A DNA stretch of 64,000 bases from a virus. The notes under the pieces were generated by a model, which saw only the letters and a program-made list of their open reading frames with translations, had not been told where the DNA came from and ran no database searches. Each line of letters opens with the position of its first letter. The stretch's first letter is position 1. Positions 1-64,000 of the stretch are shown here, piece by piece. Location of the stretch: positions 1-64,000 of IMG/VR virus record IMGVR_UViG_3300023444_000001; one strand, 5' to 3'. The translations under genes were made by a program, and so were the position numbers.

Positions 1-1305
1 AACTACTTGTTGAAATTGTCTAACTCCTCTCAAAACTGCCAAAGTACCCGCAGGAGCCTTATGTACACCTCTCGAATCATCAGTTCTTGCTATCAATCCA
101 GCAATATGCCCCATCAAAGGCACATAAGTTTTCCCTTGATTTAATGGGTCTTCAACTTCACCCCAAGGATAAAACAAAGCACCAAAAGATGTTGCATTCA
201 AAGCACCTGCCCATGTCTCTGCATCTGTAACATTGGCTCCAGCCTTAACTGAAACAAGAGCAATACAATCCTTTCTGCTTTCACAATAAGTAAAAAGATC
301 ATTTTGAAGTCCCTGTAAATCTGCATCTGTAGGGCTACCCGAACATGAATGAATATCCGGATCACAAAGAAGTGTTATTGAATCAACAGTATTAAACGCT
401 TGTGTTGTAGCAATAGCCGTACTATGATTCGTTACACTTGGTTGCAAAGTACCATCACTACCTGAAGTAAGAGTGCTTGAACCTACAGCCGGTCTATTTG
501 TAGGAATCGCACTCGCTGAATCTAAATCTGTGGTTACAATATAATTTGAGCCTGTAAGATCATCATTTACTACAGTCTCAACGTAATTTGGAGCAATTTC
601 AAGACCCGATGTTCCCGCTCCTCCCATAGTCAAATATTTCCATTCTTCAACTGTAACATTATTGTACTTGACAATAAGATCAAACTCTTGACTTATCACT
701 GTATTATCAATAGCCTGAGCCGAACTAAGCCCTGAATCTATAGTAATAACATTTGCTGACCTATCTACTGCTACTACAACATGATATTCTGGCCCAGTCT
801 GAAATTCCAAAATACTCCCTGGATAAATTCCTTCAGTTGAAGCAACTGTTATATTTGTATCTCCTATATTTGCCGCAGTACCTGAAATCTTCGTTGAAGC
901 AAGATTACTATTCGCTATATCAACTACAATATTATTCCCCCATGCTCCTCCATTTTTTGCATCAATTTGAAGAGTATTTACTGGAGTTGTAGCCTGATCT
1001 ACAACAGTAACTCCTGCTGTAACTTCATTACCATCTGTAATCCTTAAAACGTAACAACGACTTCCACCATTAGCAAAAAACCCGAAAACTGCATAAGCCA
1101 AATATGATCTTGTATTCCCCCAAGTAAAAAATCCTCCAAAGGTATCCTCAAATTCCTTCCAACTTGTAATAAGAGTTGGAGTACCAACAGGGCCTTTTTT
1201 AGCCCAACCTATAAAAGCCCCAACAGATGTAGCAACTCCCTCAATAGGTCTGGCTCCTAAAGAAACTTCCTCTATAAACACACCTGGATGTTGATATTGA
1301 GCCAT
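1..1305 (-). CDS. Contractile tail sheath protein (C-terminus beyond window)
   Basis: My translation from the ATG at 1305 gives 435 residues without a stop before the left edge, so the gene is partial. The N-terminus (MAQYQHPGVFIEEVSLGARP, then a segment ending VATSVGAFIG) is the classic start of phage tail sheath proteins. Further on, YPWGEVEDP and HIAGLIARTDDSRGVHKAPA match the conserved sheath region where the family reads P..G..AG..ARTD..RGV.KAPA. Family role: the sheath polymerises round the tail tube and contracts to drive infection, so this gene marks the virion as myovirus-like. It starts immediately after the stop of the upstream small gene (TAA then ATG), which implies coupled translation. 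Confidence is high. Confidence 0.96.
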   Translation of the reverse strand, partial: MAQYQHPGVFIEEVSLGARPIEGVATSVGAFIGWAKKGPVGTPTLITSWKEFEDTFGGFFTWGNTRSYLAYAVFGFFANGGSRCYVLRITDGNEVTAGVTVVDQATTPVNTLQIDAKNGGAWGNNIVVDIANSNLASTKISGTAANIGDTNITVASTEGIYPGSILEFQTGPEYHVVVAVDRSANVITIDSGLSSAQAIDNTVISQEFDLIVKYNNVTVEEWKYLTMGGAGTSGLEIAPNYVETVVNDDLTGSNYIVTTDLDSASAIPTNRPAVGSSTLTSGSDGTLQPSVTNHSTAIATTQAFNTVDSITLLCDPDIHSCSGSPTDADLQGLQNDLFTYCESRKDCIALVSVKAGANVTDAETWAGALNATSFGALFYPWGEVEDPLNQGKTYVPLMGHIAGLIARTDDSRGVHKAPAGTLAVLRGVRQFQQVV

Positions 1306-1551
1306 TTACTTCTCCCTCCTCTTTCTATTTTTCTTCAAAACCAATTCCTTATTAGAATCAAAATCTGCATTTTCTACTTTAAGAACTATCAAATCCTTAA
1401 TCCTAACTAATCTTTGAATATTTTCATCTCTAAATTCACTTTCTGATAACTTAACTACTCCTCTAACCGGAAAATAATGATCTTTTTTATCTTTTACTTT
1501 AATAGAAATTGCAAAATTTCTTCTGTTCTTACAATAATAAAATTTTCTCAT
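1306..1551 (-). CDS. Small basic hypothetical protein upstream of tail sheath
   Basis: 81 residues, very rich in Lys and Arg at the C-terminus (LVLKKNRKRREK). I recognise no domain. It sits between the tail terminator-like gene and the sheath gene, with its stop codon touching the sheath start, so it is probably co-translated with the sheath. A tail assembly or structural role is suggested by position only. Confidence 0.7.
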   Translation of the reverse strand: MRKFYYCKNRRNFAISIKVKDKKDHYFPVRGVVKLSESEFRDENIQRLVRIKDLIVLKVENADFDSNKELVLKKNRKRREK

Positions 1552-1564
1552 TTATTCACCCCCA

Positions 1565-2584
1565 TTACGGAAAATTCGTCCAAGGAGGGCCAGAAACTTC
1601 TGAAATTTCTATAATAGCAGTTTTAGCCAATTTCTTTGTTACTGGTACAGGTGAAATCATTTCTGTCTCTATTGAATACCCCAATATTTTTCTTAAAATT
1701 CGCTTTTCCCCAAGAATATCTGCATTTCTAAAATTCACCATTTCAACATTATAAGTCTCTCCTCCAAATCGAATATAACTAAATGCCGGAAGTCTTGTCA
1801 ATACCTGACCTAAAATATCATCCAAATTAGCCTGATATAAACTATAAATCTGAAATTCATAATTCAAATCAAATGCCTCTGGAAAATTTCTTACCTCTAC
1901 ATCTGAAGTAGAAAAATTTTCCAATATATTATCCACATCATCTCTCTCCAAATTAGAACTCATATCAAGCATAAAAATAGAAATTGCCGGATAAATTTCC
2001 TCCTTAAATTCTTCTTCAGGTGGAGCAATATGAACTGGAACTAAAATTCTCTCTTTATTTCCACTGGAATAATTATCATAATATATATCCCCAAGAACAC
2101 TAAGTAATTCCCTATTTACATCTTTCAAAAATTCATGCTTTACCCCAATAATTTCATCTATCCATAATCTAACTCTTTCTGAAGTCAAAATTGTAAATCG
2201 TAACTTTGTAATCCCATTTATAGTTGAATCTAAAATATCCCCCAAATAAAATCTCCTATGCTCCCACCAATTCACAGAATACAAATCAACCAGAAATTCA
2301 TTCTCCGTCGGATCAACTTTCCCAAATCCAAATTTAATTAAAGCCGTATCTCCAAAGCCCTTTTTTGTACCTCTAATCCAAAATCTTACTTCATCCATCT
2401 CTGATAAATCAACAGAATCAGAAAGAGTCTTATCTATAATAACTCCATTCGATCCCGCTGATATATTCAAATAATTTGATCCAATACCTTCTTTCTTTTG
2501 AAAAGTATCTACCGAAATTGTAACTAAACTTGGATCAGAAACCGTCCAAACAGAATCCATTGTATCCAAAAGAATTTCACTCAT
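1565..2584 (-). CDS. Putative tail terminator/neck protein with N-terminal jelly-roll-like domain
   Basis: 339 residues. Residues about 1-145 look like a beta-rich carbohydrate-binding or concanavalin-like sandwich (SVDLSEMDEVRFWIRG, RFYLGDI, RLWIDEI). Residues about 150-300 look like the small alpha/beta fold of tail terminator proteins: a helix containing LLSVLGDIYYDNYSSGNKERI, then paired strands and a helix ending in VLTRLPAF. The gene directly precedes the sheath block and its start overlaps the stop of the upstream gene by 4 bases, the place expected for a tail terminator in contractile-tailed phages. The assignment rests on position and secondary-structure feel, not a clear motif. Confidence 0.5.
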   Translation of the reverse strand: MSEILLDTMDSVWTVSDPSLVTISVDTFQKKEGIGSNYLNISAGSNGVIIDKTLSDSVDLSEMDEVRFWIRGTKKGFGDTALIKFGFGKVDPTENEFLVDLYSVNWWEHRRFYLGDILDSTINGITKLRFTILTSERVRLWIDEIIGVKHEFLKDVNRELLSVLGDIYYDNYSSGNKERILVPVHIAPPEEEFKEEIYPAISIFMLDMSSNLERDDVDNILENFSTSDVEVRNFPEAFDLNYEFQIYSLYQANLDDILGQVLTRLPAFSYIRFGGETYNVEMVNFRNADILGEKRILRKILGYSIETEMISPVPVTKKLAKTAIIEISEVSGPPWTNFP

Positions 2585-3069
2585 TTTTTCATACTACTCA
2601 AGAAAATTCCAACTTCAGTCTTTATCTTCGGAATTTCTTTCAACATTTGCCTTGCCGCTGGACCAAACAAAGGTCTTGGAGGTAAATGCTTTGTGGGATC
2701 ACCATGTTCAAGTAATTCTGCTAATTGCTCCATAGTTTTTCCACTCGACTTATGTTTTGCTTTTGTTGCTCCTGCAAATACAACCCCTTTACGAATTTGA
2801 ATAATTCTTAATTTCCTCTTAAACTCTCCTGTTGCTACCCATATACGAGGATCAAGCCCCATTTTCTTTTTCATTGCTTTCCACATAGGAGACAGGAGAG
2901 GAATATCAGAGGGCTGTTCATCAATTCTTTTTCTAACTAACTCAAGATACTTCGTTGAAGAGTGATATAAAAACATCTTATCCGCAATAGAAATATTTCT
3001 CGAATATCCTCTTAAATAAGATGGAAAATCTTTCCACCCCATTCCTGAAATTTTCATTCCAATATTCAT
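2581..3069 (-). CDS. HK97 gp10/GpS-like tail completion protein
   Basis: 162 residues. The segment LAELLEHGDPTKHLPPRPLF resembles the conserved end of phage virion morphogenesis and HK97-gp10-like proteins, where a gly-rich turn is followed by PPRPF and a long C-terminal helix. The N-terminal half is basic and helical. It lies in a run of four overlapping genes (ATGA-type overlaps) between capsid/neck genes and the sheath, as expected for head-tail completion. Function is inferred from this motif and position. Confidence 0.65.
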   Translation of the reverse strand: MNIGMKISGMGWKDFPSYLRGYSRNISIADKMFLYHSSTKYLELVRKRIDEQPSDIPLLSPMWKAMKKKMGLDPRIWVATGEFKRKLRIIQIRKGVVFAGATKAKHKSSGKTMEQLAELLEHGDPTKHLPPRPLFGPAARQMLKEIPKIKTEVGIFLSSMKK

Positions 3070-3500
3070 AGCCCTGGGCTTACCTTTTTTGCAAAAATTT
3101 TAATTGTAACATCATTGTCTAACATCTTAGTAAATCCTACTTTAACAATATCATATCTTTTACCATTAAAAATCAAACAATCTTTTTCCCAATGATCTAA
3201 ATTTATTTCTCTTTTTTCTATCTCCTGATTAGTAGTGGAAACCATTAAATCTACGTCAACTGAAAGCCCCACCAATTTTAATTCTTCTGAAGATGGAGTC
3301 TCTGTAATTACACCTCTAAATGTTCTTCCAGAATGAAAACTCTTCCTTAAACTTTCAGAATAAACACCATCTTCTTCAGATGTTTCAGAATCAAATTTTT
3401 GATATTCTACATCTCCACCAAACAAGTACAAAACAGTGTTCAATTTTGATATAAGGGTCTTTGGACCAAAATACCCACTAAGTTTATTTCCATAACTCAT
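3066..3500 (-). CDS. Putative head closure (stopper)-like protein
   Basis: 144 residues, mostly beta. After an N-terminal helix there are strands ending with DLMVSTTNQEI and a LIFNGKRYDIVKVGFTKML segment. This resembles phage head-closure/neck barrels, in which a strand carrying 'G..Y.I..V' lies near the C-terminus. It overlaps the next gene by 4 bases and belongs to the neck cluster. No decisive motif is visible, so the call is tentative. Confidence 0.5.
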   Translation of the reverse strand: MSYGNKLSGYFGPKTLISKLNTVLYLFGGDVEYQKFDSETSEEDGVYSESLRKSFHSGRTFRGVITETPSSEELKLVGLSVDVDLMVSTTNQEIEKREINLDHWEKDCLIFNGKRYDIVKVGFTKMLDNDVTIKIFAKKVSPGL

Positions 3501-3799
3501 CCTACCCTACACTTTACTAAAAGAGTAGACTCAAATGAATTTTCTCCCGAGGTATATCTAAAATACACAGTATAATCCTCATTCTCTGTCATATTATAAA
3601 TTGTAACAGACACTATATTTTCTACCAAATTTGGAATACCTTTAATAACAGTCGCAGATACATCAACTCCAGAAGAATCTAATACTACAACATCATCTAA
3701 AACTGGAGTCTCACCATATCCAACATTTTCCCCAATATCAATAGACAACAAATGAGTCTCATTGGGACTTATCCTATGAATCTCAGGAATAACTCTCAT
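3497..3799 (-). CDS. Hypothetical beta-rich structural protein
   Basis: 100 residues. The pattern resembles a single Ig-like/IPT or Big-type sandwich: PEIHRISPNETHLLSI, then DVSATVIKG, then YTVYFRYTSGENSF. No catalytic residues are apparent. Its position between a virion protein and the head-closure candidate suggests a small decoration or tail-associated protein. Start and stop overlap neighbouring genes by a few bases, supporting operon membership. Confidence 0.6.
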   Translation of the reverse strand: MRVIPEIHRISPNETHLLSIDIGENVGYGETPVLDDVVVLDSSGVDVSATVIKGIPNLVENIVSVTIYNMTENEDYTVYFRYTSGENSFESTLLVKCRVG

Positions 3800-3802
3800 C
3801 TA

Positions 3803-4303
3803 TTAGGCTCCAAGAAATGTTATTTCCCAATCTACTTGAAGTGTATCAGAAGTTGTAACATTTACAGCCGTAGAAAATAACCCACGAGCCATACAGTCAC
3901 CAGCCGCATGAGTTGCACTATTTATCAAAGCCGCTTCAATTATACCTGTTGCATTCAAATCTCCTGCCTCAAAAGAAGCCCTATACTGAACCACATTATC
4001 ATCAGTCAAACCCCAAGTTCCTTTCAACTTCGGATACCCTGTATCCAATATCTCAGGAATCCCAGTAACTGCAATAACCCCTGTATCCGCTTTTGATGGA
4101 GCAGTATTTGATGTTCCAACTTCCAAATAACTAATCATAGCCCTTGCATCAGTAGCACTCATATGATCTGCAATCAAAGCGTCTCCTTGATCTACAACCA
4201 AATTATTTGACCATCCAGTATCCTCTTTTAAGTTTCCTTCTTTATCAAATACTCTTGCTCTCAATCGACCAAAAATTTTAATTTCACTCATTATAGAAAC
4301 CAT
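3803..4303 (-). CDS. Putative virion structural protein (tail or decoration)
   Basis: 166 residues. It opens with a beta-hairpin style sequence (IKIFGRLRARVFDKEGNL followed by DTGWSNNLVVDQG) and continues with a Gly/Thr/Ala-rich region ending SDTLQVDWEITFLGA. This architecture is common in small phage structural proteins that follow capsid or fibre genes. An AGGAGG ribosome binding site lies 5-6 bases upstream of the ATG at 4303. The exact role is unknown. Confidence 0.6.
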   Translation of the reverse strand: MVSIMSEIKIFGRLRARVFDKEGNLKEDTGWSNNLVVDQGDALIADHMSATDARAMISYLEVGTSNTAPSKADTGVIAVTGIPEILDTGYPKLKGTWGLTDDNVVQYRASFEAGDLNATGIIEAALINSATHAAGDCMARGLFSTAVNVTTSDTLQVDWEITFLGA

Positions 4304-4314
4304 AAATTCCTCCT

Positions 4315-4554
4315 TTACTTCAACTTTTTAGGAATTATACAAAAGAACTTAAAACCATCTTTTTTTGCCATATACTTATAATCCCCAGAAGGTCTCTTAT
4401 TTGGAGACTTATTAGCACAAAAATCCATTAAATTTGCCTGAAAAAACTCTGGAGAAACTTGAATTGCATATCCTTTATCCTCTACAATCCCTTCAGGTAA
4501 ATTAACTTTTGCTTCCTTCTTTTGAAGCAAAAATTTTTCAAAGTCTTTATTCAC
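4315..4554 (-). CDS. Small hypothetical protein, GTG start
   Basis: 79 residues from a GTG at 4554. An upstream ATG at 4578 exists in frame, but the AGGAGG ribosome binding site lies just before the GTG and inside the longer reading, so the GTG is preferred. That also removes the overlap with the repeat protein gene, which stops at 4556. The protein is Lys-rich with an aromatic C-terminus (KDGFKFFCIIPKKLK). No family is recognised. Confidence 0.6.
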   Translation of the reverse strand: MNKDFEKFLLQKKEAKVNLPEGIVEDKGYAIQVSPEFFQANLMDFCANKSPNKRPSGDYKYMAKKDGFKFFCIIPKKLK

Positions 4555-4555
4555 T

Positions 4556-6661
4556 TTACCCTCCTTTTCTAACCACAAAATTCAAAGTTCTCTTAACAAC
4601 ACGAAATAACAAATTTTCTTTCTCACTTACAAAATTCAAAATCCTTCTCTGAGAAGAAAAGAAATAAAGTATAACCTTTTCTATTCCCCTCAAACCCGCA
4701 GAAACAATATCCGAAATTCCGACTAAATCAACAATTTGTCGAAAAAATGTCCCTGTTTTAATCAAACTATCTTGAACATTTACCCCATCAAAAATCACTT
4801 GATGAATCATTCCTAATGAAGCATTAACCCAATCACTAATTCCAACTGTTTCAACCTCACTTCTTACAAAATTTACTCCCCTTGAAATTAAGTCACTCAC
4901 TCCAACAGAATCAATAATATTCCGAGAAAATGATTCTACTCTAACAAATATATCAGATATTCCAACTAAATCTACTAATTGCCTAAAAAAGGAGCCAACC
5001 TTATTTACAGAATCAGTAATATTCAAAGTATCAATAATACTTCGACTTAACATACCAATTTTAGAAACCATATCCGTAATTCCAACTACATCAAAAATAT
5101 TTCTTAAAAAAGCAACTTGTCTTGAAACTATATCTGATATAGAAACTGAATCCCCTAATTGCTTAAAGAATGTTCCAGTTCTTAAAACTATATCCGATAT
5201 TGAAACTGAATCTCCAATAAATCTAACAAATACCCCGAAAAAATTCAAATTATCGGAAATACTTTCTTGGTCATACAAATTTCTCAATTTATAAACCTGA
5301 TTGGAAACAGTATCTGTAATAGAAATAGAATCTATTTTACTTCTAAAAAAAATTCCTACTTTATAAACATTATCTGTAATTCCAACCGAATTTACAAGCG
5401 ACCTTATAAATGCTTCTACATTTGATACTATATCACTCACTCCAACAGAATCTATTAAGGTTCTAACTAATCCTCTACTTTGACTCATTAAATCAGTTAT
5501 ACCAATAGAATCAAAAATTTCTCGAACAAAAGAACTACTCTTTGAAACTACATCAGTTATTCCAACAGAATCAATAATATTCCGCAAAAAAGATTCTACC
5601 ACAAAAATAGAATCTGTAATATTTACACTTTCACTAAAATTCCGAAAAAATACTCCTATTTTAGAAACTACATCTGTAATACCTACATTATCTGCTAAAC
5701 TCCTTGCAAAGACACCTATATTTGTCATTATGTCCGATATAGATACTGTATCTGCTAAACTTACTGCTATGCCTTCTGATAAAGATACCATATCTGTAAC
5801 TCCAGCAGAATCAAAAATAGACTTAATAAAATTTCCTCCTTTACTCAATACATCACTTATTCCAAGTGAATCTACAGCAAGTTTCTTATATGTCGCCATT
5901 TTATTCATATTATCATTTATTCCAACAGATTCCGTAAGTAATTTACTATACGTTCCAATCCTATTCATACTATCAGATACTCCAACAGAATCACTTACTT
6001 TAGAAAAAGTTTTTCCACCAAACCAACTTGAATTTGATCCTTCAATAAGATCATAATTAAATCTTCCATACATAGTCGAAGTAAAACTTACAAACCCAAA
6101 TCCCATTTTACCAGCAGATACGCCATAAGTATTTTGTACAAAATTTGAAGCAATAACATTGCCATCTATTCTAAACTCTGCTCCTCCAGCAGAAGTATCA
6201 CCACCTTTATACCAACACTCCAATCTATACCAATGATCTGACTCTAAATCATAAGGATAAAAAGTATTGATAAATTGCGTTCCAAATCTATCCCAAGCCT
6301 GACATCTAACTCTATAACCTTGCCCTGAAACCCCAGTTCTTCCAAAACCTATAGTTGCAAAAACTACCGCTCCACTTGTCTCTATTTGTAACAAATTTCC
6401 AACATTTACTGCTGATTGCTGAAAGTATGTTGACGATGAATACTTAAAATAAAACCTATAATAAGAACTTACTTGACTTGCAAAACCAGCCCCTAAATAC
6501 CCAGAAACATTGTTCTCACTTCCTAATTTTTCTACTTGAAATCCATACGACCCATCTACAGCAATAGCAGGATATGTAAGCACTACTCCTGGATCATATA
6601 CTTCAGTACTAAAACTTCCTTTATTCTGACTTTCAAAACTTTCAGAGAAAAAAGTCGCCAT
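4556..6661 (-). CDS. Repeat-rich adhesin/fibre-like protein with LamG-like head
   Basis: 701 residues. Residues 1-215 look like a concanavalin/LamG-type jelly roll (SYGFQVEKLG, YYRFYFKYSS, HWYRLECWYKGG, AEFRIDGNVIAS), a fold used for glycan binding. Residues 223-663 are 22 consecutive units of 20 residues (one unit of 21) of the form xDSVGITDxVSxxxxFxRxx. The last 38 residues are basic and aromatic. No signal peptide is seen. The gene sits between the endolysin and small structural genes, so a tail fibre, head fibre or host-surface adhesin is the likely role. The repeat array would form an extended stalk placing the lectin-like domain away from the virion. This is inference from architecture. 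Confidence 0.8.
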   Translation of the reverse strand: MATFFSESFESQNKGSFSTEVYDPGVVLTYPAIAVDGSYGFQVEKLGSENNVSGYLGAGFASQVSSYYRFYFKYSSSTYFQQSAVNVGNLLQIETSGAVVFATIGFGRTGVSGQGYRVRCQAWDRFGTQFINTFYPYDLESDHWYRLECWYKGGDTSAGGAEFRIDGNVIASNFVQNTYGVSAGKMGFGFVSFTSTMYGRFNYDLIEGSNSSWFGGKTFSKVSDSVGVSDSMNRIGTYSKLLTESVGINDNMNKMATYKKLAVDSLGISDVLSKGGNFIKSIFDSAGVTDMVSLSEGIAVSLADTVSISDIMTNIGVFARSLADNVGITDVVSKIGVFFRNFSESVNITDSIFVVESFLRNIIDSVGITDVVSKSSSFVREIFDSIGITDLMSQSRGLVRTLIDSVGVSDIVSNVEAFIRSLVNSVGITDNVYKVGIFFRSKIDSISITDTVSNQVYKLRNLYDQESISDNLNFFGVFVRFIGDSVSISDIVLRTGTFFKQLGDSVSISDIVSRQVAFLRNIFDVVGITDMVSKIGMLSRSIIDTLNITDSVNKVGSFFRQLVDLVGISDIFVRVESFSRNIIDSVGVSDLISRGVNFVRSEVETVGISDWVNASLGMIHQVIFDGVNVQDSLIKTGTFFRQIVDLVGISDIVSAGLRGIEKVILYFFSSQRRILNFVSEKENLLFRVVKRTLNFVVRKGG
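4673..5995 (-). repeat. 22 tandem 60-bp coding repeats
   Basis: The 22 units run without interruption at a strict 60-base period; one unit is 63 bases. On the given strand they show as recurring CCAACAGAATC and ATATCNGNNAT blocks. Units differ at many codons, so this is an old, diverged array. The most constant residues are D-S-V-G-I-[ST]-D at positions 2-8 and an aromatic plus Arg near position 15-18. Confidence 0.9.
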
Positions 6662-6665
6662 TCAC

Positions 6666-7193
6666 CTATCCAAGTATAGACTTATAAGCCCAATTAGAAA
6701 AAGCATCTAAATCCACATAACCTCTTTTCAAAACTATACGAAACTCATTCATATCAAAATATGGATCAATCTTTTTAGAATCAACCTCCTTATGCCCTAA
6801 AACAGAATCAATACTTATTAAATATAATTCCACTCTAACTAAATAAGCACACATAATCAATGCTGACCAAATCTGTTTCGGTGTAGGATATACCTCCGGA
6901 GTTGAAATTAAACATATTCCAATACTATTTTCATTATAACCCAAAGCATGAGCACCAACCTCTCCTAAAAAGTCGTATGGATTATCGTTCAAGTCTCTTC
7001 CAGGCATAATCAAACCATCAAGACTTGAATCATAACGTTTTTTTCTCCAATCATCTTTTGTTAAAAATCCATTTCCTATAACAGCATTATATCCTATATC
7101 TTTCCATCCTCTTTCTAAATGCCATCTTCTAATAGTCTTAACATCACCAAACTCTGATGCAGACCCATGCAATATAATTTCATTTTTTTCCAT
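6666..7193 (-). CDS. Endolysin: N-acetylmuramoyl-L-alanine amidase (amidase_2/T7 lysozyme type)
   Basis: 175 residues. The protein matches the zinc amidase fold that cuts the amide between MurNAc and L-Ala in peptidoglycan. Visible ligands and catalytic residues: H9 in IILHGSAS, Y35 in GWKDIGYNAVIG, H134 in LGHKEVD, K141 and D143 in KKIDPYFD. D143 takes the place of the third zinc ligand (Cys in T7 lysozyme), as in many relatives. No signal peptide is present, so release would depend on a holin. The start overlaps the stop of the next small membrane protein gene, forming a lysis cassette with the two genes upstream. Confidence 0.92.
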   Translation of the reverse strand: MEKNEIILHGSASEFGDVKTIRRWHLERGWKDIGYNAVIGNGFLTKDDWRKKRYDSSLDGLIMPGRDLNDNPYDFLGEVGAHALGYNENSIGICLISTPEVYPTPKQIWSALIMCAYLVRVELYLISIDSVLGHKEVDSKKIDPYFDMNEFRIVLKRGYVDLDAFSNWAYKSILG

Positions 7194-7383
7194 TAGTCTT
7201 TATCTTTGCTCTTCCCCAGATATAAGCACACACCGGGGCCAAGGCGCCGGTGAATACCGCATCGAGTTTGCCAAGCATCGCCAGATGGTAATACATCCAG
7301 ACGATCACAGCCGTGAAGATAGTCTCCGTGGAGAATAGACGCTGTACACGGCCTTGTATCCATTGACTCCATGTTTCTCGCAT
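7180..7383 (-). CDS. Small two-helix membrane protein, candidate holin
   Basis: 67 residues. Two hydrophobic stretches are visible (FTAVIVWMYYHLAML and VFTGALAPVCAYIWG), separated by a short polar turn and flanked by basic residues, which is the size and layout of a class II-type holin. A strong ribosome binding site (AGGAGG) precedes the ATG. It overlaps the endolysin start by 14 bases. Base composition is much richer in G+C than the surrounding genes, suggesting recent acquisition. Holin identity is inferred from position and topology. Confidence 0.65.
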   Translation of the reverse strand: MRETWSQWIQGRVQRLFSTETIFTAVIVWMYYHLAMLGKLDAVFTGALAPVCAYIWGRAKIKTNGKK

Positions 7384-7386
7384 TTC

Positions 7387-7614
7387 TTACCTCCTATCAT
7401 TATTCAAAGTATCAAGTTTCCGCTCGATTCGTTCCAGACGACTTTTCATATCTTGAGCCATCTCATCAAATTGATCTCGTGATACATAACGCTCATCACA
7501 ACCCTCAGCACGACGTTCGATATTACGGAGTCTATAGCCCATCACCTGATAGGAGCCCCAGAAGCCCAAGATCACTGCACCGAAGGTCATTGCTGCTGGT
7601 AGATACTCGTACAT
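7387..7614 (-). CDS. Membrane-anchored coiled-coil protein, lysis-associated
   Basis: 75 residues. An N-terminal transmembrane segment (LPAAMTFGAVILGFWGSYQV) is followed by a charged heptad-like helix (FDEMAQDMKSRLERIERKLD). This layout occurs in holin partners or inner-membrane spanin-like proteins. It lies directly before the holin candidate and shares its GC-rich composition. The exact role is uncertain. Confidence 0.6.
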   Translation of the reverse strand: MYEYLPAAMTFGAVILGFWGSYQVMGYRLRNIERRAEGCDERYVSRDQFDEMAQDMKSRLERIERKLDTLNNDRR

Positions 7615-7632
7615 ACCTTCTAATCCTCCCTA

Positions 7633-8694
7633 TTACAAAACAGTAACTTCAATCTCATTGGATTGAACTAACAAATCAGATGAAACAACTGTCGAGGTAT
7701 TCCAAGTCCACATCTTGTAAAAATAACTTCCAGAACTTAAACCTGTATCTACATATTCAATAACTCTTGGATCACTTACCACTTTTATTAAATCATTATC
7801 TCTTGTAACACCAGAACTTTGGCTCCTGTAAATTTCATGTTTCAAAAAATCATAATCTGAAATTTTCTGCCATAACAAAGTAACATCTGATCCTGAAACA
7901 CTTCCGCTTAAAACCATCTTAGTTGGAGCCAAAACAACTCCTCTTGGCTTAAATACCTGATGTAATCTATCCCAAATAATCAACTGAGAATCAACTACAT
8001 GACCTCTACCAGCCCCTTCAAAATATCTCTCCTTATATTCTGATGCTAACTCAAGCCATGACTTGAAGGGACTATCCAACCCGGATTCAGAAATAGATAA
8101 ATCTCCTCCAGACGTAGAATAAGAACTTCCATGCAATCCTTCTCCTTCTTCATTCGACACTGAAGAAAATTCATCTAATTCTTCTGCTGACCGTAATTGG
8201 GCCATAAAAGCCGAAGCCAAAAAAACAATAAGATATTCATACTTAGCAGGTAAAGTTGCTATTTGATATTCTCCATCATTAAAAACGTTCAAAGCATCAT
8301 TTATTGCCTGCAAATAAACTGCATCCTCAAACAAATGCTTTGTGAATAAAAAAGCATCTTTTCCAAGACAATCTAATTCCTCAACAGGAATCAATTCAAG
8401 AGAAGACGTAGAAGAAAATACTTTTCTATTTCTTTGTGCTAAATAACCATCAACTGAATTTATCGCTAAAACTAATTCTCCAAGAGTATCATAATTGACA
8501 TCTGCAAGAGAATAATTCAAATCTACTATTGAGCCTCCAATAACTGACGTAACAAAATATCCATCGGATGTAATTTTAACTGTAGCCTTTGATGCCCCTC
8601 TCGAATCAACTTTAACAGAAATAGCGGATATTTCTGTTTCAATATCCGCTATTTTCCGTCTTACCCGTGAAATCAGATCGGCTTGATCCGCCAT
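7633..8694 (-). CDS. Putative head-tail adaptor protein with C-terminal FN3 domain
   Basis: 353 residues. The first residues (DLISRVRRKIADIE) resemble the N-terminal helix of phage neck/adaptor proteins. A central helical stretch includes YEYLIVFLASAFMAQLRSAEE. Residues about 255-353 form a fibronectin type III-like domain (APTKMVLSGSVSGSDVTLLW, HEIYRSQSSG, GLSSGSYFYKMWTWN). FN3 domains on phage structural proteins are thought to help bind host surface glycans. The start overlaps the upstream small gene by 56 bases. The adaptor role is inferred. Confidence 0.6.
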   Translation of the reverse strand: MADQADLISRVRRKIADIETEISAISVKVDSRGASKATVKITSDGYFVTSVIGGSIVDLNYSLADVNYDTLGELVLAINSVDGYLAQRNRKVFSSTSSLELIPVEELDCLGKDAFLFTKHLFEDAVYLQAINDALNVFNDGEYQIATLPAKYEYLIVFLASAFMAQLRSAEELDEFSSVSNEEGEGLHGSSYSTSGGDLSISESGLDSPFKSWLELASEYKERYFEGAGRGHVVDSQLIIWDRLHQVFKPRGVVLAPTKMVLSGSVSGSDVTLLWQKISDYDFLKHEIYRSQSSGVTRDNDLIKVVSDPRVIEYVDTGLSSGSYFYKMWTWNTSTVVSSDLLVQSNEIEVTVL

Positions 8695-8908
8695 TTATTT
8701 GTTCCTTCGACTTAAAACCCATACCCATATTTAATGCTTCAGAAGAAAGGTTTTCCAAACGTTCTTTTCTTTTCTTCTCTAAAAATCTTTTAATTTTATC
8801 TGTCATAAATCCACTCTTTGGAACTCCAAATTTAATGGCCTCTTTTTGAAACCGTTGCTGTTGAAATTTATCTAATCCCTTCGGTTTCATAAAAGAAAAT
8901 TTATTCAT
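8639..8908 (-). CDS. Small basic hypothetical protein
   Basis: 89 residues, rich in Lys, Arg and Gln (FQQQRFQKEAIKFG, RFLEKKRKERLENL), so probably helical and nucleic-acid or capsid associated. A GAGG ribosome binding site precedes the ATG. Its C-terminus overlaps the adaptor-like gene in another frame. No family is recognised. Confidence 0.6.
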   Translation of the reverse strand: MNKFSFMKPKGLDKFQQQRFQKEAIKFGVPKSGFMTDKIKRFLEKKRKERLENLSSEALNMGMGFKSKEQINGGSSRSDFTGKTENSGY

Positions 8909-8914
8909 CTTCTA

Positions 8915-9187
8915 TTACCTCATAGATAATGCTACCCACCAAAAAGATAAACCAGACGTTGGTGCCGTAGAACTACGAGATACTGTAACTGCTCCATCTG
9001 TAATTACTCCATCACTAAAAAAGTGCTCATCAGAAGCATAATCTACTTTTGGAAGAATAACCAAACAAACATTCTGATCTTCATCCAAGTTCGTAAATAC
9101 TTCCACAGTCAATCCCGTCCCAGTAAAACTTGCATCACCCCATGATAAAACCTTTCCAAAAGGTGGCAAAGCATTCTTTTTGCTCAT
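8915..9187 (-). CDS. Small structural protein, head decoration-like
   Basis: 90 residues, beta-rich with Gly, Thr and Ser (DASFTGTGLTVEVFTN, GVITDGAVTVSRSS, GLSFWWVALSMR). Its position just after the capsid gene and behind a hairpin terminator suits a minor capsid-surface or neck protein. No diagnostic motif is seen. Confidence 0.55.
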   Translation of the reverse strand: MSKKNALPPFGKVLSWGDASFTGTGLTVEVFTNLDEDQNVCLVILPKVDYASDEHFFSDGVITDGAVTVSRSSTAPTSGLSFWWVALSMR

Positions 9188-9203
9188 TTAGACCTCCTTA
9201 GAC

Positions 9204-9229
9204 AAAAGGGCAAGATATTCCTTGCCCTT
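9204..9229 (-). terminator. Intrinsic terminator or attenuator after the capsid block
   Basis: A perfect 9-bp inverted repeat (AAGGGCAAG / CTTGCCCTT) with a 6-base loop. Read on the minus strand it is followed by TTTTGTC. It lies between the Lys-rich gene downstream of the capsid and the next gene. The T-run is short, so partial read-through is likely, allowing high capsid but lower neck expression. Confidence 0.6.
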
Positions 9230-9261
9230 AAATCAAATTCAAATTTTCAGCCATTAACAAC

Positions 9262-9495
9262 CTACCGAACCAGAAGATTCATTCGTTCCAAAGCATCATA
9301 TACTCCAGAAGGAACCTTCTGACTTTTTCCAGCCAAAAACTTATAACTTTTTCCCCCAACTTTAATCGTTATATCTTTTGTAACAACAACTTTAGTATCA
9401 GTAGGCACTGCATCCCTTGTTACAACCTTCTTTACTACTTTAACAGGATTTTTTTTATCAACTTTTCGGGCAACCTGTTTATCCTTTTTAACCAT
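9262..9495 (-). CDS. Small Lys/Val-rich protein downstream of capsid
   Basis: 77 residues. The N-terminal half is strongly basic (KKDKQVARKVDKK, VKVVKKVVTR). The C-terminal half (DITIKVGGKSYKFLAGKSQKV, then PSGVYDALERMNLLVR) resembles small phage proteins located just after capsid genes in which a short beta unit ends with a 'VP..VYDAL...G.L' helix. A head-associated role is inferred. Confidence 0.6.
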   Translation of the reverse strand: MVKKDKQVARKVDKKNPVKVVKKVVTRDAVPTDTKVVVTKDITIKVGGKSYKFLAGKSQKVPSGVYDALERMNLLVR

Positions 9496-9507
9496 TTAAT
9501 TTTCCTC

Positions 9508-10392
9508 TTAAGCAGACTCCATCAATACAGCATTATTTGCCTCAATCAACCCTGTACCCCAAATAGCGTACCAAGCCAAAGCGTGCTCCCTACCAAAATC
9601 AGTAACACCATTATCCCTCAACTCTACTGGAAGTCCTTGAGCCCATGCCAAACAATAATCACCAAACATAACTGCTTCATAAACAAGAACCGTACTCTGA
9701 ACCGTAGTCATCATAGTTGTTGAAACAAACCGAACATCCTCATATCTTCCAACTTCGCCAGTAAACAACTGACCTGGAGCACCATAAGAAGAAGCAGAAA
9801 TCCAATCAGGATCATCTCTCAAACTCCTCAACTGATGAGGATGAGCAAAACAAATATAAAAATCCCCATTAAACTTTGGGGCATCTGCTGATTCCAAATC
9901 TTCAACTGCATCTTTAATCAAATCTGTATCAAAAGTATTTGCCGCAGTCAAACTCGCCATATCCGCTACATTGTCAGCATACCGAGTATTTCCTGCTCCA
10001 TTTATTACAGCAGTCTGAAGTTGAGTATCAAGAACTTTAGCCATATTTCTACCAAGCAATTTTGCCGCTTCGGACAAAACATCATGAGTAGCCGTCTGAA
10101 GCAAATACTCTGAAACAGCCGTAGCCTTACCTTGCTCTGCCACAGTTATACTAACCGTAGTTGCAGCCAGAGCATCATAAGTCATCTGAACACCTTCAGT
10201 AAGAGCACCACCTCCTGCAAGATCAGAATACTTCGTAAACTGAATAGTCTGCCCAGGAGTTTTTCCAAGTTCAGTTTTCTCTTGAGCAAACTGGGCAAAC
10301 TTCAATACCGGCATTGCAGCGTAAAAAATCTCCTTACTATATACCGTCTGCAATACTTCCGGCAAATTAGTTGTCGTAGTAAGCGTAGACAT
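9508..10392 (-). CDS. Major capsid protein, N4-gp56 family
   Basis: 294 residues. The translation carries the hallmarks of the N4-gp56 group of HK97-fold capsid proteins: an N-terminal LTTTTNLPEVLQTVYSKEI segment, PGQTIQFTKYSDL, TVAEQGKATAVSEYLLQT, and especially HPHQLRSLRDDPDWISAS and FTGEVGRYEDVRFVSTT. It self-assembles into the icosahedral shell round the scaffold encoded immediately upstream. The gene is less AT-biased than neighbours and uses a clean AGGAG-type ribosome binding site, consistent with high expression. Confidence is high. Confidence 0.95.
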   Translation of the reverse strand: MSTLTTTTNLPEVLQTVYSKEIFYAAMPVLKFAQFAQEKTELGKTPGQTIQFTKYSDLAGGGALTEGVQMTYDALAATTVSITVAEQGKATAVSEYLLQTATHDVLSEAAKLLGRNMAKVLDTQLQTAVINGAGNTRYADNVADMASLTAANTFDTDLIKDAVEDLESADAPKFNGDFYICFAHPHQLRSLRDDPDWISASSYGAPGQLFTGEVGRYEDVRFVSTTMMTTVQSTVLVYEAVMFGDYCLAWAQGLPVELRDNGVTDFGREHALAWYAIWGTGLIEANNAVLMESA

Positions 10393-10418
10393 TTATTCTC
10401 CTCCATTCAAAGGAGACC

Positions 10419-11207
10419 CTACTTTAGACCAAAACTCCTTTTAGGAGGTTTAGCCCCAATAACCTTCCAAATCTCGCTACGACTTTTTTCATACTCTTCT
10501 GGAGACATATTCTTTATTGCTTCCGCAGTAAATTCCGGAATTTCTACTCTTTCCGTTCGACTAATTACTCCAAAAGTCTTCTCTGGACCTGGACTTACAC
10601 TCTCTATATTTGAGTTTGTAGAGCCTCTCTTTTCCTCTAAAAGTACCTCTTTTCTAATACTTTCGTAAGCCATTTTAGCCTTATCAATACTCTCATCAAT
10701 TTCTTCTTTACTATTTCCCCCCACCAATTCTGGGACAAGTTTTCCTTCTGCTTTATTAAGTTTTTCCAATCTATATGCCTTTAATTCTGATTCATGTACT
10801 GCTTGATTAAGAGCCTCAATATTAGCAGTCAATTCTTCTATCTTCTTCATTGTAGCCTTATCTTTCTTTTGCTTCAACCGTTCTAATTTTTCCTTTTCAG
10901 AAAGTTTTTCACTTTCCAATTGCTCTACTGTTTCTGACAACTCTGATAATTTATCATTTAACTCCTTAATTTTCTTATCCCTTTCTTTTATTTTTTCTCG
11001 TTCTCTCTCTAAAGATTTATACATTTTAGCCTTTTCAGTTGCTCTTACTTCCTCCCTAATATTTCTTATTTCCTCCAGTATTTCTGGAGATTTCAACAAA
11101 TCCTTATTTTTTACTTGCAATTCTTCATCATTTGCTTCCTCTTTATTTTCAATAGAAGGTTCTACTTCAGTTGAACTTACTTCTTTAATATCATCTTCTT
11201 TTTCCAT
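10419..11207 (-). CDS. Capsid scaffolding protein (coiled coil)
   Basis: 262 residues. Residues about 40-170 form a long Lys/Glu-rich coiled coil (MYKSLEREREKIKERDKKIK, LSETVEQLESEKL), flanked by an acidic N-terminus and a C-terminal helix with SPEEYEKSRSEIWKVIG and a basic end (PPKRSFGLK). This is the usual layout of phage scaffolding proteins. It lies immediately upstream of the major capsid gene. No protease signature is present. Confidence 0.75.
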   Translation of the reverse strand: MEKEDDIKEVSSTEVEPSIENKEEANDEELQVKNKDLLKSPEILEEIRNIREEVRATEKAKMYKSLEREREKIKERDKKIKELNDKLSELSETVEQLESEKLSEKEKLERLKQKKDKATMKKIEELTANIEALNQAVHESELKAYRLEKLNKAEGKLVPELVGGNSKEEIDESIDKAKMAYESIRKEVLLEEKRGSTNSNIESVSPGPEKTFGVISRTERVEIPEFTAEAIKNMSPEEYEKSRSEIWKVIGAKPPKRSFGLK

Positions 11208-11221
11208 TTTCTCTCCCTATC

Positions 11222-11401
11222 TCACCTTACAGTTTTTGTATCATAAGCCGGATTAGGACCGGGTCTTCCTGATGCAACCTTACCAGACTTCCTCATAGCC
11301 TTACTATAAGCAAAAGTCATAACTGAACCACGCATCGCTCCACCAAGATTAGGCCAAGGGCCTTTTCGAGATGGACCTTGAGTCTGATTCCTTGTAGCCA
11401 T
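11222..11401 (-). CDS. 59-residue basic protein at the head of the capsid operon
   Basis: I read this small gene directly: ATG at 11401, TGA at 11222, giving MATRNQTQGPSRKGPWPNLG and then a Gly/Ser/Lys/Pro-rich rest ending PNPAYDTKTVR. A near-perfect AGGAGGT ribosome binding site precedes it, and a consensus-like promoter lies 35-65 bases upstream. It is the first gene after that promoter and just before the scaffold. Function is unknown; a small head protein is plausible. Confidence 0.65.
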   Translation of the reverse strand: MATRNQTQGPSRKGPWPNLGGAMRGSVMTFAYSKAMRKSGKVASGRPGPNPAYDTKTVR

Positions 11402-11435
11402 TCTTTAACACCTCCTTTCAAACCAATTTATTCTA

Positions 11436-11465
11436 AATATAACTACACATCAAAACATTTGTCAA
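11436..11465 (-). promoter_or_regulatory. Sigma70-like promoter for the capsid operon
   Basis: On the minus strand TTGACA (11465-11460) is separated by 18 bases from TATATT (11441-11436). It sits in the only sizeable gap (11402-11471) between the 1478-residue secreted protein gene and the scaffold/capsid genes, which suits strong independent capsid expression. Confidence 0.7.
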
Positions 11466-11471
11466 GTATTT

Positions 11472-14400
11472 CTACCAAACTATTCTATCTTCAACCTTTG
11501 GTTTTCCTGGAGCACCATGTGTTTCAATCCCAGTTATATAACTTGTACGAGTTGTATCCGAATAATTTCCAAACGTATTATAAGCAAAAACTGTAAAAGA
11601 ATAAATAGTCTTAATATCTAATCCAGTAACTACAATCTGAGTATCTGCTTTTGCAACAGATGATTCTGGAGGAGCAATTCCAGTAGTATCCATTATACCC
11701 CAAACAGGAATTGTTCCTTGTTTATATCTTACAACATACCCAGCAATATCTGCTGAATCTCCTTGACTAAAAATCAAATTGACTGAACTTGATCCTACTT
11801 CTAAAGTATCTACATTTGTAACTGGATCAGGATAAACCCTATTCAATGTTTGCTCTGTAGCATAAGCCCCACCATTAGACCCGGTTGTATCAGCATACTG
11901 CATCAATGAATCAAAAGGAAAAACTGATACAGAATAATACTGTCCAGCCAATAATCCATTTATCGTCATTGTAGTATCTACCCGAGACAATGAAGAATCT
12001 ACTATTACCGTTCCTGAATCTTTTGAAGGTGGATACTGTTCAAACCCCACTTTATATCTTCCAGCATATCCCTTCAAATCAGAATCTTGATTTCTCTTAA
12101 ATATCACATCAAGACTCGTCTCTGTTGCATTTATTAACTGAACTCCTTGAGCCGGATTTGGAGGCCAATTTCCATGCGTATTAACTGTTACTGATGATCT
12201 CCCCAATGAATCAGCAACAGAATAATTCTGATTTTCATCAAAAGCAAATACTGATACTGAATATGTACTTGCAGAATCCAACCCAGTAATCACTAAACTT
12301 GTATCACTTCTGCTCAATGATGAATCTTGAGCAACAACTCCTTGACTCCTTGAAGTAGGTGCCGTAGAACCCTGCAAATATGTTGCAACATATCCTGCAA
12401 TATCAAGTGAGTCCCCTTTATTCCAAACCAAATCTATACTTGTAAATCCAACAGATGTTGTATCAACACCTAAAACATTATCTGGAGCCAAACTATCCCC
12501 TTTAGAAAAATAAACTACTAATTCAGGTCTTTTTGCCTGATCTAAATACTCGCTCGATGCAAAAGCATGACTATCTGGAGATTTATGCACATCCCACAAT
12601 TGTACATTCAAAAAATCTATTGGAACCGTCTGGCCTTTAATAACCTTTCTCATCAATGCTGTAACATCAAACTTATACTCCCCATAAGAACTCAAATAAA
12701 TTGAATCTATTGCTGACCCTCTACCACCCCCAGAATCCCATTTAATAGTATTCCCCATAGGAGATGCCCATGTAGCCAAACTATCCACCCACGAGTCTAT
12801 ACAAGCGTATAACACTATTGTATCCTGCCCTCCAGATACAAAATTATACTTCACAAAACTTGAATCTATTATATCATAAGGATGCACCAAACCAGAAAGA
12901 TCAAATTGACTGTAACCATATCTCCAAAAAGTTGAATCTGGTCCAGGATCATTTTTTACCAATATTGTCGCATTTCTTCCATAATTAGTATTCCTATCAC
13001 TTCCATCCTTTGTAAAAGTATCAAATGTTCTCCCCTTATAATCTGAACTACCTCTTTCTCCAACCGTAAAAGAAGAGTAAGACAATTCAAGAGTTGTAGA
13101 ATCTGCCCATGATCCAGAGCCTAAATTTGAATAATTATTGCTTTCATCAAAAGCAAAAACAGAAACCGAATAATTTTCCGAAGAATTTAATCCATTTATT
13201 CTAAATGTTGTATCTAATCTTGAACTTGTAGTTCCCCAAAGTTGTCCAGACTGATAATTTACTGGAGCATTATTTAACCCAACATTTGCTTTAATCATAT
13301 ACCCCGCAATATCAAGAGAATCCCCTTTATTCCAATGAAGCCTCATCCATGTTGTACCAACAGAATCTATTGAAACCCCTCCTACCATATCAGGAGGTAA
13401 AACATCTCCTACTGGAGCCAAACCATACAAAAAATAACTATCTCTAAAAGGTATTTTCAAACTATCATTAACAATAGAATAATCATTATGTGCTGAATCA
13501 CTCCAAACATAAGCAATATGATCTGTAATTCTTGCCGCTTGAATTTTTCTATAGGTAGAATCTGGCCCTGGAACATCAACTTTAACCGTATCCTGCTCAC
13601 GTAGATTAACTCCAACCCATCCATGCTCAAATACTCTTTGATAACCAATAAATCCCAGGGAATCTCCTGCTGTCTTTGATGGAATCAACTCTACATTATC
13701 TATCCAAATTGATCGAGATTCATTATTTCTTAAAATTGGAGTTATTCCAAATTCAACCTGTACATTTGTCAATAAACCTGAAGTCCTATTTGTATCTATT
13801 TCAACTGGAATATAAACTGTTCTCCACATTTTAGGAATATGAACACAATCTACTCTATATAAAGTTCTATTTGAATGTATTCTAACTCCAATCAATTTGG
13901 AATCAATAGATCGAGCATCAAACTTCAAAGTATACTCCGCTTGATTATTCAAAGAAAAAGTATTTGATCCAACTGCAAAATCATAAAAATCATTCTCTGG
14001 AACATTTATATTTCCATCTCTCCTATTAACATTTATCTGAATTTTCATAGCCCCAGAACCTGATTTAACCACATCTGTAACCCTTGAAATAGAAATTGAA
14101 TCAGAAGGCACTCCAGAACCTGATACAGACCATCCACTTAAATTTACATCAAATGTTCCATTCGTAATCTTATTCTCTTTTGAAAAATTTAACAATAAAG
14201 GTCGCCATTTATCTACAGGTTGTCCTAACCACCATCTATTAGGCCCAACACTATCTGGATTTGTAGAAATACCATTTGAATCAACAAAATACTCATCTCC
14301 CCAAACTGCATGAGGTTTTGCGTATTTCATTTTAGTCATTCCATTCCCACCAAATATTGTCATCAACCCAAGATTGAATCTTTCACTTCTAATTGCATCC

Positions 14401-15908
14401 TTTTCATTTGATGCAGATACTAATTGTGGTAAGTAATTATTGCTATATGAGGCATATCTATATCTTTTTGCTTGAGTCAATTCAAGCAAATTATCTAAAT
14501 CATCTCTATAATTACCTGCCCACCTACCATTAGTTAAATCCCAGGGGCTACCACCCCAACCAATCTCAGCCAAATTCATAATTTGAACTAAACTATCTTC
14601 TATTCCCATAAAAGACATACCTCTTGCATTTACAGACAAATAAATTAAACTATCATTTTGACTTTGAAACATACTTGCCGCCCTAATCAATGCAGAATCA
14701 CTTGATTCTCCCTTTTTCCCCACATGATTATAAAAATACGTATCATAATTAACTCCAGCACAAAGCAAAGTATTTCTCGAAGATAAAACTTTTTCAATAG
14801 TATTTATCTCAAGAGATGCCTTCAATTCATAAGGCCATACACCATGAATTGCTCCATCTCCTTCAAGTCCTTTTAACAAAATACCTTCCCAAGAAGAATA
14901 AACTCTTCCTCCTTGTTCTGCAGAACTCTGCAAATAATATACTGTGCTTCCATTAGGCCATGATGTAGCCGGATAAGAACCATTTTGCCAAGACCTTATA
15001 ACATACAATGAATCATTTCCAGTTCCCGAATTATCCCAAACTTTATCAACTCTACACCATTCATTTTTTTTAATTTGAATAAACGGACGATGAGAACCAT
15101 AAGTAATTCCATCTCCTCCATCAGGTGGAGGAAACATACTTGCATCATTTACCTTCAAAAATCTTCCACTACCTGATGCTCTCATTAAAACTGTACTATC
15201 ATTATATAAATATTCAATTGTATCCGGAACTGAAAATAACAAAGACTGAATAGAATCCGCCACAACAGTACCTATTGTATCTTGATATACTGGAGCAGTT
15301 AATCTAAGATTCATTAGTTGTATATCTGAATGTAATACTTCAATAAAATCTGGATTATAAATACTCAAAGAATCTAATCTATCACGTTTCTCTTGAACAT
15401 TTGACGTACCAGAACCGCCCAATTCTGTATCCCCATCCCATCCTATATCCAACCTTGCAACACGTTTAATTGTGTCCCCCATAAAATAACTCATGTTCAA
15501 TCCATTAAAAGTATATCCAACTTTTGGATATTCATAATCAAATCCCTGAATATACAAAGAATCTGTTCCAACTCTTGACCAAATACCAGAAGACTTCTTA
15601 AAAAGACTAAACCAAATAAAATCTTCTTCCGGCATTACTTTAGCCACAATAACAGTATCACTACTTGTAAATACTCTTGGAGGCAAAATTTTTACCCCAA
15701 TCGTGTCAAAATCAGGGTAACTCAACATATCATATGTAACTTTCAAACTATCCCCAGAACCCAACCCAATCCATCTAATGCCTATTGTATCTGGAACAGT
15801 CAATTTTTGTTGACTTTTGAGCCATACATCAAACGTTTGAGAAAAAATACTGGTTGAACTACAAACCAAAAATCCCATTACCAAATATACAATGTATAGT
15901 CTTTTCAT
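11472..15908 (-). CDS. Secreted multidomain protein: glycosidase-like barrel, CBM, DNRLRE and four FN3 domains
   Basis: 1478 residues with a Sec signal peptide (basic MKRLY, hydrophobic core, likely cleavage after SIFSQ, about residue 24). Residues about 330-575 resemble putative glycoside hydrolase-like barrels of the GHL15 kind (DGAIHGVWPYELKAS, WGDEYFVDSNGI, NRWWLGQPVDKWRPLL). Residues about 580-740 look like a CBM4/9-type galactose-binding domain (ITNGTFDVNLSGWSVSGSG). Residues about 845-940 are FN3. About 945-1140 is a DNRLRE-type domain (TNYGRNATILVKND, YGYSQFDLSGL). Three further FN3 repeats follow to the end, each with the TGLDS..YSVSVFAFDE pattern. It probably binds and processes polysaccharide outside the cell. 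No dockerin is seen in it, but the next gene upstream encodes one. Its stop is followed by the capsid promoter. Catalytic identity is uncertain. Confidence 0.8.
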   Translation of the reverse strand: MKRLYIVYLVMGFLVCSSTSIFSQTFDVWLKSQQKLTVPDTIGIRWIGLGSGDSLKVTYDMLSYPDFDTIGVKILPPRVFTSSDTVIVAKVMPEEDFIWFSLFKKSSGIWSRVGTDSLYIQGFDYEYPKVGYTFNGLNMSYFMGDTIKRVARLDIGWDGDTELGGSGTSNVQEKRDRLDSLSIYNPDFIEVLHSDIQLMNLRLTAPVYQDTIGTVVADSIQSLLFSVPDTIEYLYNDSTVLMRASGSGRFLKVNDASMFPPPDGGDGITYGSHRPFIQIKKNEWCRVDKVWDNSGTGNDSLYVIRSWQNGSYPATSWPNGSTVYYLQSSAEQGGRVYSSWEGILLKGLEGDGAIHGVWPYELKASLEINTIEKVLSSRNTLLCAGVNYDTYFYNHVGKKGESSDSALIRAASMFQSQNDSLIYLSVNARGMSFMGIEDSLVQIMNLAEIGWGGSPWDLTNGRWAGNYRDDLDNLLELTQAKRYRYASYSNNYLPQLVSASNEKDAIRSERFNLGLMTIFGGNGMTKMKYAKPHAVWGDEYFVDSNGISTNPDSVGPNRWWLGQPVDKWRPLLLNFSKENKITNGTFDVNLSGWSVSGSGVPSDSISISRVTDVVKSGSGAMKIQINVNRRDGNINVPENDFYDFAVGSNTFSLNNQAEYTLKFDARSIDSKLIGVRIHSNRTLYRVDCVHIPKMWRTVYIPVEIDTNRTSGLLTNVQVEFGITPILRNNESRSIWIDNVELIPSKTAGDSLGFIGYQRVFEHGWVGVNLREQDTVKVDVPGPDSTYRKIQAARITDHIAYVWSDSAHNDYSIVNDSLKIPFRDSYFLYGLAPVGDVLPPDMVGGVSIDSVGTTWMRLHWNKGDSLDIAGYMIKANVGLNNAPVNYQSGQLWGTTSSRLDTTFRINGLNSSENYSVSVFAFDESNNYSNLGSGSWADSTTLELSYSSFTVGERGSSDYKGRTFDTFTKDGSDRNTNYGRNATILVKNDPGPDSTFWRYGYSQFDLSGLVHPYDIIDSSFVKYNFVSGGQDTIVLYACIDSWVDSLATWASPMGNTIKWDSGGGRGSAIDSIYLSSYGEYKFDVTALMRKVIKGQTVPIDFLNVQLWDVHKSPDSHAFASSEYLDQAKRPELVVYFSKGDSLAPDNVLGVDTTSVGFTSIDLVWNKGDSLDIAGYVATYLQGSTAPTSRSQGVVAQDSSLSRSDTSLVITGLDSASTYSVSVFAFDENQNYSVADSLGRSSVTVNTHGNWPPNPAQGVQLINATETSLDVIFKRNQDSDLKGYAGRYKVGFEQYPPSKDSGTVIVDSSLSRVDTTMTINGLLAGQYYSVSVFPFDSLMQYADTTGSNGGAYATEQTLNRVYPDPVTNVDTLEVGSSSVNLIFSQGDSADIAGYVVRYKQGTIPVWGIMDTTGIAPPESSVAKADTQIVVTGLDIKTIYSFTVFAYNTFGNYSDTTRTSYITGIETHGAPGKPKVEDRIVW

Positions 15909-17134
15909 TGACTCTTGCCTTTCATCCTTAACATTGTATTCTTAATATCCTCAAAATTCTTTGCCTTCGTTGATATACTCAATTCATCTACAACTCCATC
16001 CCAAGGATAATTTATTACTCCAGATGTATTCTTAATTGCTCCAATCCAAACTTTCATTGAATCAGCAATATTCCATCCTGTAATTCCAGAAGGAATGGCC
16101 GGACTTAAAACATTAGAACTATCTTTTATCACACCATTTATGTACAATTTTATTTCAGACAAAGAATCTGAATATACAGAAGCAATATAATACCATTTAT
16201 TTACCTGCAATTTATTTTTTGCTGATAAAATTGTATTTGTTCCCGCAGTATCAATATATCCTACCTTAAACAATGAATCTGACCCATCAACATAAAATCC
16301 CCAAAATCCCTTCATTCCATAAGTAGAACAAACCATCATTGTATCGGAAGATACTGCTGTTTCCGGTTTAATCAGCATTTCAACAGTCTTTGCTACCAAA
16401 GAACTATCAGCATTTTTTTCTGCTAATTGAGTTGAACCGTCAAAATCTAAACCTCCAACCCTCCCATTCAAAGCAGTCTTATAATAAGGAGAAACCTTTG
16501 TAATTATACTATCACCAAAAGAAGTCTCTGAATATAATGTCTGATTAAATTTCCAAAGAAAAACTGTATTTGAATCAGGATCAAGAGTTCTATTTGTATA
16601 ACCCATTCTATTAAAAATCTCATACAAATCAGACCAATCTACCTTCCTATCTCCCGTAATATCATAAATTGAATACCCTGAATTATTCCAATGTTCTGCA
16701 ATCAAATTCAAATCAACACCATTTACAATACCATCTTCATTTACATCCCCTCTCAATCCAACAAACCTTGTACTGTCCACAGATAAACAAGATTCAACCA
16801 AAGGATTATTTTTCAAATATCGTCCAATCCGAATATAATACCTAAAAGATGAATCCCATAGTGCAAACGAAAGATGAACGATCCCATTTGAATCTGGACT
16901 TACATACCCAAGGTCTATAGTATCTGGATATAAGCCAATTACACTCCCCAAATAAACTTTATAAGACATTGAATCCGAAACAACTTGACTTGAATCTATT
17001 GTACAATTTCCTGAATCAGCATAAACTGTATTTCCATCCAAAATGCTAACTGAAACAACTTTATTCTCATGGGTTATACCTTTGGAATAAAGTAAAAAGA
17101 AAAGCAAAATCAAACAAGAAATAACCTTTTTCAT
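15905..17134 (-). CDS. Secreted dockerin-containing protein with LamG-like domain
   Basis: 409 residues. Residues 1-20 form a Sec-type signal or anchor (MKKVISCLILLFFLLYSKG). Residues about 127-178 are a dockerin: the first half GDVNEDGIVNGVDLNLIAEH has the full calcium loop D-x-N-x-D-G-x-V-N-x-x-D, and the second half DITGDRKVDWSDLYEIFNRM repeats it with a T in place of N. Residues about 185-395 form a concanavalin/LamG-like sandwich (VGGLDFDGSTQLA, KTVEMLIKPE, NKWYYIASVYSD, KLYINGVIKDSS, VWIGAIKN). Dockerins bind cohesins, which in bacteria assemble polysaccharide-degrading complexes. The adjacent gene (17135-17575) encodes a cohesin-like protein. The gene overlaps the next by 4 bases. Confidence 0.85.
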   Translation of the reverse strand: MKKVISCLILLFFLLYSKGITHENKVVSVSILDGNTVYADSGNCTIDSSQVVSDSMSYKVYLGSVIGLYPDTIDLGYVSPDSNGIVHLSFALWDSSFRYYIRIGRYLKNNPLVESCLSVDSTRFVGLRGDVNEDGIVNGVDLNLIAEHWNNSGYSIYDITGDRKVDWSDLYEIFNRMGYTNRTLDPDSNTVFLWKFNQTLYSETSFGDSIITKVSPYYKTALNGRVGGLDFDGSTQLAEKNADSSLVAKTVEMLIKPETAVSSDTMMVCSTYGMKGFWGFYVDGSDSLFKVGYIDTAGTNTILSAKNKLQVNKWYYIASVYSDSLSEIKLYINGVIKDSSNVLSPAIPSGITGWNIADSMKVWIGAIKNTSGVINYPWDGVVDELSISTKAKNFEDIKNTMLRMKGKSQ

Positions 17135-17575
17135 CTATACAACCTTAACTCTATATTGAGAAAATGAACCTTTTTCATTGATAGGGCTTAATCCATCTCC
17201 TTGTATAATTCTAAAAATTCCATCTGTAATCCAAATCCATGCTACTCCTGTAACAAGAGCATTAAAATAAAGACTAAACAAACTGCCCGAACCATTTATG
17301 CCTTTTCTTGATCCTAATCGTGAATACCCAAAAGCAATTTTTCCTATATCTCCTTCAATATACCCCATATCTAAAGCAGTTTCAATATTACCAAAATTAT
17401 CCAAAAATCCACCTTTTTCAACTACAGGAGATAAATCAGGATAACTTGTAGAACTTTTAACTTGAACTTTAGATGTATCACTTATGCGAATAGTACCTGC
17501 TACACCATGAAGTTCCCTTACTCCATGAACAATAAAATTTATCTTAAAATCATTTCCAACCAATACTTTACTCAT
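17135..17575 (-). CDS. Cohesin-like domain protein
   Basis: 146 residues, essentially one cohesin-like nine-strand sandwich. It begins with a 'G..F.i.f.v.gv..L.G' pattern (VLVGNDFKINFIVHGVRELH), has the expected 'v...GGFLDNF' turn, and ends with 'GsGsLf.l.F.a...G..wi.i.dg.f' (NGSGSLFSLYFNALVTGV) plus a final loop GDGLSPI. These positions match cohesin and related carbohydrate-complex domains. No signal peptide is visible, unlike the dockerin protein encoded 1 base downstream, so this copy may be a virion or intracellular component. Binding to the neighbouring dockerin is inferred from family knowledge and adjacency. Confidence 0.7.
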   Translation of the reverse strand: MSKVLVGNDFKINFIVHGVRELHGVAGTIRISDTSKVQVKSSTSYPDLSPVVEKGGFLDNFGNIETALDMGYIEGDIGKIAFGYSRLGSRKGINGSGSLFSLYFNALVTGVAWIWITDGIFRIIQGDGLSPINEKGSFSQYRVKVV

Positions 17576-17922
17576 TACAAATTCTCTAAAATCTCTGTTC
17601 CTCCAAGAGACCGCAACTTTTGAGCCTTAACCATTTCTAATTCTAAAAGTAATTTATTCTCTTCAAAAAGCAAACTTTCAAATTCATTTCCCGCAGAATA
17701 TACATCTACAAGACTATCTCTATTATTTATATTTACTCGATCTAATGCTTTCCCATATTGTTTTTCCGCATTTTTTCTCTTCTTTTCCACTTCTTCCAGT
17801 ATAAATTTAATCCTATGTTCTTCCACAATAGCATCTCTTGCTAAATCAGCCCTTTGAAACAAAAGTGCAGTATATTTTTTCCACATCTCATCAATAGTTA
17901 TCTTCGGAGACAAATTACTCAA
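17575..17922 (-). CDS. Coiled-coil hypothetical protein between MuF and cohesin genes
   Basis: 115 residues, almost entirely helical and charged (IKFILEEVEKKRKNAEKQYG, LLFEENKLLLELEMVKAQKL). No motif is recognised. It is one base apart from or overlapping the cohesin-like gene, so the two are probably made together. A minor head or scaffold-accessory role is possible. Confidence 0.6.
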   Translation of the reverse strand: MSNLSPKITIDEMWKKYTALLFQRADLARDAIVEEHRIKFILEEVEKKRKNAEKQYGKALDRVNINNRDSLVDVYSAGNEFESLLFEENKLLLELEMVKAQKLRSLGGTEILENL

Positions 17923-17943
17923 TATATCCTCCCTGGCACATAT

Positions 17944-20900
17944 TCAGTCTTTGGAGTTGATATAATTCTTCCCTTCAACTCTATCACCAAAAACTTTTTT
18001 TAATTCTTTTTCCAATTTTGAATTTCGAACTCGAATAATTTTCACATCCTCAAAGTTTATTCCTCCCTCATGCACAAATTGAACTTCTTTCCGAAATACA
18101 TTTGAAGCAATTTTCTTCCCTTTAACCTCCAAATTCCCAGTTACCCCTTTATATAAATTTTCTACCCCAGAAAAAGTTTGCCCCTTAATTTTAAACAAAG
18201 TTTCCTTCTGAAAAAAGATATCTTTATCCAATACAAATTTGAACTCTCTATTTTTTCCGACAAATTTCGAGAAATCTAATTCTCCTCCTATCTTTCCCTC
18301 TTCTTCTAATGTAGTTGGAATCCTCTTAAACCATAAAGCCTTCATTCCATCTTCACTTTTCAAATTCAAAATAATAGGCTTCAATTCTCTATCTATTGTC
18401 TCCACCATCTTTTCTCTTGGAACTGACTCAATATAAAACTTTTTCAAATTATCTAACATCTCCGACATGAATGTATCACCAATATCTTCCTGCTTTATAG
18501 GAATTAACTCCGAAAATCTCTTTGTAGCAAAAATCCTATTACGAGCCATAATATCTATTGGAGAATCAGAAGTCAAAATATAACTATAGACATCCCTATC
18601 CTGACCCAAACGAAAATTTCTCCCATTTCTCTGAATAAATGTCTTAAAATTCTTCGGCAAATCAAGATGAATTGTAACTTTAGCCATTTGAACATTTATT
18701 CCTTCAGACTTTGCTGAAGTTAGAATCAAAAATTTCTGCTCTGGAATTTCTGAAAACTTCTTGAGAATCTTTTGCACATCCATATTCTTTGTAGAACCTG
18801 TTAAAGCAACAGCCCTATCCTTCCCAAGAAAATTCCTCAAATTCTTTGCTACTTCATTTGATTCTGTATGAATTATAATCTTATCATCGGGATGTTTCTT
18901 AGCAATTTTCAAAATTTCCTTATAAAAAGCATTATCTTTCCCTGAACCAGAACGCAAAACCTTCATTAAATCGTGCCGCCTATGTGTTTCTAATTGAACT
19001 AATTCTTTTGTTGCTCCCTTTCTAATCAACTCCTGCTTCTTAATTTCATACATTTTTTCCAAATTTCTATATTCCATTTTTTGAACTTTAGTCAACTTTA
19101 CCTTTATTAACTGTTTATTTCTCATTTCAACAGGTAAAGCCTCATTAAAATAATCAATCAATCTGATCCCTCTTATTGGAGCCTTTGCAACAAATATTGA
19201 ATCATCGAACAAACTATTAAATGTCTTAACCATCAAAGGCCGAGCAAAGTTATTCTCTGTTGTCAACCCACCAAAAACTCTTCCTCCAAATTTTGCCCCA
19301 GAAAACATATCGACAAATTCTCTCTTTGTCATTCCTGTTTTTCCGGGCTGTAACCATTCAATAGTATCCCACATCTGCCCAATATTATCCTTTATAGCCG
19401 TACCAGTAAGACCAACCTTATATTTAATCCTTTTTGAAACCAAATCTCTTAAAATCCTTGATTCTTTAGAATATGCTTCATAATCAAACACATCCCCAAC
19501 AGGAGTTAAATCATGAATTTCATCTATAACAACCATATCATACTTCATCCGTAATTCTTTAACCAATGAAGCCGCATCCTTATGTGTTATCACATCTATT
19601 TTATACTTACCAGGATTTTTCAACATTTTCAACTCTATGTCTCTTTTCCCTGAAATCAATCTTCCCTTATATTTACTAAACTTTTTAATCTCACTAACCC
19701 AATTCATTTTTGTTCCTGATGGAACTACAACTAAAGCCCTTTTTACTTTTCCTGCTGAAATTAAATCTGAAATAGCAGAAATAGATGTCGGAGTTTTTCC
19801 AAATCCCACTCCAGCATTGAGTAAAACATTTTTCTGCTGAACAATAAATTCCTCTGCCGCCCTTTGAACTGGTTTCAAAGTTATACCTTCTTTAATACCC
19901 AAAATCTTTCTATCAAATACCCCTCCCTTCAAAACAATATTATTTTTTATATCTTCAAACTCATTTTGCCAATTTTTAATTCTCTTCCATCGAATAGCAT
20001 GAATATCAAGCCATTCTTCAAAATAAAATTTCCTTCTTTCCGGAAATCCTCTAACCCATTTAGGAATAACATAATAGGCTTTCCCAGTTTTAACATTCTT
20101 CCTGATATAAACATTCAAATACCTCATAGCCTTATTAAATTCCTTTGGAGTTCCTTGACTCCACTTCAATAACAATTCGGGAGAAGGCAAATTTTTTGCC
20201 ATATCTGCACTTATACCCCAATCTATCAAAGTTTTACTTCTTGAACGATAAGGCCAAATCCTATTAGTATAATTTATAAACTCTGATCCACCCAAACTAT
20301 ATGGATCACTCTTAACAAGAGCATCTCTAACAATAGCATTTACTATCTCATCAGGAGGAATAAATTTTACAGGAATAAATCTTTCATCATCAATATCTAA
20401 AACATCAATTCCAATTTTTTTTAATTCATCTCTTGAACCCACATAAGCAATTTCCTTAACCCCATCTCTTGCTTCCGTTATAGCCTCTGGAGTAAAAGAT
20501 TTCAATGAACCTTTAACTCTAAAAAAGACTTTATGATATTTTTCTGGATTTATCTTAAACTGGTAAAATTTACCTATTTTTCCAAGTATTCCATCTTTTT
20601 TAACCTGCAAACCTAAAGTTTCTAATCTTCGCAATGCAGTTTCTCTTGTTTTTCCAAGTACAACAAAAACATCCTTTGGAGACATTAAAGCCAACCGAAT
20701 CTGATCTACAGCATTCATACTACCCAGTATTCCACCTAATTCACTTTGTGCTTGTGAAAATAAACTATCAGCAATTACTCTTGAAGCATTTTTTCCTTTG
20801 AATCCAGCCTTTCTCATAGTCCGCAAAGTTGAATATCCATCATTAAGTAATCCATCAACACTCTTCAATCCACGCTTTGTATAAATTCCAATTCTTTGAT

Positions 20901-22269
20901 GAGTAACCAACTTATCTAAAACCTCTAATAATTTTTTTCTGTCCACAGTTTTTGTACTTTGTTTTATTGCTTCAACAAGAACTTGACTTGCATTTTCAAC
21001 TCCAAGCAAATTAAACTTTTCCCAAGTAAATGCTGGTTGCCCCAAAAGTTGAAAAGCAATTCCATTCATAGCATCAAAAGCACCTCTTTTGACCGGAAGA
21101 GAAAAAGCCGCATTTACAAAATTCTCTACCTCATAATAATTACTATTTATAGCCTCCTTCAATTCACTCTCTGATTTCTTAAGAAGAACTTTTGCAAATG
21201 TTTTCATCCTACCCTTTCCCCCAACAGACTCCATTTTTGCAACTTCTCTAACCAAAGACCGAAATGTAGGCCCACTCATTTTATCTAATAAAGCAAGAGT
21301 CTCACCTGAAGCAAACCTTTTTGCTCGTTCAATAACAATAGAAGGTAATCCTTTATGAACTAAATCTCTTGGAGAAAATTCTTGAGGAGATAATCCAGCC
21401 CTTTCAAAGGCTTCTCTTCTACGAGCCATAAGAGCCGTATAGACTGGACTTAATCCACATTGACAATATGGATGGGGAAATGTTGGGGCCTCATCAGTAT
21501 AATATACCCCTCGAAGAGAAAGATTTCCAACAGAAAGACCCTCTCCTTCAAGAGGTGTTGCATTAGCCAATTTTTCACAAATCTCTACTCCATGTTGATC
21601 CAAATGATTTGAAGACAAATCCCACTTAACAAGAGGAACTCCCCTTTCTTTTGAAAAAAGAACAGTAGCCTCCTGATAAGCCCTTCCTGCTTCTGATCTA
21701 ACTAATCTTTGTCCCCATTTTAATTCTGAAGCCCCATAAGGAGACCTTCCCGGAATATTATAAGTCAATCTTCCTTTTAACTGTTGTCTAACAAAACTAA
21801 TGCTTTTCCCCTTTTTAAGAACTGAATACCCAAAAGTTCTTATACGTTTATCCAAATAATTTAATCTATCTTCAATAGTTAATCCATTAAAGGGCTTAAA
21901 ATATTGCATAAAAGCCCTTTTCTTAAAATCCTTAATTTCCTCCATCGAAATTGAAGATAATCCCATTTTTCTAAAAATTCTTTGCTGATGATAAAATGCT
22001 CTGTTAATAGATTCTGAAACTGCTTTATTTGTTTTAACCTGAAGCCCAAACATCAATTCTTTTGTATTTTGTCGAAGTATTTCTCTTGAAAACTTTTCAT
22101 CCTCTCGAAGTAAAAATCTCTCACCCTTAAATGAAGATGTAACTGTATTTGCAAGATCAGTATATGCTCCATACAAATTATCTCCAATACGTTTACTTTT
22201 TCTTACATTTATATCTAACGCATGAACAAAACGCTTTCTCTGTATTTTCGTAGATAAATACTTAGGCAC
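17944..22269 (-). CDS. MuF-like minor head protein fused to SNF2-family helicase
   Basis: 1441 residues. Residues about 120-285 are a MuF/SPP1-gp7-type minor head domain: WGQRLVRSEAGRAYQEA, then WDLSSNHLDQHGVEICEK and FPHPYCQCGLSPVY, the conserved R.E...A / H.D.C / P.PHP.C.C signature. Residues about 790-1230 form an SF2/SNF2-like ATPase. Walker A is NAGVGFGKTPTS (about 817), box II is VVIDEIHDL (about 915), then LTGTAI. Motif V is TSAKSEGINVQMA and motif VI is QRNGRNFRLGQ (about 1212). The rest has no domain I recognise. MuF proteins occupy the portal region and can be ejected with DNA, so the helicase is probably delivered into the host at infection, where it could remodel or protect incoming DNA. 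It overlaps the portal stop by 8 bases. Confidence 0.9.
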   Translation of the reverse strand: MPKYLSTKIQRKRFVHALDINVRKSKRIGDNLYGAYTDLANTVTSSFKGERFLLREDEKFSREILRQNTKELMFGLQVKTNKAVSESINRAFYHQQRIFRKMGLSSISMEEIKDFKKRAFMQYFKPFNGLTIEDRLNYLDKRIRTFGYSVLKKGKSISFVRQQLKGRLTYNIPGRSPYGASELKWGQRLVRSEAGRAYQEATVLFSKERGVPLVKWDLSSNHLDQHGVEICEKLANATPLEGEGLSVGNLSLRGVYYTDEAPTFPHPYCQCGLSPVYTALMARRREAFERAGLSPQEFSPRDLVHKGLPSIVIERAKRFASGETLALLDKMSGPTFRSLVREVAKMESVGGKGRMKTFAKVLLKKSESELKEAINSNYYEVENFVNAAFSLPVKRGAFDAMNGIAFQLLGQPAFTWEKFNLLGVENASQVLVEAIKQSTKTVDRKKLLEVLDKLVTHQRIGIYTKRGLKSVDGLLNDGYSTLRTMRKAGFKGKNASRVIADSLFSQAQSELGGILGSMNAVDQIRLALMSPKDVFVVLGKTRETALRRLETLGLQVKKDGILGKIGKFYQFKINPEKYHKVFFRVKGSLKSFTPEAITEARDGVKEIAYVGSRDELKKIGIDVLDIDDERFIPVKFIPPDEIVNAIVRDALVKSDPYSLGGSEFINYTNRIWPYRSRSKTLIDWGISADMAKNLPSPELLLKWSQGTPKEFNKAMRYLNVYIRKNVKTGKAYYVIPKWVRGFPERRKFYFEEWLDIHAIRWKRIKNWQNEFEDIKNNIVLKGGVFDRKILGIKEGITLKPVQRAAEEFIVQQKNVLLNAGVGFGKTPTSISAISDLISAGKVKRALVVVPSGTKMNWVSEIKKFSKYKGRLISGKRDIELKMLKNPGKYKIDVITHKDAASLVKELRMKYDMVVIDEIHDLTPVGDVFDYEAYSKESRILRDLVSKRIKYKVGLTGTAIKDNIGQMWDTIEWLQPGKTGMTKREFVDMFSGAKFGGRVFGGLTTENNFARPLMVKTFNSLFDDSIFVAKAPIRGIRLIDYFNEALPVEMRNKQLIKVKLTKVQKMEYRNLEKMYEIKKQELIRKGATKELVQLETHRRHDLMKVLRSGSGKDNAFYKEILKIAKKHPDDKIIIHTESNEVAKNLRNFLGKDRAVALTGSTKNMDVQKILKKFSEIPEQKFLILTSAKSEGINVQMAKVTIHLDLPKNFKTFIQRNGRNFRLGQDRDVYSYILTSDSPIDIMARNRIFATKRFSELIPIKQEDIGDTFMSEMLDNLKKFYIESVPREKMVETIDRELKPIILNLKSEDGMKALWFKRIPTTLEEEGKIGGELDFSKFVGKNREFKFVLDKDIFFQKETLFKIKGQTFSGVENLYKGVTGNLEVKGKKIASNVFRKEVQFVHEGGINFEDVKIIRVRNSKLEKELKKVFGDRVEGKNYINSKD

Positions 22270-23680
22270 CTACTTTCCCCTTAAACATATCAGCAAAAGT
22301 ACCTCCTCGACCACTTATACTTGCTTCTTGTTCTAATTGAGTTTTATGCTCTTTATCAATTCGAGCCAATAATTCAGATATATTTTTAATTCCAAGACGA
22401 CTTAAAGCCCCTTCACGATCTATCAACCCCAAAGATAATTCCATTTCTAACTCTTGCAACAAAGTAATTCTATCCTTGGGCAATGGGTCCTTAAATACTA
22501 CCGAAGTATCATATGCTTCAAAATCATCTCCATCCTTCAATTTTGGAATTTTTTTCTTTGTCTCCAAAATCTTCAAGATAAGTCGATTTGTTCTTTCTAA
22601 TCCACGTCCATACGTAAGCCTTTTTAACTTCATTCTTTCTACAAGCGGCATATATTGAACATGAAGTGCCGCCGCAGATGTATTTGAAATAGGCTGCATT
22701 TGTCCTAAAGTGGCTTCAGGAACATTAGACATCTCATGTAAACTCTTTTTTAACAATTCCAAATACTTTATCGAAGAAGATAAATTACCTGCCAGATTCA
22801 AAAACTTAACATCTCCATCCGTTGGTATATTTGACCAAACCCGCCCCGCAGACCTAATAACATTCTTAAATGAAACTCCTTTTATAACTGTAATAGGGGC
22901 ACCATAATAGGCTATTGTATCTGAAACATCCGAAATTTTCTCATTATATTCCAAATTCAAATCTATTAAATTTATCATATCACTTAAACCCCAAAATACT
23001 CCACTTATAGGCAAATTTGAAATATGCACCAAAGGAATCTCCATAATAGGATTTTCCAATGATTCCTTTAATTCATCATCAAGGTATAATTCAATTTTAT
23101 CTTCATAAAAAATCTCTTTATATTTTCTTCTAACTCTTTCTCCAGTTTCAGTATTAAACTCATATATCGGAAATTCAATTTTTACCCATATAAGTCTTTC
23201 TCTATCACCTGGACTCCATACCACATCAACTAATCTGCCATCAACGACATTTAATGTAATCTTCTGCGAAACTTCATCAAACCAAATTTTTAGCCATGAA
23301 TCCCCCGTAACTCCTCCCTCTTGAACTAATTCATACAAACGTAATCCACGAAAACTATCAGAACCCCAAGCCTTTATTAAGGCTTTTTCTCCCAAAGACT
23401 CATTAACCTTCGGCAAATTAAATTCCAACCCATTTCCAATTAAAGCAAAAGAAACCTTATCTACAAATGCTCTAACAAAATTCACAGTTAATTGAGATTC
23501 TCCCTCTTTTCCCTCAAATATCCAATGCTTTCCAAGATACCACTTCCAATATTGATTATATTTTCTCCTCCTTTGTTCAAAAGCAACATCTTGATCTTCA
23601 GAAACATAATACAGAGGACCTTTAACTGCATTTTGTCCCGACTTAGATTTGCTAAAATCTATTCTCTCATTAGTAGCCAA
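22262..23680 (-). CDS. Portal protein, SPP1 gp6-like
   Basis: 472 residues. Family features include the N-terminal YNQYWKWYLGKHW helix, VNFVRAFVDKVSFALIGNG, EGGVTGDSWLKIWFD, the central NLPISGVFWGLSDMINLIDL followed by LEYNEKISD, and SNVPEATLGQMQPISNTSAA in the stem/crown helices. The dodecameric portal forms the DNA channel at one capsid vertex and binds the terminase. The gene lies directly after the large terminase (11-base overlap) and before the MuF gene, the canonical order. Confidence is high. Confidence 0.93.
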   Translation of the reverse strand: MATNERIDFSKSKSGQNAVKGPLYYVSEDQDVAFEQRRRKYNQYWKWYLGKHWIFEGKEGESQLTVNFVRAFVDKVSFALIGNGLEFNLPKVNESLGEKALIKAWGSDSFRGLRLYELVQEGGVTGDSWLKIWFDEVSQKITLNVVDGRLVDVVWSPGDRERLIWVKIEFPIYEFNTETGERVRRKYKEIFYEDKIELYLDDELKESLENPIMEIPLVHISNLPISGVFWGLSDMINLIDLNLEYNEKISDVSDTIAYYGAPITVIKGVSFKNVIRSAGRVWSNIPTDGDVKFLNLAGNLSSSIKYLELLKKSLHEMSNVPEATLGQMQPISNTSAAALHVQYMPLVERMKLKRLTYGRGLERTNRLILKILETKKKIPKLKDGDDFEAYDTSVVFKDPLPKDRITLLQELEMELSLGLIDREGALSRLGIKNISELLARIDKEHKTQLEQEASISGRGGTFADMFKGKVGA

Positions 23681-25334
23681 ATATATACCTCCTATTTAAT
23701 CTTCTCCTTCTTGCTACATCCTTAAAAATATTAAAATCATCGTCCTGCATTTCGACCATTGTTCCATCTTTAGAAGCCAAAACCATTAAGGCTAAACTAT
23801 CAGCAAAATCATCTCTTGAACCTTTAATCATCGGGTCTTTTCCACAAACCAAAAATGCTCCACGCCAAGATTTTGTCAAATTAGTAACTTGCTCCTTAAA
23901 TCTTTTCCATCGAGCAAGAGATTTATCAGCCTTTTTACCCGGAACATGAATTCTCCCCGCATTAACTTCAGTCAACAATGTTTTCCACAAAATACTCTTA
24001 GCAGATAATCCTGAAAATGGATAGCCTCTTACAACTACACTTGAATCATATCTATCATAATAACCAATAAATCTATCCGCAACCGGATCACCTTTACCTT
24101 GACTATCAATATAAACTACTCTAACATTGTAATTATTCAAAAATTCTACTATCTGTCCAAATTGACTTTCATGATCTTCCCCAAATAATTCCAACCAATT
24201 TTCAACATACAACTGGGCATTTCCTTCCTCATCCACAGAATCTAAATCTATCTTCCCAACAGTACAAACAGTGGAACAAGGTGATTTTCCAATGTCTATT
24301 CCAGCAACATGAGTTCCCTCTTTATCTAATGTAACAATATGCCAAGACTCATCAACCATTTTTTCAAAAAACATATCTTCAGTAATTAGTGTCCCTTGAG
24401 AAAAAAGCCATTTTATTTCATAACTCATCTTAAATTCATCAGAATCTTCTCCTAAACGATCTTTCTCTTTCTTAATAAACTGGGCATATTTCAAATGAAT
24501 AGAGTTATGATCTTTTTCATACTGTTTCTTTTTATCTCTTATGGCTATCTGATATGGTACCTCTGTATGATAATCTCCTAATCCATCCGCTTTTCTCCGC
24601 CTATTTCTCTTTACAGCATAAAAAAAATCAGATTTCAATCTATTTGGACTTCCCGTTTTAACTATAACCCCATTATAAGCCGCAAGCATCGGATGAATTG
24701 ACTTCAAAACCTGCATACTATCGGCATCTTGAGCCTCATCAATAAAAATAAGCATATAAGTCTTACTCTCAATTAAAGCCTGTTTATTGCAAGTAGCCGC
24801 CTTACAAAATGAACCATTAGAAAGACGTAGCCCCCCATATCTTCTATCCAAATTAAGATCAAGGTCTGGATCACTTAATATCATCTTAGCATGATCTGTT
24901 TCAATTCGCATTTTGGTCCGAAGAAATGTTGTATCTACTTGATCTGCTCTTGGAGCAAACATACCTACCCAGATACCATTCTTATAAATCGAAAGTTTAT
25001 CCGGATAATATTCTGCAAGGGTAGGTAACAAAATCATTGCTGAACCTGTAATTCCAGCAACAGTCTCTGTTTTTCCTGATTGTCGTGCAAATAAGGCTGT
25101 TATTTCTTCTCCATTATTTAGCAATAAAGACTTGAAAACCTTAAATGCAAACTCTTTCTCATAATCATAAAAATTTAACTTTGTCAATTTTTCCGCAAAC
25201 ACTATAAGCCGCTCAGCCAGAAAATTAACATCAAATTCCGGCATTTTATCCGGAACATCATTAGATTCCTGATTCTCTAATGCAACTTGAGCATTATATT
25301 TCTCTAAACTAACCCTTCGAGCAATTTTAGGCAT
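23670..25334 (-). CDS. Terminase large subunit
   Basis: 554 residues. ATPase: Walker A LFARQSGKTETVAG (about 81-94) and Walker B plus catalytic Glu LIFIDEAQDAD. Nuclease (RNase H-like): acidic residues in VAGIDIGKSPCS, VVYIDSQGKGDPVADRFIG and RDDFADSLALMVLAS. It pumps DNA into the prohead and cuts the concatemer. No terminase small subunit was recognised upstream. The start overlaps a glycosyltransferase gene by 31 bases, an unusual arrangement. Confidence 0.95.
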   Translation of the reverse strand: MPKIARRVSLEKYNAQVALENQESNDVPDKMPEFDVNFLAERLIVFAEKLTKLNFYDYEKEFAFKVFKSLLLNNGEEITALFARQSGKTETVAGITGSAMILLPTLAEYYPDKLSIYKNGIWVGMFAPRADQVDTTFLRTKMRIETDHAKMILSDPDLDLNLDRRYGGLRLSNGSFCKAATCNKQALIESKTYMLIFIDEAQDADSMQVLKSIHPMLAAYNGVIVKTGSPNRLKSDFFYAVKRNRRRKADGLGDYHTEVPYQIAIRDKKKQYEKDHNSIHLKYAQFIKKEKDRLGEDSDEFKMSYEIKWLFSQGTLITEDMFFEKMVDESWHIVTLDKEGTHVAGIDIGKSPCSTVCTVGKIDLDSVDEEGNAQLYVENWLELFGEDHESQFGQIVEFLNNYNVRVVYIDSQGKGDPVADRFIGYYDRYDSSVVVRGYPFSGLSAKSILWKTLLTEVNAGRIHVPGKKADKSLARWKRFKEQVTNLTKSWRGAFLVCGKDPMIKGSRDDFADSLALMVLASKDGTMVEMQDDDFNIFKDVARRRRLNRRYIFGY

Positions 25335-26302
25335 TCTTCTTTTAACTCCGCAATAATTTCATAACTTCTTAAATCCACTAAAACCAAAACATCTGGAGGT
25401 TTTTTAGGTGCCTTTTCAAGCCAAGAAAAAGCCTCCTCAATATCTCCTTTTCTTATTAAACTTCTTGCCAATATTACAAAATCTTCTCCAAAATTCGGAT
25501 TCTCCAGTATATTTTTCTTAACTAAACTAATTGCATCATCAAAATTTTCTAATCGTAAACTACTTTCTGCTTTCAATCTTCTTGCATATTGAATATTATA
25601 TAAAATATAAGACTTTTTCTCTACTATATCAGCAACTTTATATCCTTCATGAAATTTTTTATGCTCAATCAATTCTCTTGCAAAATGAAGCAATAACCAT
25701 CCTTCTTTATCATTCTCAAAATCTACTGCTTTTTCAACTAAGTCTAAACTCTGTTCTCTTCTCCATTTCTCTCTTTCAAGATTTTTTCTTTTCCTGCATT
25801 CAATCCAAACTTTATCAGGAAGAATAACATCCATGAAACCAGCACCAATCAATCTATTGTGAACATCTCCTATCCACCAACCTTTATTAACCCGCCATAT
25901 TCTATTTTGAAATCCCCTAAACCTGAACCTAACTTCGTTAGTTTTTCTATGCTTATATGGTCTTCTAAAATATGAAAGAGCATATCCAGCCACTTTTTTC
26001 CCAGAATTATCTAAAAGACCTCTTAAATATTCAGAACTTCCCCTTAAAGTTTCATCTCCATCAACCATAATAGCCCATTCAGTTTTAACAAATGAAGAAC
26101 AAACATTTCTTAAATGAGCAAAAGAATTATTCCATTTCTCTTCTAAAACTTTTGCTCCAAATTGTTTTGCCAATTCTACAGTTCCATCCTTTGATCCAGT
26201 ATCTAAAATCACCATATCATCAACAAAAGGCACAATACTCTCCAATGTTTCTTTTAATTCCTCCTCTTCATCTCGTACAATCATTGATAAAGTTAAACCC
26301 AT
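25304..26302 (-). CDS. Family 2 glycosyltransferase with C-terminal TPR-like helices
   Basis: 332 residues. Residues 1-110 form a GT-A fold: LSMIVRDEEEELKETLESI, DDMVILDTGSKDGTVELAKQ and the metal-binding AIMVDGDETLRG (DxD type). Residues about 190-310 are paired helices resembling tetratricopeptide repeats (FENDKEGWLLLHFARELIEH, NIQYARRLKAESSLRLENFD). Such GT2-TPR enzymes glycosylate proteins or surface molecules. The gene overlaps the terminase start, so it is expressed with the packaging genes. Possible targets are virion proteins, host surface glycans or modified DNA; the sequence does not decide. Confidence 0.85.
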   Translation of the reverse strand: MGLTLSMIVRDEEEELKETLESIVPFVDDMVILDTGSKDGTVELAKQFGAKVLEEKWNNSFAHLRNVCSSFVKTEWAIMVDGDETLRGSSEYLRGLLDNSGKKVAGYALSYFRRPYKHRKTNEVRFRFRGFQNRIWRVNKGWWIGDVHNRLIGAGFMDVILPDKVWIECRKRKNLEREKWRREQSLDLVEKAVDFENDKEGWLLLHFARELIEHKKFHEGYKVADIVEKKSYILYNIQYARRLKAESSLRLENFDDAISLVKKNILENPNFGEDFVILARSLIRKGDIEEAFSWLEKAPKKPPDVLVLVDLRSYEIIAELKEECLKLLEGLV

Positions 26303-26448
26303 ATTTTCCTTACAATATCCATAATTCGACTGCTTTTATCAATTTTCTGATTCTTCTTATCAAAATAAGTCTTTTTATTGCTATAAAACCTGCTTGTTCT
26401 TCCATATTCAAAATCCAAATATCTGCTCCCACCCTTTCTCTTTGACAT
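26293..26448 (-). CDS. 51-residue basic protein
   Basis: Read directly: ATG 26448 to TAA 26293, starting MSKRKGGSRYLDFEYGRTSR and ending RIMDIVRKIWV. An AGAGGT ribosome binding site lies 8 bases upstream. Its start touches the stop of the 46-residue gene, and its stop overlaps the glycosyltransferase start by 10 bases, so all three are coupled. It is strongly basic and might bind nucleic acid. Confidence 0.6.
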   Translation of the reverse strand: MSKRKGGSRYLDFEYGRTSRFYSNKKTYFDKKNQKIDKSSRIMDIVRKIWV

Positions 26449-26589
26449 TCATTTTACCTCTTTCTTCTTTTTCTTATTAGGCAAACGCTTCAAATACTTC
26501 TTTCCATACTTACGAACCCATCTTCGAGCAATTCCTGGGTGAAAAGCAAATAAAAATCTCATCTGTGCTTTTGACTTAAAAGGCATCAT
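26449..26589 (-). CDS. 46-residue conserved phage protein (MPFKSKAQMRFLFA type)
   Basis: Read directly: ATG at 26589 (or 26586) to TGA 26449. It begins MMPFKSKAQMRFLFAFHPGI and ends in a Lys run. Tiny proteins of the form 'PFKS.AQ.RF.FA.HP.IA..W' are widespread in phages and prophages; no function is known to me. It is the last gene before the terminator at 26602-26646 and appears to have a start just past that hairpin. Confidence 0.7.
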   Translation of the reverse strand: MMPFKSKAQMRFLFAFHPGIARRWVRKYGKKYLKRLPNKKKKKEVK

Positions 26590-26601
26590 TCATTCCTTTC
26601 T

Positions 26602-26646
26602 ACAAAAAATCCCCCATAAATCTCCCTTTCAGGCTATTCATGGGGG
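26602..26646 (-). terminator. Strong intrinsic terminator upstream of packaging genes
   Basis: On the minus strand a stem CCCCCATGAAT / ATTTATGGGGG encloses a loop and is followed by ATTTTTTG. It lies between the 82-residue gene at 26678 and the 46-residue gene. It should separate early/middle transcription from the virion genes, implying a promoter or antitermination for the downstream block. Confidence 0.8.
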
Positions 26647-26677
26647 CACTATAGTCAATCTAATTATCAAACTAATA

Positions 26678-26926
26678 TTACAATATCTTTTTTCTCCTGT
26701 CAACCTTAACAACACTATATTTTCCAGATTCTATCCATTTACGTGCTAATTCTCTATCTTCTTCCCTCCCACAATCCAAATTTCTATCTGGATACATCAG
26801 CATATCTTCCAAACAATGAGCCACTGTACCAGTATATATCATTCCAGGGCGTCTCCCATTTCCCCAATTAGAAATAATTGCCAACAACTCATAAACTCTT
26901 TCTCTTAACAAAGTATTTGAACCCAT
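26678..26926 (-). CDS. 82-residue hypothetical protein after the resolvase
   Basis: I start it at ATG 26926, which overlaps the TAA of the RuvC-like gene by one base and has GGAG upstream; an in-frame ATG at 26971 lies inside that gene and lacks a ribosome binding site. The sequence has a compact feel (LLRERVYELLAIISNWGNGR, HCLEDMLMYPDRNLDCGREE) and a basic end (VVKVDRRKKIL). No family is recognised. Confidence 0.6.
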   Translation of the reverse strand: MGSNTLLRERVYELLAIISNWGNGRRPGMIYTGTVAHCLEDMLMYPDRNLDCGREEDRELARKWIESGKYSVVKVDRRKKIL

Positions 26927-27420
26927 TATTTTACTCCAACAAAATTTATTTTTAACCGTCTTCTTCCCCACTCCGCTAAAAGCAAAGCCTCAGCCAACCC
27001 ATGATCTTTTCTAATCCAATCATAACTTATTTTAGGAAAAATCCTTTTAACTGCCACAAGAGATTTTCCTTTCTTATCTGACCCGGGAATACCAATTAGC
27101 ATATCTCTTTTCCATTTAACCGGAGATACCAACTCAAAAGGAATTTTCAAACAAGAAAGTATTCCTATCCAAACCCCATATCCATATCCATAATTAAACA
27201 TTGAAGATACACCCTGCTTCGGCATAGCCTGGGCTTTTTCTACAATAGCATAAATTTTCTTTTTCTTTGCAACCCCCAAACAAATAATCTCAACCATCTT
27301 AGACTCATCATATAATCGTTTTCCCGAAACTCTAATAAATGGACATTTAACAACTTTAATTTCTTTTTCATCAAGAAAAGCCACTGCTCCAGTTATCCCT
27401 GGATCAATCCCAATAATCAT
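26926..27420 (-). CDS. RuvC-like Holliday junction resolvase
   Basis: 164 residues, RNase H fold. Acidic catalytic positions are visible: D6 in MIIGIDPGITGAVAF, E in YAIVEKAQAMPKQGVSS, and the DH..E pair in RKDHGLAEALLLAEWG. The YGYGYGVWIGILSCL segment is typical of phage RuvC-like proteins. The enzyme would resolve branched DNA before packaging, which fits its place just upstream of packaging genes. A second, unrelated nuclease candidate lies at 49698-50051. Confidence 0.9.
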   Translation of the reverse strand: MIIGIDPGITGAVAFLDEKEIKVVKCPFIRVSGKRLYDESKMVEIICLGVAKKKKIYAIVEKAQAMPKQGVSSMFNYGYGYGVWIGILSCLKIPFELVSPVKWKRDMLIGIPGSDKKGKSLVAVKRIFPKISYDWIRKDHGLAEALLLAEWGRRRLKINFVGVK

Positions 27421-27611
27421 TCTTCCCTCCGTGCTTTTTCTCTCAAAAGTTTATAAGCAATCTGTATTCGCTTATCAACCTCCTTTCTCCATTTTATTCT
27501 ATCTTCCTCAGATTGATTTTTTATATAAGGAGGAAGAGGCGGCCAATTAACATCTTTTAGAACTGACTTAATAGAACTCGATGATTTCTCTTTTTTCAAA
27601 AATTTTTTCAT
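27417..27611 (-). CDS. 64-residue basic hypothetical protein
   Basis: Rich in Lys, Arg, Glu and Ser (MKKFLKKEKSSSSIKSVL, EEDRIKWRKEVDKRIQIA). It overlaps the resolvase start by 4 bases (ATGA), so the two are translationally coupled. It looks like a short helical, possibly DNA-binding, accessory protein. No family is recognised. Confidence 0.6.
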   Translation of the reverse strand: MKKFLKKEKSSSSIKSVLKDVNWPPLPPYIKNQSEEDRIKWRKEVDKRIQIAYKLLREKARREE

Positions 27612-27614
27612 AAC

Positions 27615-27806
27615 TTATTCTTTTTCCTTTTTACAATCAAGCATATTTCTAACCGGAATATCAACCTGTGCTCTCCAAGCCTTATCAAATCTTGAAAATT
27701 TTGGCATAGGTTCAGGCTTAACCCCTCTTACTAAATCAATACCCCTTTTATAACAATCCATACAAATAATAGCCGTCTTAACACCACATTTCCTGCACAG
27801 CATCAA
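27615..27806 (-). CDS. Small zinc-ribbon protein
   Basis: 63 residues. Two CxxC knuckles (CRKCG at 4-8 and CMDCYKRG at about 15-22) could hold one zinc ion; the rest is basic. It lies in the small-gene run before the resolvase. DNA- or RNA-binding is likely for this type but unproven. Confidence 0.6.
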   Translation of the reverse strand: MMLCRKCGVKTAIICMDCYKRGIDLVRGVKPEPMPKFSRFDKAWRAQVDIPVRNMLDCKKEKE

Positions 27807-27827
27807 TTTTCTCCTTTCAATTTTTTC

Positions 27828-28037
27828 TTAATGAAACACATAATATGCCCAAGCATATCCCAGCCCCACGCAGAGCATCCCCCACAATATCCACGGAGTA
27901 GCCCGGTCGATCATCTCGGTGATCTTGCCAGGCTGATATGGTGGCACATCCCGCCAATCGCCCTGGCGGACATGATCTCTAAGGTGCCAGAGTCTCAGTG
28001 CATCCCAATCTTGTCTACTACGCTCTTGTGGGTTCAT
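27828..28037 (-). CDS. Small membrane protein in GC-rich block
   Basis: 69 residues. The N-terminus is polar and Arg/Asp-rich (ERSRQDWDALRLWHLRDHVR), and one transmembrane segment lies near the C-terminus (PWILWGMLCVGLGYAWAYYV). Codon and base use is far richer in G+C than genes on either side. It overlaps the next gene by 4 bases. Function is unknown. Confidence 0.6.
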   Translation of the reverse strand: MNPQERSRQDWDALRLWHLRDHVRQGDWRDVPPYQPGKITEMIDRATPWILWGMLCVGLGYAWAYYVFH

Positions 28038-28324
28038 GGCTTTCCCTCCTCTATCACCCGGTTGACTGCTTCCAGGTCCGCAATCTTACGCTCCAATTCG
28101 CATCGCTGTTCGATGGCCTTCTTTAGTTCCGCCATTGCCCAATCGCGCTTGCGCTCTGTATTCTGCAGTTGTACTACAGCCTCGATATACGCCCGTCTGA
28201 GGTCCAGCACTTGTTGATCTTGGCGCAAGACCTCTACCACGACTATGGCACGGAAGAGGTACAATATGCCTATCAGGATTCCACTGAAGGCAACTGAGCC
28301 TATGACAATTTCGTACCAATGCAC
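28034..28324 (-). CDS. Membrane-anchored coiled-coil protein, GTG start
   Basis: I choose GTG 28324, because an AGGAGG site lies 6 bases upstream; the in-frame ATG at 28396 would overlap the preceding small gene. The 96-residue product has an N-terminal transmembrane helix (YEIVIGSVAFSGILIGILYL) and then a long coiled coil (LDLRRAYIEAVVQLQNTERK, IEQRCELERKIADLEAVNRV). The GC-rich composition matches its neighbours. It resembles single-pass lysis or membrane-stress accessory proteins, but no family is recognised. Confidence 0.6.
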   Translation of the reverse strand: MHWYEIVIGSVAFSGILIGILYLFRAIVVVEVLRQDQQVLDLRRAYIEAVVQLQNTERKRDWAMAELKKAIEQRCELERKIADLEAVNRVIEEGKP

Positions 28325-28399
28325 TTTTAGCCTCCTCTCTTTATATGGCCCCCGGTGGGGTGATCGACTGCTGGCCTGCAAGTCTCCACTCTGCACCCT

Positions 28400-28531
28400 C
28401 TATACCGGGGGCTCATGGTCATTTATCCTGTCCCGGAGGGCCTGTATCCTGCGCTCGATGTGTCCCTTGACACCCTCCAGTTCCTCAATGGTCTGCTGGT
28501 AGCAGATTATCGCGACTTTGTTCGTGTCCAT
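28400..28531 (-). CDS. 43-residue helical protein
   Basis: Read directly: ATG 28531 to TAG 28400, starting MDTNKVAIICYQQTIEELEG and ending RIQALRDRINDHEPPV. A GGAGGT ribosome binding site lies 6 bases upstream. It is a charged helix, part of the GC-rich small-gene block. Function is unknown. Confidence 0.55.
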   Translation of the reverse strand: MDTNKVAIICYQQTIEELEGVKGHIERRIQALRDRINDHEPPV

Positions 28532-28554
28532 GTTTCACCTCCATTTGGTTAACA

Positions 28555-28764
28555 TTATCGTTTCTGATAGTATTCAAAGACCATAACTATCATCTGCGTT
28601 AATGTCTCGTTGCCTTCTATTAACCCCTTTATTGTCCGTCCGTCTCTGCCGAAGTTTACAAGCATAGTGGCCCGTGCCTCCAGCAACTCTCGCTTCATCG
28701 GCAGAATATCATCCTCCTCAAGCGCTTTGACCAGTTCCCATATCTTACATCGGTTTAATCTCAT
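28555..28764 (-). CDS. 69-residue hypothetical protein
   Basis: ATG 28764 is preferred because a G-rich site lies just upstream; an in-frame ATG at 28776 has none. The sequence is helical (LNRCKIWELVKALEEDDILP, KRELLEARATMLVNFGRDGR). It belongs to the GC-rich block. No family is recognised. Confidence 0.55.
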   Translation of the reverse strand: MRLNRCKIWELVKALEEDDILPMKRELLEARATMLVNFGRDGRTIKGLIEGNETLTQMIVMVFEYYQKR

Positions 28765-28778
28765 TGCCCCCCCCATAT

Positions 28779-28985
28779 CTAATTAGATGTGCGTCTTAAT
28801 GCCTGATAGAAAACGTCATTCATCAGTAATTTTTTTCTGGTATCGCTGATAAACTCAGAGCCGCCCAGACAAAAATCAGGATGCCTTGAGTAGAACTCCT
28901 CAAATTGTCTAAGATACGCATCAGCGGCCTGCATCTGTTCTGCTGTCCCGTAAGGCATTGTTAATATTTTTTTCGCCCTTTTCAT
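28779..28985 (-). CDS. 68-residue hypothetical protein
   Basis: A strong AAAGGAGG site precedes ATG 28985. The sequence contains AEQMQAADAYLRQFEEFYSR and ends KKLLMNDVFYQALRRTSN; it appears to be a compact helical protein. Composition is intermediate between the GC-rich block and the rest. Function is unknown. Confidence 0.6.
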   Translation of the reverse strand: MKRAKKILTMPYGTAEQMQAADAYLRQFEEFYSRHPDFCLGGSEFISDTRKKLLMNDVFYQALRRTSN

Positions 28986-29019
28986 CTTTCCCTCCTTTTC
29001 AGGTTGCGGCCAGTGGCCG

Positions 29020-29331
29020 TTAGTCCTTTATCAGGTTTATGACGTTGTCTTTCGTTATCTCTGCTATGACCGCTGGGGGCAAATTCCAAAAGTTTATTAC
29101 TATAGGCTTCCTGGTGTCTGTAATGATTGCCAGGTCCCCACCACGGCCGGGGCAGATAGTCACATGGTCATTGCGACGTTCTGCCTGCCGCGCCGCCTCT
29201 TCGAGTATGGCCTTTGCGTCGCCAGTGCGCATGATATTATCGCCTGCATCGCTTGCCAGGTGATACGCATGCCGGAACACCGGGCCGTGAAGGGTTAATT
29301 GTCTGGTTTCGGAAATTTCAATGTAAAGCAT
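29020..29331 (-). CDS. 103-residue hypothetical protein
   Basis: Start chosen at ATG 29331, which has GAGGAGGT 7 bases upstream and sits just past the stop of the 29343 gene; a longer in-frame reading to 29433 would overlap that gene. Features: MLYIEISETRQLTLHGPVFR, an AILEEAARQAERRNDHV helix, and a beta end (PIVINFWNLPPAVIAEI). Strongly GC-rich. No family is recognised. Confidence 0.55.
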   Translation of the reverse strand: MLYIEISETRQLTLHGPVFRHAYHLASDAGDNIMRTGDAKAILEEAARQAERRNDHVTICPGRGGDLAIITDTRKPIVINFWNLPPAVIAEITKDNVINLIKD

Positions 29332-29342
29332 GTCACACCTCC

Positions 29343-29537
29343 TCAATCCTGCCAGCCCTCGAAGGGCCCGCATGTAATCTGCCTCTGTGCAGTCGTCACC
29401 ATAGCGCTGTTTGTATGCCTGCCAGACCACCAATGTTCGTCTGGTTTTTCTCCATGTAATGACTTATTGGCGGGGCAAGGAATCTTTTCCAATTGTGCAC
29501 ATGAGGGAATATGTTTAATTTGTTCAGATTTTTTCAT
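29343..29537 (-). CDS. 64-residue hypothetical protein
   Basis: ATG 29537 has a GAGGAGG site 8 bases upstream and is preferred over a TTG at 29552. It contains Cys and His residues (IPSCAQLEKIPC, GRHTNSAMVTTAQRQITCGP) that might bind metal. Stop TGA is 11 bases before the next start. It marks the left boundary, in transcription order the beginning, of the GC-rich block. Confidence 0.5.
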   Translation of the reverse strand: MKKSEQIKHIPSCAQLEKIPCPANKSLHGEKPDEHWWSGRHTNSAMVTTAQRQITCGPFEGWQD

Positions 29538-29576
29538 CTCATCCCTCCTCAATTAAATCAAAACCAAATTTTTTCT

Positions 29577-29831
29577 TTAATCCCATCCCCAACAACCACA
29601 ATAATATAAATCTGTCTCTTTATCCGGTCGATAAGAGAAAAATGGTAATCCAATCCTTGAATCTGTAACATTATCACATTGACAGCATTCAGCCTTTCTT
29701 CCTTCCAAAGAAGGCATTTCAGCAATTTCTATGGCTTCCGGAACTATACCAAAACAACTTGCACAAACCGGATTTCCTTTTTCATCAACAGCAGTTGCTG
29801 TATGTCCACATTTCATCATAACTATAGACAT
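29577..29831 (-). CDS. Cys-rich zinc-binding protein
   Basis: 84 residues. C8/H10 (KCGHTATA), a CASC knuckle (about 23-26), CCQCDN (about 49-52) and CGCW near the end suggest one or two zinc sites. An AGGAGG-type site precedes the ATG. AT-rich composition returns here. The role is unknown; zinc ribbons of this kind are often nucleic-acid binding. Confidence 0.65.
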   Translation of the reverse strand: MSIVMMKCGHTATAVDEKGNPVCASCFGIVPEAIEIAEMPSLEGRKAECCQCDNVTDSRIGLPFFSYRPDKETDLYYCGCWGWD

Positions 29832-29883
29832 TTTTCCCTCCTTTAGTAAAAATAATACCTTTCCTCACAAAAATCAAATTTTC

Positions 29884-30399
29884 TTATTTCAGATATGAAT
29901 ATGAATACACATCCTTCAAAGTCCGAAATTTATCTCCTTTTCCCATTCCATATCCAACAAGAAAGCCATCCTCCTCTCTTACTTTGAATCCGACATATTT
30001 CACCCTATCTATGCCCTTATCCCTTTCAAACAAAACACATCCCTCAATAGACCTCGGATTTTCCTTCTCTAAAGACCTTTTTACTTCTTCAAAACTTTTT
30101 CCTGTGTCTAAAATATCATCTATAATCAAAACATTTCTATCTTTCACTTTCTTCAAATCAAACATGAAGTTTACTTTCAAATTTTCCGAAGGATTTAATT
30201 CTTCTCCATAAGAAAAAACTCCAGCAAATTGAATTTCCGGTGATAAACCAGAATATCGAATTAAATCCCATCCAAAAGGAAATCCTCCTTTCAATACAAT
30301 AAGAAAGAAAGGATTCTTTCCCCAATAATCAAAATTTATTCTCCGAGATATTTCATAAACCTTTCCTTTTATTTCCCTTTCCTTAAATATTTTCTTCAT
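29884..30399 (-). CDS. Purine (hypoxanthine/guanine-type) phosphoribosyltransferase
   Basis: 171 residues, type I PRTase fold. The PRPP loop is VLIIDDILDTGKSFEEV (about 91-107). LIVLKGGFPFGWDLIRYSG is the N-terminal base/PP loop, and KYVGFKVREEDGFLVGYGMG is the conserved C-terminal base-binding stretch of Hpt-type enzymes. The reaction joins hypoxanthine or guanine to PRPP, giving IMP or GMP. In this phage it could replenish GTP for FolE and the preQ0 pathway. A GGAGGT ribosome binding site precedes the ATG. Confidence 0.85.
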   Translation of the reverse strand: MKKIFKEREIKGKVYEISRRINFDYWGKNPFFLIVLKGGFPFGWDLIRYSGLSPEIQFAGVFSYGEELNPSENLKVNFMFDLKKVKDRNVLIIDDILDTGKSFEEVKRSLEKENPRSIEGCVLFERDKGIDRVKYVGFKVREEDGFLVGYGMGKGDKFRTLKDVYSYSYLK

Positions 30400-30449
30400 T
30401 TTTTACCTCCTTTAGTAAACTGAACTTTTCTAATCTCATTCTTTTTTAA

Positions 30450-30490
30450 GAAAAAATTAGACCGGACTTTTCAAAATCCAGTCTTTTTTT
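30450..30490 (-). terminator. Bidirectional intrinsic terminator upstream of phosphoribosyltransferase
   Basis: Arms AGACCGGA (30459-30466) and TCCAGTCT (30477-30484) form a stem with a CTTTTCAAAA loop and one G-A/C-A style mismatch. The plus reading ends in seven or more T; the minus reading is followed by AATTTTTT. In the minus direction it would end transcripts that include the CRISPR-like repeat about 90 bases upstream. Confidence 0.75.
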
Positions 30491-30572
30491 AAGAAGAGTA
30501 TCCATGACCCTCTTTTGTCTATCCATTTAAGGGGGGGGGGTATTATCTTTCTTTCCTTTCCCTCTATAGGAT

Positions 30573-30604
30573 GTTTCAATCCACGCCCCCGCGCGGGGGG
30601 CGAC
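30573..30604 (-). CRISPR. Solitary type I-C-like CRISPR repeat (candidate RNA anti-CRISPR)
   Basis: A 32-base unit which, on the minus strand, begins GTCGCCCCCC, contains a 7-bp stem CGCCCCC/GGGGGCG, and ends GTGGATTGAAAC. The length, the stem and the ATTGAAAC 5-prime-handle end match type I-C repeats. Only one complete copy is present, with no cas genes in the window, so it is not an array. It lies in the 238-base gap between the PRTase and a zinc-finger gene and reads in the direction of local transcription towards the terminator at 30450-30490. Phage solitary repeat units of this kind are known to act as RNA anti-CRISPRs that bind Cas proteins. Confidence 0.8.
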
Positions 30605-30637
30605 TGTATACACCTCAAGTGTTTTAACTCCTTTGAA

Positions 30638-30892
30638 TTACATCTTCATTTCCGACATCCTCCTTTCATATTCAGAATCAAAAAATTTCGTCTTATTTCC
30701 ACATTCAGAACAAATTCCTTCAAACTCTGTTTCCTCTTCATCTATTGTTCTCCAACATTTCATTTCATCAGACAATTTTACTGGAGGTTCTCCACAACAA
30801 ATAGACCTCCAATCTGGCTCAAACTCTTCTTCTCTTTCACAAAATTTCTCTGCTTTACAACGACAACAATTCATTGTACACATCTCATCCAT
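30638..30892 (-). CDS. Cys-rich zinc-finger protein
   Basis: 84 residues. Cys clusters MNCCRCKAEKFC, SICCGE and GICSECGNKT suggest two zinc sites; the rest is acidic. It is the gene closest to the CRISPR-like repeat. Function is unknown; a small nucleic-acid binding or host-interaction protein is possible. Confidence 0.65.
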   Translation of the reverse strand: MDEMCTMNCCRCKAEKFCEREEEFEPDWRSICCGEPPVKLSDEMKCWRTIDEEETEFEGICSECGNKTKFFDSEYERRMSEMKM

Positions 30893-30898
30893 TTTTTC

Positions 30899-31069
30899 TC
30901 ACTTATCTTTCAAAAGTGTTACGTGAATAACCTCAACCCACTTTCTACACCTTGCACACTTTCCAAATACAAGATCAGTTGGATATTCGAGATCAGAGGT
31001 CAAAGTTCCATAAATTGGCCAATGACCACAAATAGTCTTCCAATCCTTATCAATTCTAATTCTTTTCAT
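30899..31069 (-). CDS. 56-residue zinc-ribbon-like protein
   Basis: ATG 31069 has GGAGG 6 bases upstream and is chosen over a longer reading from 31216 that would overlap the next gene completely. It contains KTICGHWPIYG and FGKCARCRKWVEVIHV, giving Cys/His positions for one zinc ion. It overlaps the upstream gene's stop by 14 bases. Confidence 0.55.
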   Translation of the reverse strand: MKRIRIDKDWKTICGHWPIYGTLTSDLEYPTDLVFGKCARCRKWVEVIHVTLLKDK

Positions 31070-31364
31070 TTTGTGCCTCCAATTTTCGATACCATTCTTC
31101 AGGATACCCAGGATACTCCATTCTACGAAGAGTGGAGCGAATCCCAAGGTCTTTAGCCAACTTATCACGAAGATCAAACCAAGGATTGTAATCCACATTA
31201 TCACCTTGTTCTTCACTCCAGCACTCTGGGAAAACCATCCCTGCTAAAGCGTGTGAATATCTCTCGTTCCTATCTAATCTTGATACTGCATCTGTTATAG
31301 CAACCAAGATTTCCTCACGACCATTGAGTTTTACAAGTGCTGATTTTATTGTCGATATACGCAT
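31056..31364 (-). CDS. Conserved hypothetical protein, tandem paralogue 1
   Basis: 102 residues from ATG 31364, which has AGGGAGGT upstream (a longer reading to 31406 lacks a site). It is clearly paralogous to the product of 32162-32461. Shared blocks include NGREEILVAITDAVSRLDRN, ERYSHALAGMVFPECWSEEQ and GIRSTLRRMEYPGYPEEWYR. No domain is recognised. The Trp/Tyr-rich acidic surface (WFDLRDKLAKDLG) could suit protein binding. It starts inside the 3-prime end of the preceding gene (50-base overlap). Confidence 0.7.
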   Translation of the reverse strand: MRISTIKSALVKLNGREEILVAITDAVSRLDRNERYSHALAGMVFPECWSEEQGDNVDYNPWFDLRDKLAKDLGIRSTLRRMEYPGYPEEWYRKLEAQNEKN

Positions 31365-31527
31365 TACAAACCTCCCTTTCATTATACCAATCTTCTTCTC
31401 CATCATCCCACCGAATTTTTACTCTTCCTTTATGAGAATCCAAAGCAATTACTTCTGCATATCGTACTTTATCCCCTTCTGGAATTTCCAAATTCTGTTT
31501 GAGATAAAACATTGTTGATTGTCTCAT
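31315..31527 (-). CDS. 70-residue hypothetical protein, first gene after promoter
   Basis: ATG 31527 with AGGGAGGT upstream; longer in-frame readings would run into the promoter at 31573-31601 and are rejected. The sequence contains MFYLKQNLEIPEGDKVRYAE and a Tudor/SH3-like stretch KGRVKIRWDDGEEDWYNE. The putative transcription start is about 35-40 bases upstream, so this is the leader gene of its operon. Confidence 0.6.
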   Translation of the reverse strand: MRQSTMFYLKQNLEIPEGDKVRYAEVIALDSHKGRVKIRWDDGEEDWYNEREVCNAYIDNKISTCKTQWS

Positions 31528-31572
31528 TGTAACCTCCCTTTGTTTGAAAGTTAAAGTTTGATTGTATAATAT

Positions 31573-31601
31573 AATATAATATATCTCTTTGAAAAAGTCA
31601 A
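31573..31601 (-). promoter_or_regulatory. Repeated sigma70-like promoter, copy 1
   Basis: Minus strand TTGACT (31601-31596), 17-base spacer, TATATT (31578-31573), within an approximately 50-base block nearly identical to those at 32995-33023 and 49359-49387. The block continues with a TATTATATTATAC stretch. Confidence 0.75.
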
Positions 31602-31632
31602 GGGTTTTGTTTGTCAAAAGATTCTTTCCTCC

Positions 31633-31821
31633 TTACTCAATCTCACAATATTCCTCAATTAGACTGATAACCTCAGAATATGACGAACTTTCAAAAGCAC
31701 GTTTAACAAACTCTTTTGCTCTCTCCTTCTCCCCAGCCTTTAGCAAAGCCTTCTTCGTAAGGCCAATCAAATTGAAAACATTCCCATTCTTTCCAACCAA
31801 TTTCACTACTGGCTTTTCCAT
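31633..31821 (-). CDS. Conserved 62-residue phage protein (VKLVGKNGNVF type)
   Basis: Starts MEKPVVKLVGKNGNVFNLIG and ends VISLIEEYCEIE, with a helical middle rich in Lys, Ala and Glu. Short proteins with 'VKL.G.DGNAF.ilG....ALr.AG' and a C-terminal 'EYCEV' are common in phages; I know no function. An AAGGAGG site precedes the ATG. The gene overlaps the next by 16 bases. Confidence 0.7.
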   Translation of the reverse strand: MEKPVVKLVGKNGNVFNLIGLTKKALLKAGEKERAKEFVKRAFESSSYSEVISLIEEYCEIE

Positions 31822-32030
31822 TTTATTCCTCCTTGTTTTGAACCTGGTTGAACCTGGATTTTACCATCCAAAGTCTTAGTCACCAAAGACAACTCTGAAT
31901 TTTCATCCATCCCAAAAACTACCAACAAATAAGCAACATTCCTTCCAATTTCATCACCACACCAATGGCACATAACCTTCCCATTCCCCAAAACAACTAT
32001 TCTCTCCATTACCATTGAAATGCAATCCAA
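31806..32030 (-). CDS. Small protein with zinc-knuckle-like motif; start uncertain
   Basis: The in-frame reading from a TTG at 32030 gives 74 residues, including KVMCHWCGDEIGRNVAYLLV (CxxC) and a beta C-terminus (TLDGKIQVQPGSK). The good ribosome binding site (AAGGAGA) lies before an ATGATG in another frame at about 32043, 28 codons long, so the true start could be one of the internal ATGs (32009 or 32003) through coupling. The open frame is clear; the start is not. Confidence 0.5.
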   Translation of the reverse strand: MDCISMVMERIVVLGNGKVMCHWCGDEIGRNVAYLLVVFGMDENSELSLVTKTLDGKIQVQPGSKQGGIKWKSQ

Positions 32031-32086
32031 GCCAATTCATCATTTTCTCCTTATTTTTTTAGTCCTAAAATCAACTGTGCTGTGTT

Positions 32087-32139
32087 CAAAAAGAAGAGAG
32101 GAAGAAAAAAGAAGCCAAAATTTTCTCTTCCTCTCTTCT
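32087..32139 (-). terminator. Intrinsic terminator between paralogue 2 and downstream small genes
   Basis: A perfect 14-bp inverted repeat AGAAGAGAGGAAGA / TCTTCCTCTCTTCT (32092-32105 and 32126-32139). Read on the minus strand it is followed by TTTTTG. It follows the stop of the 32162 gene by about 23 bases. Confidence 0.75.
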
Positions 32140-32161
32140 CAAATCAGAATCAATCCCAATC

Positions 32162-32461
32162 TCAATCGGTGGCATCCAACTTTTGGTACCATTCTTCAGG
32201 ATAACCCGGATATTCCATTCTGCGAAGAGTGGAACGAATCCCATATTCTTTTGCCAACTTATGCCGGAGATCAAACCAAGGAGTGTAGTCAACCCAATCT
32301 CCCTGTTCATCAGACCAACACTCCGGGAGAACCATCCCTGCCAAGGCATGAGAATATCTCTCACCTCGATTTAATTTTGTCAGAGCATCTGTTATCGCCG
32401 CAAGAATCTCCTCCCGACCACCCAATTCCGCCAACACACCTTTTATTGTCCTAACTCGCAT
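32162..32461 (-). CDS. Conserved hypothetical protein, tandem paralogue 2
   Basis: 99 residues. Well over half of the positions match the product of 31056-31364, for example RYSHALAGMVLPECWSDEQG and GIRSTLRRMEYPGYPEEWYQ. AAGGAGG precedes ATG 32461. Tandem duplication, followed by separation of two small genes, is the simplest explanation. The conserved, intact reading in both copies shows selection on each. Confidence 0.75.
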   Translation of the reverse strand: MRVRTIKGVLAELGGREEILAAITDALTKLNRGERYSHALAGMVLPECWSDEQGDWVDYTPWFDLRHKLAKEYGIRSTLRRMEYPGYPEEWYQKLDATD

Positions 32462-32541
32462 TGCAACCTCCTTCTTGTTTCCTTGTTTTGCACCAAATCA
32501 TTTTCACAGTTTCTTCATCTCATCCTTACTTTTGCCTTTGT

Positions 32542-32943
32542 TTAGGATTGAAGAAGTAACTCCTCCTTTTGTTCTTTTGTCATTTCCTTAAGTAAGAGAA
32601 TTTTTCCATTAAGGATTGCATATCTGTTGAGTTGACCATAGGTCATTAACATCTCTACATCCTCAACTCCTTGATCGAGAAGTTGTTGTAACTCTTCTCT
32701 TGAATAAAACCTGTTACGAGGTTTCACTTCAACCCCACCTTTGAAATATGCTCTATTTTCAACAAAGGTGGAAAATGGAGAAGGTTTCTCTATCTCTCCT
32801 TTTTGAATTGAAGTATAACAGTGAGTAGCACCCCACTGTTGCTTCTTTCTCCAAAATTCGTGTGTCTTGTTTCCGTATCTCATAGCCTTATTACTTCGGC
32901 TATTTACCCCAGACCGGATTTGAATTGTAGAGTGGGTAGTCAT
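32542..32943 (-). CDS. 133-residue hypothetical protein, first gene after promoter
   Basis: An AAGGAGG site precedes ATG 32943, 50 bases from the promoter at 32995-33023. The N-terminus is basic and Ser/Asn-rich (TTHSTIQIRSGVNSRSNKAM), followed by FWRKKQQWGATHCYTSIQKG and a helical C-terminus (REELQQLLDQGVEDVEMLM). It could be an early host-interaction protein. No family is recognised. Confidence 0.65.
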   Translation of the reverse strand: MTTHSTIQIRSGVNSRSNKAMRYGNKTHEFWRKKQQWGATHCYTSIQKGEIEKPSPFSTFVENRAYFKGGVEVKPRNRFYSREELQQLLDQGVEDVEMLMTYGQLNRYAILNGKILLLKEMTKEQKEELLLQS

Positions 32944-32994
32944 TTTGTGCCTCCTTAAAGTTAAGGTTAAAAGTGAAGTTTAATTGTATAATAT

Positions 32995-33023
32995 AATATA
33001 ATATATTTGCTTGAAAAAGTCAA
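32995..33023 (-). promoter_or_regulatory. Repeated sigma70-like promoter, copy 2
   Basis: Minus strand TTGACT (33023-33018), 17-base spacer, TATATT (33000-32995). Sequence round it matches copy 1 over about 50 bases, including the TCAAG before and the alternating TATTA downstream. Confidence 0.75.
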
Positions 33024-33972
33024 GGGTTTTGTTAAAAAATTTTTACAGTCTAAAATAACAACTCCTTACTTTTCTTATTTCAAAAATCAAATTCACTATT
33101 ACTACTCTCTATAATGTCTACTTTTCTACATACACTCTCAATCATTGTCGCCTATATGAGGGTACCCGCATTAACTTGTTCTTATTTCTTAACTTACAAA
33201 AGTGGGAAATTTTTCACATACTGCTATTCTGTAACAATTCTTACATTAAATTCTTCTATAAACGACATCCTATTTACCTCAATAATCTTTCTAACCTACT
33301 GTCAATAAATAACTTACAATATAAAACCTCTCTTCTATTTCAAAAAGAGAAGTCTTTTTTCTTAATTCTAAATTTCAATTTTACTCTCTCTTCACAACTT
33401 CAAATTTCTTATTTTTATGTTCCATAATTTCAAATTAACTCAACTCATTTCTTTATACTGATCTATACTAAAATATCTATAAAATTCATTAACTCAACTG
33501 GTAGGCAAAAATTTCCTATCTCCATAAAATTCAATATACCTTCAAATGCTGTAACTTATTGCCTACCAACGAGTTCCATAAGCCTCCCACCTATTTGACA
33601 AAAACAAACTTGATTTCTATACAATAACACAACTCTATCCTAATTACTGGAATTGGACTTATCTTTATAACTTCTTGGTAGGAAACTACTTAACTCAACT
33701 GAAGGCTAAGAAGGTAAGAAATTTCTCTTCTGTTCTTTTTCTATACAAACAACCTAAAAGAACCACTTTTTCCCTTTTTTCTTTATTCCCGCAAAAATTT
33801 AATTCATTATACCTTATTCTATTATCCTTTGAAACCCTTCTTTTATATTTACCGCGAAATTTCAAGGAATACCAACCTTGGCGCAAAACCTTCCAAAATT
33901 TTTAAACTTTTAACAACCTTAATAAGAAAATCCTCTTACAACTATCAATCTTTTCCCCGCGAAAATTTCAAA
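33024..33972. other. About 950 bp without a credible gene, containing short repeats
   Basis: No minus-strand frame with a good ribosome binding site fills this gap. It holds three copies of TTAACTCAACT (33435, 33489, 33690). A 10-base inverted repeat TGGTAGGCAA/TTGCCTACCA lies at about 33498 and 33560. Copies of a CCCGCGAAAATTTCAA-like motif occur at 33788, 33851 and 33955, with a weaker one at about 34010 inside the next gene. The region is very AT-rich. It could be a replication origin, regulatory centre or non-coding RNA locus. Confidence 0.6.
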
Positions 33973-34602
33973 TTATTTCCATCTAATACCAACTCTTACC
34001 AACCCTTTTCCCCCGAAAATATATGCTCCACCGAAATCTACAAACTCATTTATATTCCTTGTTGCAACCATTCCTCCAAAAAATTTCTTAGAATTTAATC
34101 CCAATCCTCCCAATAACCCGAAATTCGTATGAAATAAATGAAGAGACTGAAGTTCCATAGACAATCCTACTTCCGATTTCGGATATATCCCTCCCACCGA
34201 AATTCTCCAATAATTCTCCAGCCATTTTTCTCCTTTTTCTGCTCTTTCTTTCTTTATAGCCTGAGTAGGAGCAACTATTTTTCCTTCACTTGTTTCTCCT
34301 TTTATCTTGACTTCTTTATTCTTTTCCTCAACTATATGAACTTTTGAAACAGGAGTGGGAAATTTAAGTTCTGTTTCTGATTTTACTGCTGGATGTAATT
34401 CCTTATTTCCAACGATCTTCCTGTTTATCTTTGCATACCCTTCTTTTTCCAATTTTTTGCCATAATCTGTTTCCATCTGCTCAAAAATCTTATTATATTT
34501 CAATTCCATACTTTTATTCTTATACCAGATATAACCAAAAACTACTGCAAGTATCAAAATCAAATGCCATAATTCAACTGAAATTCTCAAGTGCTTTCGC
34601 AT
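33973..34602 (-). CDS. Single-pass membrane protein with beta-rich C-terminus
   Basis: 209 residues from ATG 34602 (an in-frame GTG at 34632 has no ribosome binding site). A transmembrane segment (LWHLILILAVVFGYIWY) follows a short basic N-terminus. Next come a charged, coiled-coil-like stretch (KIFEQMETDYGKKLEKEG) and an extended Lys/Glu/Pro linker. The C-terminus of alternating Gly/aromatic strands (NFGLLGGLGLNSKKFFGG, YIFGGKGLVRVGIRWK) looks like an outer-membrane or sheet-forming domain. A single protein spanning from inner to outer membrane, as in unimolecular spanins, is one possibility. No family is recognised. Confidence 0.65.
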   Translation of the reverse strand: MRKHLRISVELWHLILILAVVFGYIWYKNKSMELKYNKIFEQMETDYGKKLEKEGYAKINRKIVGNKELHPAVKSETELKFPTPVSKVHIVEEKNKEVKIKGETSEGKIVAPTQAIKKERAEKGEKWLENYWRISVGGIYPKSEVGLSMELQSLHLFHTNFGLLGGLGLNSKKFFGGMVATRNINEFVDFGGAYIFGGKGLVRVGIRWK

Positions 34603-34643
34603 TTCCAATATCCTATTTGAAAGATAGAGCACAAAAGATTAAA

Positions 34644-34680
34644 ATTCTTAAAATAAGCCTGCTCACGAGGTTTTCTTATA
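34644..34680 (-). repeat. Dispersed motif, site A (ATTCTTAAAATAAGCC...AGGTTTTCTT)
   Basis: Shares ATTCTTAAAATAA plus a downstream AGGTTTTCTT with 40851-40886, and ATTCTTAAAATAA plus CGAGGT with 58175-58194. It lies about 42-78 bases upstream of the gene starting at 34602, within the 34603-34745 gap. Short paired arms (ATAAG/CTTAT and CCT/AGG) could form a small stem. Confidence 0.45.
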
Positions 34681-34745
34681 CCGAGTAATATAAAGAGATT
34701 AAAAAAAGAGAACTCCTCACAGAACCCATCAAATGAAGTCATACG

Positions 34746-36176
34746 TTATTTCCCAAAAATTTCCCGCAAAATTCCTTTTCCTTTGGCTCGTATAAAAACC
34801 TCATCCCTATTATCTCCCATATTCTTCAATGTCTGAGCCATATCCATCAACGTTCTTAATTGATCGGTAACATTTGGATCAAGAACTCCTCCATCAGATT
34901 TTTCTATGTGAACAGCATGAAAAGTTCTCTGAGCCTCTATCTCAATAACTGTCTTTACAAGATTTAACAAATCAGAAGAACCTTCTATTTTGAAAGTAAA
35001 ATCATATCCACAAAGACTTCCTTCTTTATATCGGGGACAATTTTCATCCAAATAACACGTATTACAGGAAATCTTTTCAACTATCCTTTCATCTAAAACA
35101 GGGACTTTTGGCTTTTTTTCAATAACTTCACTTTTTACTTCAACAATTTCATTGTCTCTTTTCATACTTGCTTTCACCCCCTTATTTCCTAACTTCTTGG
35201 CTTCTTTTATATCTTCCGGACTTAACCAATAAGCATTTTTACATTGATATTTATACCAATCAGTCCACTTTTTCCACATGAAAGCATTGATGATATTACA
35301 AGGTCTTGCCAATCCATTCTTAAATCCTTCCCAATCAAACTTGTCCCCAATAGTTTCTTCTATTTCTTCCTTATACTTTTTTTCTATTTTGCTTTTGAAT
35401 TTCTTTCTCAATATATCGGACTTTTTTCTCGTATCAGCAATTATCTCAAAATTTTCCATTCGTCCATGTGAAGAGAAAAATATTGCTCCAAATCTTCCAC
35501 CAGAAATCCAACTTGTAGAATCTACAGTAAAAAATGGTCTTCTTACTATATCTTTTTCACTACTTAAACCAAACCCATGAAGCAATATTTTCTTTTTTCT
35601 TGCAAATCTAAAATACCGATGTAAAGTCAAATCACTCCGTACCCAACCTGACCCTGTTCCAATGTAATCATAGGCATCAAACCATCCTAAATCTTCTATT
35701 TCTTTATTTGACTCACCTTGCAAAACAGGTATCAGATGTATTCCCATGTCTTTCGCCTTATTTAACCACTTTACTCTCTCTGCTTTTCCAAAATCCTCAG
35801 AAGTAAAATCTAATTCAGCGAACGCTTGAACAGATTCTCTCATCTTAAAGGCAAAATCTAAATATTCATTATAATACTGCTCTATATCAAGACTTTTCCC
35901 TTTTGCCCCTCCAGATTTTTCTAAATCTATATTCAACGTATATCCACCTGAATCAATAAATACAAAATCAAAGTCTCTCAAAAATTCTTCTTTTAACTGT
36001 TCTATAGACTTTTTCCTTATCAACTTTCTTAAATAGTAAAAAGACAATAATACATTTCTAATTCCTATCATTCTCAATATACTTCTAAACTCGTTTGTCT
36101 CCGCACCAGCAAAAAGCAAACAAGTATTGTATATCTTTGGATAACATCGAAATTCCATGCCATTAAATTCTTGCAT
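34746..36176 (-). CDS. TGT/DpdA-like 7-deazaguanine transglycosylase with extra C-terminal domain
   Basis: 476 residues. The N-terminal 280 residues read as a TGT-type barrel. FVFIDSGGYTLNI carries the conserved DSGGY motif (D75, the general acid/base position of TGT). AELDFTSEDFG, GIHLIPVLQG and YIGTGSGWVR follow in the expected order, and FFTVDSTSWISGG (D219) is placed like the nucleophile Asp. A C-terminal part has CNTCYLDENCPRYKEGSLCG, a possible zinc site, then a conserved helical end. Phage TGT relatives (DpdA) swap guanine for preQ0 in DNA, and this genome encodes preQ0 synthesis nearby, so DNA is the likely substrate. Insertion into tRNA is the alternative. Confidence 0.8.
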   Translation of the reverse strand: MQEFNGMEFRCYPKIYNTCLLFAGAETNEFRSILRMIGIRNVLLSFYYLRKLIRKKSIEQLKEEFLRDFDFVFIDSGGYTLNIDLEKSGGAKGKSLDIEQYYNEYLDFAFKMRESVQAFAELDFTSEDFGKAERVKWLNKAKDMGIHLIPVLQGESNKEIEDLGWFDAYDYIGTGSGWVRSDLTLHRYFRFARKKKILLHGFGLSSEKDIVRRPFFTVDSTSWISGGRFGAIFFSSHGRMENFEIIADTRKKSDILRKKFKSKIEKKYKEEIEETIGDKFDWEGFKNGLARPCNIINAFMWKKWTDWYKYQCKNAYWLSPEDIKEAKKLGNKGVKASMKRDNEIVEVKSEVIEKKPKVPVLDERIVEKISCNTCYLDENCPRYKEGSLCGYDFTFKIEGSSDLLNLVKTVIEIEAQRTFHAVHIEKSDGGVLDPNVTDQLRTLMDMAQTLKNMGDNRDEVFIRAKGKGILREIFGK

Positions 36177-36192
36177 TTTTATCCCTTGAAAT

Positions 36193-36726
36193 TTAATACC
36201 TTATTATCAAAAACTTCTCTGGGGTAACCTCATAATGATCCAAATATGCTTGTGAAGAATAGCAATTCCTTTTAACCCAAATTTTCTTGGTCAGCATATC
36301 TCCAGACAGATTTACAGTCAAATCATACTTTTCCGATCCATAAGCAAAAGTCCATAATGATCCAGAATATGCACCATTCACTGCCACATTCATTACTGCT
36401 CTATAAACTGCTTGATGATGATTTCCATTATATTCTCCATATTCTCCATGCGAAACAACTAATTCTGGTAAAATATCTTGTATTTTACTTGAAACAAGAC
36501 TCATAATTTTTTCTATATCACAAAGAGAAGATTGTTTCAATTCCCCATACAAAGACTTAAATCCTAAAATTTCAGAGGCTTTATTAAATTCTGATTTTCT
36601 AATAGAACAATCTTTCGTATTAAGACCTAAAACATATACTTCAGAAAAAGAAGCAAAAACTTGAATCAATCCTCCAGCAAAAATTGTCTCGTCATCAAGA
36701 TGGGCCACTATAATCAAAACCTTCAT
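36193..36726 (-). CDS. PIG-L/LmbE-type N-acetylglucosamine deacetylase
   Basis: 177 residues. The zinc motif AHLDDE (residues 8-13, a variant of AHPDDE) and the second ligand pair in YNGNHHQAVYRA (H103/H104) define the family, which removes acetyl groups from N-acetylglucosaminyl substrates. The C-terminus (KKIWVKRNCYSSQAYLDHYE) is the usual 'K..ai..Y.SQ' helix. It overlaps the upstream methyltransferase by 32 bases and sits with glycosyltransferases and preQ0 genes, suggesting it trims an aminosugar used in a modification. The substrate is unknown. Confidence 0.88.
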   Translation of the reverse strand: MKVLIIVAHLDDETIFAGGLIQVFASFSEVYVLGLNTKDCSIRKSEFNKASEILGFKSLYGELKQSSLCDIEKIMSLVSSKIQDILPELVVSHGEYGEYNGNHHQAVYRAVMNVAVNGAYSGSLWTFAYGSEKYDLTVNLSGDMLTKKIWVKRNCYSSQAYLDHYEVTPEKFLIIRY

Positions 36727-37312
36727 TTTCTTTTTCCAATATTTTGCAAGAAAATATCAATCCACGAGGAAAATATTCATACAAAACATCCTCCCGTATA
36801 ACATATCCAAAAAGATAAAAACTTTCCTCAAAATGAAATCTATCTTCATGGGCTAAAACTATAAATTGAGGTTTCATTAAGACTATCTTCTTTATTCCTT
36901 CCTCATATTTATCTTCAAAAAAATACAAGACTTCCGACAAAATCACTGTTGTCCAATATCCTATTTCATCCTCTATATTATCTTTCAAAATATCTTTTTT
37001 TTCAAATTCAATAAGCCCTTCAACCCAATATTTTTCCTTTGCTTCTTCAATCCATTTATCAACTTTATCCCATCCTTTGACATACCTTCCCGGAAGCAAT
37101 GAAGTTAAATTTCCCTGACAACAACCAATCTCCAGCGTATTACCTTCAAAAATCTCTTTTACTCGCCTTAATAATCTATTCAACCAAATGGCCCGTAAAG
37201 AAAAGAGATTGAATCCTTCTGACCCAACCACACTCATATCCCAGGCACTATCTTTAGTAATTTGATCTGAGTAATCAATATTAGTCCAAAGATTATTCTT
37301 TATGTCTTTCAT
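36695..37312 (-). CDS. SAM-dependent methyltransferase (class I)
   Basis: 205 residues. Motif I is TLEIGCCQGNLTSLLPGRYV, with the SAM-binding G-x-G reduced to GCCQG. The acidic loop is VKGWDKVDKWIEEA and motif IV-like ILSEVLYFFED follows. It resembles NodS/small-molecule methyltransferases that act on sugars or peptides. Overlaps with both neighbours (4 and 32 bases) place it in the modification operon. The target is unknown. Confidence 0.8.
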   Translation of the reverse strand: MKDIKNNLWTNIDYSDQITKDSAWDMSVVGSEGFNLFSLRAIWLNRLLRRVKEIFEGNTLEIGCCQGNLTSLLPGRYVKGWDKVDKWIEEAKEKYWVEGLIEFEKKDILKDNIEDEIGYWTTVILSEVLYFFEDKYEEGIKKIVLMKPQFIVLAHEDRFHFEESFYLFGYVIREDVLYEYFPRGLIFSCKILEKENEGFDYSGPS

Positions 37313-38109
37313 ATCGAATATACAACCTTAAATCTACGCCGTTCTATTTCTGAACAAATCAATATTTGTCTTCCATCATCAGAGCATAAAATTCGATCTT
37401 CTCCAAATACTCCAAAACCTTTTTTCACAGTAAAACGTTCTCCTCTTTTACAAAAGCATCCACAAACCCATCCATCCTCTAATATTTCTACTTGTTCTCC
37501 AACTCGAAGAAAACATTCTTGTGGTTTAATATAATATCCTATTCCACACTGATGATTGCTTTCATCAATTTCAATTCCATTATATTTGGCTTTTATTTCC
37601 CTCCACAAAACCGGAACCTCAAATTCACTTTTATTTCCACAGTCAAAAATATTGTGAAACGCAATTATTCCTTCAGATCTAACTAAAGGAGTATATAATT
37701 CATAATCTCTTCTTGCACAAACTATATCATGATTTCCATCAATAAAAAGAGCATCAACAAAATCTTCTCCAACTATTTTCTTAATCATACCAGATAAAAT
37801 AACCGGAGAAGACTCTCTTATTGAATCTAAATTCAAATAAATCGGCCAATATTTTGGATCGTTCCCAATCCATTTTGCTTTACATATATCAATATCAATA
37901 CTAAACACCCAATCACAAACATGACAAAAAGCCCAAGCAGTATATCCTTGACTTGCTCCTATTTCAACTAAAACCTTTGGCTCTATTCCTTTCAAAATAT
38001 TCAAAAATACAAATAATTCTCTTGAATTTTGTTCCCCTCCTAAACTTTCAGAACGTTCTGCTATTTTCCACAATTCTTTCATATTCCATGATTTAACCAT
38101 TACATCCAC
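37309..38109 (-). CDS. SAM-dependent methyltransferase/CmcI-like protein
   Basis: 266 residues. The Rossmann core has VLVEIGASQGYTAWAFCHVC (motif I), VFSIDIDICKAKW and the conserved DALFIDGNHDIVCARRDYEL, the pattern of Methyltransf_24 and cephalosporin-hydroxylase-like O-methyltransferases. The C-terminal 70 residues add a small beta domain (VEILEDGWVCGCFCKRGE). It lies between a GT4 enzyme and another methyltransferase. The substrate is probably a sugar or sugar-nucleotide; this is inferred. Confidence 0.75.
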   Translation of the reverse strand: MDVMVKSWNMKELWKIAERSESLGGEQNSRELFVFLNILKGIEPKVLVEIGASQGYTAWAFCHVCDWVFSIDIDICKAKWIGNDPKYWPIYLNLDSIRESSPVILSGMIKKIVGEDFVDALFIDGNHDIVCARRDYELYTPLVRSEGIIAFHNIFDCGNKSEFEVPVLWREIKAKYNGIEIDESNHQCGIGYYIKPQECFLRVGEQVEILEDGWVCGCFCKRGERFTVKKGFGVFGEDRILCSDDGRQILICSEIERRRFKVVYSI

Positions 38110-39098
38110 CTTCCAAGCAACCTTGTATATCCTTCTTTCATAACAGCAAAAGAATAATTCTCTCTAATAAATTCTCTATTTACATCAATAAATCCATCCC
38201 AACTTTTAACTGCTGTTTCAAGGCACTGATATACTGTTTCATCATCAGCAAACAGTACTTTCTTTCCCTTAATATGAAAATAATCTGGAATATTTGGCAA
38301 AACTAAAGCCCTTCCTGAAGCCATAGCCTCTAAAGCCGGATATGAAAAAGTATCAGTCAACGAATAATTCCAATATACCTTCGATTCCATAAATGCTTGA
38401 GCCATCTCATTTCTATTCAAACTAAACCGTGTCTCAACGTTAGACAAATTCAATGCTTCAACCTTCTTAGCCTCTTCTTCCCAAGGAAAAACAAGCAAAA
38501 ACTTTATTTTCTTCAAATCTCTAATTATACTTAATACTTCATCTATTCTTCTAATTAGATGCCAATGCCCAGTCCATAAAACATCAAATTTTATGGGTCT
38601 CTCCCTGTCTACGCCAAAAGTTTGGAGGTCAATACACAATGGAATTACAACTAATTCTTTTGGAATAGCATAAGGAAAGACCCGAATTATCCTTTCAATA
38701 CATTCCTTTGTTGGAACAACCATTAACGGTAATTCAAACATGAATTGTCTCATTTCACTAATTGCTTTCTTATCCCATAAATGGGGAATATAATGAGCAT
38801 AATAAATCGTTTTATCATACCATAAAGACAAAAACCTATATCCCAAATTTCCATAAAAGACTACATCTGGACATATTTTCTCTAATTTCTGCAATACAGA
38901 CCAATAATTCACCAAAGCATTTTTTTCATATTCCCATTTTGAATCCTTATTTTCCAACAAATTTGTCTTAATCTCAGATTTCACAAGAGAAAATTCTATA
39001 CCTAACTCCTCACAAATTCTCTTTATCTGAAGGATAAATGTATGATGACCTCCAGTCTTTTCTGCTTGCATTTTCTGCGTAACATAAACTACTTTCAT
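38100..39098 (-). CDS. Glycosyltransferase family 4 (GT-B)
   Basis: 332 residues. The N-terminus MKVVYVTQKMQAEKTGGHH has the donor-acceptor loop of GT4 enzymes. The C-terminal half has FDVLWTGHWHLIRRIDEVLS and YWNYSLTDTFSYPALEAMAS, where the E-x7-E type Glu sits in 'YPALEAMASGRALVLPN'. It transfers a sugar from a nucleotide donor. Together with the GT2 at 40946 and PIG-L it forms a sugar-processing group inside the preQ0 cluster. Confidence 0.85.
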   Translation of the reverse strand: MKVVYVTQKMQAEKTGGHHTFILQIKRICEELGIEFSLVKSEIKTNLLENKDSKWEYEKNALVNYWSVLQKLEKICPDVVFYGNLGYRFLSLWYDKTIYYAHYIPHLWDKKAISEMRQFMFELPLMVVPTKECIERIIRVFPYAIPKELVVIPLCIDLQTFGVDRERPIKFDVLWTGHWHLIRRIDEVLSIIRDLKKIKFLLVFPWEEEAKKVEALNLSNVETRFSLNRNEMAQAFMESKVYWNYSLTDTFSYPALEAMASGRALVLPNIPDYFHIKGKKVLFADDETVYQCLETAVKSWDGFIDVNREFIRENYSFAVMKEGYTRLLGRWM

Positions 39099-39110
39099 AC
39101 TTCAGTCTCC

Positions 39111-39812
39111 TCAAGCAATAATTTTTTTCACACTTAAAATATCATTGCATCTCTCTTTATCATAATATCCTATTTTAGCCCTTTTAACATATTCATCAAA
39201 TAAAAAACTTTCTGCAGGCCACATTGCAAAATTATTTCTCAACTCATCTTCTGAAAAAAATCCATAAAGACCAAAAAATCTCCTTAAACAGGCTGGACAA
39301 TTTCCACAATGTCCAAAATTTCCATTATAACATGACACAGTGCTCAACAATACATCTTTAGGATACTTACTTTTTAAGTACCAACTTATTATCCTTCTTT
39401 TAGTCCAAAAGAGAAAAGGAGAAAAAATTTCTATTTTTTTCTCCTTTCCGAGTTTTGTCAAACATTCAGATAAAATCTTATTTGCTTGTTTTCCTTTATC
39501 CTCAACTTTATCACCACAAATACCAATAAGCCCAATTTTATTTCCGTAATTGGCCGCTATTGTACAAAGAATTATATTTCTCCACGGAATATAAAAATCC
39601 TTTCTTTCCCAATTTCTACCATAATTTTTAGCCGAGTCATCAATCAATAAATCCATCCCAACTTTCTCTGCTATCATTTTAACAGCAAACTTTTCCTTTT
39701 CTATATATTTGCTTCCAATATCAACAAATAAAACTGAGGGTTTGTCAAGATACCACCATGCACAATATGAATCTACTCCCCCACTAAAAAGCAAAATCAA
39801 ATCTTGTGGCAT
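39111..39812 (-). CDS. queC: 7-cyano-7-deazaguanine (preQ0) synthase
   Basis: 233 residues. The PP-loop SGGVDS (residues 10-15) binds ATP, and a C-terminal zinc site SCYNGNFGHCGNCPACLRR carries the four conserved Cys. The reaction converts 7-carboxy-7-deazaguanine, ammonia and ATP into preQ0. QueD and QueE at 43.8-42.7 kb and FolE at 42.5 kb supply the substrate. Its distance from the other three genes, with sugar enzymes between, is unusual. No glutamine-amidotransferase fusion (Gat-QueC) is present, so the product is expected to be preQ0 itself. Confidence 0.94.
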   Translation of the reverse strand: MPQDLILLFSGGVDSYCAWWYLDKPSVLFVDIGSKYIEKEKFAVKMIAEKVGMDLLIDDSAKNYGRNWERKDFYIPWRNIILCTIAANYGNKIGLIGICGDKVEDKGKQANKILSECLTKLGKEKKIEIFSPFLFWTKRRIISWYLKSKYPKDVLLSTVSCYNGNFGHCGNCPACLRRFFGLYGFFSEDELRNNFAMWPAESFLFDEYVKRAKIGYYDKERCNDILSVKKIIA

Positions 39813-39886
39813 ACAATATTATCCTTATCTTTGATTCTTCAAAACCATCTTTGTATTCATAAAAGTAAAATTTCTCTTAATTTATC

Positions 39887-40804
39887 CTATCCTCTATAAT
39901 CATGAGTTAATACCTTATTCTTTGGTTCTGACCATTCTAATTGAACCTTGTGATTGTAATAACATCCACTACAATTTTTTACCGATTCTATCCATTGTTG
40001 TTTGTATTTTTTCAAATCCCAGGAAAAAATATCAAAAGAAAACTGACCAAATACATCGTTACACGCAAGAATTTTTCCATCGCAATCTATTATCAAATAA
40101 TCCGGCTTGGAACAATGCCAAGATAAATTCCAATATTTGGGCAAACCCTCAAAATAATCGCGAATATTGTGGATTTTAAGCCCCTCATCAATTAACTTAA
40201 GTCCTATCTTTCTTATCTTTTTCGCTTGCTCAAAATTGATAGCAAGATCATTTTTGAACCTAAATTCTCCATCTCCACTGTGAACTATTCCTGCTATAAT
40301 CCAAATTCCCTTTGAATCAAAAAATCTTACTATATCTTCAAATTCTAAATAATTTTCCTTCGTCAATATAACATTCGCTGTTCTATCCCCTATATGAGTA
40401 TTTTTAACCAATGCTCTTTTCCCCATTACAGCCTTATACAAATCTGCCTTTTCTTTTCTTAAACTTAAAATGGGTTTACCATCATTTCTCTCTTTTAATG
40501 TATCCACAGAACAAGTTAAACTCTTCAAATTATCAGGAACAATTCTTGTTCCATTTGTAATAACAGTATATGGAATATCAAGATTATTAACTTCATCTAC
40601 AATTTCTCTAAAATCCTTTCTTAAAAGAGGCTCTCCGCCAAACAAAACCAAGATTTCCGGATCAATTTTCTTGATGATTCTCAAAACATCAAAAATTTTA
40701 TCTTTTGATAATTCATTCTTTATTCCCCTTCTTGGAACTCTACAATATCTACACCGGATATTGCATCTTCGAGTCAAATATAGACAAACTTCCCTTATCA
40801 TCAT
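39887..40804 (-). CDS. Radical SAM protein with C-terminal Cys cluster
   Basis: 305 residues. The [4Fe-4S]/SAM motif is TRRCNIRCRYCRVP (CxxxCxxC, about 14-21), with LFGGEPLL as the SAM-binding GGE motif. A C-terminal group (IIDCDGKILACNDVFGQF, NCSGCYYNH) could bind a second cluster, SPASM-like. Relatives act on peptides or on sugars and nucleotides. It is placed between the GT2 and QueC genes. The substrate cannot be told from sequence. Confidence 0.85.
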   Translation of the reverse strand: MMIREVCLYLTRRCNIRCRYCRVPRRGIKNELSKDKIFDVLRIIKKIDPEILVLFGGEPLLRKDFREIVDEVNNLDIPYTVITNGTRIVPDNLKSLTCSVDTLKERNDGKPILSLRKEKADLYKAVMGKRALVKNTHIGDRTANVILTKENYLEFEDIVRFFDSKGIWIIAGIVHSGDGEFRFKNDLAINFEQAKKIRKIGLKLIDEGLKIHNIRDYFEGLPKYWNLSWHCSKPDYLIIDCDGKILACNDVFGQFSFDIFSWDLKKYKQQWIESVKNCSGCYYNHKVQLEWSEPKNKVLTHDYRG

Positions 40805-40949
40805 TCCAAACCAAAATTAAGAGTTGAACACCTGCCTTACTATCCTTATAATTCTTAAAATAAGCCGCACAGTAAGGTTTTCTTTTCAAAAAGGTATATT
40901 GAGTAGAAGAATAATAAAAACCTTCCTCAGACGTTTGAAACAAGGTCAT
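40749..40949 (-). CDS. 66-residue hypothetical protein overlapping the radical SAM gene
   Basis: ATG 40949 overlaps the GT2 stop as ATGA, a classic coupled start, and the frame then runs 56 bases into the radical SAM gene. The sequence EEGFYYSSTQYTFLKRKPYC leads to AAYFKNYKDSKAG. It contains the dispersed motif at 40851-40886 in coding sense. It could be a small peptide substrate for the radical SAM enzyme or merely a spacer; evidence is thin. Confidence 0.45.
   Translation of the reverse strand: MTLFQTSEEGFYYSSTQYTFLKRKPYCAAYFKNYKDSKAGVQLLILVWNDDKGSLSIFDSKMQYPV
40851..40886 (-). repeat. Dispersed motif, site B
   Basis: ATTCTTAAAATAAGCCGCAC followed by AGTAAGGTTTTCTT, matching site A (34644) at most positions. 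It is located 47-82 bases upstream of the radical SAM start at 40804. Confidence 0.45.
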
Positions 40950-41896
40950 TTATATATTCTCCCTTGAGATACAACCTCTCTTGCCATTCTTGTTTCTATC
41001 ATAGCCTGTGGTATAAATTTCCAAGGTCTCTCCAAAAACCCAGTTACGAGAAAATCATCCTCAACCCAAATTTCCAAATTTTTCTCTCTTGCCATATTCC
41101 AAATATCCCAAACTCTTTTATTCTCATTAAATCCCATCCCATAGTAAAATCCTATTGGAAAAACAAAATAAGCATCAAACCCAGGCACATAATCATTCTT
41201 TTCCCATAGAATCTGAACTCTCTTATTTCTATAATTTAATTTCGATTGGATCAACCTATGAACTCTACAATGATCCCATTGAACATCTAACCGAGGATAA
41301 GCCTTTCCCAATTCAGCCACTATTTTATCCACAAACTTAAACTTAACATCCGAAAAATAATGAAGATTTAACCACATACAGTAATCTTCAGCACCTTGAA
41401 ACTTTGGATTAAATGGAAATCTCATAAATATACTTTTATCGGCTATAGCCGCTCCAATTGAAATTCCATTGAACCAATTAAGCCAAGACCTCCATACATC
41501 TTCTCTCGGATCAGGTATTTTTCTTCCCCTATATAAACAGGAAAAATAACAAACAGTATTTGGCTCACAAGCCTCAAACATATCCTTTACCACTTTGGGA
41601 GAAGTAAATACATCATCAGAATCTCGCAATAGAATAAATCTTCCTCTCGCTGATTTTATTCCAAAATTTCTTGCCTCAGACAAACCATGATTTTTTTCCC
41701 ATCCAACCAAGTTCCATAATACACCTTTAAGATTCTCTTCAACTATATCTTTTATTTCAGGCCCTCCATCGCGAACAATTATAACTTCAAAATTTACTCC
41801 CCTTTGAAAACTTAATGACCTTAATACCTTTTTGAACATATCCTTACGCCAATCAGAATCTATTAAAACAGGAATAATTACTGATACATCTATCAT
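40946..41896 (-). CDS. Family 2 glycosyltransferase (GT-A)
   Basis: 316 residues. GT2 features: DVSVIIPVLIDSDWRKDMFK, FEVIIVRDGGPEIKD, HGLSEARNFGIKSARGRFI and the metal-binding FILLRDSDDVFTS. The later FQGAEDYCMWLNLHYFSD holds the ED catalytic-base motif. It would add a sugar to an unknown acceptor. It starts 3 bases after FolE stops and ends in an ATGA overlap, so it is co-expressed with preQ0 genes. Confidence 0.88.
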   Translation of the reverse strand: MIDVSVIIPVLIDSDWRKDMFKKVLRSLSFQRGVNFEVIIVRDGGPEIKDIVEENLKGVLWNLVGWEKNHGLSEARNFGIKSARGRFILLRDSDDVFTSPKVVKDMFEACEPNTVCYFSCLYRGRKIPDPREDVWRSWLNWFNGISIGAAIADKSIFMRFPFNPKFQGAEDYCMWLNLHYFSDVKFKFVDKIVAELGKAYPRLDVQWDHCRVHRLIQSKLNYRNKRVQILWEKNDYVPGFDAYFVFPIGFYYGMGFNENKRVWDIWNMAREKNLEIWVEDDFLVTGFLERPWKFIPQAMIETRMAREVVSQGRIYK

Positions 41897-41899
41897 CTT

Positions 41900-42475
41900 T
41901 CACTCTCCATTCTTATGCAGAAACAAATTCATAGCCTCTTCCTTCGGAAAATTTTCCCCTCTAATTGCACTCGTAGTAACTACAACTCCAGGCTCTTTAA
42001 TTCCTCTCATTTGCATACATAAATGCTGACCTTGAAGAACAACCATCACTCCAAAAGCGTCTAAAACATCAAAAAGAAAATTTGCAATTTCTTGGGTCAT
42101 TTCCTCCTGTACTTGAGGCTTTTTGGCAAAATACTTGATTATTCTTACTACTTTAGATAATCCAACATACTTGGCATCAGGAAGGTATGCTACGTAAGCC
42201 TTTCCAAAAAATGGCAAAAAATGGTGGCTACACACAGAATAAAACGAAATATCCGAAAATACTATGAGTTGATTATATTGCTCCCTATTGGGAAAAACAG
42301 TAATTTTATCTAATTCTGACTTATCCCACATGGCCCCACAAATATCAAAAAGCATCATATGAGCCCATCTTTTTGGGGTATCTTTCAAATTAGGCAAAGT
42401 TAAATCAAATCCCAAAATATCAAGAATATCTGAAAACTTCTCTTCTAATTGTCTTTCAATCTTTAATGTGTTCAT
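41900..42475 (-). CDS. folE: GTP cyclohydrolase I
   Basis: 191 residues. Zinc ligands are in SVCSHHFLPFFG (C82, H85) and HLCMQMRGIK (C153), with KYVGLSKVVRIIKYFAKKPQ and QEEMTQEIAN between, exactly as in the family. It converts GTP to dihydroneopterin triphosphate, the first step of preQ0 synthesis. It overlaps the small Cys-containing gene by 20 bases. Confidence is high; the downstream context makes preQ0, not folate, the likely end product. Confidence 0.95.
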   Translation of the reverse strand: MNTLKIERQLEEKFSDILDILGFDLTLPNLKDTPKRWAHMMLFDICGAMWDKSELDKITVFPNREQYNQLIVFSDISFYSVCSHHFLPFFGKAYVAYLPDAKYVGLSKVVRIIKYFAKKPQVQEEMTQEIANFLFDVLDAFGVMVVLQGQHLCMQMRGIKEPGVVVTTSAIRGENFPKEEAMNLFLHKNGE

Positions 42476-42710
42476 CTATTTTCTTCAAAATCCCCAAAAC
42501 TGCTGAACTATCTCTAAAAACCATTCCTGTAAAAGTCTTAGGACAATCGTCTGGTGATCCAAATTTACAAAAAGGTTCAAAATTATTCACTTCAACTATT
42601 GACCTTTGACACAAACAATTTCTAAAAGAATTAACTCTTAAAATTTGAACTGGAATTTTTTCAAAATTCAAAAGTAAAATATCAACCTCTGAACTTTTAT
42701 TCTCATTCAT
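42456..42710 (-). CDS. 84-residue Cys-containing protein between QueE and FolE
   Basis: Four Cys in RNCLCQRS, EPFCKFG and DDCPKTF could bind metal, followed by a helical end (SSAVLGILKKIDEHIKD). Overlaps of 4 and 20 bases with QueE and FolE genes make it part of the preQ0 operon. No family is recognised; an accessory or regulatory factor is possible. Confidence 0.6.
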   Translation of the reverse strand: MNENKSSEVDILLLNFEKIPVQILRVNSFRNCLCQRSIVEVNNFEPFCKFGSPDDCPKTFTGMVFRDSSAVLGILKKIDEHIKD

Positions 42711-43420
42711 TTTAACCCCACAAACTTATGAACTTGGGGGATTATTCTAACCGGATAATTTCTAAAATCCCAATTACTTAAAATATCTTTACAAAATGAT
42801 TTTCCTTTGCTCCACTCAGGTTGAAATACAACAGAAATAAAACTTGGAATATCCTCAAGAATATTCTTAACTTCTTCCATATCTCTCTTTTTTGTCAAAA
42901 CAAACTTAACTTGCCCACTAAATAATCCTTCCTTCATATATAATTTCCAATTATCATTCAATTTTCTTTCTATTTTACTGTTTCCAGAATTTTTTAATTT
43001 CGGAGAAAGTGACCAAAAATCTACCCAAGGAAGCAATGAACTATCAAAAAAAGTCCCATTTGTTTCTATTACTACCCAGTTAAACAACCCCTTATCTTTT
43101 CCCTCATAAATAAATTTTTCCAGAAATCTACTTTGAAGTAAAGGCTCTCCACCTGTAATAACTAAACTTTTTGTCTTCCATCTTCCATCAAAATATCCAA
43201 ACAATTCCTCTTTACTTACTTCATCAAACAAAGAATACTCTGTATCACACCAACTACACTTAAGGTTACATCCCGCCAAACGAATAAAAATACTTGCTTC
43301 TCCAACTATTATTCCTTCTCCTTGTATAGAAAAAAATGGCTCTTTTGCTAATTCTAACCTATTTTTAGCCCGAGTCAATTCCCTCTTCCCTCCATTTCTT
43401 TTAACTCCAATATTCAACAT
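42707..43420 (-). CDS. queE: 7-carboxy-7-deazaguanine synthase
   Basis: 237 residues. Radical SAM motif GCNLKCSWCDT (C51, C55, C58), preceded by the substrate loop PFFSIQGEG and followed by SLVITGGEPLLQS. It converts 6-carboxytetrahydropterin to 7-carboxy-7-deazaguanine. The ATG at 43420 overlaps QueD and lacks a clear ribosome binding site. A TTG at 43378, just before LTRAKNRLELAKEP, has GGAGGG upstream and may be the true start. The family assignment does not depend on this. Confidence 0.93.
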   Translation of the reverse strand: MLNIGVKRNGGKRELTRAKNRLELAKEPFFSIQGEGIIVGEASIFIRLAGCNLKCSWCDTEYSLFDEVSKEELFGYFDGRWKTKSLVITGGEPLLQSRFLEKFIYEGKDKGLFNWVVIETNGTFFDSSLLPWVDFWSLSPKLKNSGNSKIERKLNDNWKLYMKEGLFSGQVKFVLTKKRDMEEVKNILEDIPSFISVVFQPEWSKGKSFCKDILSNWDFRNYPVRIIPQVHKFVGLK

Positions 43421-43772
43421 AATGTTTAGAGGATTCCCAAAGACGTACTTTATCTAACGTGACTTCTACTTGAGAAAAATCTAACTTCTGTTTGAATCTC
43501 TTATAAATCCATTCAGCAAAATTTTCTGCGGTAGGATTACAAGAGACAACTTCATTTAGAAACTTGTGATCTAACTCTACGTCAACTATCTCCTTCAACA
43601 TATCAGAAAAATCAGAAAAATTCCAAACAACCCCATTAGACTTAACAGTTTCAGATATTATAAATACTTCTACTTTCCATGTATGCCCATGCAAATTAGT
43701 ACATTTTCCAAATTCTTTTCCTTTTAACTGATGGGCAGAATCAAATTCTTGACTTATTCGTAACCTAATCAT
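43401..43772 (-). CDS. queD: 6-carboxy-5,6,7,8-tetrahydropterin synthase
   Basis: 123 residues. Zinc ligands H14 (FDSAHQL) and H28/H30 (CTNLHGHTW), catalytic C24, and the C-terminal VRLWESSKHYVEY Glu match the family, as does the length. It converts dihydroneopterin triphosphate to 6-carboxytetrahydropterin, between FolE and QueE. It begins the que operon after the SpoVS-like gene. Confidence 0.95.
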   Translation of the reverse strand: MIRLRISQEFDSAHQLKGKEFGKCTNLHGHTWKVEVFIISETVKSNGVVWNFSDFSDMLKEIVDVELDHKFLNEVVSCNPTAENFAEWIYKRFKQKLDFSQVEVTLDKVRLWESSKHYVEYWS

Positions 43773-43781
43773 TTCATCTCC

Positions 43782-44054
43782 TCACTTGATAATAATATCT
43801 AAAATTATAGCCGATTTTTTGACGCTATCAATTTCTACATCCTTAAATCCTGGCCGAATAAAAACATCCCTACCTTGAGAAGCCAAAATTGAACGTGCAA
43901 TAATTATACCTTTAACCGCTTGATTTACACTTCCAGCCCCAACAGACAATAAACTTACATCATGTCTTTCCTCGTAAGTCTTTACAATAGCCCCAGCCAA
44001 ACTGTGTGCATTTGATTTTGCCGCAACTCGCATTTCCACTTTATCCTGATTCAT
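43782..44054 (-). CDS. SpoVS-like (Alba-related) protein
   Basis: 90 residues, full-length match to the SpoVS pattern: MRVAAKSNAHSLAGAIVKTY, then SLLSVGAGSVNQAVKGIIIA, then the segment ending FIRPGFKDVEID. The family has an Alba-like fold and is named for a Bacillus sporulation protein; it may bind nucleic acid. It precedes QueD by 9 bases. Its job in a phage is unknown; coating or regulating modified DNA is one idea. Confidence 0.9.
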   Translation of the reverse strand: MNQDKVEMRVAAKSNAHSLAGAIVKTYEERHDVSLLSVGAGSVNQAVKGIIIARSILASQGRDVFIRPGFKDVEIDSVKKSAIILDIIIK

Positions 44055-44060
44055 CTGAAA

Positions 44061-44522
44061 CTAATCTCCCTCCGCATACTCAATATTTCCTCTGCGAGTA
44101 ATTTCCCTTGATAACAATGCAGTAGCCTTTTCACACCCCGAACAAATAACCTTAAAATATCTCAATTTCCCTGATTCAACATCTAATCTCTTCTTCAAAA
44201 ATATAACATCTTTTCTGGTATTAGCAAAAGCCTTTCTATCCGAAACATTCTTAAATTCCTCCTGACACTTTTTAGACAATAAAGCCTCTTGATAAGCCGC
44301 ATCTAATGCCGATGTCAAAATAGAAACTACTACCTCTAATTTAACTCTTTGATAATCGGCCCAAATCCCAAACTTAACAAATCTTCCATGTAAAAATCCA
44401 ATTTCTTTAGAAGATAAAACAGTTATATCTTCCGGTAATTCTGGCATTTTTGACTTTTTAGGTTCTTCTAACTCTGACTCCTTCAAATATTTCTTTATTT
44501 CATGTTCTATTTCAAATTCCAT
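44061..44522 (-). CDS. 153-residue hypothetical protein
   Basis: Mostly helical. The N-terminus is acidic and Lys-rich, then VLSSKEIGFLHGRFVKFG and a helix VKLEVVVSILTSALDAAYQE. A single CSGC knuckle (VICSGCEKATALLS) lies near the end. It is located just before the SpoVS-like gene with a 6-base gap. No family is recognised. Confidence 0.6.
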   Translation of the reverse strand: MEFEIEHEIKKYLKESELEEPKKSKMPELPEDITVLSSKEIGFLHGRFVKFGIWADYQRVKLEVVVSILTSALDAAYQEALLSKKCQEEFKNVSDRKAFANTRKDVIFLKKRLDVESGKLRYFKVICSGCEKATALLSREITRRGNIEYAEGD

Positions 44523-44542
44523 AGTAAACTACTGCCTTTCTT

Positions 44543-45541
44543 TTACTTCAAACAAAACAAATAACTCAATGCCTTTCTGCTTCCATCAAGGTCAAAATTC
44601 AAAGTCTGCTTAATAACTTTTTTACCCCATCCACATCCCTCCTTTTCTCTAATTATCAAAGTTTTTGCGTTCCACAAACCTTCAATAAACTCATCAATCG
44701 CTTTAGACTTAATCGAAGCAAGATTTTCCTCTCCTTGAACATTCCCCATTGGTATTCCAAGAAGGGAAGAATGTTTTTCCGACCAACGAATTGGCAATTT
44801 AACCCATTTATCCGAAGAATCAAAATGATACTCAACCTTCATACATTCACCCGGATTGCACCAATACCCAAACTGAATTTCAATCTTTAACTCCCCCTTA
44901 CTATCGCACCAAAACTCAAGGTATTCCGCCAATTTTCTTCCTTTCATCTGTTCTTCCATATACGTCTTATATCTTTCTTCTTCAGTTTGAGAATAATAAT
45001 CCTTTTTCTCTTCCTTTTTTGCATTCAATAATACTTTAGTGCCTACTTTACTTGCCTCAATTACCTCTTTAGTAAATTTAACTCCACCTGGAACTTCAAA
45101 AAGTCCTGATCTTGCATGATCTAATTCAACGAAAAAATTCATTTCTTCTGAATTAAGAGATACTCGCTTTCTCTTCTCATTCAACATAGCAAAAATAGAA
45201 TCCCCTAAAGGAGAACATCTCAAATCCACTGTCCATGAATCATATTTTGGCTCTACCAAATCCCTCAAGGCATTTACACTTGCCTTCTCCTCCTGTAACT
45301 CTCTTTGTATGCCCCGCATTATCTCTAATCTCTCATTCTCAGGAAGAGTGTACTTCCTTTCCATTTCAATAGAATGCTCTAAATCATAAAGCCATCTTTC
45401 AACTGGCCCCATTTCAGATGGGTCTTTCTTATCCCAGTCAAAAGATGATCCTTCCAGATTAGAAGTTGAATCTTGAGCAAAGCCAAGACTTGAGAATACC
45501 ATCGCTACAATTACAACTAAACTTAAAAATACAGTTTTCAT
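44543..45541 (-). CDS. Secreted hypothetical protein
   Basis: 332 residues with a clear signal peptide (MKTVFLSLVVIVAMVFSSLG, cleavage likely after GFAQ). The mature part is acidic and helical in its first half (ENERLEIMRGIQRELQEEKA), then beta-rich with several Cys (EFWCDSKGELKIEIQFGYWC, EKEGCGWGKKV). It would act in the periplasm or outside the cell, for example against superinfection or on surface polymers. Signal peptides of this type recur in the window, so secretion seems a theme. Confidence 0.7.
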   Translation of the reverse strand: MKTVFLSLVVIVAMVFSSLGFAQDSTSNLEGSSFDWDKKDPSEMGPVERWLYDLEHSIEMERKYTLPENERLEIMRGIQRELQEEKASVNALRDLVEPKYDSWTVDLRCSPLGDSIFAMLNEKRKRVSLNSEEMNFFVELDHARSGLFEVPGGVKFTKEVIEASKVGTKVLLNAKKEEKKDYYSQTEEERYKTYMEEQMKGRKLAEYLEFWCDSKGELKIEIQFGYWCNPGECMKVEYHFDSSDKWVKLPIRWSEKHSSLLGIPMGNVQGEENLASIKSKAIDEFIEGLWNAKTLIIREKEGCGWGKKVIKQTLNFDLDGSRKALSYLFCLK

Positions 45542-45558
45542 TTCAACAACTCCTGAAG

Positions 45559-45828
45559 TTAAACCTTGAACTTACCTCTATTTCTCACAACATCAATTTT
45601 AGGTTTTACAATTTGAATCCTGCTATTTTTCAAATGAGCCATAAGAATCAAAGCCAATTTCTCAAATTTCAAATCCTCCTCTACTTGTCTGCATAATTCT
45701 CTAATCTCTTCAATAGAAGCCGCCCTTACAATATTCTCTGAAGAAATTTCCTGCAACACAACTCTACCTGAAGTTTCCTTGAATAAAGCAATTCCATATT
45801 CAAATTTCTTCTCACTATTCTTACTCAT
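45559..45828 (-). CDS. 89-residue hypothetical protein
   Basis: A mixed alpha/beta small protein (EYGIALFKETSGRVVLQEIS, IEEIRELCRQVEEDLKFEKL), with a basic end (VRNRGKFKV). It overlaps the nuclease gene by 4 bases, so it is co-translated with it. No family is recognised. Confidence 0.6.
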   Translation of the reverse strand: MSKNSEKKFEYGIALFKETSGRVVLQEISSENIVRAASIEEIRELCRQVEEDLKFEKLALILMAHLKNSRIQIVKPKIDVVRNRGKFKV

Positions 45829-46661
45829 GTCAACTCCTCAAACCGAGTATCACTAAAACAAATTGAACACCAAGGGCATGATTTAGCAGTTGAATCCTTT
45901 GTTCCCTTACAAAATCTATCAGCAAACCTCCCATCTCTTATATTCTCCAAAACAAGATCAACTCCATCAAAGATTCTATCCACAATCTCATCATTACGAT
46001 TGATACAAAACTCTTTTACATCCCTCAAATCTCCAGACAAAAGAGTAGATTTAGGCATTCTTACTGCCGCCACCCAATCTTTACAATAATACTGAACTCT
46101 AACTTTTTTACATCCTCTCTGTCGAGCATACAAATATGCTTGAATCTTATGAACATCTTTTGCTTCCTTCAAATAAGCAAAAGAAGCCGCAGTAATAGAC
46201 TTCAATTCAAAAATTTCCTCCTCACATCCCTTTTCTAACTCAAATACTCCATCCGCATGACCCAAAATTTTTCTTTTAGAATCAAAAAAATTCACTTCTC
46301 TCTCAAATTTATACAAAAAACCCTTTTTAACCATCTCCTCATAACAAGTTTGAAACCAACTATGTACTATTATTCCAAACGAAAATGTCCTCAATAAAAC
46401 AGGATCAACAAGTGCTTTCTCTTTATCAGAAGGCTCAACTTTCATCTTAATGTATTGAAGTCTCCTCAAACATTTCTCTCCAGCAAGAGAAGAAATATGA
46501 AATACTCCGATCTTTCTTTTCTCAAAATCATGAAAAACCGGAGTAATCTCATATCCATGCGAATCCATCCAATATAAAAATGAATTTAATCTTTCAATCA
46601 ACTGTGCTCCATTTGCTTTCTTTTGTTCTCGTATATTATCTAAAACATTTCTTAAAGTCAA
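45825..46661 (-). CDS. PD-(D/E)XK nuclease, Cas4/RecB-like
   Basis: 278 residues. The nuclease core reads ILGHADGVFEL (D), EEIFELKSITAAS (E-x-K) and HKIQAYLYARQRG (QxxxY). Cys at EKCLRRLQYIK in the N-terminal part, together with KSCPWCSICFSD near the C-terminus, could hold an iron-sulfur cluster, as in Cas4/AddB-type proteins. The length matches phage Cas4-like exonucleases used in recombination. It is unrelated to the CRISPR repeat at 30.6 kb in position. Confidence 0.85.
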   Translation of the reverse strand: MTLRNVLDNIREQKKANGAQLIERLNSFLYWMDSHGYEITPVFHDFEKRKIGVFHISSLAGEKCLRRLQYIKMKVEPSDKEKALVDPVLLRTFSFGIIVHSWFQTCYEEMVKKGFLYKFEREVNFFDSKRKILGHADGVFELEKGCEEEIFELKSITAASFAYLKEAKDVHKIQAYLYARQRGCKKVRVQYYCKDWVAAVRMPKSTLLSGDLRDVKEFCINRNDEIVDRIFDGVDLVLENIRDGRFADRFCKGTKDSTAKSCPWCSICFSDTRFEELT

Positions 46662-46670
46662 TTTATTCTC

Positions 46671-47132
46671 TCACTTTTCTCCAAAGACTGGGGAGCCAAA
46701 AAAATAACCATTAACCTCATCAATACAGGAAGAAAAAAACTCCATATCACCCCTTCTCCACAAAGACAATAAAAAATCTTCTGAATACTCTTCTTCAAAA
46801 ACTATTGGGCCTTTCCAAAAAGTCAATTTTATGGCCCGTGTACGCCAATCCCAAACTCCATCCCCTTTTATTTCTGAACTAAATCTTATCTTTTTATTTA
46901 TTGTAATATTCAATGAACTAATAAACCATTTTAATACTTCTCTAACATATTCAGAATCTTGAATTGTTTCTTTTTCAATTTTTTCTTCTGTCCAACCAAA
47001 CCACTTTTTAACTTGAAACAATAACCTCTTAAACCCCGAAATTCCCTCTTTCTTACATCTTTGAACCTGTTCAAGTTTTTTATCCCTATTTTCTGCGATA
47101 AACTCAGGAAATATTTCTTTCAATAAAATCAT
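46671..47132 (-). CDS. 153-residue hypothetical protein
   Basis: The N-terminal half is basic and helical (EFIAENRDKKLEQVQRCKKE, FKRLLFQVKKWFGWTEEKI). The C-terminal half is beta with many aromatic residues (DGVWDWRTRAIKLTFWKGPI). No family is recognised. It is located between a GH-like protein and the Cas4-like nuclease. Confidence 0.6.
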   Translation of the reverse strand: MILLKEIFPEFIAENRDKKLEQVQRCKKEGISGFKRLLFQVKKWFGWTEEKIEKETIQDSEYVREVLKWFISSLNITINKKIRFSSEIKGDGVWDWRTRAIKLTFWKGPIVFEEEYSEDFLLSLWRRGDMEFFSSCIDEVNGYFFGSPVFGEK

Positions 47133-47160
47133 CTTACCAATACCATCAAAAAATTAGACT

Positions 47161-48177
47161 TCATTCTATTATTCCTCCTTTATCAAGTTTTTCAAGAATC
47201 TCCTTTGCAATATACCATTTTGGCCTTTTTCTTAAAGTTTTATACTCAAGCAATCCATTAGGCAATCCTCCCCATCTTCCTGGAGCCTCTGAATCTTCAA
47301 GAAAATCAAACTCTCCTCTAACAACTGAAGTATTCAAAAACACTTCTTTTGCAAGTAAAAACAAATACTCAGCCGCACTTGATTCAGATAAATGCCCTCC
47401 ATCAGAAAGACTATTAAATACAAGTTCTGTTTCAATATTATAATCCAATAACAAATTCTCTACCTGATTTATGGCAGGTAATATTACATTAACATTTCTA
47501 CTATAATCAAAAATATCAAAAAAGTCTAATTGCCAACCATTATCAATAACAAGACTCAAAAACCTATCAATCCAATCCATTGTAGGAGTTTGACAATACC
47601 AAGGACGTCCTTCTCCTCTCATGTTATCCATTATATCATCTACTTGAACTCCTCCAATTTTAATTTCTATTCCTTTCTTAGCCTCAAATTTTTGAACCTC
47701 CTCCTGAACTACATCGTAAAAGTCATAAAATGTACTATCCGTAGCCCTCCAATAATATCTATTTGGCTCTACCCAAATATTAAAATACAATCTATCTGGA
47801 GAGTTCTTTTTCAAAAATTTCTTAATCACTTCAATATACAAATCAGCCCAAGAATGATAATCAACAGGTGGGTGCTTAGGATAAACCACTCTTCCATTAG
47901 GGTCTTTTTGAGTGGTAGATACAGAAGCCAAATCTTTTGGAGTTCCCCAAATTCTAATTTGAGACCATCCCCCTTTAGAAGTAATTCTATGGGCAAGATT
48001 TATCTGATCCTGCAAAGCCTTTTTTCCTGTACGATGTAATCCTACTAATTGAACATGGTGCTGATTTTTCCATCCATTTTCCTTTTCCCATACATTTATG
48101 GCCTCAAAAGGAACAACATGAGTCTTAGATGATCCCCCCCATAAATCACACCCAGGCAAAGCATTGATTTTCCTCAT
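47161..48177 (-). CDS. Glycoside hydrolase clan GH-A-like (GH39-type) protein
   Basis: 338 residues. The order of motifs suggests a TIM-barrel glycosidase: HHVQLVGLHRTG, QIRIWGTPKDLAS, then DRLYFNIWVEPNRYYWRATD, where the clan-A 'W.EP' acid/base Glu would be the E of WVEPN. Later come KIGGVQVDDIMD, LDFFDIFDYSRNVN and ETELVFNSLSDGGH near the expected nucleophile strand. No signal peptide is present, unlike the other carbohydrate proteins here. It overlaps the ligase start by 4 bases. It might act on glycosylated DNA or host storage glycans; catalysis is unproven. Confidence 0.6.
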   Translation of the reverse strand: MRKINALPGCDLWGGSSKTHVVPFEAINVWEKENGWKNQHHVQLVGLHRTGKKALQDQINLAHRITSKGGWSQIRIWGTPKDLASVSTTQKDPNGRVVYPKHPPVDYHSWADLYIEVIKKFLKKNSPDRLYFNIWVEPNRYYWRATDSTFYDFYDVVQEEVQKFEAKKGIEIKIGGVQVDDIMDNMRGEGRPWYCQTPTMDWIDRFLSLVIDNGWQLDFFDIFDYSRNVNVILPAINQVENLLLDYNIETELVFNSLSDGGHLSESSAAEYLFLLAKEVFLNTSVVRGEFDFLEDSEAPGRWGGLPNGLLEYKTLRKRPKWYIAKEILEKLDKGGIIE

Positions 48178-49211
48178 TCCTCAATTCCTCCATACAAAAC
48201 TGGATCATTCAATCCATACTTTTCAAAAGTTTGTTCATTTGAATTTGCATCCGATCTCAGCCTGACAAACCTTGGATGACGAACAGTGCCTGACTTACTC
48301 ATATACTGTCCCATTATTTCAACAACCGAACCAATTAACTCTTCCTTCCGATTTGAAATTTCAGCCCTCATTTCTTCATCCATTCCAGAAGTTTGTCCAC
48401 ATTCATGCAAATTTCCCTTTGAATCATATAATCCATATTTAATAGCACCTATCCATCCATTATTTCCATACTTTCCATTACCATCAGTGAATCCCGTAAT
48501 CACAACATCCCAAGTTTCAATCCTTTTAACCTTAATCCAAGCATTTTTATTACCATACTCCAACCTCGTATCCTTAATCATACCCCCTTCTCCACCAGAG
48601 CCAATAGTATCAATCAAAAAATTTATTCCATCCTTACCAACATATCTTGGCACAAGATGAATATATTCAACAGCGGCTTTATCCTCTATCATAGCCAATT
48701 CTATGACATCTCGAAAATAATATTCCAACTGCTGCCTTCTTATACCATCAGGCTTTGCCATCATAGGAACTCCCCTCAACCACAAAAGATCAAAAACATG
48801 ATATTCAACATAACCTATCTCTTTTTGCCTCTCAATAGCCCTCTCTTCACTCGACCCCATAACAGAAACTGTATTTCCAAACTGTGTCACATCATCACCG
48901 TTTCCTACTATTTCTCCGTCTAAAACTGTATATCCTTCCAATTTAATATCCCTCAAATGAGGAACATTATCTGACTTATCTACCGGAATATTTGTCTTAG
49001 TTGAAATATGTCGAGACAACAAGATGTTCCTTCCATTCCGATCTTTAGGAATATACAAAAGGTACCTACTCCCATCCAACTTTGGCTCCACAATAAAATT
49101 AGTATCCTGAAGCATTCTTTGAACAGGATAAGGAACATAATCTCCAGTTTTTACAACAAAACTTCGTCCAGCAACGGCCGGATTCACAAACTCTGGAATA
49201 AACTTATACAT
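48174..49211 (-). CDS. ATP-dependent DNA ligase
   Basis: 345 residues. Nucleotidyltransferase motifs: I FIVEPKLDGSRYLLY (K44 is the adenylated Lys), III YHVFDLLWLRG, IV SGGEGGMIKDTRLEYG, V NAWIKVKRIETWD. The C-terminal OB part includes VVITGFTDGNGKYGNNG and GTVRHPRFVRLRSD. It seals nicks using ATP. A promoter (49359-49387) and a hairpin leader (49242-49310) precede it. Confidence 0.94.
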   Translation of the reverse strand: MYKFIPEFVNPAVAGRSFVVKTGDYVPYPVQRMLQDTNFIVEPKLDGSRYLLYIPKDRNGRNILLSRHISTKTNIPVDKSDNVPHLRDIKLEGYTVLDGEIVGNGDDVTQFGNTVSVMGSSEERAIERQKEIGYVEYHVFDLLWLRGVPMMAKPDGIRRQQLEYYFRDVIELAMIEDKAAVEYIHLVPRYVGKDGINFLIDTIGSGGEGGMIKDTRLEYGNKNAWIKVKRIETWDVVITGFTDGNGKYGNNGWIGAIKYGLYDSKGNLHECGQTSGMDEEMRAEISNRKEELIGSVVEIMGQYMSKSGTVRHPRFVRLRSDANSNEQTFEKYGLNDPVLYGGIEE

Positions 49212-49241
49212 TTCAACTATCTCCTTTCTTTTTCAATTAAG

Positions 49242-49310
49242 TCTATGGGAGCAATCAACTATAATAAGGCGAGGCACTTCTCCTTTCTTATAATCAACTA
49301 CTCCCATAGA
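49242..49310 (-). other. Long hairpin in the ligase 5-prime leader
   Basis: Perfect 10-base arms TCTATGGGAG (49242-49251) and CTCCCATAGA (49301-49310), with partly paired interior (TATAA.AAG / CTT.TTATA). It has no T-run on the minus strand, so it is unlikely to be a terminator. A 27-codon reading (MISMGVVDYKKGEVPRLIIV then DCSHRLN) passes through it without a ribosome binding site. It may regulate ligase mRNA translation or stability. Confidence 0.55.
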
Positions 49311-49358
49311 AATCATTTTTCAAACTTAAACTCAAGTTAAAGTTTGATTGTATAATAT

Positions 49359-49387
49359 AATATAATATATCTCTTTGAAAAAGTCAA
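49359..49387 (-). promoter_or_regulatory. Repeated sigma70-like promoter, copy 3
   Basis: Minus strand TTGACT (49387-49382), 17-base spacer, TATATT (49364-49359). It is almost identical to copy 1 (31573) over 50 bases, including the following TTATATTATAC and CAAACTTTAACT. It drives the ligase operon. Confidence 0.75.
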
Positions 49388-49399
49388 GAGAATTGTTAT

Positions 49400-49711
49400 T
49401 TATTCAACAAATCCCCTATCTTGCAATTCTTTCAAAACAGTCTTATCTCCAACTTTATAAAGTTTTATTAACTTCAAATTTTCCTCACATCTCTTGAGAA
49501 CCAATTTTCCAAACTTAGTTCTTTCTGTTCTCTTCAATTCTTTTATTAAATTAGTCAATGTATTCTCTGGAAACAATGATTTAATCTGATTTAATCCCCA
49601 CAAAATAATCTTATCAATTCTAAGCCAATCTTCCCTTTCAAACATATCTCCATTTTTATACTTTGTATACAACCAATCAACCTCAGAATATACTTCGCTA
49701 TACGTCATCAT
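49400..49711 (-). CDS. 103-residue helical hypothetical protein
   Basis: Charged helices throughout (YSEVYSEVDWLYTKYKNGDM, NLIKELKRTERTKFGKLVLK). It overlaps the nuclease-like gene by 14 bases and ends just before promoter copy 3. No family is recognised. Confidence 0.6.
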   Translation of the reverse strand: MMTYSEVYSEVDWLYTKYKNGDMFEREDWLRIDKIILWGLNQIKSLFPENTLTNLIKELKRTERTKFGKLVLKRCEENLKLIKLYKVGDKTVLKELQDRGFVE

Positions 49712-50051
49712 TCATACCCTCAAGCAAAAAATCTTTCAACCTCATAACAACAACTTCCAATAAAGGCTGTCCAACTTCATTCGTAAATGATATTACTCGA
49801 AACCATATTTTATCAGGATATGCTAATATTTCCTTTTTTAATTCATCCCTATTCAATCGAAAAGATTTATAAGTTGTTGTCTTTAACTCACAAACCTTAT
49901 CTTTACCTATCAAATCTAAAAACCACGGAGCCTGATTTCCCGATCCCGGAGTTTCTTCCATTTTCAATAATTTAGACAAACTTTTTGCCTGCATCCGAGA
50001 CCTATCATAAGACGTTGGAATATCCTTACTCATCCACTTTGGTTTTTTCAT
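49698..50051 (-). CDS. Putative PD-(D/E)XK endonuclease (Holliday junction resolvase-like)
   Basis: 117 residues. The string SRMQAKSLSKLLKMEETPGS, then GNQAPWFLDLIGKDKVCELK and TTTYKSFRLNRDEL resembles small phage resolvase-like nucleases, in which 'PGSGN..k.D' is followed by the E-x-K of 'VCELKTT'. The D (FLDLIG), E and K are in order. It sits beside RecA, a sensible place for recombination. The family is judged by motif only. Confidence 0.6.
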   Translation of the reverse strand: MKKPKWMSKDIPTSYDRSRMQAKSLSKLLKMEETPGSGNQAPWFLDLIGKDKVCELKTTTYKSFRLNRDELKKEILAYPDKIWFRVISFTNEVGQPLLEVVVMRLKDFLLEGMNDDV

Positions 50052-50205
50052 TTTTTAACTTATCCTCAACATCCTTCAACAAATCCCTCAAAAGACGCTC
50101 TTCAAAACACAATCGCCCTTTTTCTCCTTGAAGAGACTTAAGACGCTCTTTTAATTCCTTTTTTCTTACTTTTAACAGATTCTTCTTTTTCAAAACAAAA
50201 ACCAT
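50026..50205 (-). CDS. 59-residue coiled-coil protein overlapping recA end
   Basis: Read directly: ATG 50205, with GGAGG 9 bases upstream, to TAA 50026. It starts MVFVLKKKNLLKVRKKELKE and ends DLLKDVEDKLKNEKTKVDE. It overlaps the RecA 3-prime end (68 bases) and the next gene start (26 bases) in another frame, but fills what would otherwise be an 86-base gap. Heptad spacing of Leu supports a real helix. Confidence 0.55.
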   Translation of the reverse strand: MVFVLKKKNLLKVRKKELKERLKSLQGEKGRLCFEERLLRDLLKDVEDKLKNEKTKVDE

Positions 50206-51256
50206 TTTTTACTTCCTCCAAACTAATTCCAAGTTCTTCACAAATCTTCCCATGTACCTCCTTTACAAAATCAATATCTTCTCTTAATGCTTCTACAAGA
50301 GCAGGAACTCCATGAAAACTTTTTCCTTTAATATTAAACCAACCCGAACCCGAAGATTCAACTACTCCAAGTCTCGTACCAAACCTAATTATTTCTCTAA
50401 CCCAATCAAAAGCCCCCTGCTTAAAACCACTTCTACTTTTAACCACAAGATAAAGCGAACCTGTTCTAAAAGGTACAGAAGTTTTATTTTTAACAACCTT
50501 GCAATCAATTCCAAAAGTAACAAGATTTTTCATATCTCCTTCAAACTCCATTTCTCCTTTTTTCAATCGAACTCTAATAGAATCAGAATATTTTACCCCA
50601 CGTCCTCCAGGCAAAATTTCTGGAGAACCCCACTGATCCAAACTTGATCTGATTTGATTCACCAGAATGACTGTCGTATTATTTTCTTTGCCTTCAGAGG
50701 TTTTAGAATTTAGAGCCGCATGAACTTTTCTTAACCCCTTATTTATTAAACGAGGATTAACTGCCATTTGCTCCTTTTCCATGGGAACATCTAATTCCAA
50801 CCTTGAACTCATAACTGCAACTGAATCAACAACAATTAACGAAATATCTTCCGCTCTAATAAAGGCTTCAATAATATCAAATCCTTCATTCCCATTCACA
50901 GGTTCAGACAAGTAGACCTTATCAAGATCAATACCAATTTTATCCGCCCAAATATCATCCCATGAACCCTCAAAATCAATATATACCACCTTTTTATCCG
51001 GAAAAACTCTCTGTGCCTCTCTCATAGCATGAAAACACACAGTAGATTTACCAGATGATTCCAAACCATAAATTTGAACAATTCTCCCACAAGGCCATCC
51101 TCCTCCAATAAGATAATCCAAAACAGGAGAACCAGAGGAAAATCTCTCCAAATATCTTTTTCGAGATTTACTTCTACAAAGCACTGTTCCAATACCAAAC
51201 ATCTTATTCAAAACTTTTACTGCTTCCTCACTTGTAAAAACTTCTTTATCATTCAT
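50138..51256 (-). CDS. RecA/UvsX-family recombinase
   Basis: 372 residues. Walker A is IYGLESSGKSTVCF (about 64-72). KVVYIDFEGSWDDIWADKIG, LIVVDSVAVMSSRLELDVPM (Walker B) and the L2-loop segment VILVNQIRSSLDQWGSPEIL, leading to PGGRGVKYSDS, follow. A RecA C-terminal lobe is partly retained. It promotes homologous pairing and strand exchange, working with the SSB, DNA polymerase and nucleases encoded nearby. Confidence 0.94.
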   Translation of the reverse strand: MNDKEVFTSEEAVKVLNKMFGIGTVLCRSKSRKRYLERFSSGSPVLDYLIGGGWPCGRIVQIYGLESSGKSTVCFHAMREAQRVFPDKKVVYIDFEGSWDDIWADKIGIDLDKVYLSEPVNGNEGFDIIEAFIRAEDISLIVVDSVAVMSSRLELDVPMEKEQMAVNPRLINKGLRKVHAALNSKTSEGKENNTTVILVNQIRSSLDQWGSPEILPGGRGVKYSDSIRVRLKKGEMEFEGDMKNLVTFGIDCKVVKNKTSVPFRTGSLYLVVKSRSGFKQGAFDWVREIIRFGTRLGVVESSGSGWFNIKGKSFHGVPALVEALREDIDFVKEVHGKICEELGISLEEVKNGFCFEKEESVKSKKKGIKRAS

Positions 51257-51543
51257 TCCACTTCACCTTCAACAATTTCAGACTTAAATTCCATTATATC
51301 TGAAGCAGTCAAAATTCTCTTTTTACACTCATTAACAGAAATAACTTGACTTGTTACTTTTATAACAAGATAATTCTCTCCTACTTCTCCAAAATCTTTA
51401 ATCCATTTTCTCGCCTCCTTCGTGCTCTTAAATCCAGTTTTAACAAGAGAAATATCTCCAACTCTACCAAGACCTTTTTGAGAAAAAGTTCCAACAGAAA
51501 ACCTTCCAAAATTCTTTTCCTGTGTAGTCATCATTTCATCCAT
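51253..51543 (-). CDS. 96-residue hypothetical protein upstream of recA
   Basis: ATG 51543 has AAGGGAG upstream and is preferred over an in-frame reading from 51576. Beta/alpha content includes FGRFSVGTFSQKGLGRVGDI and STKEARKWIKDFGEVGENYL. It overlaps recA by 4 bases. The GTFS...I..SKEA..W..E pattern recalls small phage recombination-associated proteins, but I cannot name a family. Confidence 0.6.
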   Translation of the reverse strand: MDEMMTTQEKNFGRFSVGTFSQKGLGRVGDISLVKTGFKSTKEARKWIKDFGEVGENYLVIKVTSQVISVNECKKRILTASDIMEFKSEIVEGEVE

Positions 51544-51562
51544 TATCAATTCTCCCTTCTTT

Positions 51563-51874
51563 TCAATCACAATCAACAGCCTCAGAATTTGTCCAAAAAG
51601 TCATAGTTGTTCCAGCAAGCCTTACCTTTACTTTGCCAGACAAAAAACTCCAGGACTCCACATAGACCTTTGTTCTCCCTGTAGTCCAAACCAATTCGCT
51701 TGCAACGAGGAGAGACAATGCCTGTGTGTCTCCCTCAACAGAATACTCGACCGCCTCATCAAATATCTGTTCAGTTGCCGCAGCCAAATACCCTCGTTTC
51801 AGAGTACAAGAGCCATCAAGATTTGCTCTCAAATTTCCAACTATAAGCAAAAGAAAAACAAAAGTAATAAACAA
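51563..51874 (-). CDS. Secreted small protein, TTG start
   Basis: 103 residues from TTG 51874 with a GAGGAGG site 11 bases upstream. The first 18 residues (MFITFVFLLLIVGNLRAN) form a signal peptide. The mature part is mixed alpha/beta (AATEQIFDEAVEYSVEGDTQ, VYVESWSFLSGKVKVRLAGT). Two Cys (GSC near 23 and DCD at the end) could form a disulphide. Composition is slightly GC-richer than neighbours. Role unknown; possibly periplasmic. Confidence 0.6.
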   Translation of the reverse strand: MFITFVFLLLIVGNLRANLDGSCTLKRGYLAAATEQIFDEAVEYSVEGDTQALSLLVASELVWTTGRTKVYVESWSFLSGKVKVRLAGTTMTFWTNSEAVDCD

Positions 51875-51890
51875 CTATTTTATCCTCCTC

Positions 51891-52082
51891 TTAAATATCT
51901 TCTTCTCTAACCGTCTTCCTCCCATTAGCCTTTGCCCGATACATTGCAACTGTTAAAATCCCTTCAACCAAATGACTCAATTTCGGAATAGCACTAACCG
52001 AACACTGAAATCCTTGGTCATGACAAAAATTCCTAACTGTCATACTTACCACCAACAACTTTTCTTTCTGTGTCTCTTCCAC
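51891..52082 (-). CDS. Small histone-fold-like protein
   Basis: 63 residues. The C-terminus (VAMYRAKANGRKTVREEDI) matches the last loop and helix of archaeal/bacterial histone-fold proteins, where '[AR].ANGRKTV...D' is diagnostic. The N-terminal part SMTVRNFCHDQGFQCSVSAI, then PKLSHLVEGIL would give the first two helices. Such proteins dimerise and bind DNA. It precedes the SSB gene by a short gap. Identity is likely but short proteins are easy to misjudge. Confidence 0.7.
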   Translation of the reverse strand: MEETQKEKLLVVSMTVRNFCHDQGFQCSVSAIPKLSHLVEGILTVAMYRAKANGRKTVREEDI

Positions 52083-52094
52083 TTTAGACCTCCT

Positions 52095-52709
52095 TCAATC
52101 CCAAGTGATTGCTCCATCATCATCCAAAAATCCACACTTCTTTTTTAACTCTTCCGAAGTCATCGGTTTCAGAATGGTATCCAAAGGTGGCAAATCCTTT
52201 GTCAACTCTTCTGGAACATCCGCTTCCTCAAGTGTATCAAAGTTGTACGAAGTATTAAATCCCTCACCAGTCCGAGTAATTTCAAATTTATACCCAGACA
52301 ATCCTCTTGGCTTTTTACTGTTTATCTTCTCTAACTGACCCAAAACCAATATCCCTGGAGTATAAAGTTTAACAACAGGAACACCATCAAAAGATTTTGA
52401 TGTTGAAGACCAACTGCCTCTGTAATCTACAACGTAAAATGCTCCAACAAATCTTGGAGAATTTCCTCTCTTACAAAGAGGACAATTTTCTCCTTCATCA
52501 CCTTCATCAATATCAGACAGACAAACAAATGTACGCCATCTACCATCAACTTGCACAGAGTGCTGATAATGAACATAAGGTGAATCTGAAACAAACTGAA
52601 TAACTGCTTCGGCTCCATCCAGCAAGAAAAACTTTGGAAAAGTTGCTTTTCTACTCTCTTCTGCTTTTCTTTGGGCCTTTCTAACTTTATCCCATCCTGT
52701 TTCAGCCAT
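52095..52709 (-). CDS. gp32-like single-stranded DNA-binding protein
   Basis: 204 residues. The middle has the zinc-type segment GDEGENCPLCKRGNSPRFVG, and aromatic strands (YVHYQHSVQVDGRWRTFVCL) typical of T4/T7-type phage SSB OB folds. The tail (SEELKKKCGFLDDDGAITWD) is acidic, as in SSB proteins that recruit partners. It protects ssDNA during replication and recombination, and lies immediately before the DNA polymerase in the same operon. Confidence 0.8.
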   Translation of the reverse strand: MAETGWDKVRKAQRKAEESRKATFPKFFLLDGAEAVIQFVSDSPYVHYQHSVQVDGRWRTFVCLSDIDEGDEGENCPLCKRGNSPRFVGAFYVVDYRGSWSSTSKSFDGVPVVKLYTPGILVLGQLEKINSKKPRGLSGYKFEITRTGEGFNTSYNFDTLEEADVPEELTKDLPPLDTILKPMTSEELKKKCGFLDDDGAITWD

Positions 52710-52722
52710 TTCTACTACCTCC

Positions 52723-54441
52723 TTACGCCTTCACCCAATACTTGTCAACTTTGACATCTACAACAAGCGGTACAATCAATTCCACTGCAGTTTCCAGAAT
52801 ATGCTTTATCTCTTTAGCAATATCTGGAAGGTACTCATCCCCTACCTCCACAACTAACTCATCATGTACTTGAATCAAAATCACCCCCTTTCCCTTCAAA
52901 AATTTGGCCAATTTAACCATAGCCATCTTAACAATATCTGCTGCACTTCCTTGAACCTTCGTATTTATGGCCAATCTCCGTAAAAGCCCATATTCATCAT
53001 TCATACCGGAAAAATCTCTAAATCTCCCCATAAATGTTGTTACTCCATTATTTATCTTAGCCCCCCTATAAACAATATCAGCATAATCTTTAATAGAAGA
53101 AAACCTCTCAAAATAAGCCATTAAAAACATCTTGGCTTCATCTTCTGATATACCCAATCCTTGAGATAAACCATAAGGCCCCATCCCATATACAATTCCA
53201 AAATTTATTGTCTTCCCCATACTCCGACTAACTTTATATCCAACAATATCAGATAATTCATTTGCAGTCCTTTGGTGAATGTCTTCTCCATTTCTAAAAG
53301 CATCAACCATACGTTCATCATGGGACAAATGAGCCAAAACTCGCAATTCAATTTGTGAATAATCCGCCACTACAAAAGATTTATCCTTTCCAGAAATAAT
53401 TGCCTTTCTAACCTGTCCATCTTCCCCATACGTAATATTCTGAAAATTTGGATTATTAGAGGAAAACCTTCCTGTTTGTGTTCCCACAGAATTAAATCTA
53501 CCTCTCATTCTTCCATCTTTTTCACTTTTCACAAGAAATGAATTGATATATCCCAACGTTTTTCCAATCTCTCTATACCGCAACATCTTTGAAGTGATTC
53601 CAATAGTATCTTTTGCACTTAATTTCTTCAAAATATCCCTACCAGTGGCATACCTTCCTGTACTTGTTTTTTCAATAACAGGCAATTTCAAATCTTCAAA
53701 CAAAACCTTCCCAACTTGCATCGGAGAATTTAGATTGAATCTATATCCAACAAGATTTCCACAGAAATTATCTATCTCTTCAGCCTCACACTCTAATTTA
53801 TTTTTCAAACTAAGTAACTTTTCTCTATCTACTTTAACCCCAGTTTGCTCCATCAAAACTATGACTGGGATCAATTTCATTTCCAACTTAAAAACCTTAT
53901 CAAGATTTCTAAGGCCAAGTTGATTCTTATATTCATTCCACAATTTCAAAGTATATATTGCATCTTCCATCGAATATTTAGCCAACTTCTCAAGACTTTT
54001 AGAAACATTCTTAAACTCATCCATCTTATACCCATACCGCTCAAAAACCACTTTTTTAAGTCCAGCCGGAAGATTGGAAAAAAGCAATTTTCTTGCTACC
54101 ATAGCATCAAAGATATTTCCATCTTTATCAAATTCAATTCCTTCTCTAAACAACAATCCACAATCAAAAGTTGCATTCCAGGCTATCTTATTCAACTTTG
54201 ATTCAAAGAGCATATCCAAATATTTTCTGGAAGATTCAAATTCCTCAAACTTTCCATCAACAGAGAATTTTTCCTTTATACATTCTCCAACCAGAAATAA
54301 ACTCTCATATTTATCTTCCTCTCCCCTAATCGCCAATGATAATCCAAGTATTTCTGAATCATGCTCCAACCCCTCAGTTTCAAAATCAAAGGAAAACTCC
54401 CCCCTTGAAAATGCTTTTTCAACAAAATCCTTAATCTTCAT
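52723..54441 (-). CDS. DNA polymerase I (family A) with 3'-5' exonuclease
   Basis: 572 residues. Exonuclease motifs: SFDFETEGLEHD (D19, E21), KIAWNATFDCGLL and YSMEDAIYTLKL (YxxxD). Polymerase motifs: A VADYSQIELRVLAHLSHDER, O-helix RSMGKTINFGIVYGMGPYG and C LIQVHDELVVEVG. There is no 5'-3' exonuclease domain. This is the replicative polymerase of the phage. A promoter with its -35 box over the primase stop codon lies 40-67 bases upstream. Confidence 0.95.
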   Translation of the reverse strand: MKIKDFVEKAFSRGEFSFDFETEGLEHDSEILGLSLAIRGEEDKYESLFLVGECIKEKFSVDGKFEEFESSRKYLDMLFESKLNKIAWNATFDCGLLFREGIEFDKDGNIFDAMVARKLLFSNLPAGLKKVVFERYGYKMDEFKNVSKSLEKLAKYSMEDAIYTLKLWNEYKNQLGLRNLDKVFKLEMKLIPVIVLMEQTGVKVDREKLLSLKNKLECEAEEIDNFCGNLVGYRFNLNSPMQVGKVLFEDLKLPVIEKTSTGRYATGRDILKKLSAKDTIGITSKMLRYREIGKTLGYINSFLVKSEKDGRMRGRFNSVGTQTGRFSSNNPNFQNITYGEDGQVRKAIISGKDKSFVVADYSQIELRVLAHLSHDERMVDAFRNGEDIHQRTANELSDIVGYKVSRSMGKTINFGIVYGMGPYGLSQGLGISEDEAKMFLMAYFERFSSIKDYADIVYRGAKINNGVTTFMGRFRDFSGMNDEYGLLRRLAINTKVQGSAADIVKMAMVKLAKFLKGKGVILIQVHDELVVEVGDEYLPDIAKEIKHILETAVELIVPLVVDVKVDKYWVKA

Positions 54442-54479
54442 CTTTAATGCCTCCTTTTCTCTATATTTTATATATAATG

Positions 54480-54508
54480 AAGATAATATATTCTCCCGTA
54501 AAAGTCAA
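54480..54508 (-). promoter_or_regulatory. Promoter-like site for DNA polymerase operon
   Basis: Minus strand TTGACT (54508-54503), whose TGA is the primase stop codon, 17-base spacer, TATCTT (54485-54480). It shares the AAAGTCAAG context with the three-copy promoter but the -10 and downstream differ. It fills the 63-base gap before the polymerase start. Confidence 0.55.
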
Positions 54509-55437
54509 GAGTTTAATTTCTCAGATATAATTCTTGATATTACATCCTCCTTCTTCAGATATACTTGTTTCCATTCCTCAACGGTATGTTGTGCTGGGTC
54601 TTTATATATTAGCCTAACCAAGTATAAATTCATCATAACTTCCTTCAACTTAGAAACCAACCGATTCCGTCCCTTAAATCCCGAAAAATCATTATCCAAA
54701 GCCAAAACTAACCTTGAAAAATTCAAAAGATTTTGAATTTGTCTATCAGTAACTCTCCATCCAAGTAGGGCTATAGAAGAATTTCCAGCCCTCCAAACAT
54801 TCTCACAATCGAGTTCACCCTCTACAATAACAGGAATTTTTGAATCCTTAACCAAAAGCGCCCTATAAAGTCCATATAACCCTCCCAACTCTGATTTTAA
54901 CCCGCTTGGATAAACATATCTTCGATCTGAATAAACACCTCTATAAGTTACTCCTATTATTTCTCCTTTTAGATTTCTTATGGCAAAAACAAGACAATTA
55001 CTCAACTTATCATACCTTACATCATTAAGATTTATTCCTCCTAATTTTCTTCTCTCCAAATACTTTACTGCAACAGAATCTTTATCTTCTCCTTTTAATT
55101 CTGGAAGAGCAAAAAATCTAACTTTTGGAGACTTAACATCTTCACATTCTCTCTTCCTGTATAAATCTTCCAACAATTTGTCTCTTTTTGCAATTTCTTT
55201 CATATCAAAAAAACCAGATATTTTATCTTCTTTCAATCCTTTTTCTCTAAGAAGCCTTAAAACAGAACCTCCTTTTCCACATCCAAAACAAAACCAAACC
55301 CCTTTATCCAAATTCAAAAAGAAACTTCCCTTTGTTTCTCTATGAAAAGGGCACAACGAACGCAATTCATTCCCAACTATTCTTGGATTTTTAAGCCCAA
55401 AAACTTCAATAATCTTCTCATAAGATTTTATCTTCAA
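54505..55437 (-). CDS. DnaG-type DNA primase
   Basis: 310 residues. CHC2 zinc finger: LRSLCPFHRETKGSFF and VWFCFGCGKGGSV (C29, H32, C50, C53). The TOPRIM core has PVIVEGELDCENVWRAGN and RLVLALDNDFSGFKGRNRL. There is no helicase-binding domain, so it is shorter than DnaG. It makes RNA primers. The replicative helicase and loader are encoded upstream. Confidence 0.93.
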   Translation of the reverse strand: MKIKSYEKIIEVFGLKNPRIVGNELRSLCPFHRETKGSFFLNLDKGVWFCFGCGKGGSVLRLLREKGLKEDKISGFFDMKEIAKRDKLLEDLYRKRECEDVKSPKVRFFALPELKGEDKDSVAVKYLERRKLGGINLNDVRYDKLSNCLVFAIRNLKGEIIGVTYRGVYSDRRYVYPSGLKSELGGLYGLYRALLVKDSKIPVIVEGELDCENVWRAGNSSIALLGWRVTDRQIQNLLNFSRLVLALDNDFSGFKGRNRLVSKLKEVMMNLYLVRLIYKDPAQHTVEEWKQVYLKKEDVISRIISEKLNS

Positions 55438-55505
55438 ATTTTTCTCCTCCTATAATAATATATAATAATATAATTAGGCTGTTATAGTTTAATAAAATAA
55501 ATAAT

Positions 55506-55552
55506 CTACTCCTATAACCTATAAAGAAATACTTTCTTTATAGTTTATAGTA
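55506..55552. other. Strong hairpin in AT-rich gap upstream of primase
   Basis: Nested arms CCTATAAAGAAA / TTTCTTTATAG with a TAC loop, extended by CTATA / TATAG outside. The gap 55438-55557 is very AT-rich (repeated TATAATAATA). No T-run follows on the minus strand. It could be a regulatory hairpin or RNA-processing site; nothing else is seen there. Confidence 0.5.
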
Positions 55553-55557
55553 GTATA

Positions 55558-55725
55558 TTATTTGCCTTTATCCTTACCAAAAACTTTATCTTTAACTACT
55601 AAATAAATTCCCTCTTTTAGTTGAACTAACATACATTGAATTACCACTCTACAAAATTCACAATTTGAAACAGAAACTTTCTTTCCACTTTTTAATTTTC
55701 CAGTACCAAAACATTCAATGCTCAT
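55558..55725 (-). CDS. 55-residue Cys-containing protein
   Basis: Read directly: ATG 55725 to TAA 55558, starting MSIECFGTGKLKSGKKVSVS and continuing NCEFCRVVIQCMLVQLKEG. AAGGAG precedes the ATG, which overlaps the upstream stop as ATGA. The CEFC plus two further Cys suggest metal binding. Function is unknown. Confidence 0.6.
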   Translation of the reverse strand: MSIECFGTGKLKSGKKVSVSNCEFCRVVIQCMLVQLKEGIYLVVKDKVFGKDKGK

Positions 55726-55895
55726 TTTTCTTCTCCTTCCTTGGAATCCTCTTTATGCCAAATAATAAACGTAGTAATTACAGCAAAGAAAATTGCTATA
55801 ATTGCCAAGTACCAAACTTCAGGCAAAAATTTCATAATACTAATCCAAATAACACTTGTAACTAAACTTTCAGGCCATTTATTCTCTTGACTCAT
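55722..55895 (-). CDS. 57-residue membrane protein
   Basis: Read directly: ATG 55895 to TGA 55722, starting MSQENKWPESLVTSVIWISI. One or two transmembrane stretches are visible (SLVTSVIWISIMKFLP and WYLAIIAIFFAVITTFIIW), then an acidic/Lys tail. AAAGGAG precedes it. Situated among replication genes, it might tether the replisome to the membrane or be a small holin-like protein. Confidence 0.6.
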   Translation of the reverse strand: MSQENKWPESLVTSVIWISIMKFLPEVWYLAIIAIFFAVITTFIIWHKEDSKEGEEK

Positions 55896-55921
55896 AGTTC
55901 TTCTCCTTTCTTTTCAGGTTT

Positions 55922-57145
55922 TCAAAGAGGCAAAAATTCACTTCTTTCTTCTCTACTTTCAATTTCTCCAAGAGTATTAGGATTGTCCAAATCCCACCTT
56001 ATAGTATAATTTCTTCTATCTGATCTTTCTCTGATTTTCAAAAATTTGATTCCTTGAACCTTCTCCTCATTCATTTCTTCAGTATGCCAAATAGAAAATA
56101 CAACGTCAGAATCCTGGCTAATTGCATAAGCAAGACCAACTTCATCAAGAGACCCCGATCCTTGAACTCCTCTTTGAAATTGCCATGAGGCTATAACAGG
56201 TACTCTAAATTTTCTTGCAACAAGTAAATGCAATCCTCTTGAGACCTCTGAAACCGATTCCCACCCAGTTTCTGCAATCAAATATGCACCGTCAATCAAA
56301 AGTATTTCTGGCCTATATTGTTCAACTTTTTGAATAACTGCTGTTAAACTAACTTGATCTTCTATTTGAGTAATAACAAACAACTCTTTGTCCCTGAAAC
56401 TTTCCATTGAAATTTTAAGTCTATTCCATTCCTCTTCATCAAGTGCTCCTTCAGTTATTTTTTCATAACTAATTCCTGCACTAATAGAATCAATTCTTCT
56501 TGCAAGTATTCTTGAAGGCATTTCCATTGAGATCATCAAAACTCTTAATCCCAATTCTCTTAACTTTGACGCAATTAAACACATAAGCCAAGTTTTTCCA
56601 ACCTTTGGTTTTCCATATAAAGAAATAACTTCTTCTCTATGAAACCCTAAAACACTTTCATCTAAAAATTCTATCCCCGTAGGTATATCAATTCCTTTTG
56701 TAACCTTCAAATCTAAATAGGACTTAAATCGACTTTCAACATTTTTTCTTAAATCAATATCTTTTGTCTTCCTGCTAACAATATACAAAGAAGAAACTGA
56801 CTTTTCTGCTATTTTAGATGCGTTTTCAATATTATCCTCTTTTAACGACTCTGCACAATTTACAAGCATATTGCTCAATATGTTCTTTTGTTTTCTAAAC
56901 CTTAATTGTTCAATCCAATATTCAACAGGCTCTTTTCCAACATTTATCAATTCAAATCCAGGAAAATTTTTCTGAACAGTTTCTAAATCCGGAACTGTTC
57001 CAAATTTTGCTTTATGTCTTTCAAGAAACCTGAAAACCTTTTTTTCTAAATTTTCAAATAATTCCAATCCAATTTCATTATCTACTACAGGGCGCCAATC
57101 TTTTGAAACTATTATTTCACTTACGAAAGACATTCCAACACTCAT
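55922..57145 (-). CDS. DnaB-type replicative helicase
   Basis: 407 residues from ATG 57145, which has AAAGGAA upstream; a longer in-frame reading to 57211 would overlap the upstream gene. RecA-fold motifs: Walker A LYGKPKVGKTWLM (about 178-185), RVLMISMEMPSRILARRIDS, Walker B PEILLIDGAYLIAE and VPVIASWQFQRGVQGSG. The N-terminal domain is a helical DnaB-N type. It unwinds DNA ahead of the fork with the DnaC-like loader (58278-58922). Confidence 0.9.
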   Translation of the reverse strand: MSVGMSFVSEIIVSKDWRPVVDNEIGLELFENLEKKVFRFLERHKAKFGTVPDLETVQKNFPGFELINVGKEPVEYWIEQLRFRKQKNILSNMLVNCAESLKEDNIENASKIAEKSVSSLYIVSRKTKDIDLRKNVESRFKSYLDLKVTKGIDIPTGIEFLDESVLGFHREEVISLYGKPKVGKTWLMCLIASKLRELGLRVLMISMEMPSRILARRIDSISAGISYEKITEGALDEEEWNRLKISMESFRDKELFVITQIEDQVSLTAVIQKVEQYRPEILLIDGAYLIAETGWESVSEVSRGLHLLVARKFRVPVIASWQFQRGVQGSGSLDEVGLAYAISQDSDVVFSIWHTEEMNEEKVQGIKFLKIRERSDRRNYTIRWDLDNPNTLGEIESREERSEFLPL

Positions 57146-57158
57146 TTGTATTTTCCTT

Positions 57159-58118
57159 TCATGTTTCCAAAATTTCGCTTTCAAGTCCTTCTTCAAAATA
57201 ACTTGATTCAATTAAATGAAGAAATTTTTGAGCCAATAACCTATATCTCAATATTTGAACTAAAGATACATGAGATATTCTTGGCCCAGGTCTAAATTCT
57301 CCTTTAGGACCTTCTTCTGAAATCATACGTAAAATAACTCCTATATATTCTCCTTCAGATTTAATTTCGTTATCAAATTTATTCATTAAAAACTCTGGTA
57401 TTAAAATAACTCTTCCAGCGTTCATAATTGTAATTTTATCTACAAACAATTTAGATAAAACAGATACAATGTTATTTCTCTTAAAACTGTCTAATTCCTC
57501 TGAGAACATCTCAATCATACTATCAAACATTTCTCTAAATTTAATCATAGATTGAAGATGACTTATACTTTTACCTTTAGATATAAATTGCCATTCTTCA
57601 TCAAGTAAAACTACCGGAATAATTCTCAATCCTTGAAACACCTCATTTGGTATTTCTGGAACAATAAATCCCAATCCATATTCACTATTTTTTTCTAAAC
57701 TCGACTTTCCATATTTTGCAAACTGATAGATTACAAAATTCAAATTTTCCTCTCTATAATATAAAGAAGGCTTGAACCCATCAAATCTATACATCCAATC
57801 CACAACATTTGAAAAATCTACTGGAGTGTAAACACTTGAGGTAACACTCCTAACCAACCCTTCGTAGGTTCTAAATAATATTGGAGTTAATTCTAATTCT
57901 CTTAATTTTCCCTTCATTTCACTCTCAGAACCCACCAATTTTTCAAATGCTTCCCACCCTTTCTTTGTGAATAAATATTTTTCTCCATTATAGATTAAAC
58001 TTTTAGAACCAGATTCTATTTTTATTCTGAAATCCTTCGGTTTAAGAAAAAAGTCTTTTGTTTTCTTCTTTTGTATCCTTGCTTCCTCATATATCTTTTT
58101 TTCTATTTTCAAAAACAT
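57159..58118 (-). CDS. Replication-associated hypothetical protein
   Basis: 319 residues from ATG 58118 (TTTGGAG 9 bases upstream; a TTG at 58133 is an alternative). The N-terminus is basic and helical (KIEKKIYEEARIQKKKTKDF). The middle is hydrophobic and mixed (YYREENLNFVIYQFAKYGKS, GLRIIPVVLLDEEWQFISKG), then SKLFVDKITIMNAGRVILIP, with a helical end. No family is recognised. Its place between the loader and the helicase suggests an initiator or accessory subunit. Confidence 0.6.
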   Translation of the reverse strand: MFLKIEKKIYEEARIQKKKTKDFFLKPKDFRIKIESGSKSLIYNGEKYLFTKKGWEAFEKLVGSESEMKGKLRELELTPILFRTYEGLVRSVTSSVYTPVDFSNVVDWMYRFDGFKPSLYYREENLNFVIYQFAKYGKSSLEKNSEYGLGFIVPEIPNEVFQGLRIIPVVLLDEEWQFISKGKSISHLQSMIKFREMFDSMIEMFSEELDSFKRNNIVSVLSKLFVDKITIMNAGRVILIPEFLMNKFDNEIKSEGEYIGVILRMISEEGPKGEFRPGPRISHVSLVQILRYRLLAQKFLHLIESSYFEEGLESEILET

Positions 58119-58174
58119 GGCTTTATTCTCCAAATCTAAGTCTTGAGTTTGTAGTTTGTAAATCTCTTGTTTTA

Positions 58175-58194
58175 ATTCTTAAAATAACGAGGTA
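58175..58194 (-). repeat. Dispersed motif, site C
   Basis: ATTCTTAAAATAACGAGGTA, sharing the first 13 bases with sites A and B and CGAGGT with A. It lies 57-76 bases upstream of the start at 58118, in the 58119-58277 gap. Nearby is a short hairpin CCACT-ACTG-AGTGG (about 58210-58223). Confidence 0.4.
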
Positions 58195-58277
58195 TATCAA
58201 GAGTTCTCCCACTCAGTAGTGGTAAAGTATGAAAAAATATAATCGTCCATTACAACGCATCTATGAAGGTTTTAACC

Positions 58278-58922
58278 TTAATCAGAATCCTCCTTGAAAA
58301 GAATATCTTTCACTCTCTTTTGCTCTACTGTCTTTCTAAAATCGGAACCTCTAACTTTAACTCCATAAATACAACCGGCTAATAATGAAACTACGCTCTC
58401 TCCATAATTGCTCTTTATCTCTATTGGCTCTTTATTGCTTGTAAACAATGTTGGCAATTTCCTATACACTCTATATCGCAATAAATTATCAAATACAGCC
58501 TCTGTAAGCCCAGACCTTCCCCGAAATTCTTTTCCAATATCATCAATTCCAAGCAAATGTACATTTCTTATCTGTTTATGCCATTTTCTCTTTTCAACTT
58601 CACTCCACCAACTTCCAGCAAAGACATCTACAATCCCTGATAATGAAGCAAATTGAACAGAATACTTTTTCCGTTGGAACAGTATCTCTTTCATTACTCC
58701 TATCATTAAATAAGTCTTTCCCACTCCAGTATTTCCCAAATAATAAAGCCCAATTCCTTCTTCAAACATCTCGTCAAACTTATCAACATACTTCAAAGAA
58801 ATCTCTAAAGCCTTTTTATCTCCTTTGAAATCTTTTAATTCTAAATCCCAAAATTTCTCTAATATTCCTGCATGAAGCATTTTTTCCACCCGAACATTCT
58901 TTTTAGAATCTGATCGAGTCAC
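58278..58922 (-). CDS. DnaC/IstB-type helicase loader ATPase
   Basis: 214 residues. Walker A is YLGNTGVGKTYLM (about 62-71), Walker B LLGIDDIGKEFRGR, sensor TLFTSNKEPIEIKS and the Arg-finger-like region RGSDFRKTVEQKR. AAA+ fold of phage DnaC-like loaders that place DnaB on DNA. It overlaps the previous replication gene by 20 bases. Confidence 0.9.
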   Translation of the reverse strand: MTRSDSKKNVRVEKMLHAGILEKFWDLELKDFKGDKKALEISLKYVDKFDEMFEEGIGLYYLGNTGVGKTYLMIGVMKEILFQRKKYSVQFASLSGIVDVFAGSWWSEVEKRKWHKQIRNVHLLGIDDIGKEFRGRSGLTEAVFDNLLRYRVYRKLPTLFTSNKEPIEIKSNYGESVVSLLAGCIYGVKVRGSDFRKTVEQKRVKDILFKEDSD

Positions 58923-59400
58923 TATCTTCTTCCTCCTGATTTATTCTATCATTCATAATAAACCCTATCTTAGAAATTATACTCCTTCTAAACCCATATA
59001 AAACCGGAATGGAAGGAGAATCCACTTTAATAACTCTATAATTGTTCATTAGAAAGTCTATCATTTTTACTACTCCGGATGGAGTATAAGTATCAACCAA
59101 CTTTTTTAACAAACCATATTCTTTACCACTAATTTTTCCATAGGGAACTTTGAACTTTATGCTAAACTTTGAGGAAAAATATTTTCCAATATCTTTCACA
59201 TTCAAAATATTTGTATCCTTTAATACATTCCCAATAAAAACACCTTCGACTTTATTCTCATTTTTTTCTTGATTTATTCTTCTTACTATATTTGAACAGA
59301 AAATCCATAGAGCCCTATCTCCCATATCAGAAAAATTTTTCCTTTTCAGTTTATCTACTAAATACTGAATTTTTTCTTCTTCAGTCATTTTTAATCTCAT
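58903..59400 (-). CDS. Putative replication initiator/DnaD-like protein
   Basis: 165 residues. The central part has GKISGKEYGLLKKLVDTYTP and SGVVKMIDFLMNNYRVIKVD, which resemble DnaD C-terminal-like or winged-helix replisome organisers. The N-terminus is helical (IQYLVDKLKRKNFSDMGDRA). Position just before the DnaC-like loader supports an initiation role. An in-frame ATG at 59388 may be the true start. Confidence 0.55.
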   Translation of the reverse strand: MRLKMTEEEKIQYLVDKLKRKNFSDMGDRALWIFCSNIVRRINQEKNENKVEGVFIGNVLKDTNILNVKDIGKYFSSKFSIKFKVPYGKISGKEYGLLKKLVDTYTPSGVVKMIDFLMNNYRVIKVDSPSIPVLYGFRRSIISKIGFIMNDRINQEEEDSDSIRF

Positions 59401-59803
59401 CTAATATCTTATACAGACTCTTCAACATTTCACTTTCTCTTTTACTTTCAAATTTTCTGTTTTTAGATTTTAATTCTCTTGCTTTCAAGGAAATTTCATC
59501 TAAATCAGAATGTTCAATCTTTGATTTTACAATAGATTTGACTTTGATTTTTTCTATCATTTTTCTTATTTCTTTCTCTGATACCCATTGAGGTAAAGAA
59601 AACTCCTCGCAGGATTCTAAAGAAGAAACATTTTTTCCAAGAATACATTCCATATCTCCCTTTTGTAAATTCTTTGAAGAATCACTTTCAAATCCATATT
59701 CTCCTACAATTCTTGAGTGTTCACAATAACAGCATTCTTCATTTACAACAGATTTTCCCCATTCTTCTAAAAATTTGTCTTTTGAAATCTTTTTCTTCTT
59801 CAT
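59381..59803 (-). CDS. 140-residue Cys-containing hypothetical protein
   Basis: Cys at VVNEECCYCEHSR, MECILGK and ESCEEFS suggest a zinc site in the N-terminal half. The C-terminal half is a charged helix (KSKIEHSDLDEISLKARELK). Overlaps the next gene by 20 bases. No family is recognised. Confidence 0.6.
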   Translation of the reverse strand: MKKKKISKDKFLEEWGKSVVNEECCYCEHSRIVGEYGFESDSSKNLQKGDMECILGKNVSSLESCEEFSLPQWVSEKEIRKMIEKIKVKSIVKSKIEHSDLDEISLKARELKSKNRKFESKRESEMLKSLYKILDEIKND

Positions 59804-59812
59804 AAGAAACTC

Positions 59813-60091
59813 TCACTTTTTTGAAGAAAGAACCTCTGAAGCCTGTTCACCTAACTCTTCTTCTACAACACTCCATGCCTTCTGAAACGTTTTCTTAGCA
59901 TTCTTTATATCTTCTTTACTTGGATTAAGAGGTAATGTAAGTCCTGCTTCTATCCTTGCAGATTCATAATTTCCCAAGTTTAACGTAACAGAAGAACTTA
60001 CACTTACACTTCCAGAACTTTTCAGTATTGGAAGCAAACGATCAATAACTTTTTCTGAAACAGATTCTGCTGTAATTTTTTCCTCTGTCAT
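59813..60091 (-). CDS. 92-residue conserved-type phage protein
   Basis: ATG 60091 has AAGGAG upstream; a longer in-frame reading to 60175 is rejected because it overlaps the MerR-like gene. It contains SVSVSSSVTLNLGNYESARI and EAGLTLPLNPSKEDIKNAKK, a short beta unit followed by helices. The 'LNLGNYES.rve.G..lP' pattern occurs in small phage proteins near replication genes; function is unknown. Confidence 0.6.
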   Translation of the reverse strand: MTEEKITAESVSEKVIDRLLPILKSSGSVSVSSSVTLNLGNYESARIEAGLTLPLNPSKEDIKNAKKTFQKAWSVVEEELGEQASEVLSSKK

Positions 60092-60104
60092 TTTTTTTCT
60101 CCTT

Positions 60105-60386
60105 TTAATCTTCTGCAAATAATTCCCAAACTTCCTTCTTAAATTCTTCCGGAAGAGAAACACCCTGCTTGACATACTTCTTAACTAACTCAGCAAGACC
60201 TTTAGCCTGTTTTTCCGTATACCACCTCCATCCCTTATCATCTCTAATTGTAGCCGGGGGAATAATTCTTTCCTTTTCCCACTTTCGTATTGTCTGTGAT
60301 CCTCTCTTGCACAAAGTAGCCACTTCTTTTACACTATACAGCATAACAAGATTAGATTCTCCTTCTATTCTAAAAGGTTTTGGCAT
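60105..60386 (-). CDS. MerR-like HTH transcriptional regulator
   Basis: 93 residues. The winged-helix segment VKEVATLCKRGSQTIRKWEK and then ERIIPPATIRDDKGWRWYTE has the 'h...VA.l...s..TIR.WE..g.lp......g.R.Y' pattern of MerR-type DNA-binding domains. A short coil follows. It probably regulates early phage promoters or acts like an excisionase. Its target sites are not visible to me. Confidence 0.8.
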   Translation of the reverse strand: MPKPFRIEGESNLVMLYSVKEVATLCKRGSQTIRKWEKERIIPPATIRDDKGWRWYTEKQAKGLAELVKKYVKQGVSLPEEFKKEVWELFAED

Positions 60387-60387
60387 T

Positions 60388-60813
60388 TTAATCCCTCCTT
60401 ATTTCCTTACTTTGTTCTTGCTTCTTAATACTCAAAACTTCAATAAGTTTTTCCTTCAATAAAGCCTCTATCTCTTCTTTTGTTATTTTTCCATTATTAA
60501 ACTCCATTTCAAATCCTTTTTCAATCAATGTTGGAACTTTTCTAACACAGGATTTCCTAATTTCAGGATGTATCTCAACTAATGACCATCCAAATGATTC
60601 ATCTAAAGTAATCATTCTTCTAATCTGTCTCTGAAGTTTCATTCCCTCTCCAAATAAAGTGATAGTCTCATTATTATCTCCTCCATTTTTCTTAATCCAT
60701 TCAAGAATCCCCTTTTTTAAGACTTTAAGTTTTAACTCCAAATCTTCTTTTGCATTTTTTAGAAGAAGATATTGCTCCGCCATTTTCCATAAAGTGCTTT
60801 CATCTTGTTTCAT
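60388..60813 (-). CDS. 141-residue coiled-coil hypothetical protein
   Basis: The first half is a helix (MAEQYLLLKNAKEDLELKLK), then GGDNNETITLFGEGMKLQRQ. The C-terminal half is a Lys/Glu-rich coil (KITKEEIEALLKEKLIEVLS). This layout recalls phage Gp157-like or recombination accessory proteins, but no motif is decisive. It follows the SF2 helicase with a 14-base gap. Confidence 0.55.
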   Translation of the reverse strand: MKQDESTLWKMAEQYLLLKNAKEDLELKLKVLKKGILEWIKKNGGDNNETITLFGEGMKLQRQIRRMITLDESFGWSLVEIHPEIRKSCVRKVPTLIEKGFEMEFNNGKITKEEIEALLKEKLIEVLSIKKQEQSKEIRRD

Positions 60814-60827
60814 TTTACTTCTCCTTT

Positions 60828-62183
60828 CTAAATCTTAAAATCCTTGACAGAATAACCAAGTTTCTCATATAAAAACTTTCTCTTTCGAGCCATCCCAAGA
60901 GTAATTAACATATTTGAATCTACAATATCAATAATAACAGGAAATTTTTTCCCCTTAAATTTACGCTGTATTCTTCCAGTTGCTTGAATTAACCCCAACT
61001 TGTTTCCAATAGGAGTAGTCAAAACAAGTGTATCAAGTCTTGGAATATCTAATGCTTCCTTTACCATTTGAACTGTGGCCAAAATAATACTTCCCTTTTC
61101 CTCCAATTTTTGCCTATCTTCTCTTGAAGTTTCTCCGATATAAAGTCCAATTTTTCCTCTAATAGTACCTTCAAGTTTTTCTTTCAAATATTTCAAATGT
61201 TTTACCCGATGAGACAGAACTAACACAGTTCTTCCAACCCTATTTATTTCAATAATTTTATCTATAATCAATTCATTTCTTTTTCTATCCTTAGATAAAG
61301 TTGTTATCAACATTCCTAAATCAAGTTTATTTCTCCAAGAAGAAAATGCTTTATAATAAGGAACTTTTGTATTAATCTTGATCTGAAAAACCTTTGTATT
61401 CTTAAATTTCTCTTCTTTTCTATAAACAATAGAACCTATACCATATATGAAAATTTTTTCTAATCCATCAGTTCTTTTATCTGTTGCAGTCAATCCAACC
61501 CGTAATTTTCCAGGGAATTTTCTTATAACTTTACTCCACTGCTCTGAACCTAACCTATGAACTTCATCGGAAATAACAAGCCCAAATTCTCGAAAAATTC
61601 TTTCCTGCCGAAGAAGTGATTGAATCATTCCTATCACTATAGGCTTATCTAAATCAAAATATCCATTTCCAATTTTTCCTACTTCAACTCCAAGAAAATT
61701 TTCAATTCGATTTGCCCACTGATCCATCAAAAAGTTTTTATGGACTAAAATCAATGCTTTGACTCCACACCGTCTAATCATTTCAATTCCAACAACAGTT
61801 TTCCCAGACCCTGCAGGCATTACAATAATCCCACCTTGATTTTTCTCTAATTGTTCAACTGCATCATTCTGATCTTTATAAAGTGGTTTTAACAATTTTG
61901 CAGGGAAAGAAACTTTTTCTCCTTTTGCTCTTTCATCTATTGTTACAAATTCATCTATATACCCTTCAATCGGAAATTCTCTTGGAATTTCAATTGTATT
62001 TTCAGAATCTATAATCTTATAGTAAAATAAATACTCAGAGATTCCCTTCAAAGAAAATCCCATATTTTTCAACTGTACATACTTTGGATTCTTGAACATT
62101 AAAGCATTTTTTATTTTATCAAGAATTAGCATATTATTACAACCACTTAATACTAAACTATGATTTTTACGAACATAAATCAT
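60828..62183 (-). CDS. SF2 DEAD/DEAH-type helicase (UvsW/XPB-like)
   Basis: 451 residues. Motifs: IIVMPAGSGKTVVG (Walker A, about 123-130), LVISDEVHRL (DEVH), VGLTATDKRTDG, IILATVQMVKEALDIPRLDT and IQATGRIQRKFKGK (motif VI). It resembles UvsW/RAD25-type helicases that remodel forks and recombination intermediates. A good AGGAG site precedes ATG 62183. Confidence 0.9.
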   Translation of the reverse strand: MIYVRKNHSLVLSGCNNMLILDKIKNALMFKNPKYVQLKNMGFSLKGISEYLFYYKIIDSENTIEIPREFPIEGYIDEFVTIDERAKGEKVSFPAKLLKPLYKDQNDAVEQLEKNQGGIIVMPAGSGKTVVGIEMIRRCGVKALILVHKNFLMDQWANRIENFLGVEVGKIGNGYFDLDKPIVIGMIQSLLRQERIFREFGLVISDEVHRLGSEQWSKVIRKFPGKLRVGLTATDKRTDGLEKIFIYGIGSIVYRKEEKFKNTKVFQIKINTKVPYYKAFSSWRNKLDLGMLITTLSKDRKRNELIIDKIIEINRVGRTVLVLSHRVKHLKYLKEKLEGTIRGKIGLYIGETSREDRQKLEEKGSIILATVQMVKEALDIPRLDTLVLTTPIGNKLGLIQATGRIQRKFKGKKFPVIIDIVDSNMLITLGMARKRKFLYEKLGYSVKDFKI

Positions 62184-62192
62184 AATATTCTC

Positions 62193-64000
62193 CTATATTT
62201 CCTTTATTTTTTCTTTCATAACCTTTCTAATCAAATTAGCCAATTTACTTGGTAATTCAGAAACATTCTCAATGCATAAATTCTTTGAATATAAGTTACT
62301 CCTATTATTTCTCCTTTTATAATAACCCGACGAATCTCTAATCCTAATCCCAAAAACTGGAATCTCCTTTTCTACTTTCTTAATAACATTAGCAGTATGA
62401 GTTATTGCACTACGGAAACTATAATTACGTGCCAAAGGTTCTCCATCACTTATCACGAAAAGCCATTTATTGGGATTTTTACAATTCTTCTTAAAATCTT
62501 TTACTACCATTTCAATAGCGACTCCATCTCGATTATTTCCAGCCACATCGGCTAAAAATCCCAAACTTTCTTTCTTTGCTTTTGGAGAATAAAATCTTAT
62601 CACATTTGTAGAAGTAGCAAGCGGAGAAAAACGTCCATCATCACCTAAATCTGCTTTATGTCCATATACGAAAAATTCAATTCCAAGTCTTAAAAATACT
62701 TCAGTCAAAAGAATTGCAGTATGTTTTGCCATAGTTGCTTTTAATCCAAACATACTACCTGACATATCAACTAAAATAGCAATAGCCGGAGTTAAAATTT
62801 TACCTTCAACCTTTCTATAATAAAGATTGTCATTATCACTTCTTACTAAATACAATTTTCTTCGATCTAATTTTCCATTTTTTAATCCTGCAACTGTTCT
62901 TCCCTTTTTCTTTCGAGTAAAATTAAAGATTTTAACCATTTTTGAAATATTAGGCCCTATTTCTCTTAAAGATTCAGAATAAGAATCTAATGATACATTA
63001 GATTCAACTTCAAATTCTTCTTTCCCAAATTTCCCTTCAATTCTTTCAAATGATCTTTCTTCAAGTCTTTTAATCTCTCTAACTGTTTCGGTTTTCAATT
63101 CCTTATATGTATTAGCCTTCTCGGTTATTATACCTATAATAATTTCTATACTTTTTTCTAACTGCAAATCTTTGTCTTCATCATCAACTTTATCTTTATT
63201 TCCTTCCTTACTATCAGAAATATTTTTAGAATCTGATTCTCCTTTATTATTCTTTCTTATTCTTATTCTACCTTTCTTATTCTTATCATCAATAGAAGAA
63301 TGTTCCTCCAATTTTTTTTCAACTTTTAATCCCAATTTTCCTTTTCCTTTACCTCTTCCTTTAATTTCTACAGTTTTAGGATTTATTTTACTTTTATCCC
63401 AACACTTTTCAAATTCCTTATAAATCTTAACAGTCAAAGATTTTACTTCTTCTGATTCAGTAGGAAATGGAGTAATTAATTCTATTGCCTTTTTTATTTC
63501 TTCATTCCACTTTTTCATAACTTCTTTATCTATCAAATGAGGATATCGAACTAATTTTGCCCAAGTACTTATCCAAGATGATTTTATTATATCTTCTACA
63601 GAAAGTCTTTTTTTCTTCAAAAATGTCTTAAATTCTTTACAATACTCTTTTATAATTTCTTCCATTCTTTCACTCATCATGTATTCAGCAACTTTTTCTA
63701 TATACCCTATATATCCGGGGGCATAATTTTTCAACTTTGCTTCAATTCTTTCATCTTCAAGAATATTCCATATAAACTTAAGTCTATTGCATATATCTGA
63801 ATCTGAAATATCAATCCCTTCTGATTTAGCATAATCAAAAACTTCTTTAATTATTTCTACCGGAGTTTCTATTAGATGAAGTAATTCGTGCAAAGTTATC
63901 CCGATTACTATATCTGTCTTTTCCCCGATAGACATTTTATTACAGGATTTACTTTCAAACATTGAACAATCAACAAAGATTTGCTTTTTCTTCAAATCAC
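62193..64000 (-). CDS. vWA-domain protein with N-terminal metallopeptidase-like motif (5' end at or beyond window edge)
   Basis: About 600 residues are visible. The frame is open to the right edge; a TTG at 63995 is possible, but the true start may lie outside the window. Near the visible N-terminus, GITLHELLHLIE gives an HExxH zinc motif. The C-terminal 200 residues are a von Willebrand A-like domain: AILVDMSGSMFGL (MIDAS, about 409), FFVYGHKADLG and WLFVISDGEPLARN. The middle is a long charged linker. This layout matches metallopeptidase-vWA pairs often found with AAA+ chaperones. Its role in the phage is unknown. Confidence 0.75.
   Translation of the reverse strand, partial: DLKKKQIFVDCSMFESKSCNKMSIGEKTDIVIGITLHELLHLIETPVEIIKEVFDYAKSEGIDISDSDICNRLKFIWNILEDERIEAKLKNYAPGYIGYIEKVAEYMMSERMEEIIKEYCKEFKTFLKKKRLSVEDIIKSSWISTWAKLVRYPHLIDKEVMKKWNEEIKKAIELITPFPTESEEVKSLTVKIYKEFEKCWDKSKINPKTVEIKGRGKGKGKLGLKVEKKLEEHSSIDDKNKKGRIRIRKNNKGESDSKNISDSKEGNKDKVDDEDKDLQLEKSIEIIIGIITEKANTYKELKTETVREIKRLEERSFERIEGKFGKEEFEVESNVSLDSYSESLREIGPNISKMVKIFNFTRKKKGRTVAGLKNGKLDRRKLYLVRSDNDNLYYRKVEGKILTPAIAILVDMSGSMFGLKATMAKHTAILLTEVFLRLGIEFFVYGHKADLGDDGRFSPLATSTNVIRFYSPKAKKESLGFLADVAGNNRDGVAIEMVVKDFKKNCKNPNKWLFVISDGEPLARNYSFRSAITHTANVIKKVEKEIPVFGIRIRDSSGYYKRRNNRSNLYSKNLCIENVSELPSKLANLIRKVMKEKIKEI

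Follow-up and report, generated by a model that had tools for sequence, protein, structure and literature searches.

The locus described here lies on an 81.9 kb viral, metagenomic contig of IMG/VR, which derives from an uncultured tailed phage, and all positions refer to the window, that is, the whole stretch of 64,000 nucleotides that was analysed. Its head operon, read on the minus strand, contains a very large gene and two smaller companions between a MuF-type gene and the genes for scaffold and capsid:

17944..22269, minus strand, MuF-helicase fusion (Pfam/PHROG), upstream of the cassette
17575..17922, minus strand, 115-residue coiled-coil-like gene, the insertion's upstream edge
17135..17575, minus strand, 146-residue protein without a signal peptide, weak all-beta model; the ‘cohesin’ of the first-pass annotation
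15905..17134, minus strand, dockerin-LamG protein of 409 residues with a signal peptide, overlapping the start of the giant gene by 4 b
11472..15908, minus strand, giant protein of 1478 residues, a single uninterrupted open reading frame (ORF) of 1478 codons
11222..11401, minus strand, conserved small protein of 59 residues between the giant and the scaffold, the insertion's downstream edge
10419..11207, minus strand, scaffold gene (PHROG head scaffolding, E 0.0099, and homologues in relatives)
9508..10392, minus strand, major capsid protein (PHROG, E 1.2e-56)

The three cassette genes are coupled, overlapping or abutting one another, in the order 146-residue protein, 409-residue protein and, last, the giant. 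The first-pass annotation, made from the sequence alone, had described the giant as one intact protein between MuF/cohesin genes and the scaffold; the ORF and its place between MuF-type and scaffold/capsid genes stand, the neighbouring ‘cohesin’ was not confirmed, and the 59-residue gene was absent from that account.

Directly after the giant lies a promoter-like site:

11436..11465, minus strand, TTGACA-18-TATATT, 11 of 12 matches, ahead of the 59-residue, scaffold and capsid genes

It most likely serves these downstream genes. The site, at the position of the proposed ‘strong promoter’, is the best of 68 in 17.5 kb, although shuffled sequence yields an equal number (67.6); when the 100 b before the 59-residue gene are shuffled by mononucleotide, a site of 11/12 arises in 5 of 2000 cases. 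Before the same gene in relatives, a site of 8–9 matches occurs in four of 15 (a set in which the start position of one member, L026, is inaccurate), none of them rare in shuffles. Near the start of the cassette no site rose above shuffles, the promoter-like site coming only after it, and Rfam gave no match in positions 9000–27500.

Insertion relative to related phages

In related loci with both MuF and scaffold genes in view, the gap between the two measures 244–665 b in 24 of 24 cases (22 contigs), as compared with 6.7 kb here. No relative in this set exceeds 665 b, so the three genes are an inserted cargo cassette and lie outside the head module in its ancestral form. Both edges of the insertion have counterparts in L026, with nothing between them there: the counterpart of the 115-residue gene is recognized chiefly by its position and length (pairwise E 0.012), and the 59-residue protein has relatives in L026, L027, L105, L119, L120, L122 and others. 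The cassette genes were found in none of 90 related loci, nor in 24 more.

Searches with the individual proteins were similarly empty. The whole giant had no relatives among viral contigs, none were accepted for its residues ~490–590 and 881–1240, and comparisons with phages and plasmids (tblastn) and with genome contigs returned none. Two candidates were set aside as chance: matches to residues ~490–590 in L124 and L125, which by eye read as a replication protein, and a 35-residue, 9.8-bit match in 50 related records. The 146-residue protein had no relatives in the viral contigs searched (a Croceibacter phage gene gave E 0.3), and the only relatives of the 409-residue protein were L033/L034, where another phage encodes a protein of the tail region that ends in a dockerin.

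Such isolation would also be expected of an assembly chimera in a metagenomic contig, an explanation to which we attach hardly any weight, as the upstream junction is a stop/start overlap, the codon use and GC skew of the cassette resemble those of the rest of the phage, and the head genes are intact on both sides. Alternatively, the cassette may be passenger DNA from a host, with no role for the phage, which would fit both the lack of viral relatives and its absence from every related locus searched. We regard this as improbable, since three coupled frames have stayed intact over 6.1 kb with phage-like codon use and a phage would in general be expected to shed useless DNA of this size. Among the 20 largest of 53 direct repeat families listed, no mobile-element-type repeats were seen at the cassette ends.

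The arrangement resembles morons, accessory cargo in phage late genes, in that extra genes occupy one defined site and are absent from relatives; it differs in that the genes are coupled, include export signals and have no promoter or terminator of their own that stands out. It also shares an operon position with MuF-associated cargo and the polymorphic toxins that phages encode (PMC5576092), with a MuF-helicase fusion directly upstream here. In contrast to these, the cassette genes are separate, two of their products are predicted to be exported and contain carbohydrate-binding modules, and no toxin domain was found.

Predicted export signals and modules of the two large proteins

Two of the cassette products begin with what appear to be signal peptides:

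15837..15908, minus strand, giant signal peptide, ~residues 1–24 (by eye; hydrophobic stretch flagged by a filter)
17075..17134, minus strand, signal peptide of the dockerin-LamG protein, ~residues 1–20 (by eye; hydrophobicity filter)

By eye, both N-termini open with basic residues, continue into a hydrophobic core and have small residues ahead of the presumed cut, and the giant's reads as the Sec signal peptide that had been proposed for it. The earlier remark that such signals are unusual for virion-module genes agrees with their rarity in this phage: of the 112 minus-strand ORFs with 60 or more residues, 11 were picked out by the hydrophobicity filter, and only three of these, the genes at 11472, 15905 and 44543, look by eye like real genes with a cleavable signal peptide. 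If the host has two membranes, export by Sec would by itself end in the periplasm; no further sorting signal was seen on the two proteins.

Hints as to the host conflict with one another. Shine-Dalgarno cores precede 25 of 45 genes (500 shuffles: mean 13.2, maximum 24), an abundance unlike Bacteroidota. A search of genome contigs with the phage FolE, for host placement, gave no match. The presumed cut leaves Q first in two of the three signal peptides, which corresponds to the Q-rule of Bacteroidetes (PMC5837995).

Recognizable modules occupy the C-terminal part of the giant, preceded by the proposed catalytic region:

14139..15536, minus strand, proposed glycosidase region, residues 125–590, without a family match
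13143..13382, minus strand, FN3 domain 1, residues 843–922 (Pfam E 1.1e-5)
12516..13022, minus strand, CBM96/DNRLRE module, residues 963–1131 (Pfam E 7e-10)
12231..12470, minus strand, FN3 domain 2, residues 1147–1226 (E 8.8e-5 alone, below the curated Pfam cut-off alone)
11919..12155, minus strand, FN3 domain 3, residues 1252–1330 (E 5.2e-5 alone, below the curated Pfam cut-off alone)
11559..11828, minus strand, FN3 domain 4, residues 1361–1450 (strongest Pfam fn3 stretch; whole protein E 6.5e-22)

The CBM, DNRLRE and FN3 modules seen in the first pass are thus recovered by Pfam as one CBM96/DNRLRE module (PF24517, 39.4 bits against a curated cut-off of 26) and four FN3 stretches. The central region gave a different result. 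Residues 110–800 had no Pfam match at E<=10, pieces of the region did not score above chance, and NCBIfam, PHROGs and the PDB returned no match to it; the GHL15 model PF14885 found nothing at E<=10 in the whole record. An AlphaFold2 model of residues 112–600, with no relatives in the input, was uninformative (mean pLDDT 30, pTM 0.22). The ‘glycosidase-like’ label is not confirmed, and a glycosidase barrel in the giant is not supported by sequence matching.

The giant could still be an exported glycoside hydrolase, with a barrel in residues 125–590 that cuts host capsule or matrix polysaccharide and aids the release or spread of progeny. The size of the region and the company of CBM96 and FN3 modules speak for this, as does a likeness to GHL15-type proteins that is apparent by eye only: like GHL15 (PF14885) and other hypothetical glycoside hydrolases of the GHL group, the giant is large, modular and predicted to be exported. 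It differs from the GHL15 family in lacking a profile match, and with every database searched silent we consider the hydrolase unlikely, albeit the strongest of the alternatives.

The 409-residue protein contains two assigned domains:

16607..16750, minus strand, type I dockerin, residues 129–176 (Pfam E 6.7e-7)
15944..16399, minus strand, LamG (Laminin_G_3), residues 246–397 (Pfam E 7.6e-14)

The dockerin suggested beside the giant is real and lies in this neighbouring gene (PF00404, 29.8 bits against a curated cut-off of 22.9; solved dockerins are matched at E 0.006–0.18). Each of a dockerin's two calcium loops follows the pattern D-x-N/D-x-D-G; by eye, the first loop, DVNEDGIVNGVD, fits this motif, and the second, DITGDRKVDWSD, deviates from it at the third and sixth positions. 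L033/L034 is likewise a phage-encoded dockerin protein, but it belongs to a tail region, has no signal peptide and stands in an unrelated gene setting. With the secreted, cellulosome-type dockerin proteins of bacteria, the 409-residue protein shares a type I dockerin, here together with LamG and a signal peptide; in contrast to them, it lacks a confirmed partner cohesin in the record and its gene sits in a phage head operon.

The 146-residue protein and possible roles of the cassette

Dockerins are normally half of a protein pair. A partner could be the unexported 146-residue protein, whose second half is cohesin-like by eye: as a plug on the head, it would capture the exported dockerin-LamG protein after lysis and so give the virion a glycan-binding coat. 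In favour of this are the true dockerin beside a small unexported gene within the head operon, a local alignment in which 5nrm, out of six cohesins compared, scores above 299 of 300 shuffles (a marginal result), and a weak, all-strand AlphaFold2 model (no relatives, pLDDT 44, pTM 0.37). Against it, the cohesin profile PF00963 found nothing at E<=10 in the record and hhalign gave the protein a probability of 0.3% (0.1–0.2% for four controls), so that the name ‘cohesin’ is not upheld; the other five cohesins were indistinguishable from shuffles, and the 50 of 975 Foldseek matches listed for the poor model were antibody-like noise and included no cohesin. The giant has no dockerin, and nothing links the 146-residue protein to the head. 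Display on the virion is in our view doubtful, on a par with passenger DNA. A more elaborate version, in which the 146-residue protein is a diverged cohesin on the head and both the Sec-exported dockerin-lectin and the giant join the free virion at lysis as a two-compartment surface tool, is less probable again.

The explanation we prefer, at about even confidence, is that the cassette encodes late-expressed cargo, exported by the host and binding glycans at the envelope or outside. Three cargo genes have been inserted between the coiled-coil-like gene and the conserved small gene of the head operon; with reading frames that overlap or abut, they would share the head-operon transcript and so are probably made late in infection. 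The giant and the dockerin-LamG protein would be moved out of the cytoplasm by the host via their Sec signal peptides, and there the CBM96, LamG and FN3 modules may bind glycans in the envelope or in the cell's surroundings. Both proteins would be accessory and not assembled into the head, and the benefit might be, for example, easier release or spread of progeny, or an altered surface of the infected cell. Counting against this reading are the additional role of FN3 and LamG domains in protein contacts, the usual place of a dockerin in a protein pair, the periplasm as end point of Sec export in a two-membrane host, and the weakness of the match to the upstream coiled-coil-like gene.

If the two-compartment version were true, the virion would gain host-exported appendages that are impossible to assemble from inside, and a viral partner for the dockerin would make this a natural instance of a virus docking through a cohesin-dockerin pair, for which no precedent turned up in the parts of the literature searched. 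For phage head operons, cargo is mostly taken to mean toxins or capsid-packed proteins. The intact, coupled, export-tagged and carbohydrate-binding set found here suggests that some phages have their host externalize large surface proteins late in infection.

Gene order and conservation around the cassette

The window covers positions 1-64000 of a virus record of 81,937 b, and the order of its head-operon genes, on the minus strand, follows falling coordinates.

Genes of the head operon
23670-25334, minus, terminase
22262-23680, minus, portal
17944-22269, minus, MuF-helicase (MuF fused to SNF2-like helicase, 1441 aa)
17575-17922, minus, coiled-coil-like gene
17135-17575, minus, 146-aa protein
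15905-17134, minus, dockerin-LamG protein, 409 aa
11472-15908, minus, giant, single open frame, 1478 aa
11222-11401, minus, small, basic 59-aa protein
10419-11207, minus, scaffold
9508-10392, minus, capsid

Relatives were surveyed among the loci kept by the capsid and MuF-helicase scans only: a single capsid query gave 27 viral loci, a capsid alignment 399 (the best 80 retained), and a MuF-helicase alignment 26. Portal and capsid lie 0.8-8.0 kb apart in the 66 loci having both genes and 11.9 kb apart in this phage. Where both MuF and scaffold were labelled (24 loci on 22 contigs, several near-identical), the gap between them is 244-665 b and holds 0, 1 or 2 ORFs of at least 50 aa. An equivalent of the 59-aa protein, judged by eye, lies within this gap in 15 of the 24, and tblastn backs homology in the related loci L026 and L027, and in L105, L109, L112, L114, L119, L120 and L122 (E 2e-5 to 0.024). 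This small basic protein, which has no PHROG match, is conserved between MuF and scaffold across the phage group; its gene falls under the ORF size cut and was missing between giant and scaffold in the first-pass annotation. The order in L026 is MuF-helicase, 118-aa gene, small protein, scaffold and capsid, and the cassette is absent; in this phage, the three additional genes fill precisely the space that separates the coiled-coil-like gene from the small one. By tblastn, the cassette genes gave a single FN3-like match (E 0.047) in 90 loci and none in 24 further loci. Judged by these sequence comparisons, the three genes are an insertion relative to the related loci.

The cassette genes overlap or directly adjoin at their starts and stops, and their GC content and GC skew agree with the flanks. 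In synonymous codon use the three lie at distances of 0.074, 0.085 and 0.155, inside the 0.056-0.183 spanned by 14 reference genes, so that the cassette is at home in the genome. A Shine-Dalgarno core precedes none of its three genes and both flanking genes, which can be chance, as 25 of 45 genes are positive overall.

In some relatives, the stretch from portal to capsid holds other genes: L063, L067 and L068 have toxin- or peptidase-like proteins there (by eye), and L037/L038 a 237-aa protein whose N-terminus is hydrophobic. FolE-like and thymidylate-synthase-like genes (by eye) lie between terminase and portal in L023 (5205-6643), and SNF2-like MuF fusions resembling 17944-22269 also occur in L026, L052, L100, L101 and L103. 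MuF toxins are treated in PMC5576092.

Domains of the cassette proteins

The giant is, as first annotated, one uninterrupted 1478-aa frame (minus strand, 11472-15908), and its CBM/DNRLRE and FN3 modules were recovered with Pfam as four FN3 domains and CBM96/DNRLRE, all in the C-terminal half; residues 1-24 were judged by eye to be a signal peptide. Enzyme action by the giant, a rival reading, would fit the GHL15-like look that its central region has by eye, a lead and not a finding. However, even with relaxed limits residues 125-590 match no family of Pfam, NCBIfam or PHROGs and the GHL15 profile gives no match, so that the glycosidase-like region initially proposed was not borne out. AlphaFold2, run on the central region without relatives, gave a pLDDT of 30, too low to count for or against a barrel. 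A GHL10 barrel is described in PMC5765458. Elsewhere, a 338-aa protein without signal peptide (47161-48177, minus) has a glycosidase-barrel look by eye and no match in Pfam or NCBIfam.

The 409-aa protein carries a signal peptide (by eye) and, in Pfam, a LamG domain and a type I dockerin scoring over its cut-off. This dockerin would suit another rival reading, docking on virions, as would the 146-aa protein, which lacks a signal peptide, opens straight into an apparent beta domain and by eye looks cohesin-like in its second half; in local pairwise tests against six cohesins, 5nrm exceeded 299 of 300 shuffles. The other five were not distinct, however, the Pfam cohesin model found no match, and hhalign against six cohesins gave a probability of 0.3% versus 0.1-0.2% for four controls, which leaves the earlier cohesin assignment unsupported. 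Dockerins were found in none of 50 related records (50 of the 90 loci; L060 left out), and among the papers listed in the library searched for dockerins of phages, capsids, tails and viral contigs none deals with a viral cohesin-dockerin pair. In another phage, a tail-region protein (L033:2552-5941 and L034) ends C-terminally in a dockerin, and the gene next to it shows no cohesin likeness. A third signal-peptide gene (332 aa, 44543-45541, minus) is distant from the cassette and has no Pfam match. The Q-rule of Bacteroidetes is described in PMC5837995.

Other genes of the window

Genes for 7-deazaguanine synthesis lie within 34746-43772 (minus).

7-Deazaguanine genes
39111-39812, minus, QueC
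41900-42475, minus, FolE
42707-43420, minus, QueE-like
43401-43772, minus, QueD

A 476-aa gene (34746-36176, minus) has a DpdA/TGT-type look by eye; since it matched no family, modified DNA in this phage is only a guess. The fibre-like protein at 4556-6661 (minus) contains many copies of a short DSVGITD-like motif; its Pfam match to Ribosomal_S5_C is probably spurious.

Expression and proposed working

The strong promoter placed right after the giant was upheld in part: just behind the giant, TTGACA-18-TATATT scores best of all promoter-like sites in 17.5 kb, but shuffled sequence yields as many of these sites (67.6, against 68 observed). As the site stands ahead of the 59-aa gene, which has a strong ribosome site, this candidate promoter most likely serves the small-protein, scaffold and capsid genes, and its use would depend on the host.

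Genes, coupling, insertion and modules are established here, and on timing, export, glycan binding and benefit of the cassette we infer the following: most likely, it would be transcribed together with the head operon, and two of its products would be exported by the host and bind glycans of the envelope or surroundings, presumably to the benefit of the phage.

Follow-up and report, generated by a model that had tools for sequence, protein, structure and literature searches.

The 81.9-kb record IMGVR_UViG_3300023444_000001, a contractile-tailed bacterial virus, carries a gene for a cohesin directly beside a gene for a dockerin protein, both inside its capsid gene block. Cohesin and dockerin form the molecular plug by which bacteria build cellulose-digesting complexes. 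The modules themselves are already known; their phage context is new. In the window analysed here (64,000 nucleotides, positions 1 to 64,000 of the record) the dockerin gene ORF409 occupies positions 15905–17134 and the cohesin gene ORF146 positions 17135–17575, both on the minus strand and with reading frames exactly as in a first-pass annotation of this DNA.

The product of ORF146 (146 aa) is a stand-alone divergent cohesin, homologous to accepted cohesins as judged with a subfamily profile. The protein has neither an anchoring domain nor a signal peptide. Searched alone, it matched no Pfam, NCBIfam or PDB sequence, and the Pfam profile Cohesin (PF00963) gave no match at E≤10. A hidden Markov model (HMM) of seven cohesin domains from Poribacteria, all of them members of Pfam Cohesin, nevertheless scored ORF146 at 26.5 bits (E=6e-6 at Z=24,736, a Pfam-sized search). 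This score was reached by 0 of 100,000 shuffled sequences (best 18.2), the reversed protein scored 0.2, and of 1272 ORFs from the window and other loci, ORF146 alone matched significantly. Comparisons by phmmer with the ORFs of Poribacteria cohesin loci gave E-values of 1.2e-5 to 4e-4, always to cohesin ORFs. The best-aligned core (residues 51–115; 17231–17425, minus strand) showed 37% identity over 62 columns of the HMM alignment and contains the residues V-x-K-G-G-F-L ... G-Y-I ... G-K-I ... G-S-G-S-L-F-S-L-x-F-N-A, while most of the first cohesin strand present in the relatives is absent. Because a broader profile of 19 cohesins gave only 10.6 bits (E=0.45), ORF146 is a divergent member nearest to one cohesin subfamily. 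A profile that included ORF146 found solved cellulosomal cohesins (3l8q, E=2e-10). The Cohesin (PF00963) fold is a nine-stranded jelly-roll; a single-sequence AlphaFold2 model of ORF146 was all-beta with nine strands, but is unusable at a pLDDT of 44, and its Foldseek hits have no meaning. The first-pass annotation had called the 146-residue protein cohesin-like and named profile searches as the check: the seven-cohesin HMM agrees with this, as Dockerin_1 does for the neighbouring protein, whereas Pfam Cohesin does not. Other matches to ORF146 were discarded. That to Croceibacter phage P2559Y (E=0.3) aligned to the wrong stretch of a 1249-aa protein from the tail region that has no cohesin features, and those to transcription regulators of haloarchaeal plasmids (E of at least 0.4) were attributed to chance.

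ORF409 (409 aa) is composed of a putative signal peptide, a pre-dockerin region, a dockerin and a LamG domain, as judged from frames, Pfam and N-terminal hydrophobicity. Its signal-peptide-like N-terminus (MKKVISCLILLFFLLYSKG; 17075–17134, minus strand) was the most hydrophobic among 94 ORFs, in line with the earlier view that the dockerin protein is secreted. A beta-rich region follows (residues 25–122; 16769–17062, minus strand), and its arrangement with the dockerin recurs in the bacterial proteins of L037 and L038. The type I dockerin (residues 127–178; 16601–16756, minus strand) scored 29.8 bits with Dockerin_1 (PF00404) against a cut-off of 22.9 over residues 129–176, matched PDB dockerins at E of about 0.006 and reached E=8.5e-9 in the genome search, where it was the sole dockerin of the record. 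Tested against the calcium-loop pattern D-x-N/D-x-D-x3-N/D-x2-D, it showed two tandem 12-residue loops, DVNEDGIVNGVD and DITGDRKVDWSD, with the ligands D130-N132-D134-N138-D141 in the first and D158-T160-D162-D166-D169 in the second, the latter being mildly degenerate with T at position 3 and R at position 6. The dockerin is thus complete, with two calcium-binding repeats, as the first-pass annotation had it, and the LamG domain described there is present as well: Laminin_G_3 (PF13385), a concanavalin-like lectin domain at residues 246–397 (15944–16399, minus strand), scored 52.5 bits against a cut-off of 27.6. Pfam gave no catalytic family match in ORF409, the dockerin being joined to LamG instead.

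The two genes form, together with ORF1478, a 6.1-kb insert amid conserved head genes, all on the minus strand. Upstream lie a 115-aa gene (17575–17922) and a gene for a MuF head protein fused to an SNF2/DEAD helicase (17944–22269); downstream lie a head scaffold gene (10419–11207; E=1e-11 to the L028 gene beside its capsid gene) and the major capsid protein gene (9508–10392; phrog_1357, E=1e-56), which has 27 relatives in viral contigs. The 115-aa gene is a possible, weak counterpart of a 118-aa gene in L028, which agrees in place and length (phmmer E=0.014). The relatives L028, L017 and L029 keep the order MuF–scaffold–capsid, and the insert was not found in them. This gene order puts the pair in the head operon, as its earlier assignment to the virion gene block implied. 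The stop of the 115-aa gene overlaps the ATG of ORF146 (TAATG), ORF146 and ORF409 abut (TAG/ATG), and ORF409 and ORF1478 share four bases (ATGA); judged from these junctions, ORF146, ORF409 and ORF1478 are translationally coupled. Since ORF146 and ORF409 are in frame, stop recoding could in principle join them into one read-through product; this idea was dropped, as TAG, TGA and TAA each terminate other genes in the usual way and ORF409 begins with a signal peptide. The GC content is 32–35% in all three insert genes and matches the phage composition.

With ORF1478 (1478 aa; 11472–15908, minus strand) the cassette is larger than the first-pass annotation had described. The protein is predicted to be secreted, with a signal-peptide-like N-terminus in the hydrophobicity comparison, and contains four fn3 domains (78 bits) and a CBM96 domain (39.4 bits) according to Pfam. 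Its N-terminal half had no PDB match and no assigned family, and no relatives of ORF1478 were found in viral contigs or phage records. Glycan modification is further represented in this phage by glycosyltransferases and a PIG-L deacetylase.

A search of 50,697 phage records gave no match to a cohesin or a dockerin, the adjacent pairing of both was absent from every other phage record searched, and scans of viral contigs with cohesin alignments yielded no relatives. Scans of IMG/VR, which relied on short patterns and not on full cohesin or dockerin profiles, revealed dockerins in three unrelated phage groups, as in ORF409 mostly within virion gene blocks. The dockerin of L002, L003 and L064 is located on a tail protein after the tape measure, and that of L061 on the protein encoded immediately behind the gp23 capsid gene. 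In these phages, which are unrelated to the present one, the dockerin is an integral part of the virion-block protein, unlike in ORF146/ORF409, and no cohesin was seen nearby in the stretches examined of L002, L061 and L064. The likewise unrelated L060 carries a dockerin and a probable cohesin within one secreted protein chain and not in two genes. Separate adjacent cohesin and dockerin genes occur in none of them. Dockerins in the gene blocks of several unrelated phages may be more than a single accident.

The interpretation we prefer, held with somewhat less than even confidence, is that the exported dockerin–LamG protein docks calcium-dependently onto a virion-borne cohesin after lysis and supplies the particles with a glycan-binding accessory. 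A three-gene accessory cassette has been inserted in the head operon of this contractile-tailed phage. Late in infection, ORF409 and ORF1478 would leave via the host Sec route, while ORF146 would remain in the cytoplasm and become attached to the capsid or close to it. On particles released by lysis, the ORF409 dockerin would plug into the cohesin, and the LamG (and CBM96) parts could hold these particles to glycans on the host envelope or on the material that the host inhabits, so that the cassette would do the work of capsid Ig-like fibres in a detachable form. The first-pass annotation had proposed a similar complex on a virion or host-surface cohesin. Its elements, namely cohesin, dockerin, LamG, secretion signal and head-operon location, were recovered by profiles and gene order, whereas the binding of ORF146 to ORF409, the surface location of the cohesin and the resulting carbohydrate-binding complex are what we infer from them. 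ORF409 looks exported and ORF146 does not, a difference in localisation signals that was missing from the earlier interpretation; the pair could therefore meet only after lysis or with the cohesin displayed on particles. Adjacency by itself is no proof of pairing, because many bacteria and archaea without cellulosomes carry dockerins. Against docking on the virion speak the missing anchoring domain of ORF146, its mostly missing first strand and the fact that no sequenced close relative conserves the pair.

The modules might instead pair with host partners and not with each other. ORF409 would then dock onto surface cohesins of the host, or released or displayed ORF146 would capture host dockerin proteins, resulting in altered adhesion, a block of superinfection or an aid to adsorption. 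Such a remodelling of the host surface, which we consider rather unlikely, is consistent with the export signals on ORF409 and ORF1478, the glycosyltransferases and the deacetylase, the dockerins of L002, L061 and L064 without a cohesin nearby, and the cohesin–dockerin systems of uncultured bacteria (Poribacteria; Cloacimonadota, PMC8542988); the adjacency and coupling of the genes, however, more naturally mean a cognate pair. To about the same degree we doubt that no docking takes place, with the dockerin serving as an in-cis calcium-binding module that stabilises the pre-dockerin domain and ORF146 as a non-docking beta-sandwich, an ordinary virion or cytoplasmic protein. The degenerate second calcium loop, the divergence and shortened first strand of ORF146 and the pre-dockerin–dockerin arrangement in bacterial proteins (L038) would fit, and passages in PMC9012536 and PMC10066038 cite non-cellulosomal dockerins as common. 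This explanation leaves unaccounted for why complementary modules stand in coupled neighbouring phage genes, a pairing unseen in the 50,697 phage records.

It is improbable that the insert is mere passenger cargo, a recently captured fragment of host polysaccharide utilisation that is useful to the host or neutral and has no role in the particle. Relatives without the insert and domains typical of bacterial secreted proteins would agree with such an origin, but the composition fits the phage, and intact genes that are coupled with one another and with the head operon point to late expression and not to a benefit for the host. An artefact, whether through accidental resemblance between ORF146 and cohesins or through chimerism of the contig, is already disfavoured and highly improbable: the database searches with ORF146 alone and the 19-cohesin profile point that way, whereas the shuffle control and the E-value of the seven-cohesin HMM, the phage genes on both flanks and the uniform composition argue against it.

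More doubtful than the docking itself is the generalisation that phages use cohesin–dockerin plug-and-socket chemistry as modular particle equipment or for adsorption to hosts with cellulosome-like surface systems, here as a separate virion cohesin and an exported dockerin-lectin, elsewhere as dockerins that form part of tail or head-block proteins. Docking of the pair would mean that phages have adopted the strong calcium-dependent plug of bacterial extracellular enzyme complexes and gained a detachable and exchangeable adaptor through which virions bind glycans or adsorb, in place of a fused binding domain; cohesin–dockerin biology would extend from cells to viruses.

With cellulosome pairs such as the ScaB cohesins and the CelS dockerin of Acetivibrio, the phage proteins have in common a type I dockerin carrying a pair of calcium loops, and the profile of ORF146 and cohesins finds ScaB-type cohesins. 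They differ in being phage-encoded, with a lone cohesin lacking a signal peptide, no scaffoldin and no catalytic domain identified as a partner. ORF146 is long enough for a single cohesin, and the Pfam profile found no further cohesin, and hence no multi-cohesin scaffoldin, in the 81.9-kb record; dockerin-bearing glycoside hydrolases were likewise not found there. In sequence, ORF146 comes closest to cohesins of Poribacteria (22–29% over the domain), and two Poribacteria genomes gave 11 and 8 cohesin matches. Cohesin–dockerin systems are described from uncultured Cloacimonadota (PMC8542988) and non-cellulosomal cohesin/dockerin proteins from ANME archaea (PMC9012536). Secreted proteins of Poribacteria, Cloacimonadota and ANME archaea resemble ORF409 in joining a dockerin to adhesive domains. 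These systems are cellular and usually have several modules per protein, whereas ORF146 and ORF409 are viral and lie between head genes. Closest in proposed role are the capsid Ig-like and BACON domains of phages, small beta-sandwich domains that hold particles to glycans, covered by a review of phage glycan-binding domains that mentions neither dockerin nor cohesin (PMC9853417). Those domains are fused to virion proteins and bind directly, whereas the pair described here would, if docking occurs, bind via a separable plug and socket.

The IMG/VR record comprises 81,937 bases, of which the window covers bases 1-64,000, and all main genes of the window are carried on the minus strand. From its highest coordinates, the head block consists of the large terminase (23670-25334), the portal (22262-23680), a 1441-aa chain that joins a MuF-type head protein to an SNF2/DEAD helicase (17944-22269), a 115-aa gene (17575-17922), the 146-aa cohesin-like ORF146 (17135-17575), the 409-aa dockerin protein ORF409 (15905-17134), the 1478-aa ORF1478 (11472-15908), the scaffold (10419-11207) and the major capsid protein (9508-10392). 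The cohesin-dockerin pair thus lies within the virion gene block, as the first-pass annotation had placed it, with the MuF-helicase gene upstream and the scaffold and capsid genes downstream. The remainder of the record includes baseplate, tube-like and tape-measure-like genes, indicative of a contractile tail. The MuF-helicase chain matched phrog_1657 at 187-277 and the helicase phrog_62 at 721-1250, together with a weak DarB-like match. Among relatives by capsid gene, the fusion also occurs in L028; L017 and L029 contain the MuF part alone. A capsid-packaged helicase could enter the cell with the injected DNA, perhaps in an anti-restriction role. A 701-aa protein (4556-6661, minus strand) is made up of degenerate repeat units (xSVGISDxVSKxxxFxR), about 20 in number and each roughly 23 aa long; its Pfam S5 match looks spurious, and no DNA tandem repeat was detected in its gene.

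The complete dockerin and the LamG domain previously claimed for ORF409 were both recovered above the Pfam cut-offs, Dockerin_1 at residues 129-176 (29.8 bits versus 22.9) and Laminin_G_3 at residues 246-397 (52.5 bits versus 27.6). The dockerin contains two calcium loops, DVNEDGIVNGVD and DITGDRKVDWSD, and the best PDB sequence matches, albeit weak (E about 0.006), were solved dockerins. In bacterial loci of Poribacteria (L037) and Armatimonadetes (L038), a dockerin is likewise preceded by a region similar to the pre-dockerin part of ORF409. Secretion is likewise predicted, the signal-peptide-like N-terminus with its K-K/hydrophobic layout being the most hydrophobic among 94 minus-strand ORFs. 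A clear signal peptide, MKTVFLSLVVIVAMVFSSLGFAQ, is also present in another protein of the window (44543-45541, minus strand), which matched no known family.

We conclude that ORF146 is a divergent cohesin. Searches of Pfam, NCBIfam and PDB sequences gave no match; the proposed cohesin likeness emerged in subfamily comparisons. Two Poribacteria genomes, found via their dockerins, contained 11 and 8 Pfam cohesin matches. When ORF146 was compared by phmmer with all ORFs around the Poribacteria loci, the top six matches were cohesin ORFs (1.2e-5 to 4e-4), aligned in every case through the cohesin domain, and the next match followed at 0.48. An HMM built from the seven nearest cohesins, each itself a Pfam Cohesin (7/7), scored ORF146 at 26.5 bits (E=6e-6 for a Pfam-sized library, somewhat optimistic since the seven were picked after the phmmer result). 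None of 100,000 shuffled sequences reached this score, the reversed sequence gave 0.2, and ORF146 was the sole significant match in a set of 1272 ORFs drawn from the window and from loci not fetched as cohesins. A broader 19-domain cohesin profile gave only 10.6 bits. A joint profile including ORF146 retrieved solved cellulosomal cohesins (3l8q, 2e-10), a test that is not independent because the profile includes bacterial cohesins. Compared with its relatives, ORF146 is missing most of the first strand, and it has no signal peptide; no hydrophobic in-frame extension was found upstream of its ATG, where the sequence lies inside the 115-aa gene.

The start of ORF146 overlaps the stop of the 115-aa gene (TAATG), ORF409 starts directly 3' of the ORF146 stop (TAG|ATG) and ORF1478 starts within the end of ORF409 (ATGA). 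These tightly packed junctions suggest coupled translation. ORF1478 begins with a signal-peptide-like segment and contains CBM96 (39.4 bits) as well as four fn3 domains. The GC content of ORF146, ORF409 and ORF1478 (32-35% versus 34% for the window) is phage-like. Capsid-based relatives comprised 27 loci, which have portal, MuF and scaffold in common with the window (blastp, 27-33% identity). In L028, the order is MuF-helicase, a 118-aa gene, scaffold and capsid, with no gene in between; the three genes were also absent from L017 and L029, and no dockerin was found in the records of the capsid-based relatives, many of which are fragments. It follows that ORF146, ORF409 and ORF1478 form an accessory insert. 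Scaffold and capsid proteins of several relatives (L006, L007, L009-L013, L019, L020 and L031) have a common short N-terminal motif, K-A-Y/F/H-A then D/E, possibly a processing site, which is absent from the window's own scaffold and capsid proteins.

A tblastn search of 50,697 phage records with ORF146, ORF409, ORF1478, one Poribacteria dockerin and two Poribacteria cohesins gave no credible match. Scans of IMG/VR revealed few phage dockerins, counts that are lower bounds given the short exact patterns used. They fell into three unrelated phage groups. In L002 (2552-5941, plus strand), L003 (1-3264, plus) and their divergent relative L064 (1-2433, plus), a complete type I dockerin (35.4 bits for L002) forms the C-terminus of the protein that follows the tape measure; two divergent members of the group have retained it. 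L061 has a capsid gene of the T4 type (Gp23, E=1e-135). Directly after gp23 it encodes a 945-aa protein (3346-6183, plus) that contains an internal duplication and carries a dockerin at its C-terminus (19.1 bits, under the cut-off; E=7e-5); a 263-aa protein (6164-6955, plus) that may be enzyme-like comes next. In L060, a 695-aa secreted protein (1604-3691, plus) combines a probable cohesin (E=2.8e-4 for Z=24,736) with a stretch resembling a dockerin, which at 18.1 bits stays below the cut-off. Across the phage records and IMG/VR scans, separate adjoining cohesin and dockerin genes occurred in the window only.

The identities of the modules, the order of the genes, their insertion and their rarity are observed; beyond these, the simplest functional reading, which we favour tentatively, is that the particle would gain a detachable adaptor for binding glycans. 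ORF409 and ORF1478 would be exported and ORF146 would stay within the cell; because their localisation signals differ, ORF409 could dock to ORF146 only after lysis or on particles displaying ORF146. Two close rivals, each rather unlikely in itself, are that docking involves host partners and that no docking occurs. The phage also encodes glycosyltransferases and a PIG-L deacetylase, which with methyltransferases form a glycan-modifying set (25304-26302, 36193-36726, 36695-38109, 38100-39098 and 40946-41896, minus strand). The glycosyltransferases and the deacetylase accord with an interest in surface glycans and do not discriminate between the adaptor and its rivals. Close together on the same strand are QueC (39111-39812), GTP cyclohydrolase I (41900-42475) and a radical SAM gene (42707-43420), probably a 7-deazaguanine (DNA modification) pathway. 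A CobT-like VWA protein (62193-63995, minus) adjoins a MoxR/CobS-like ATPase (L005, 320-1534, minus), a cobaltochelatase-like pair known in other phages too.

No report of phage-encoded cohesin-dockerin pairs was found in the open-access literature searched, and a review of phage carbohydrate-binding proteins names BACON domains, with dockerin and cohesin absent (PMC9853417). Cohesins and dockerins that are not cellulosomal have been described from Cloacimonadota (PMC8542988), ANME archaea (PMC9012536) and Omnitrophota, the latter also with Laminin_G_3 adhesins (PMC10066038). The cohesin-dockerin pair is real and unusual: its modules are known, and their phage context is new.
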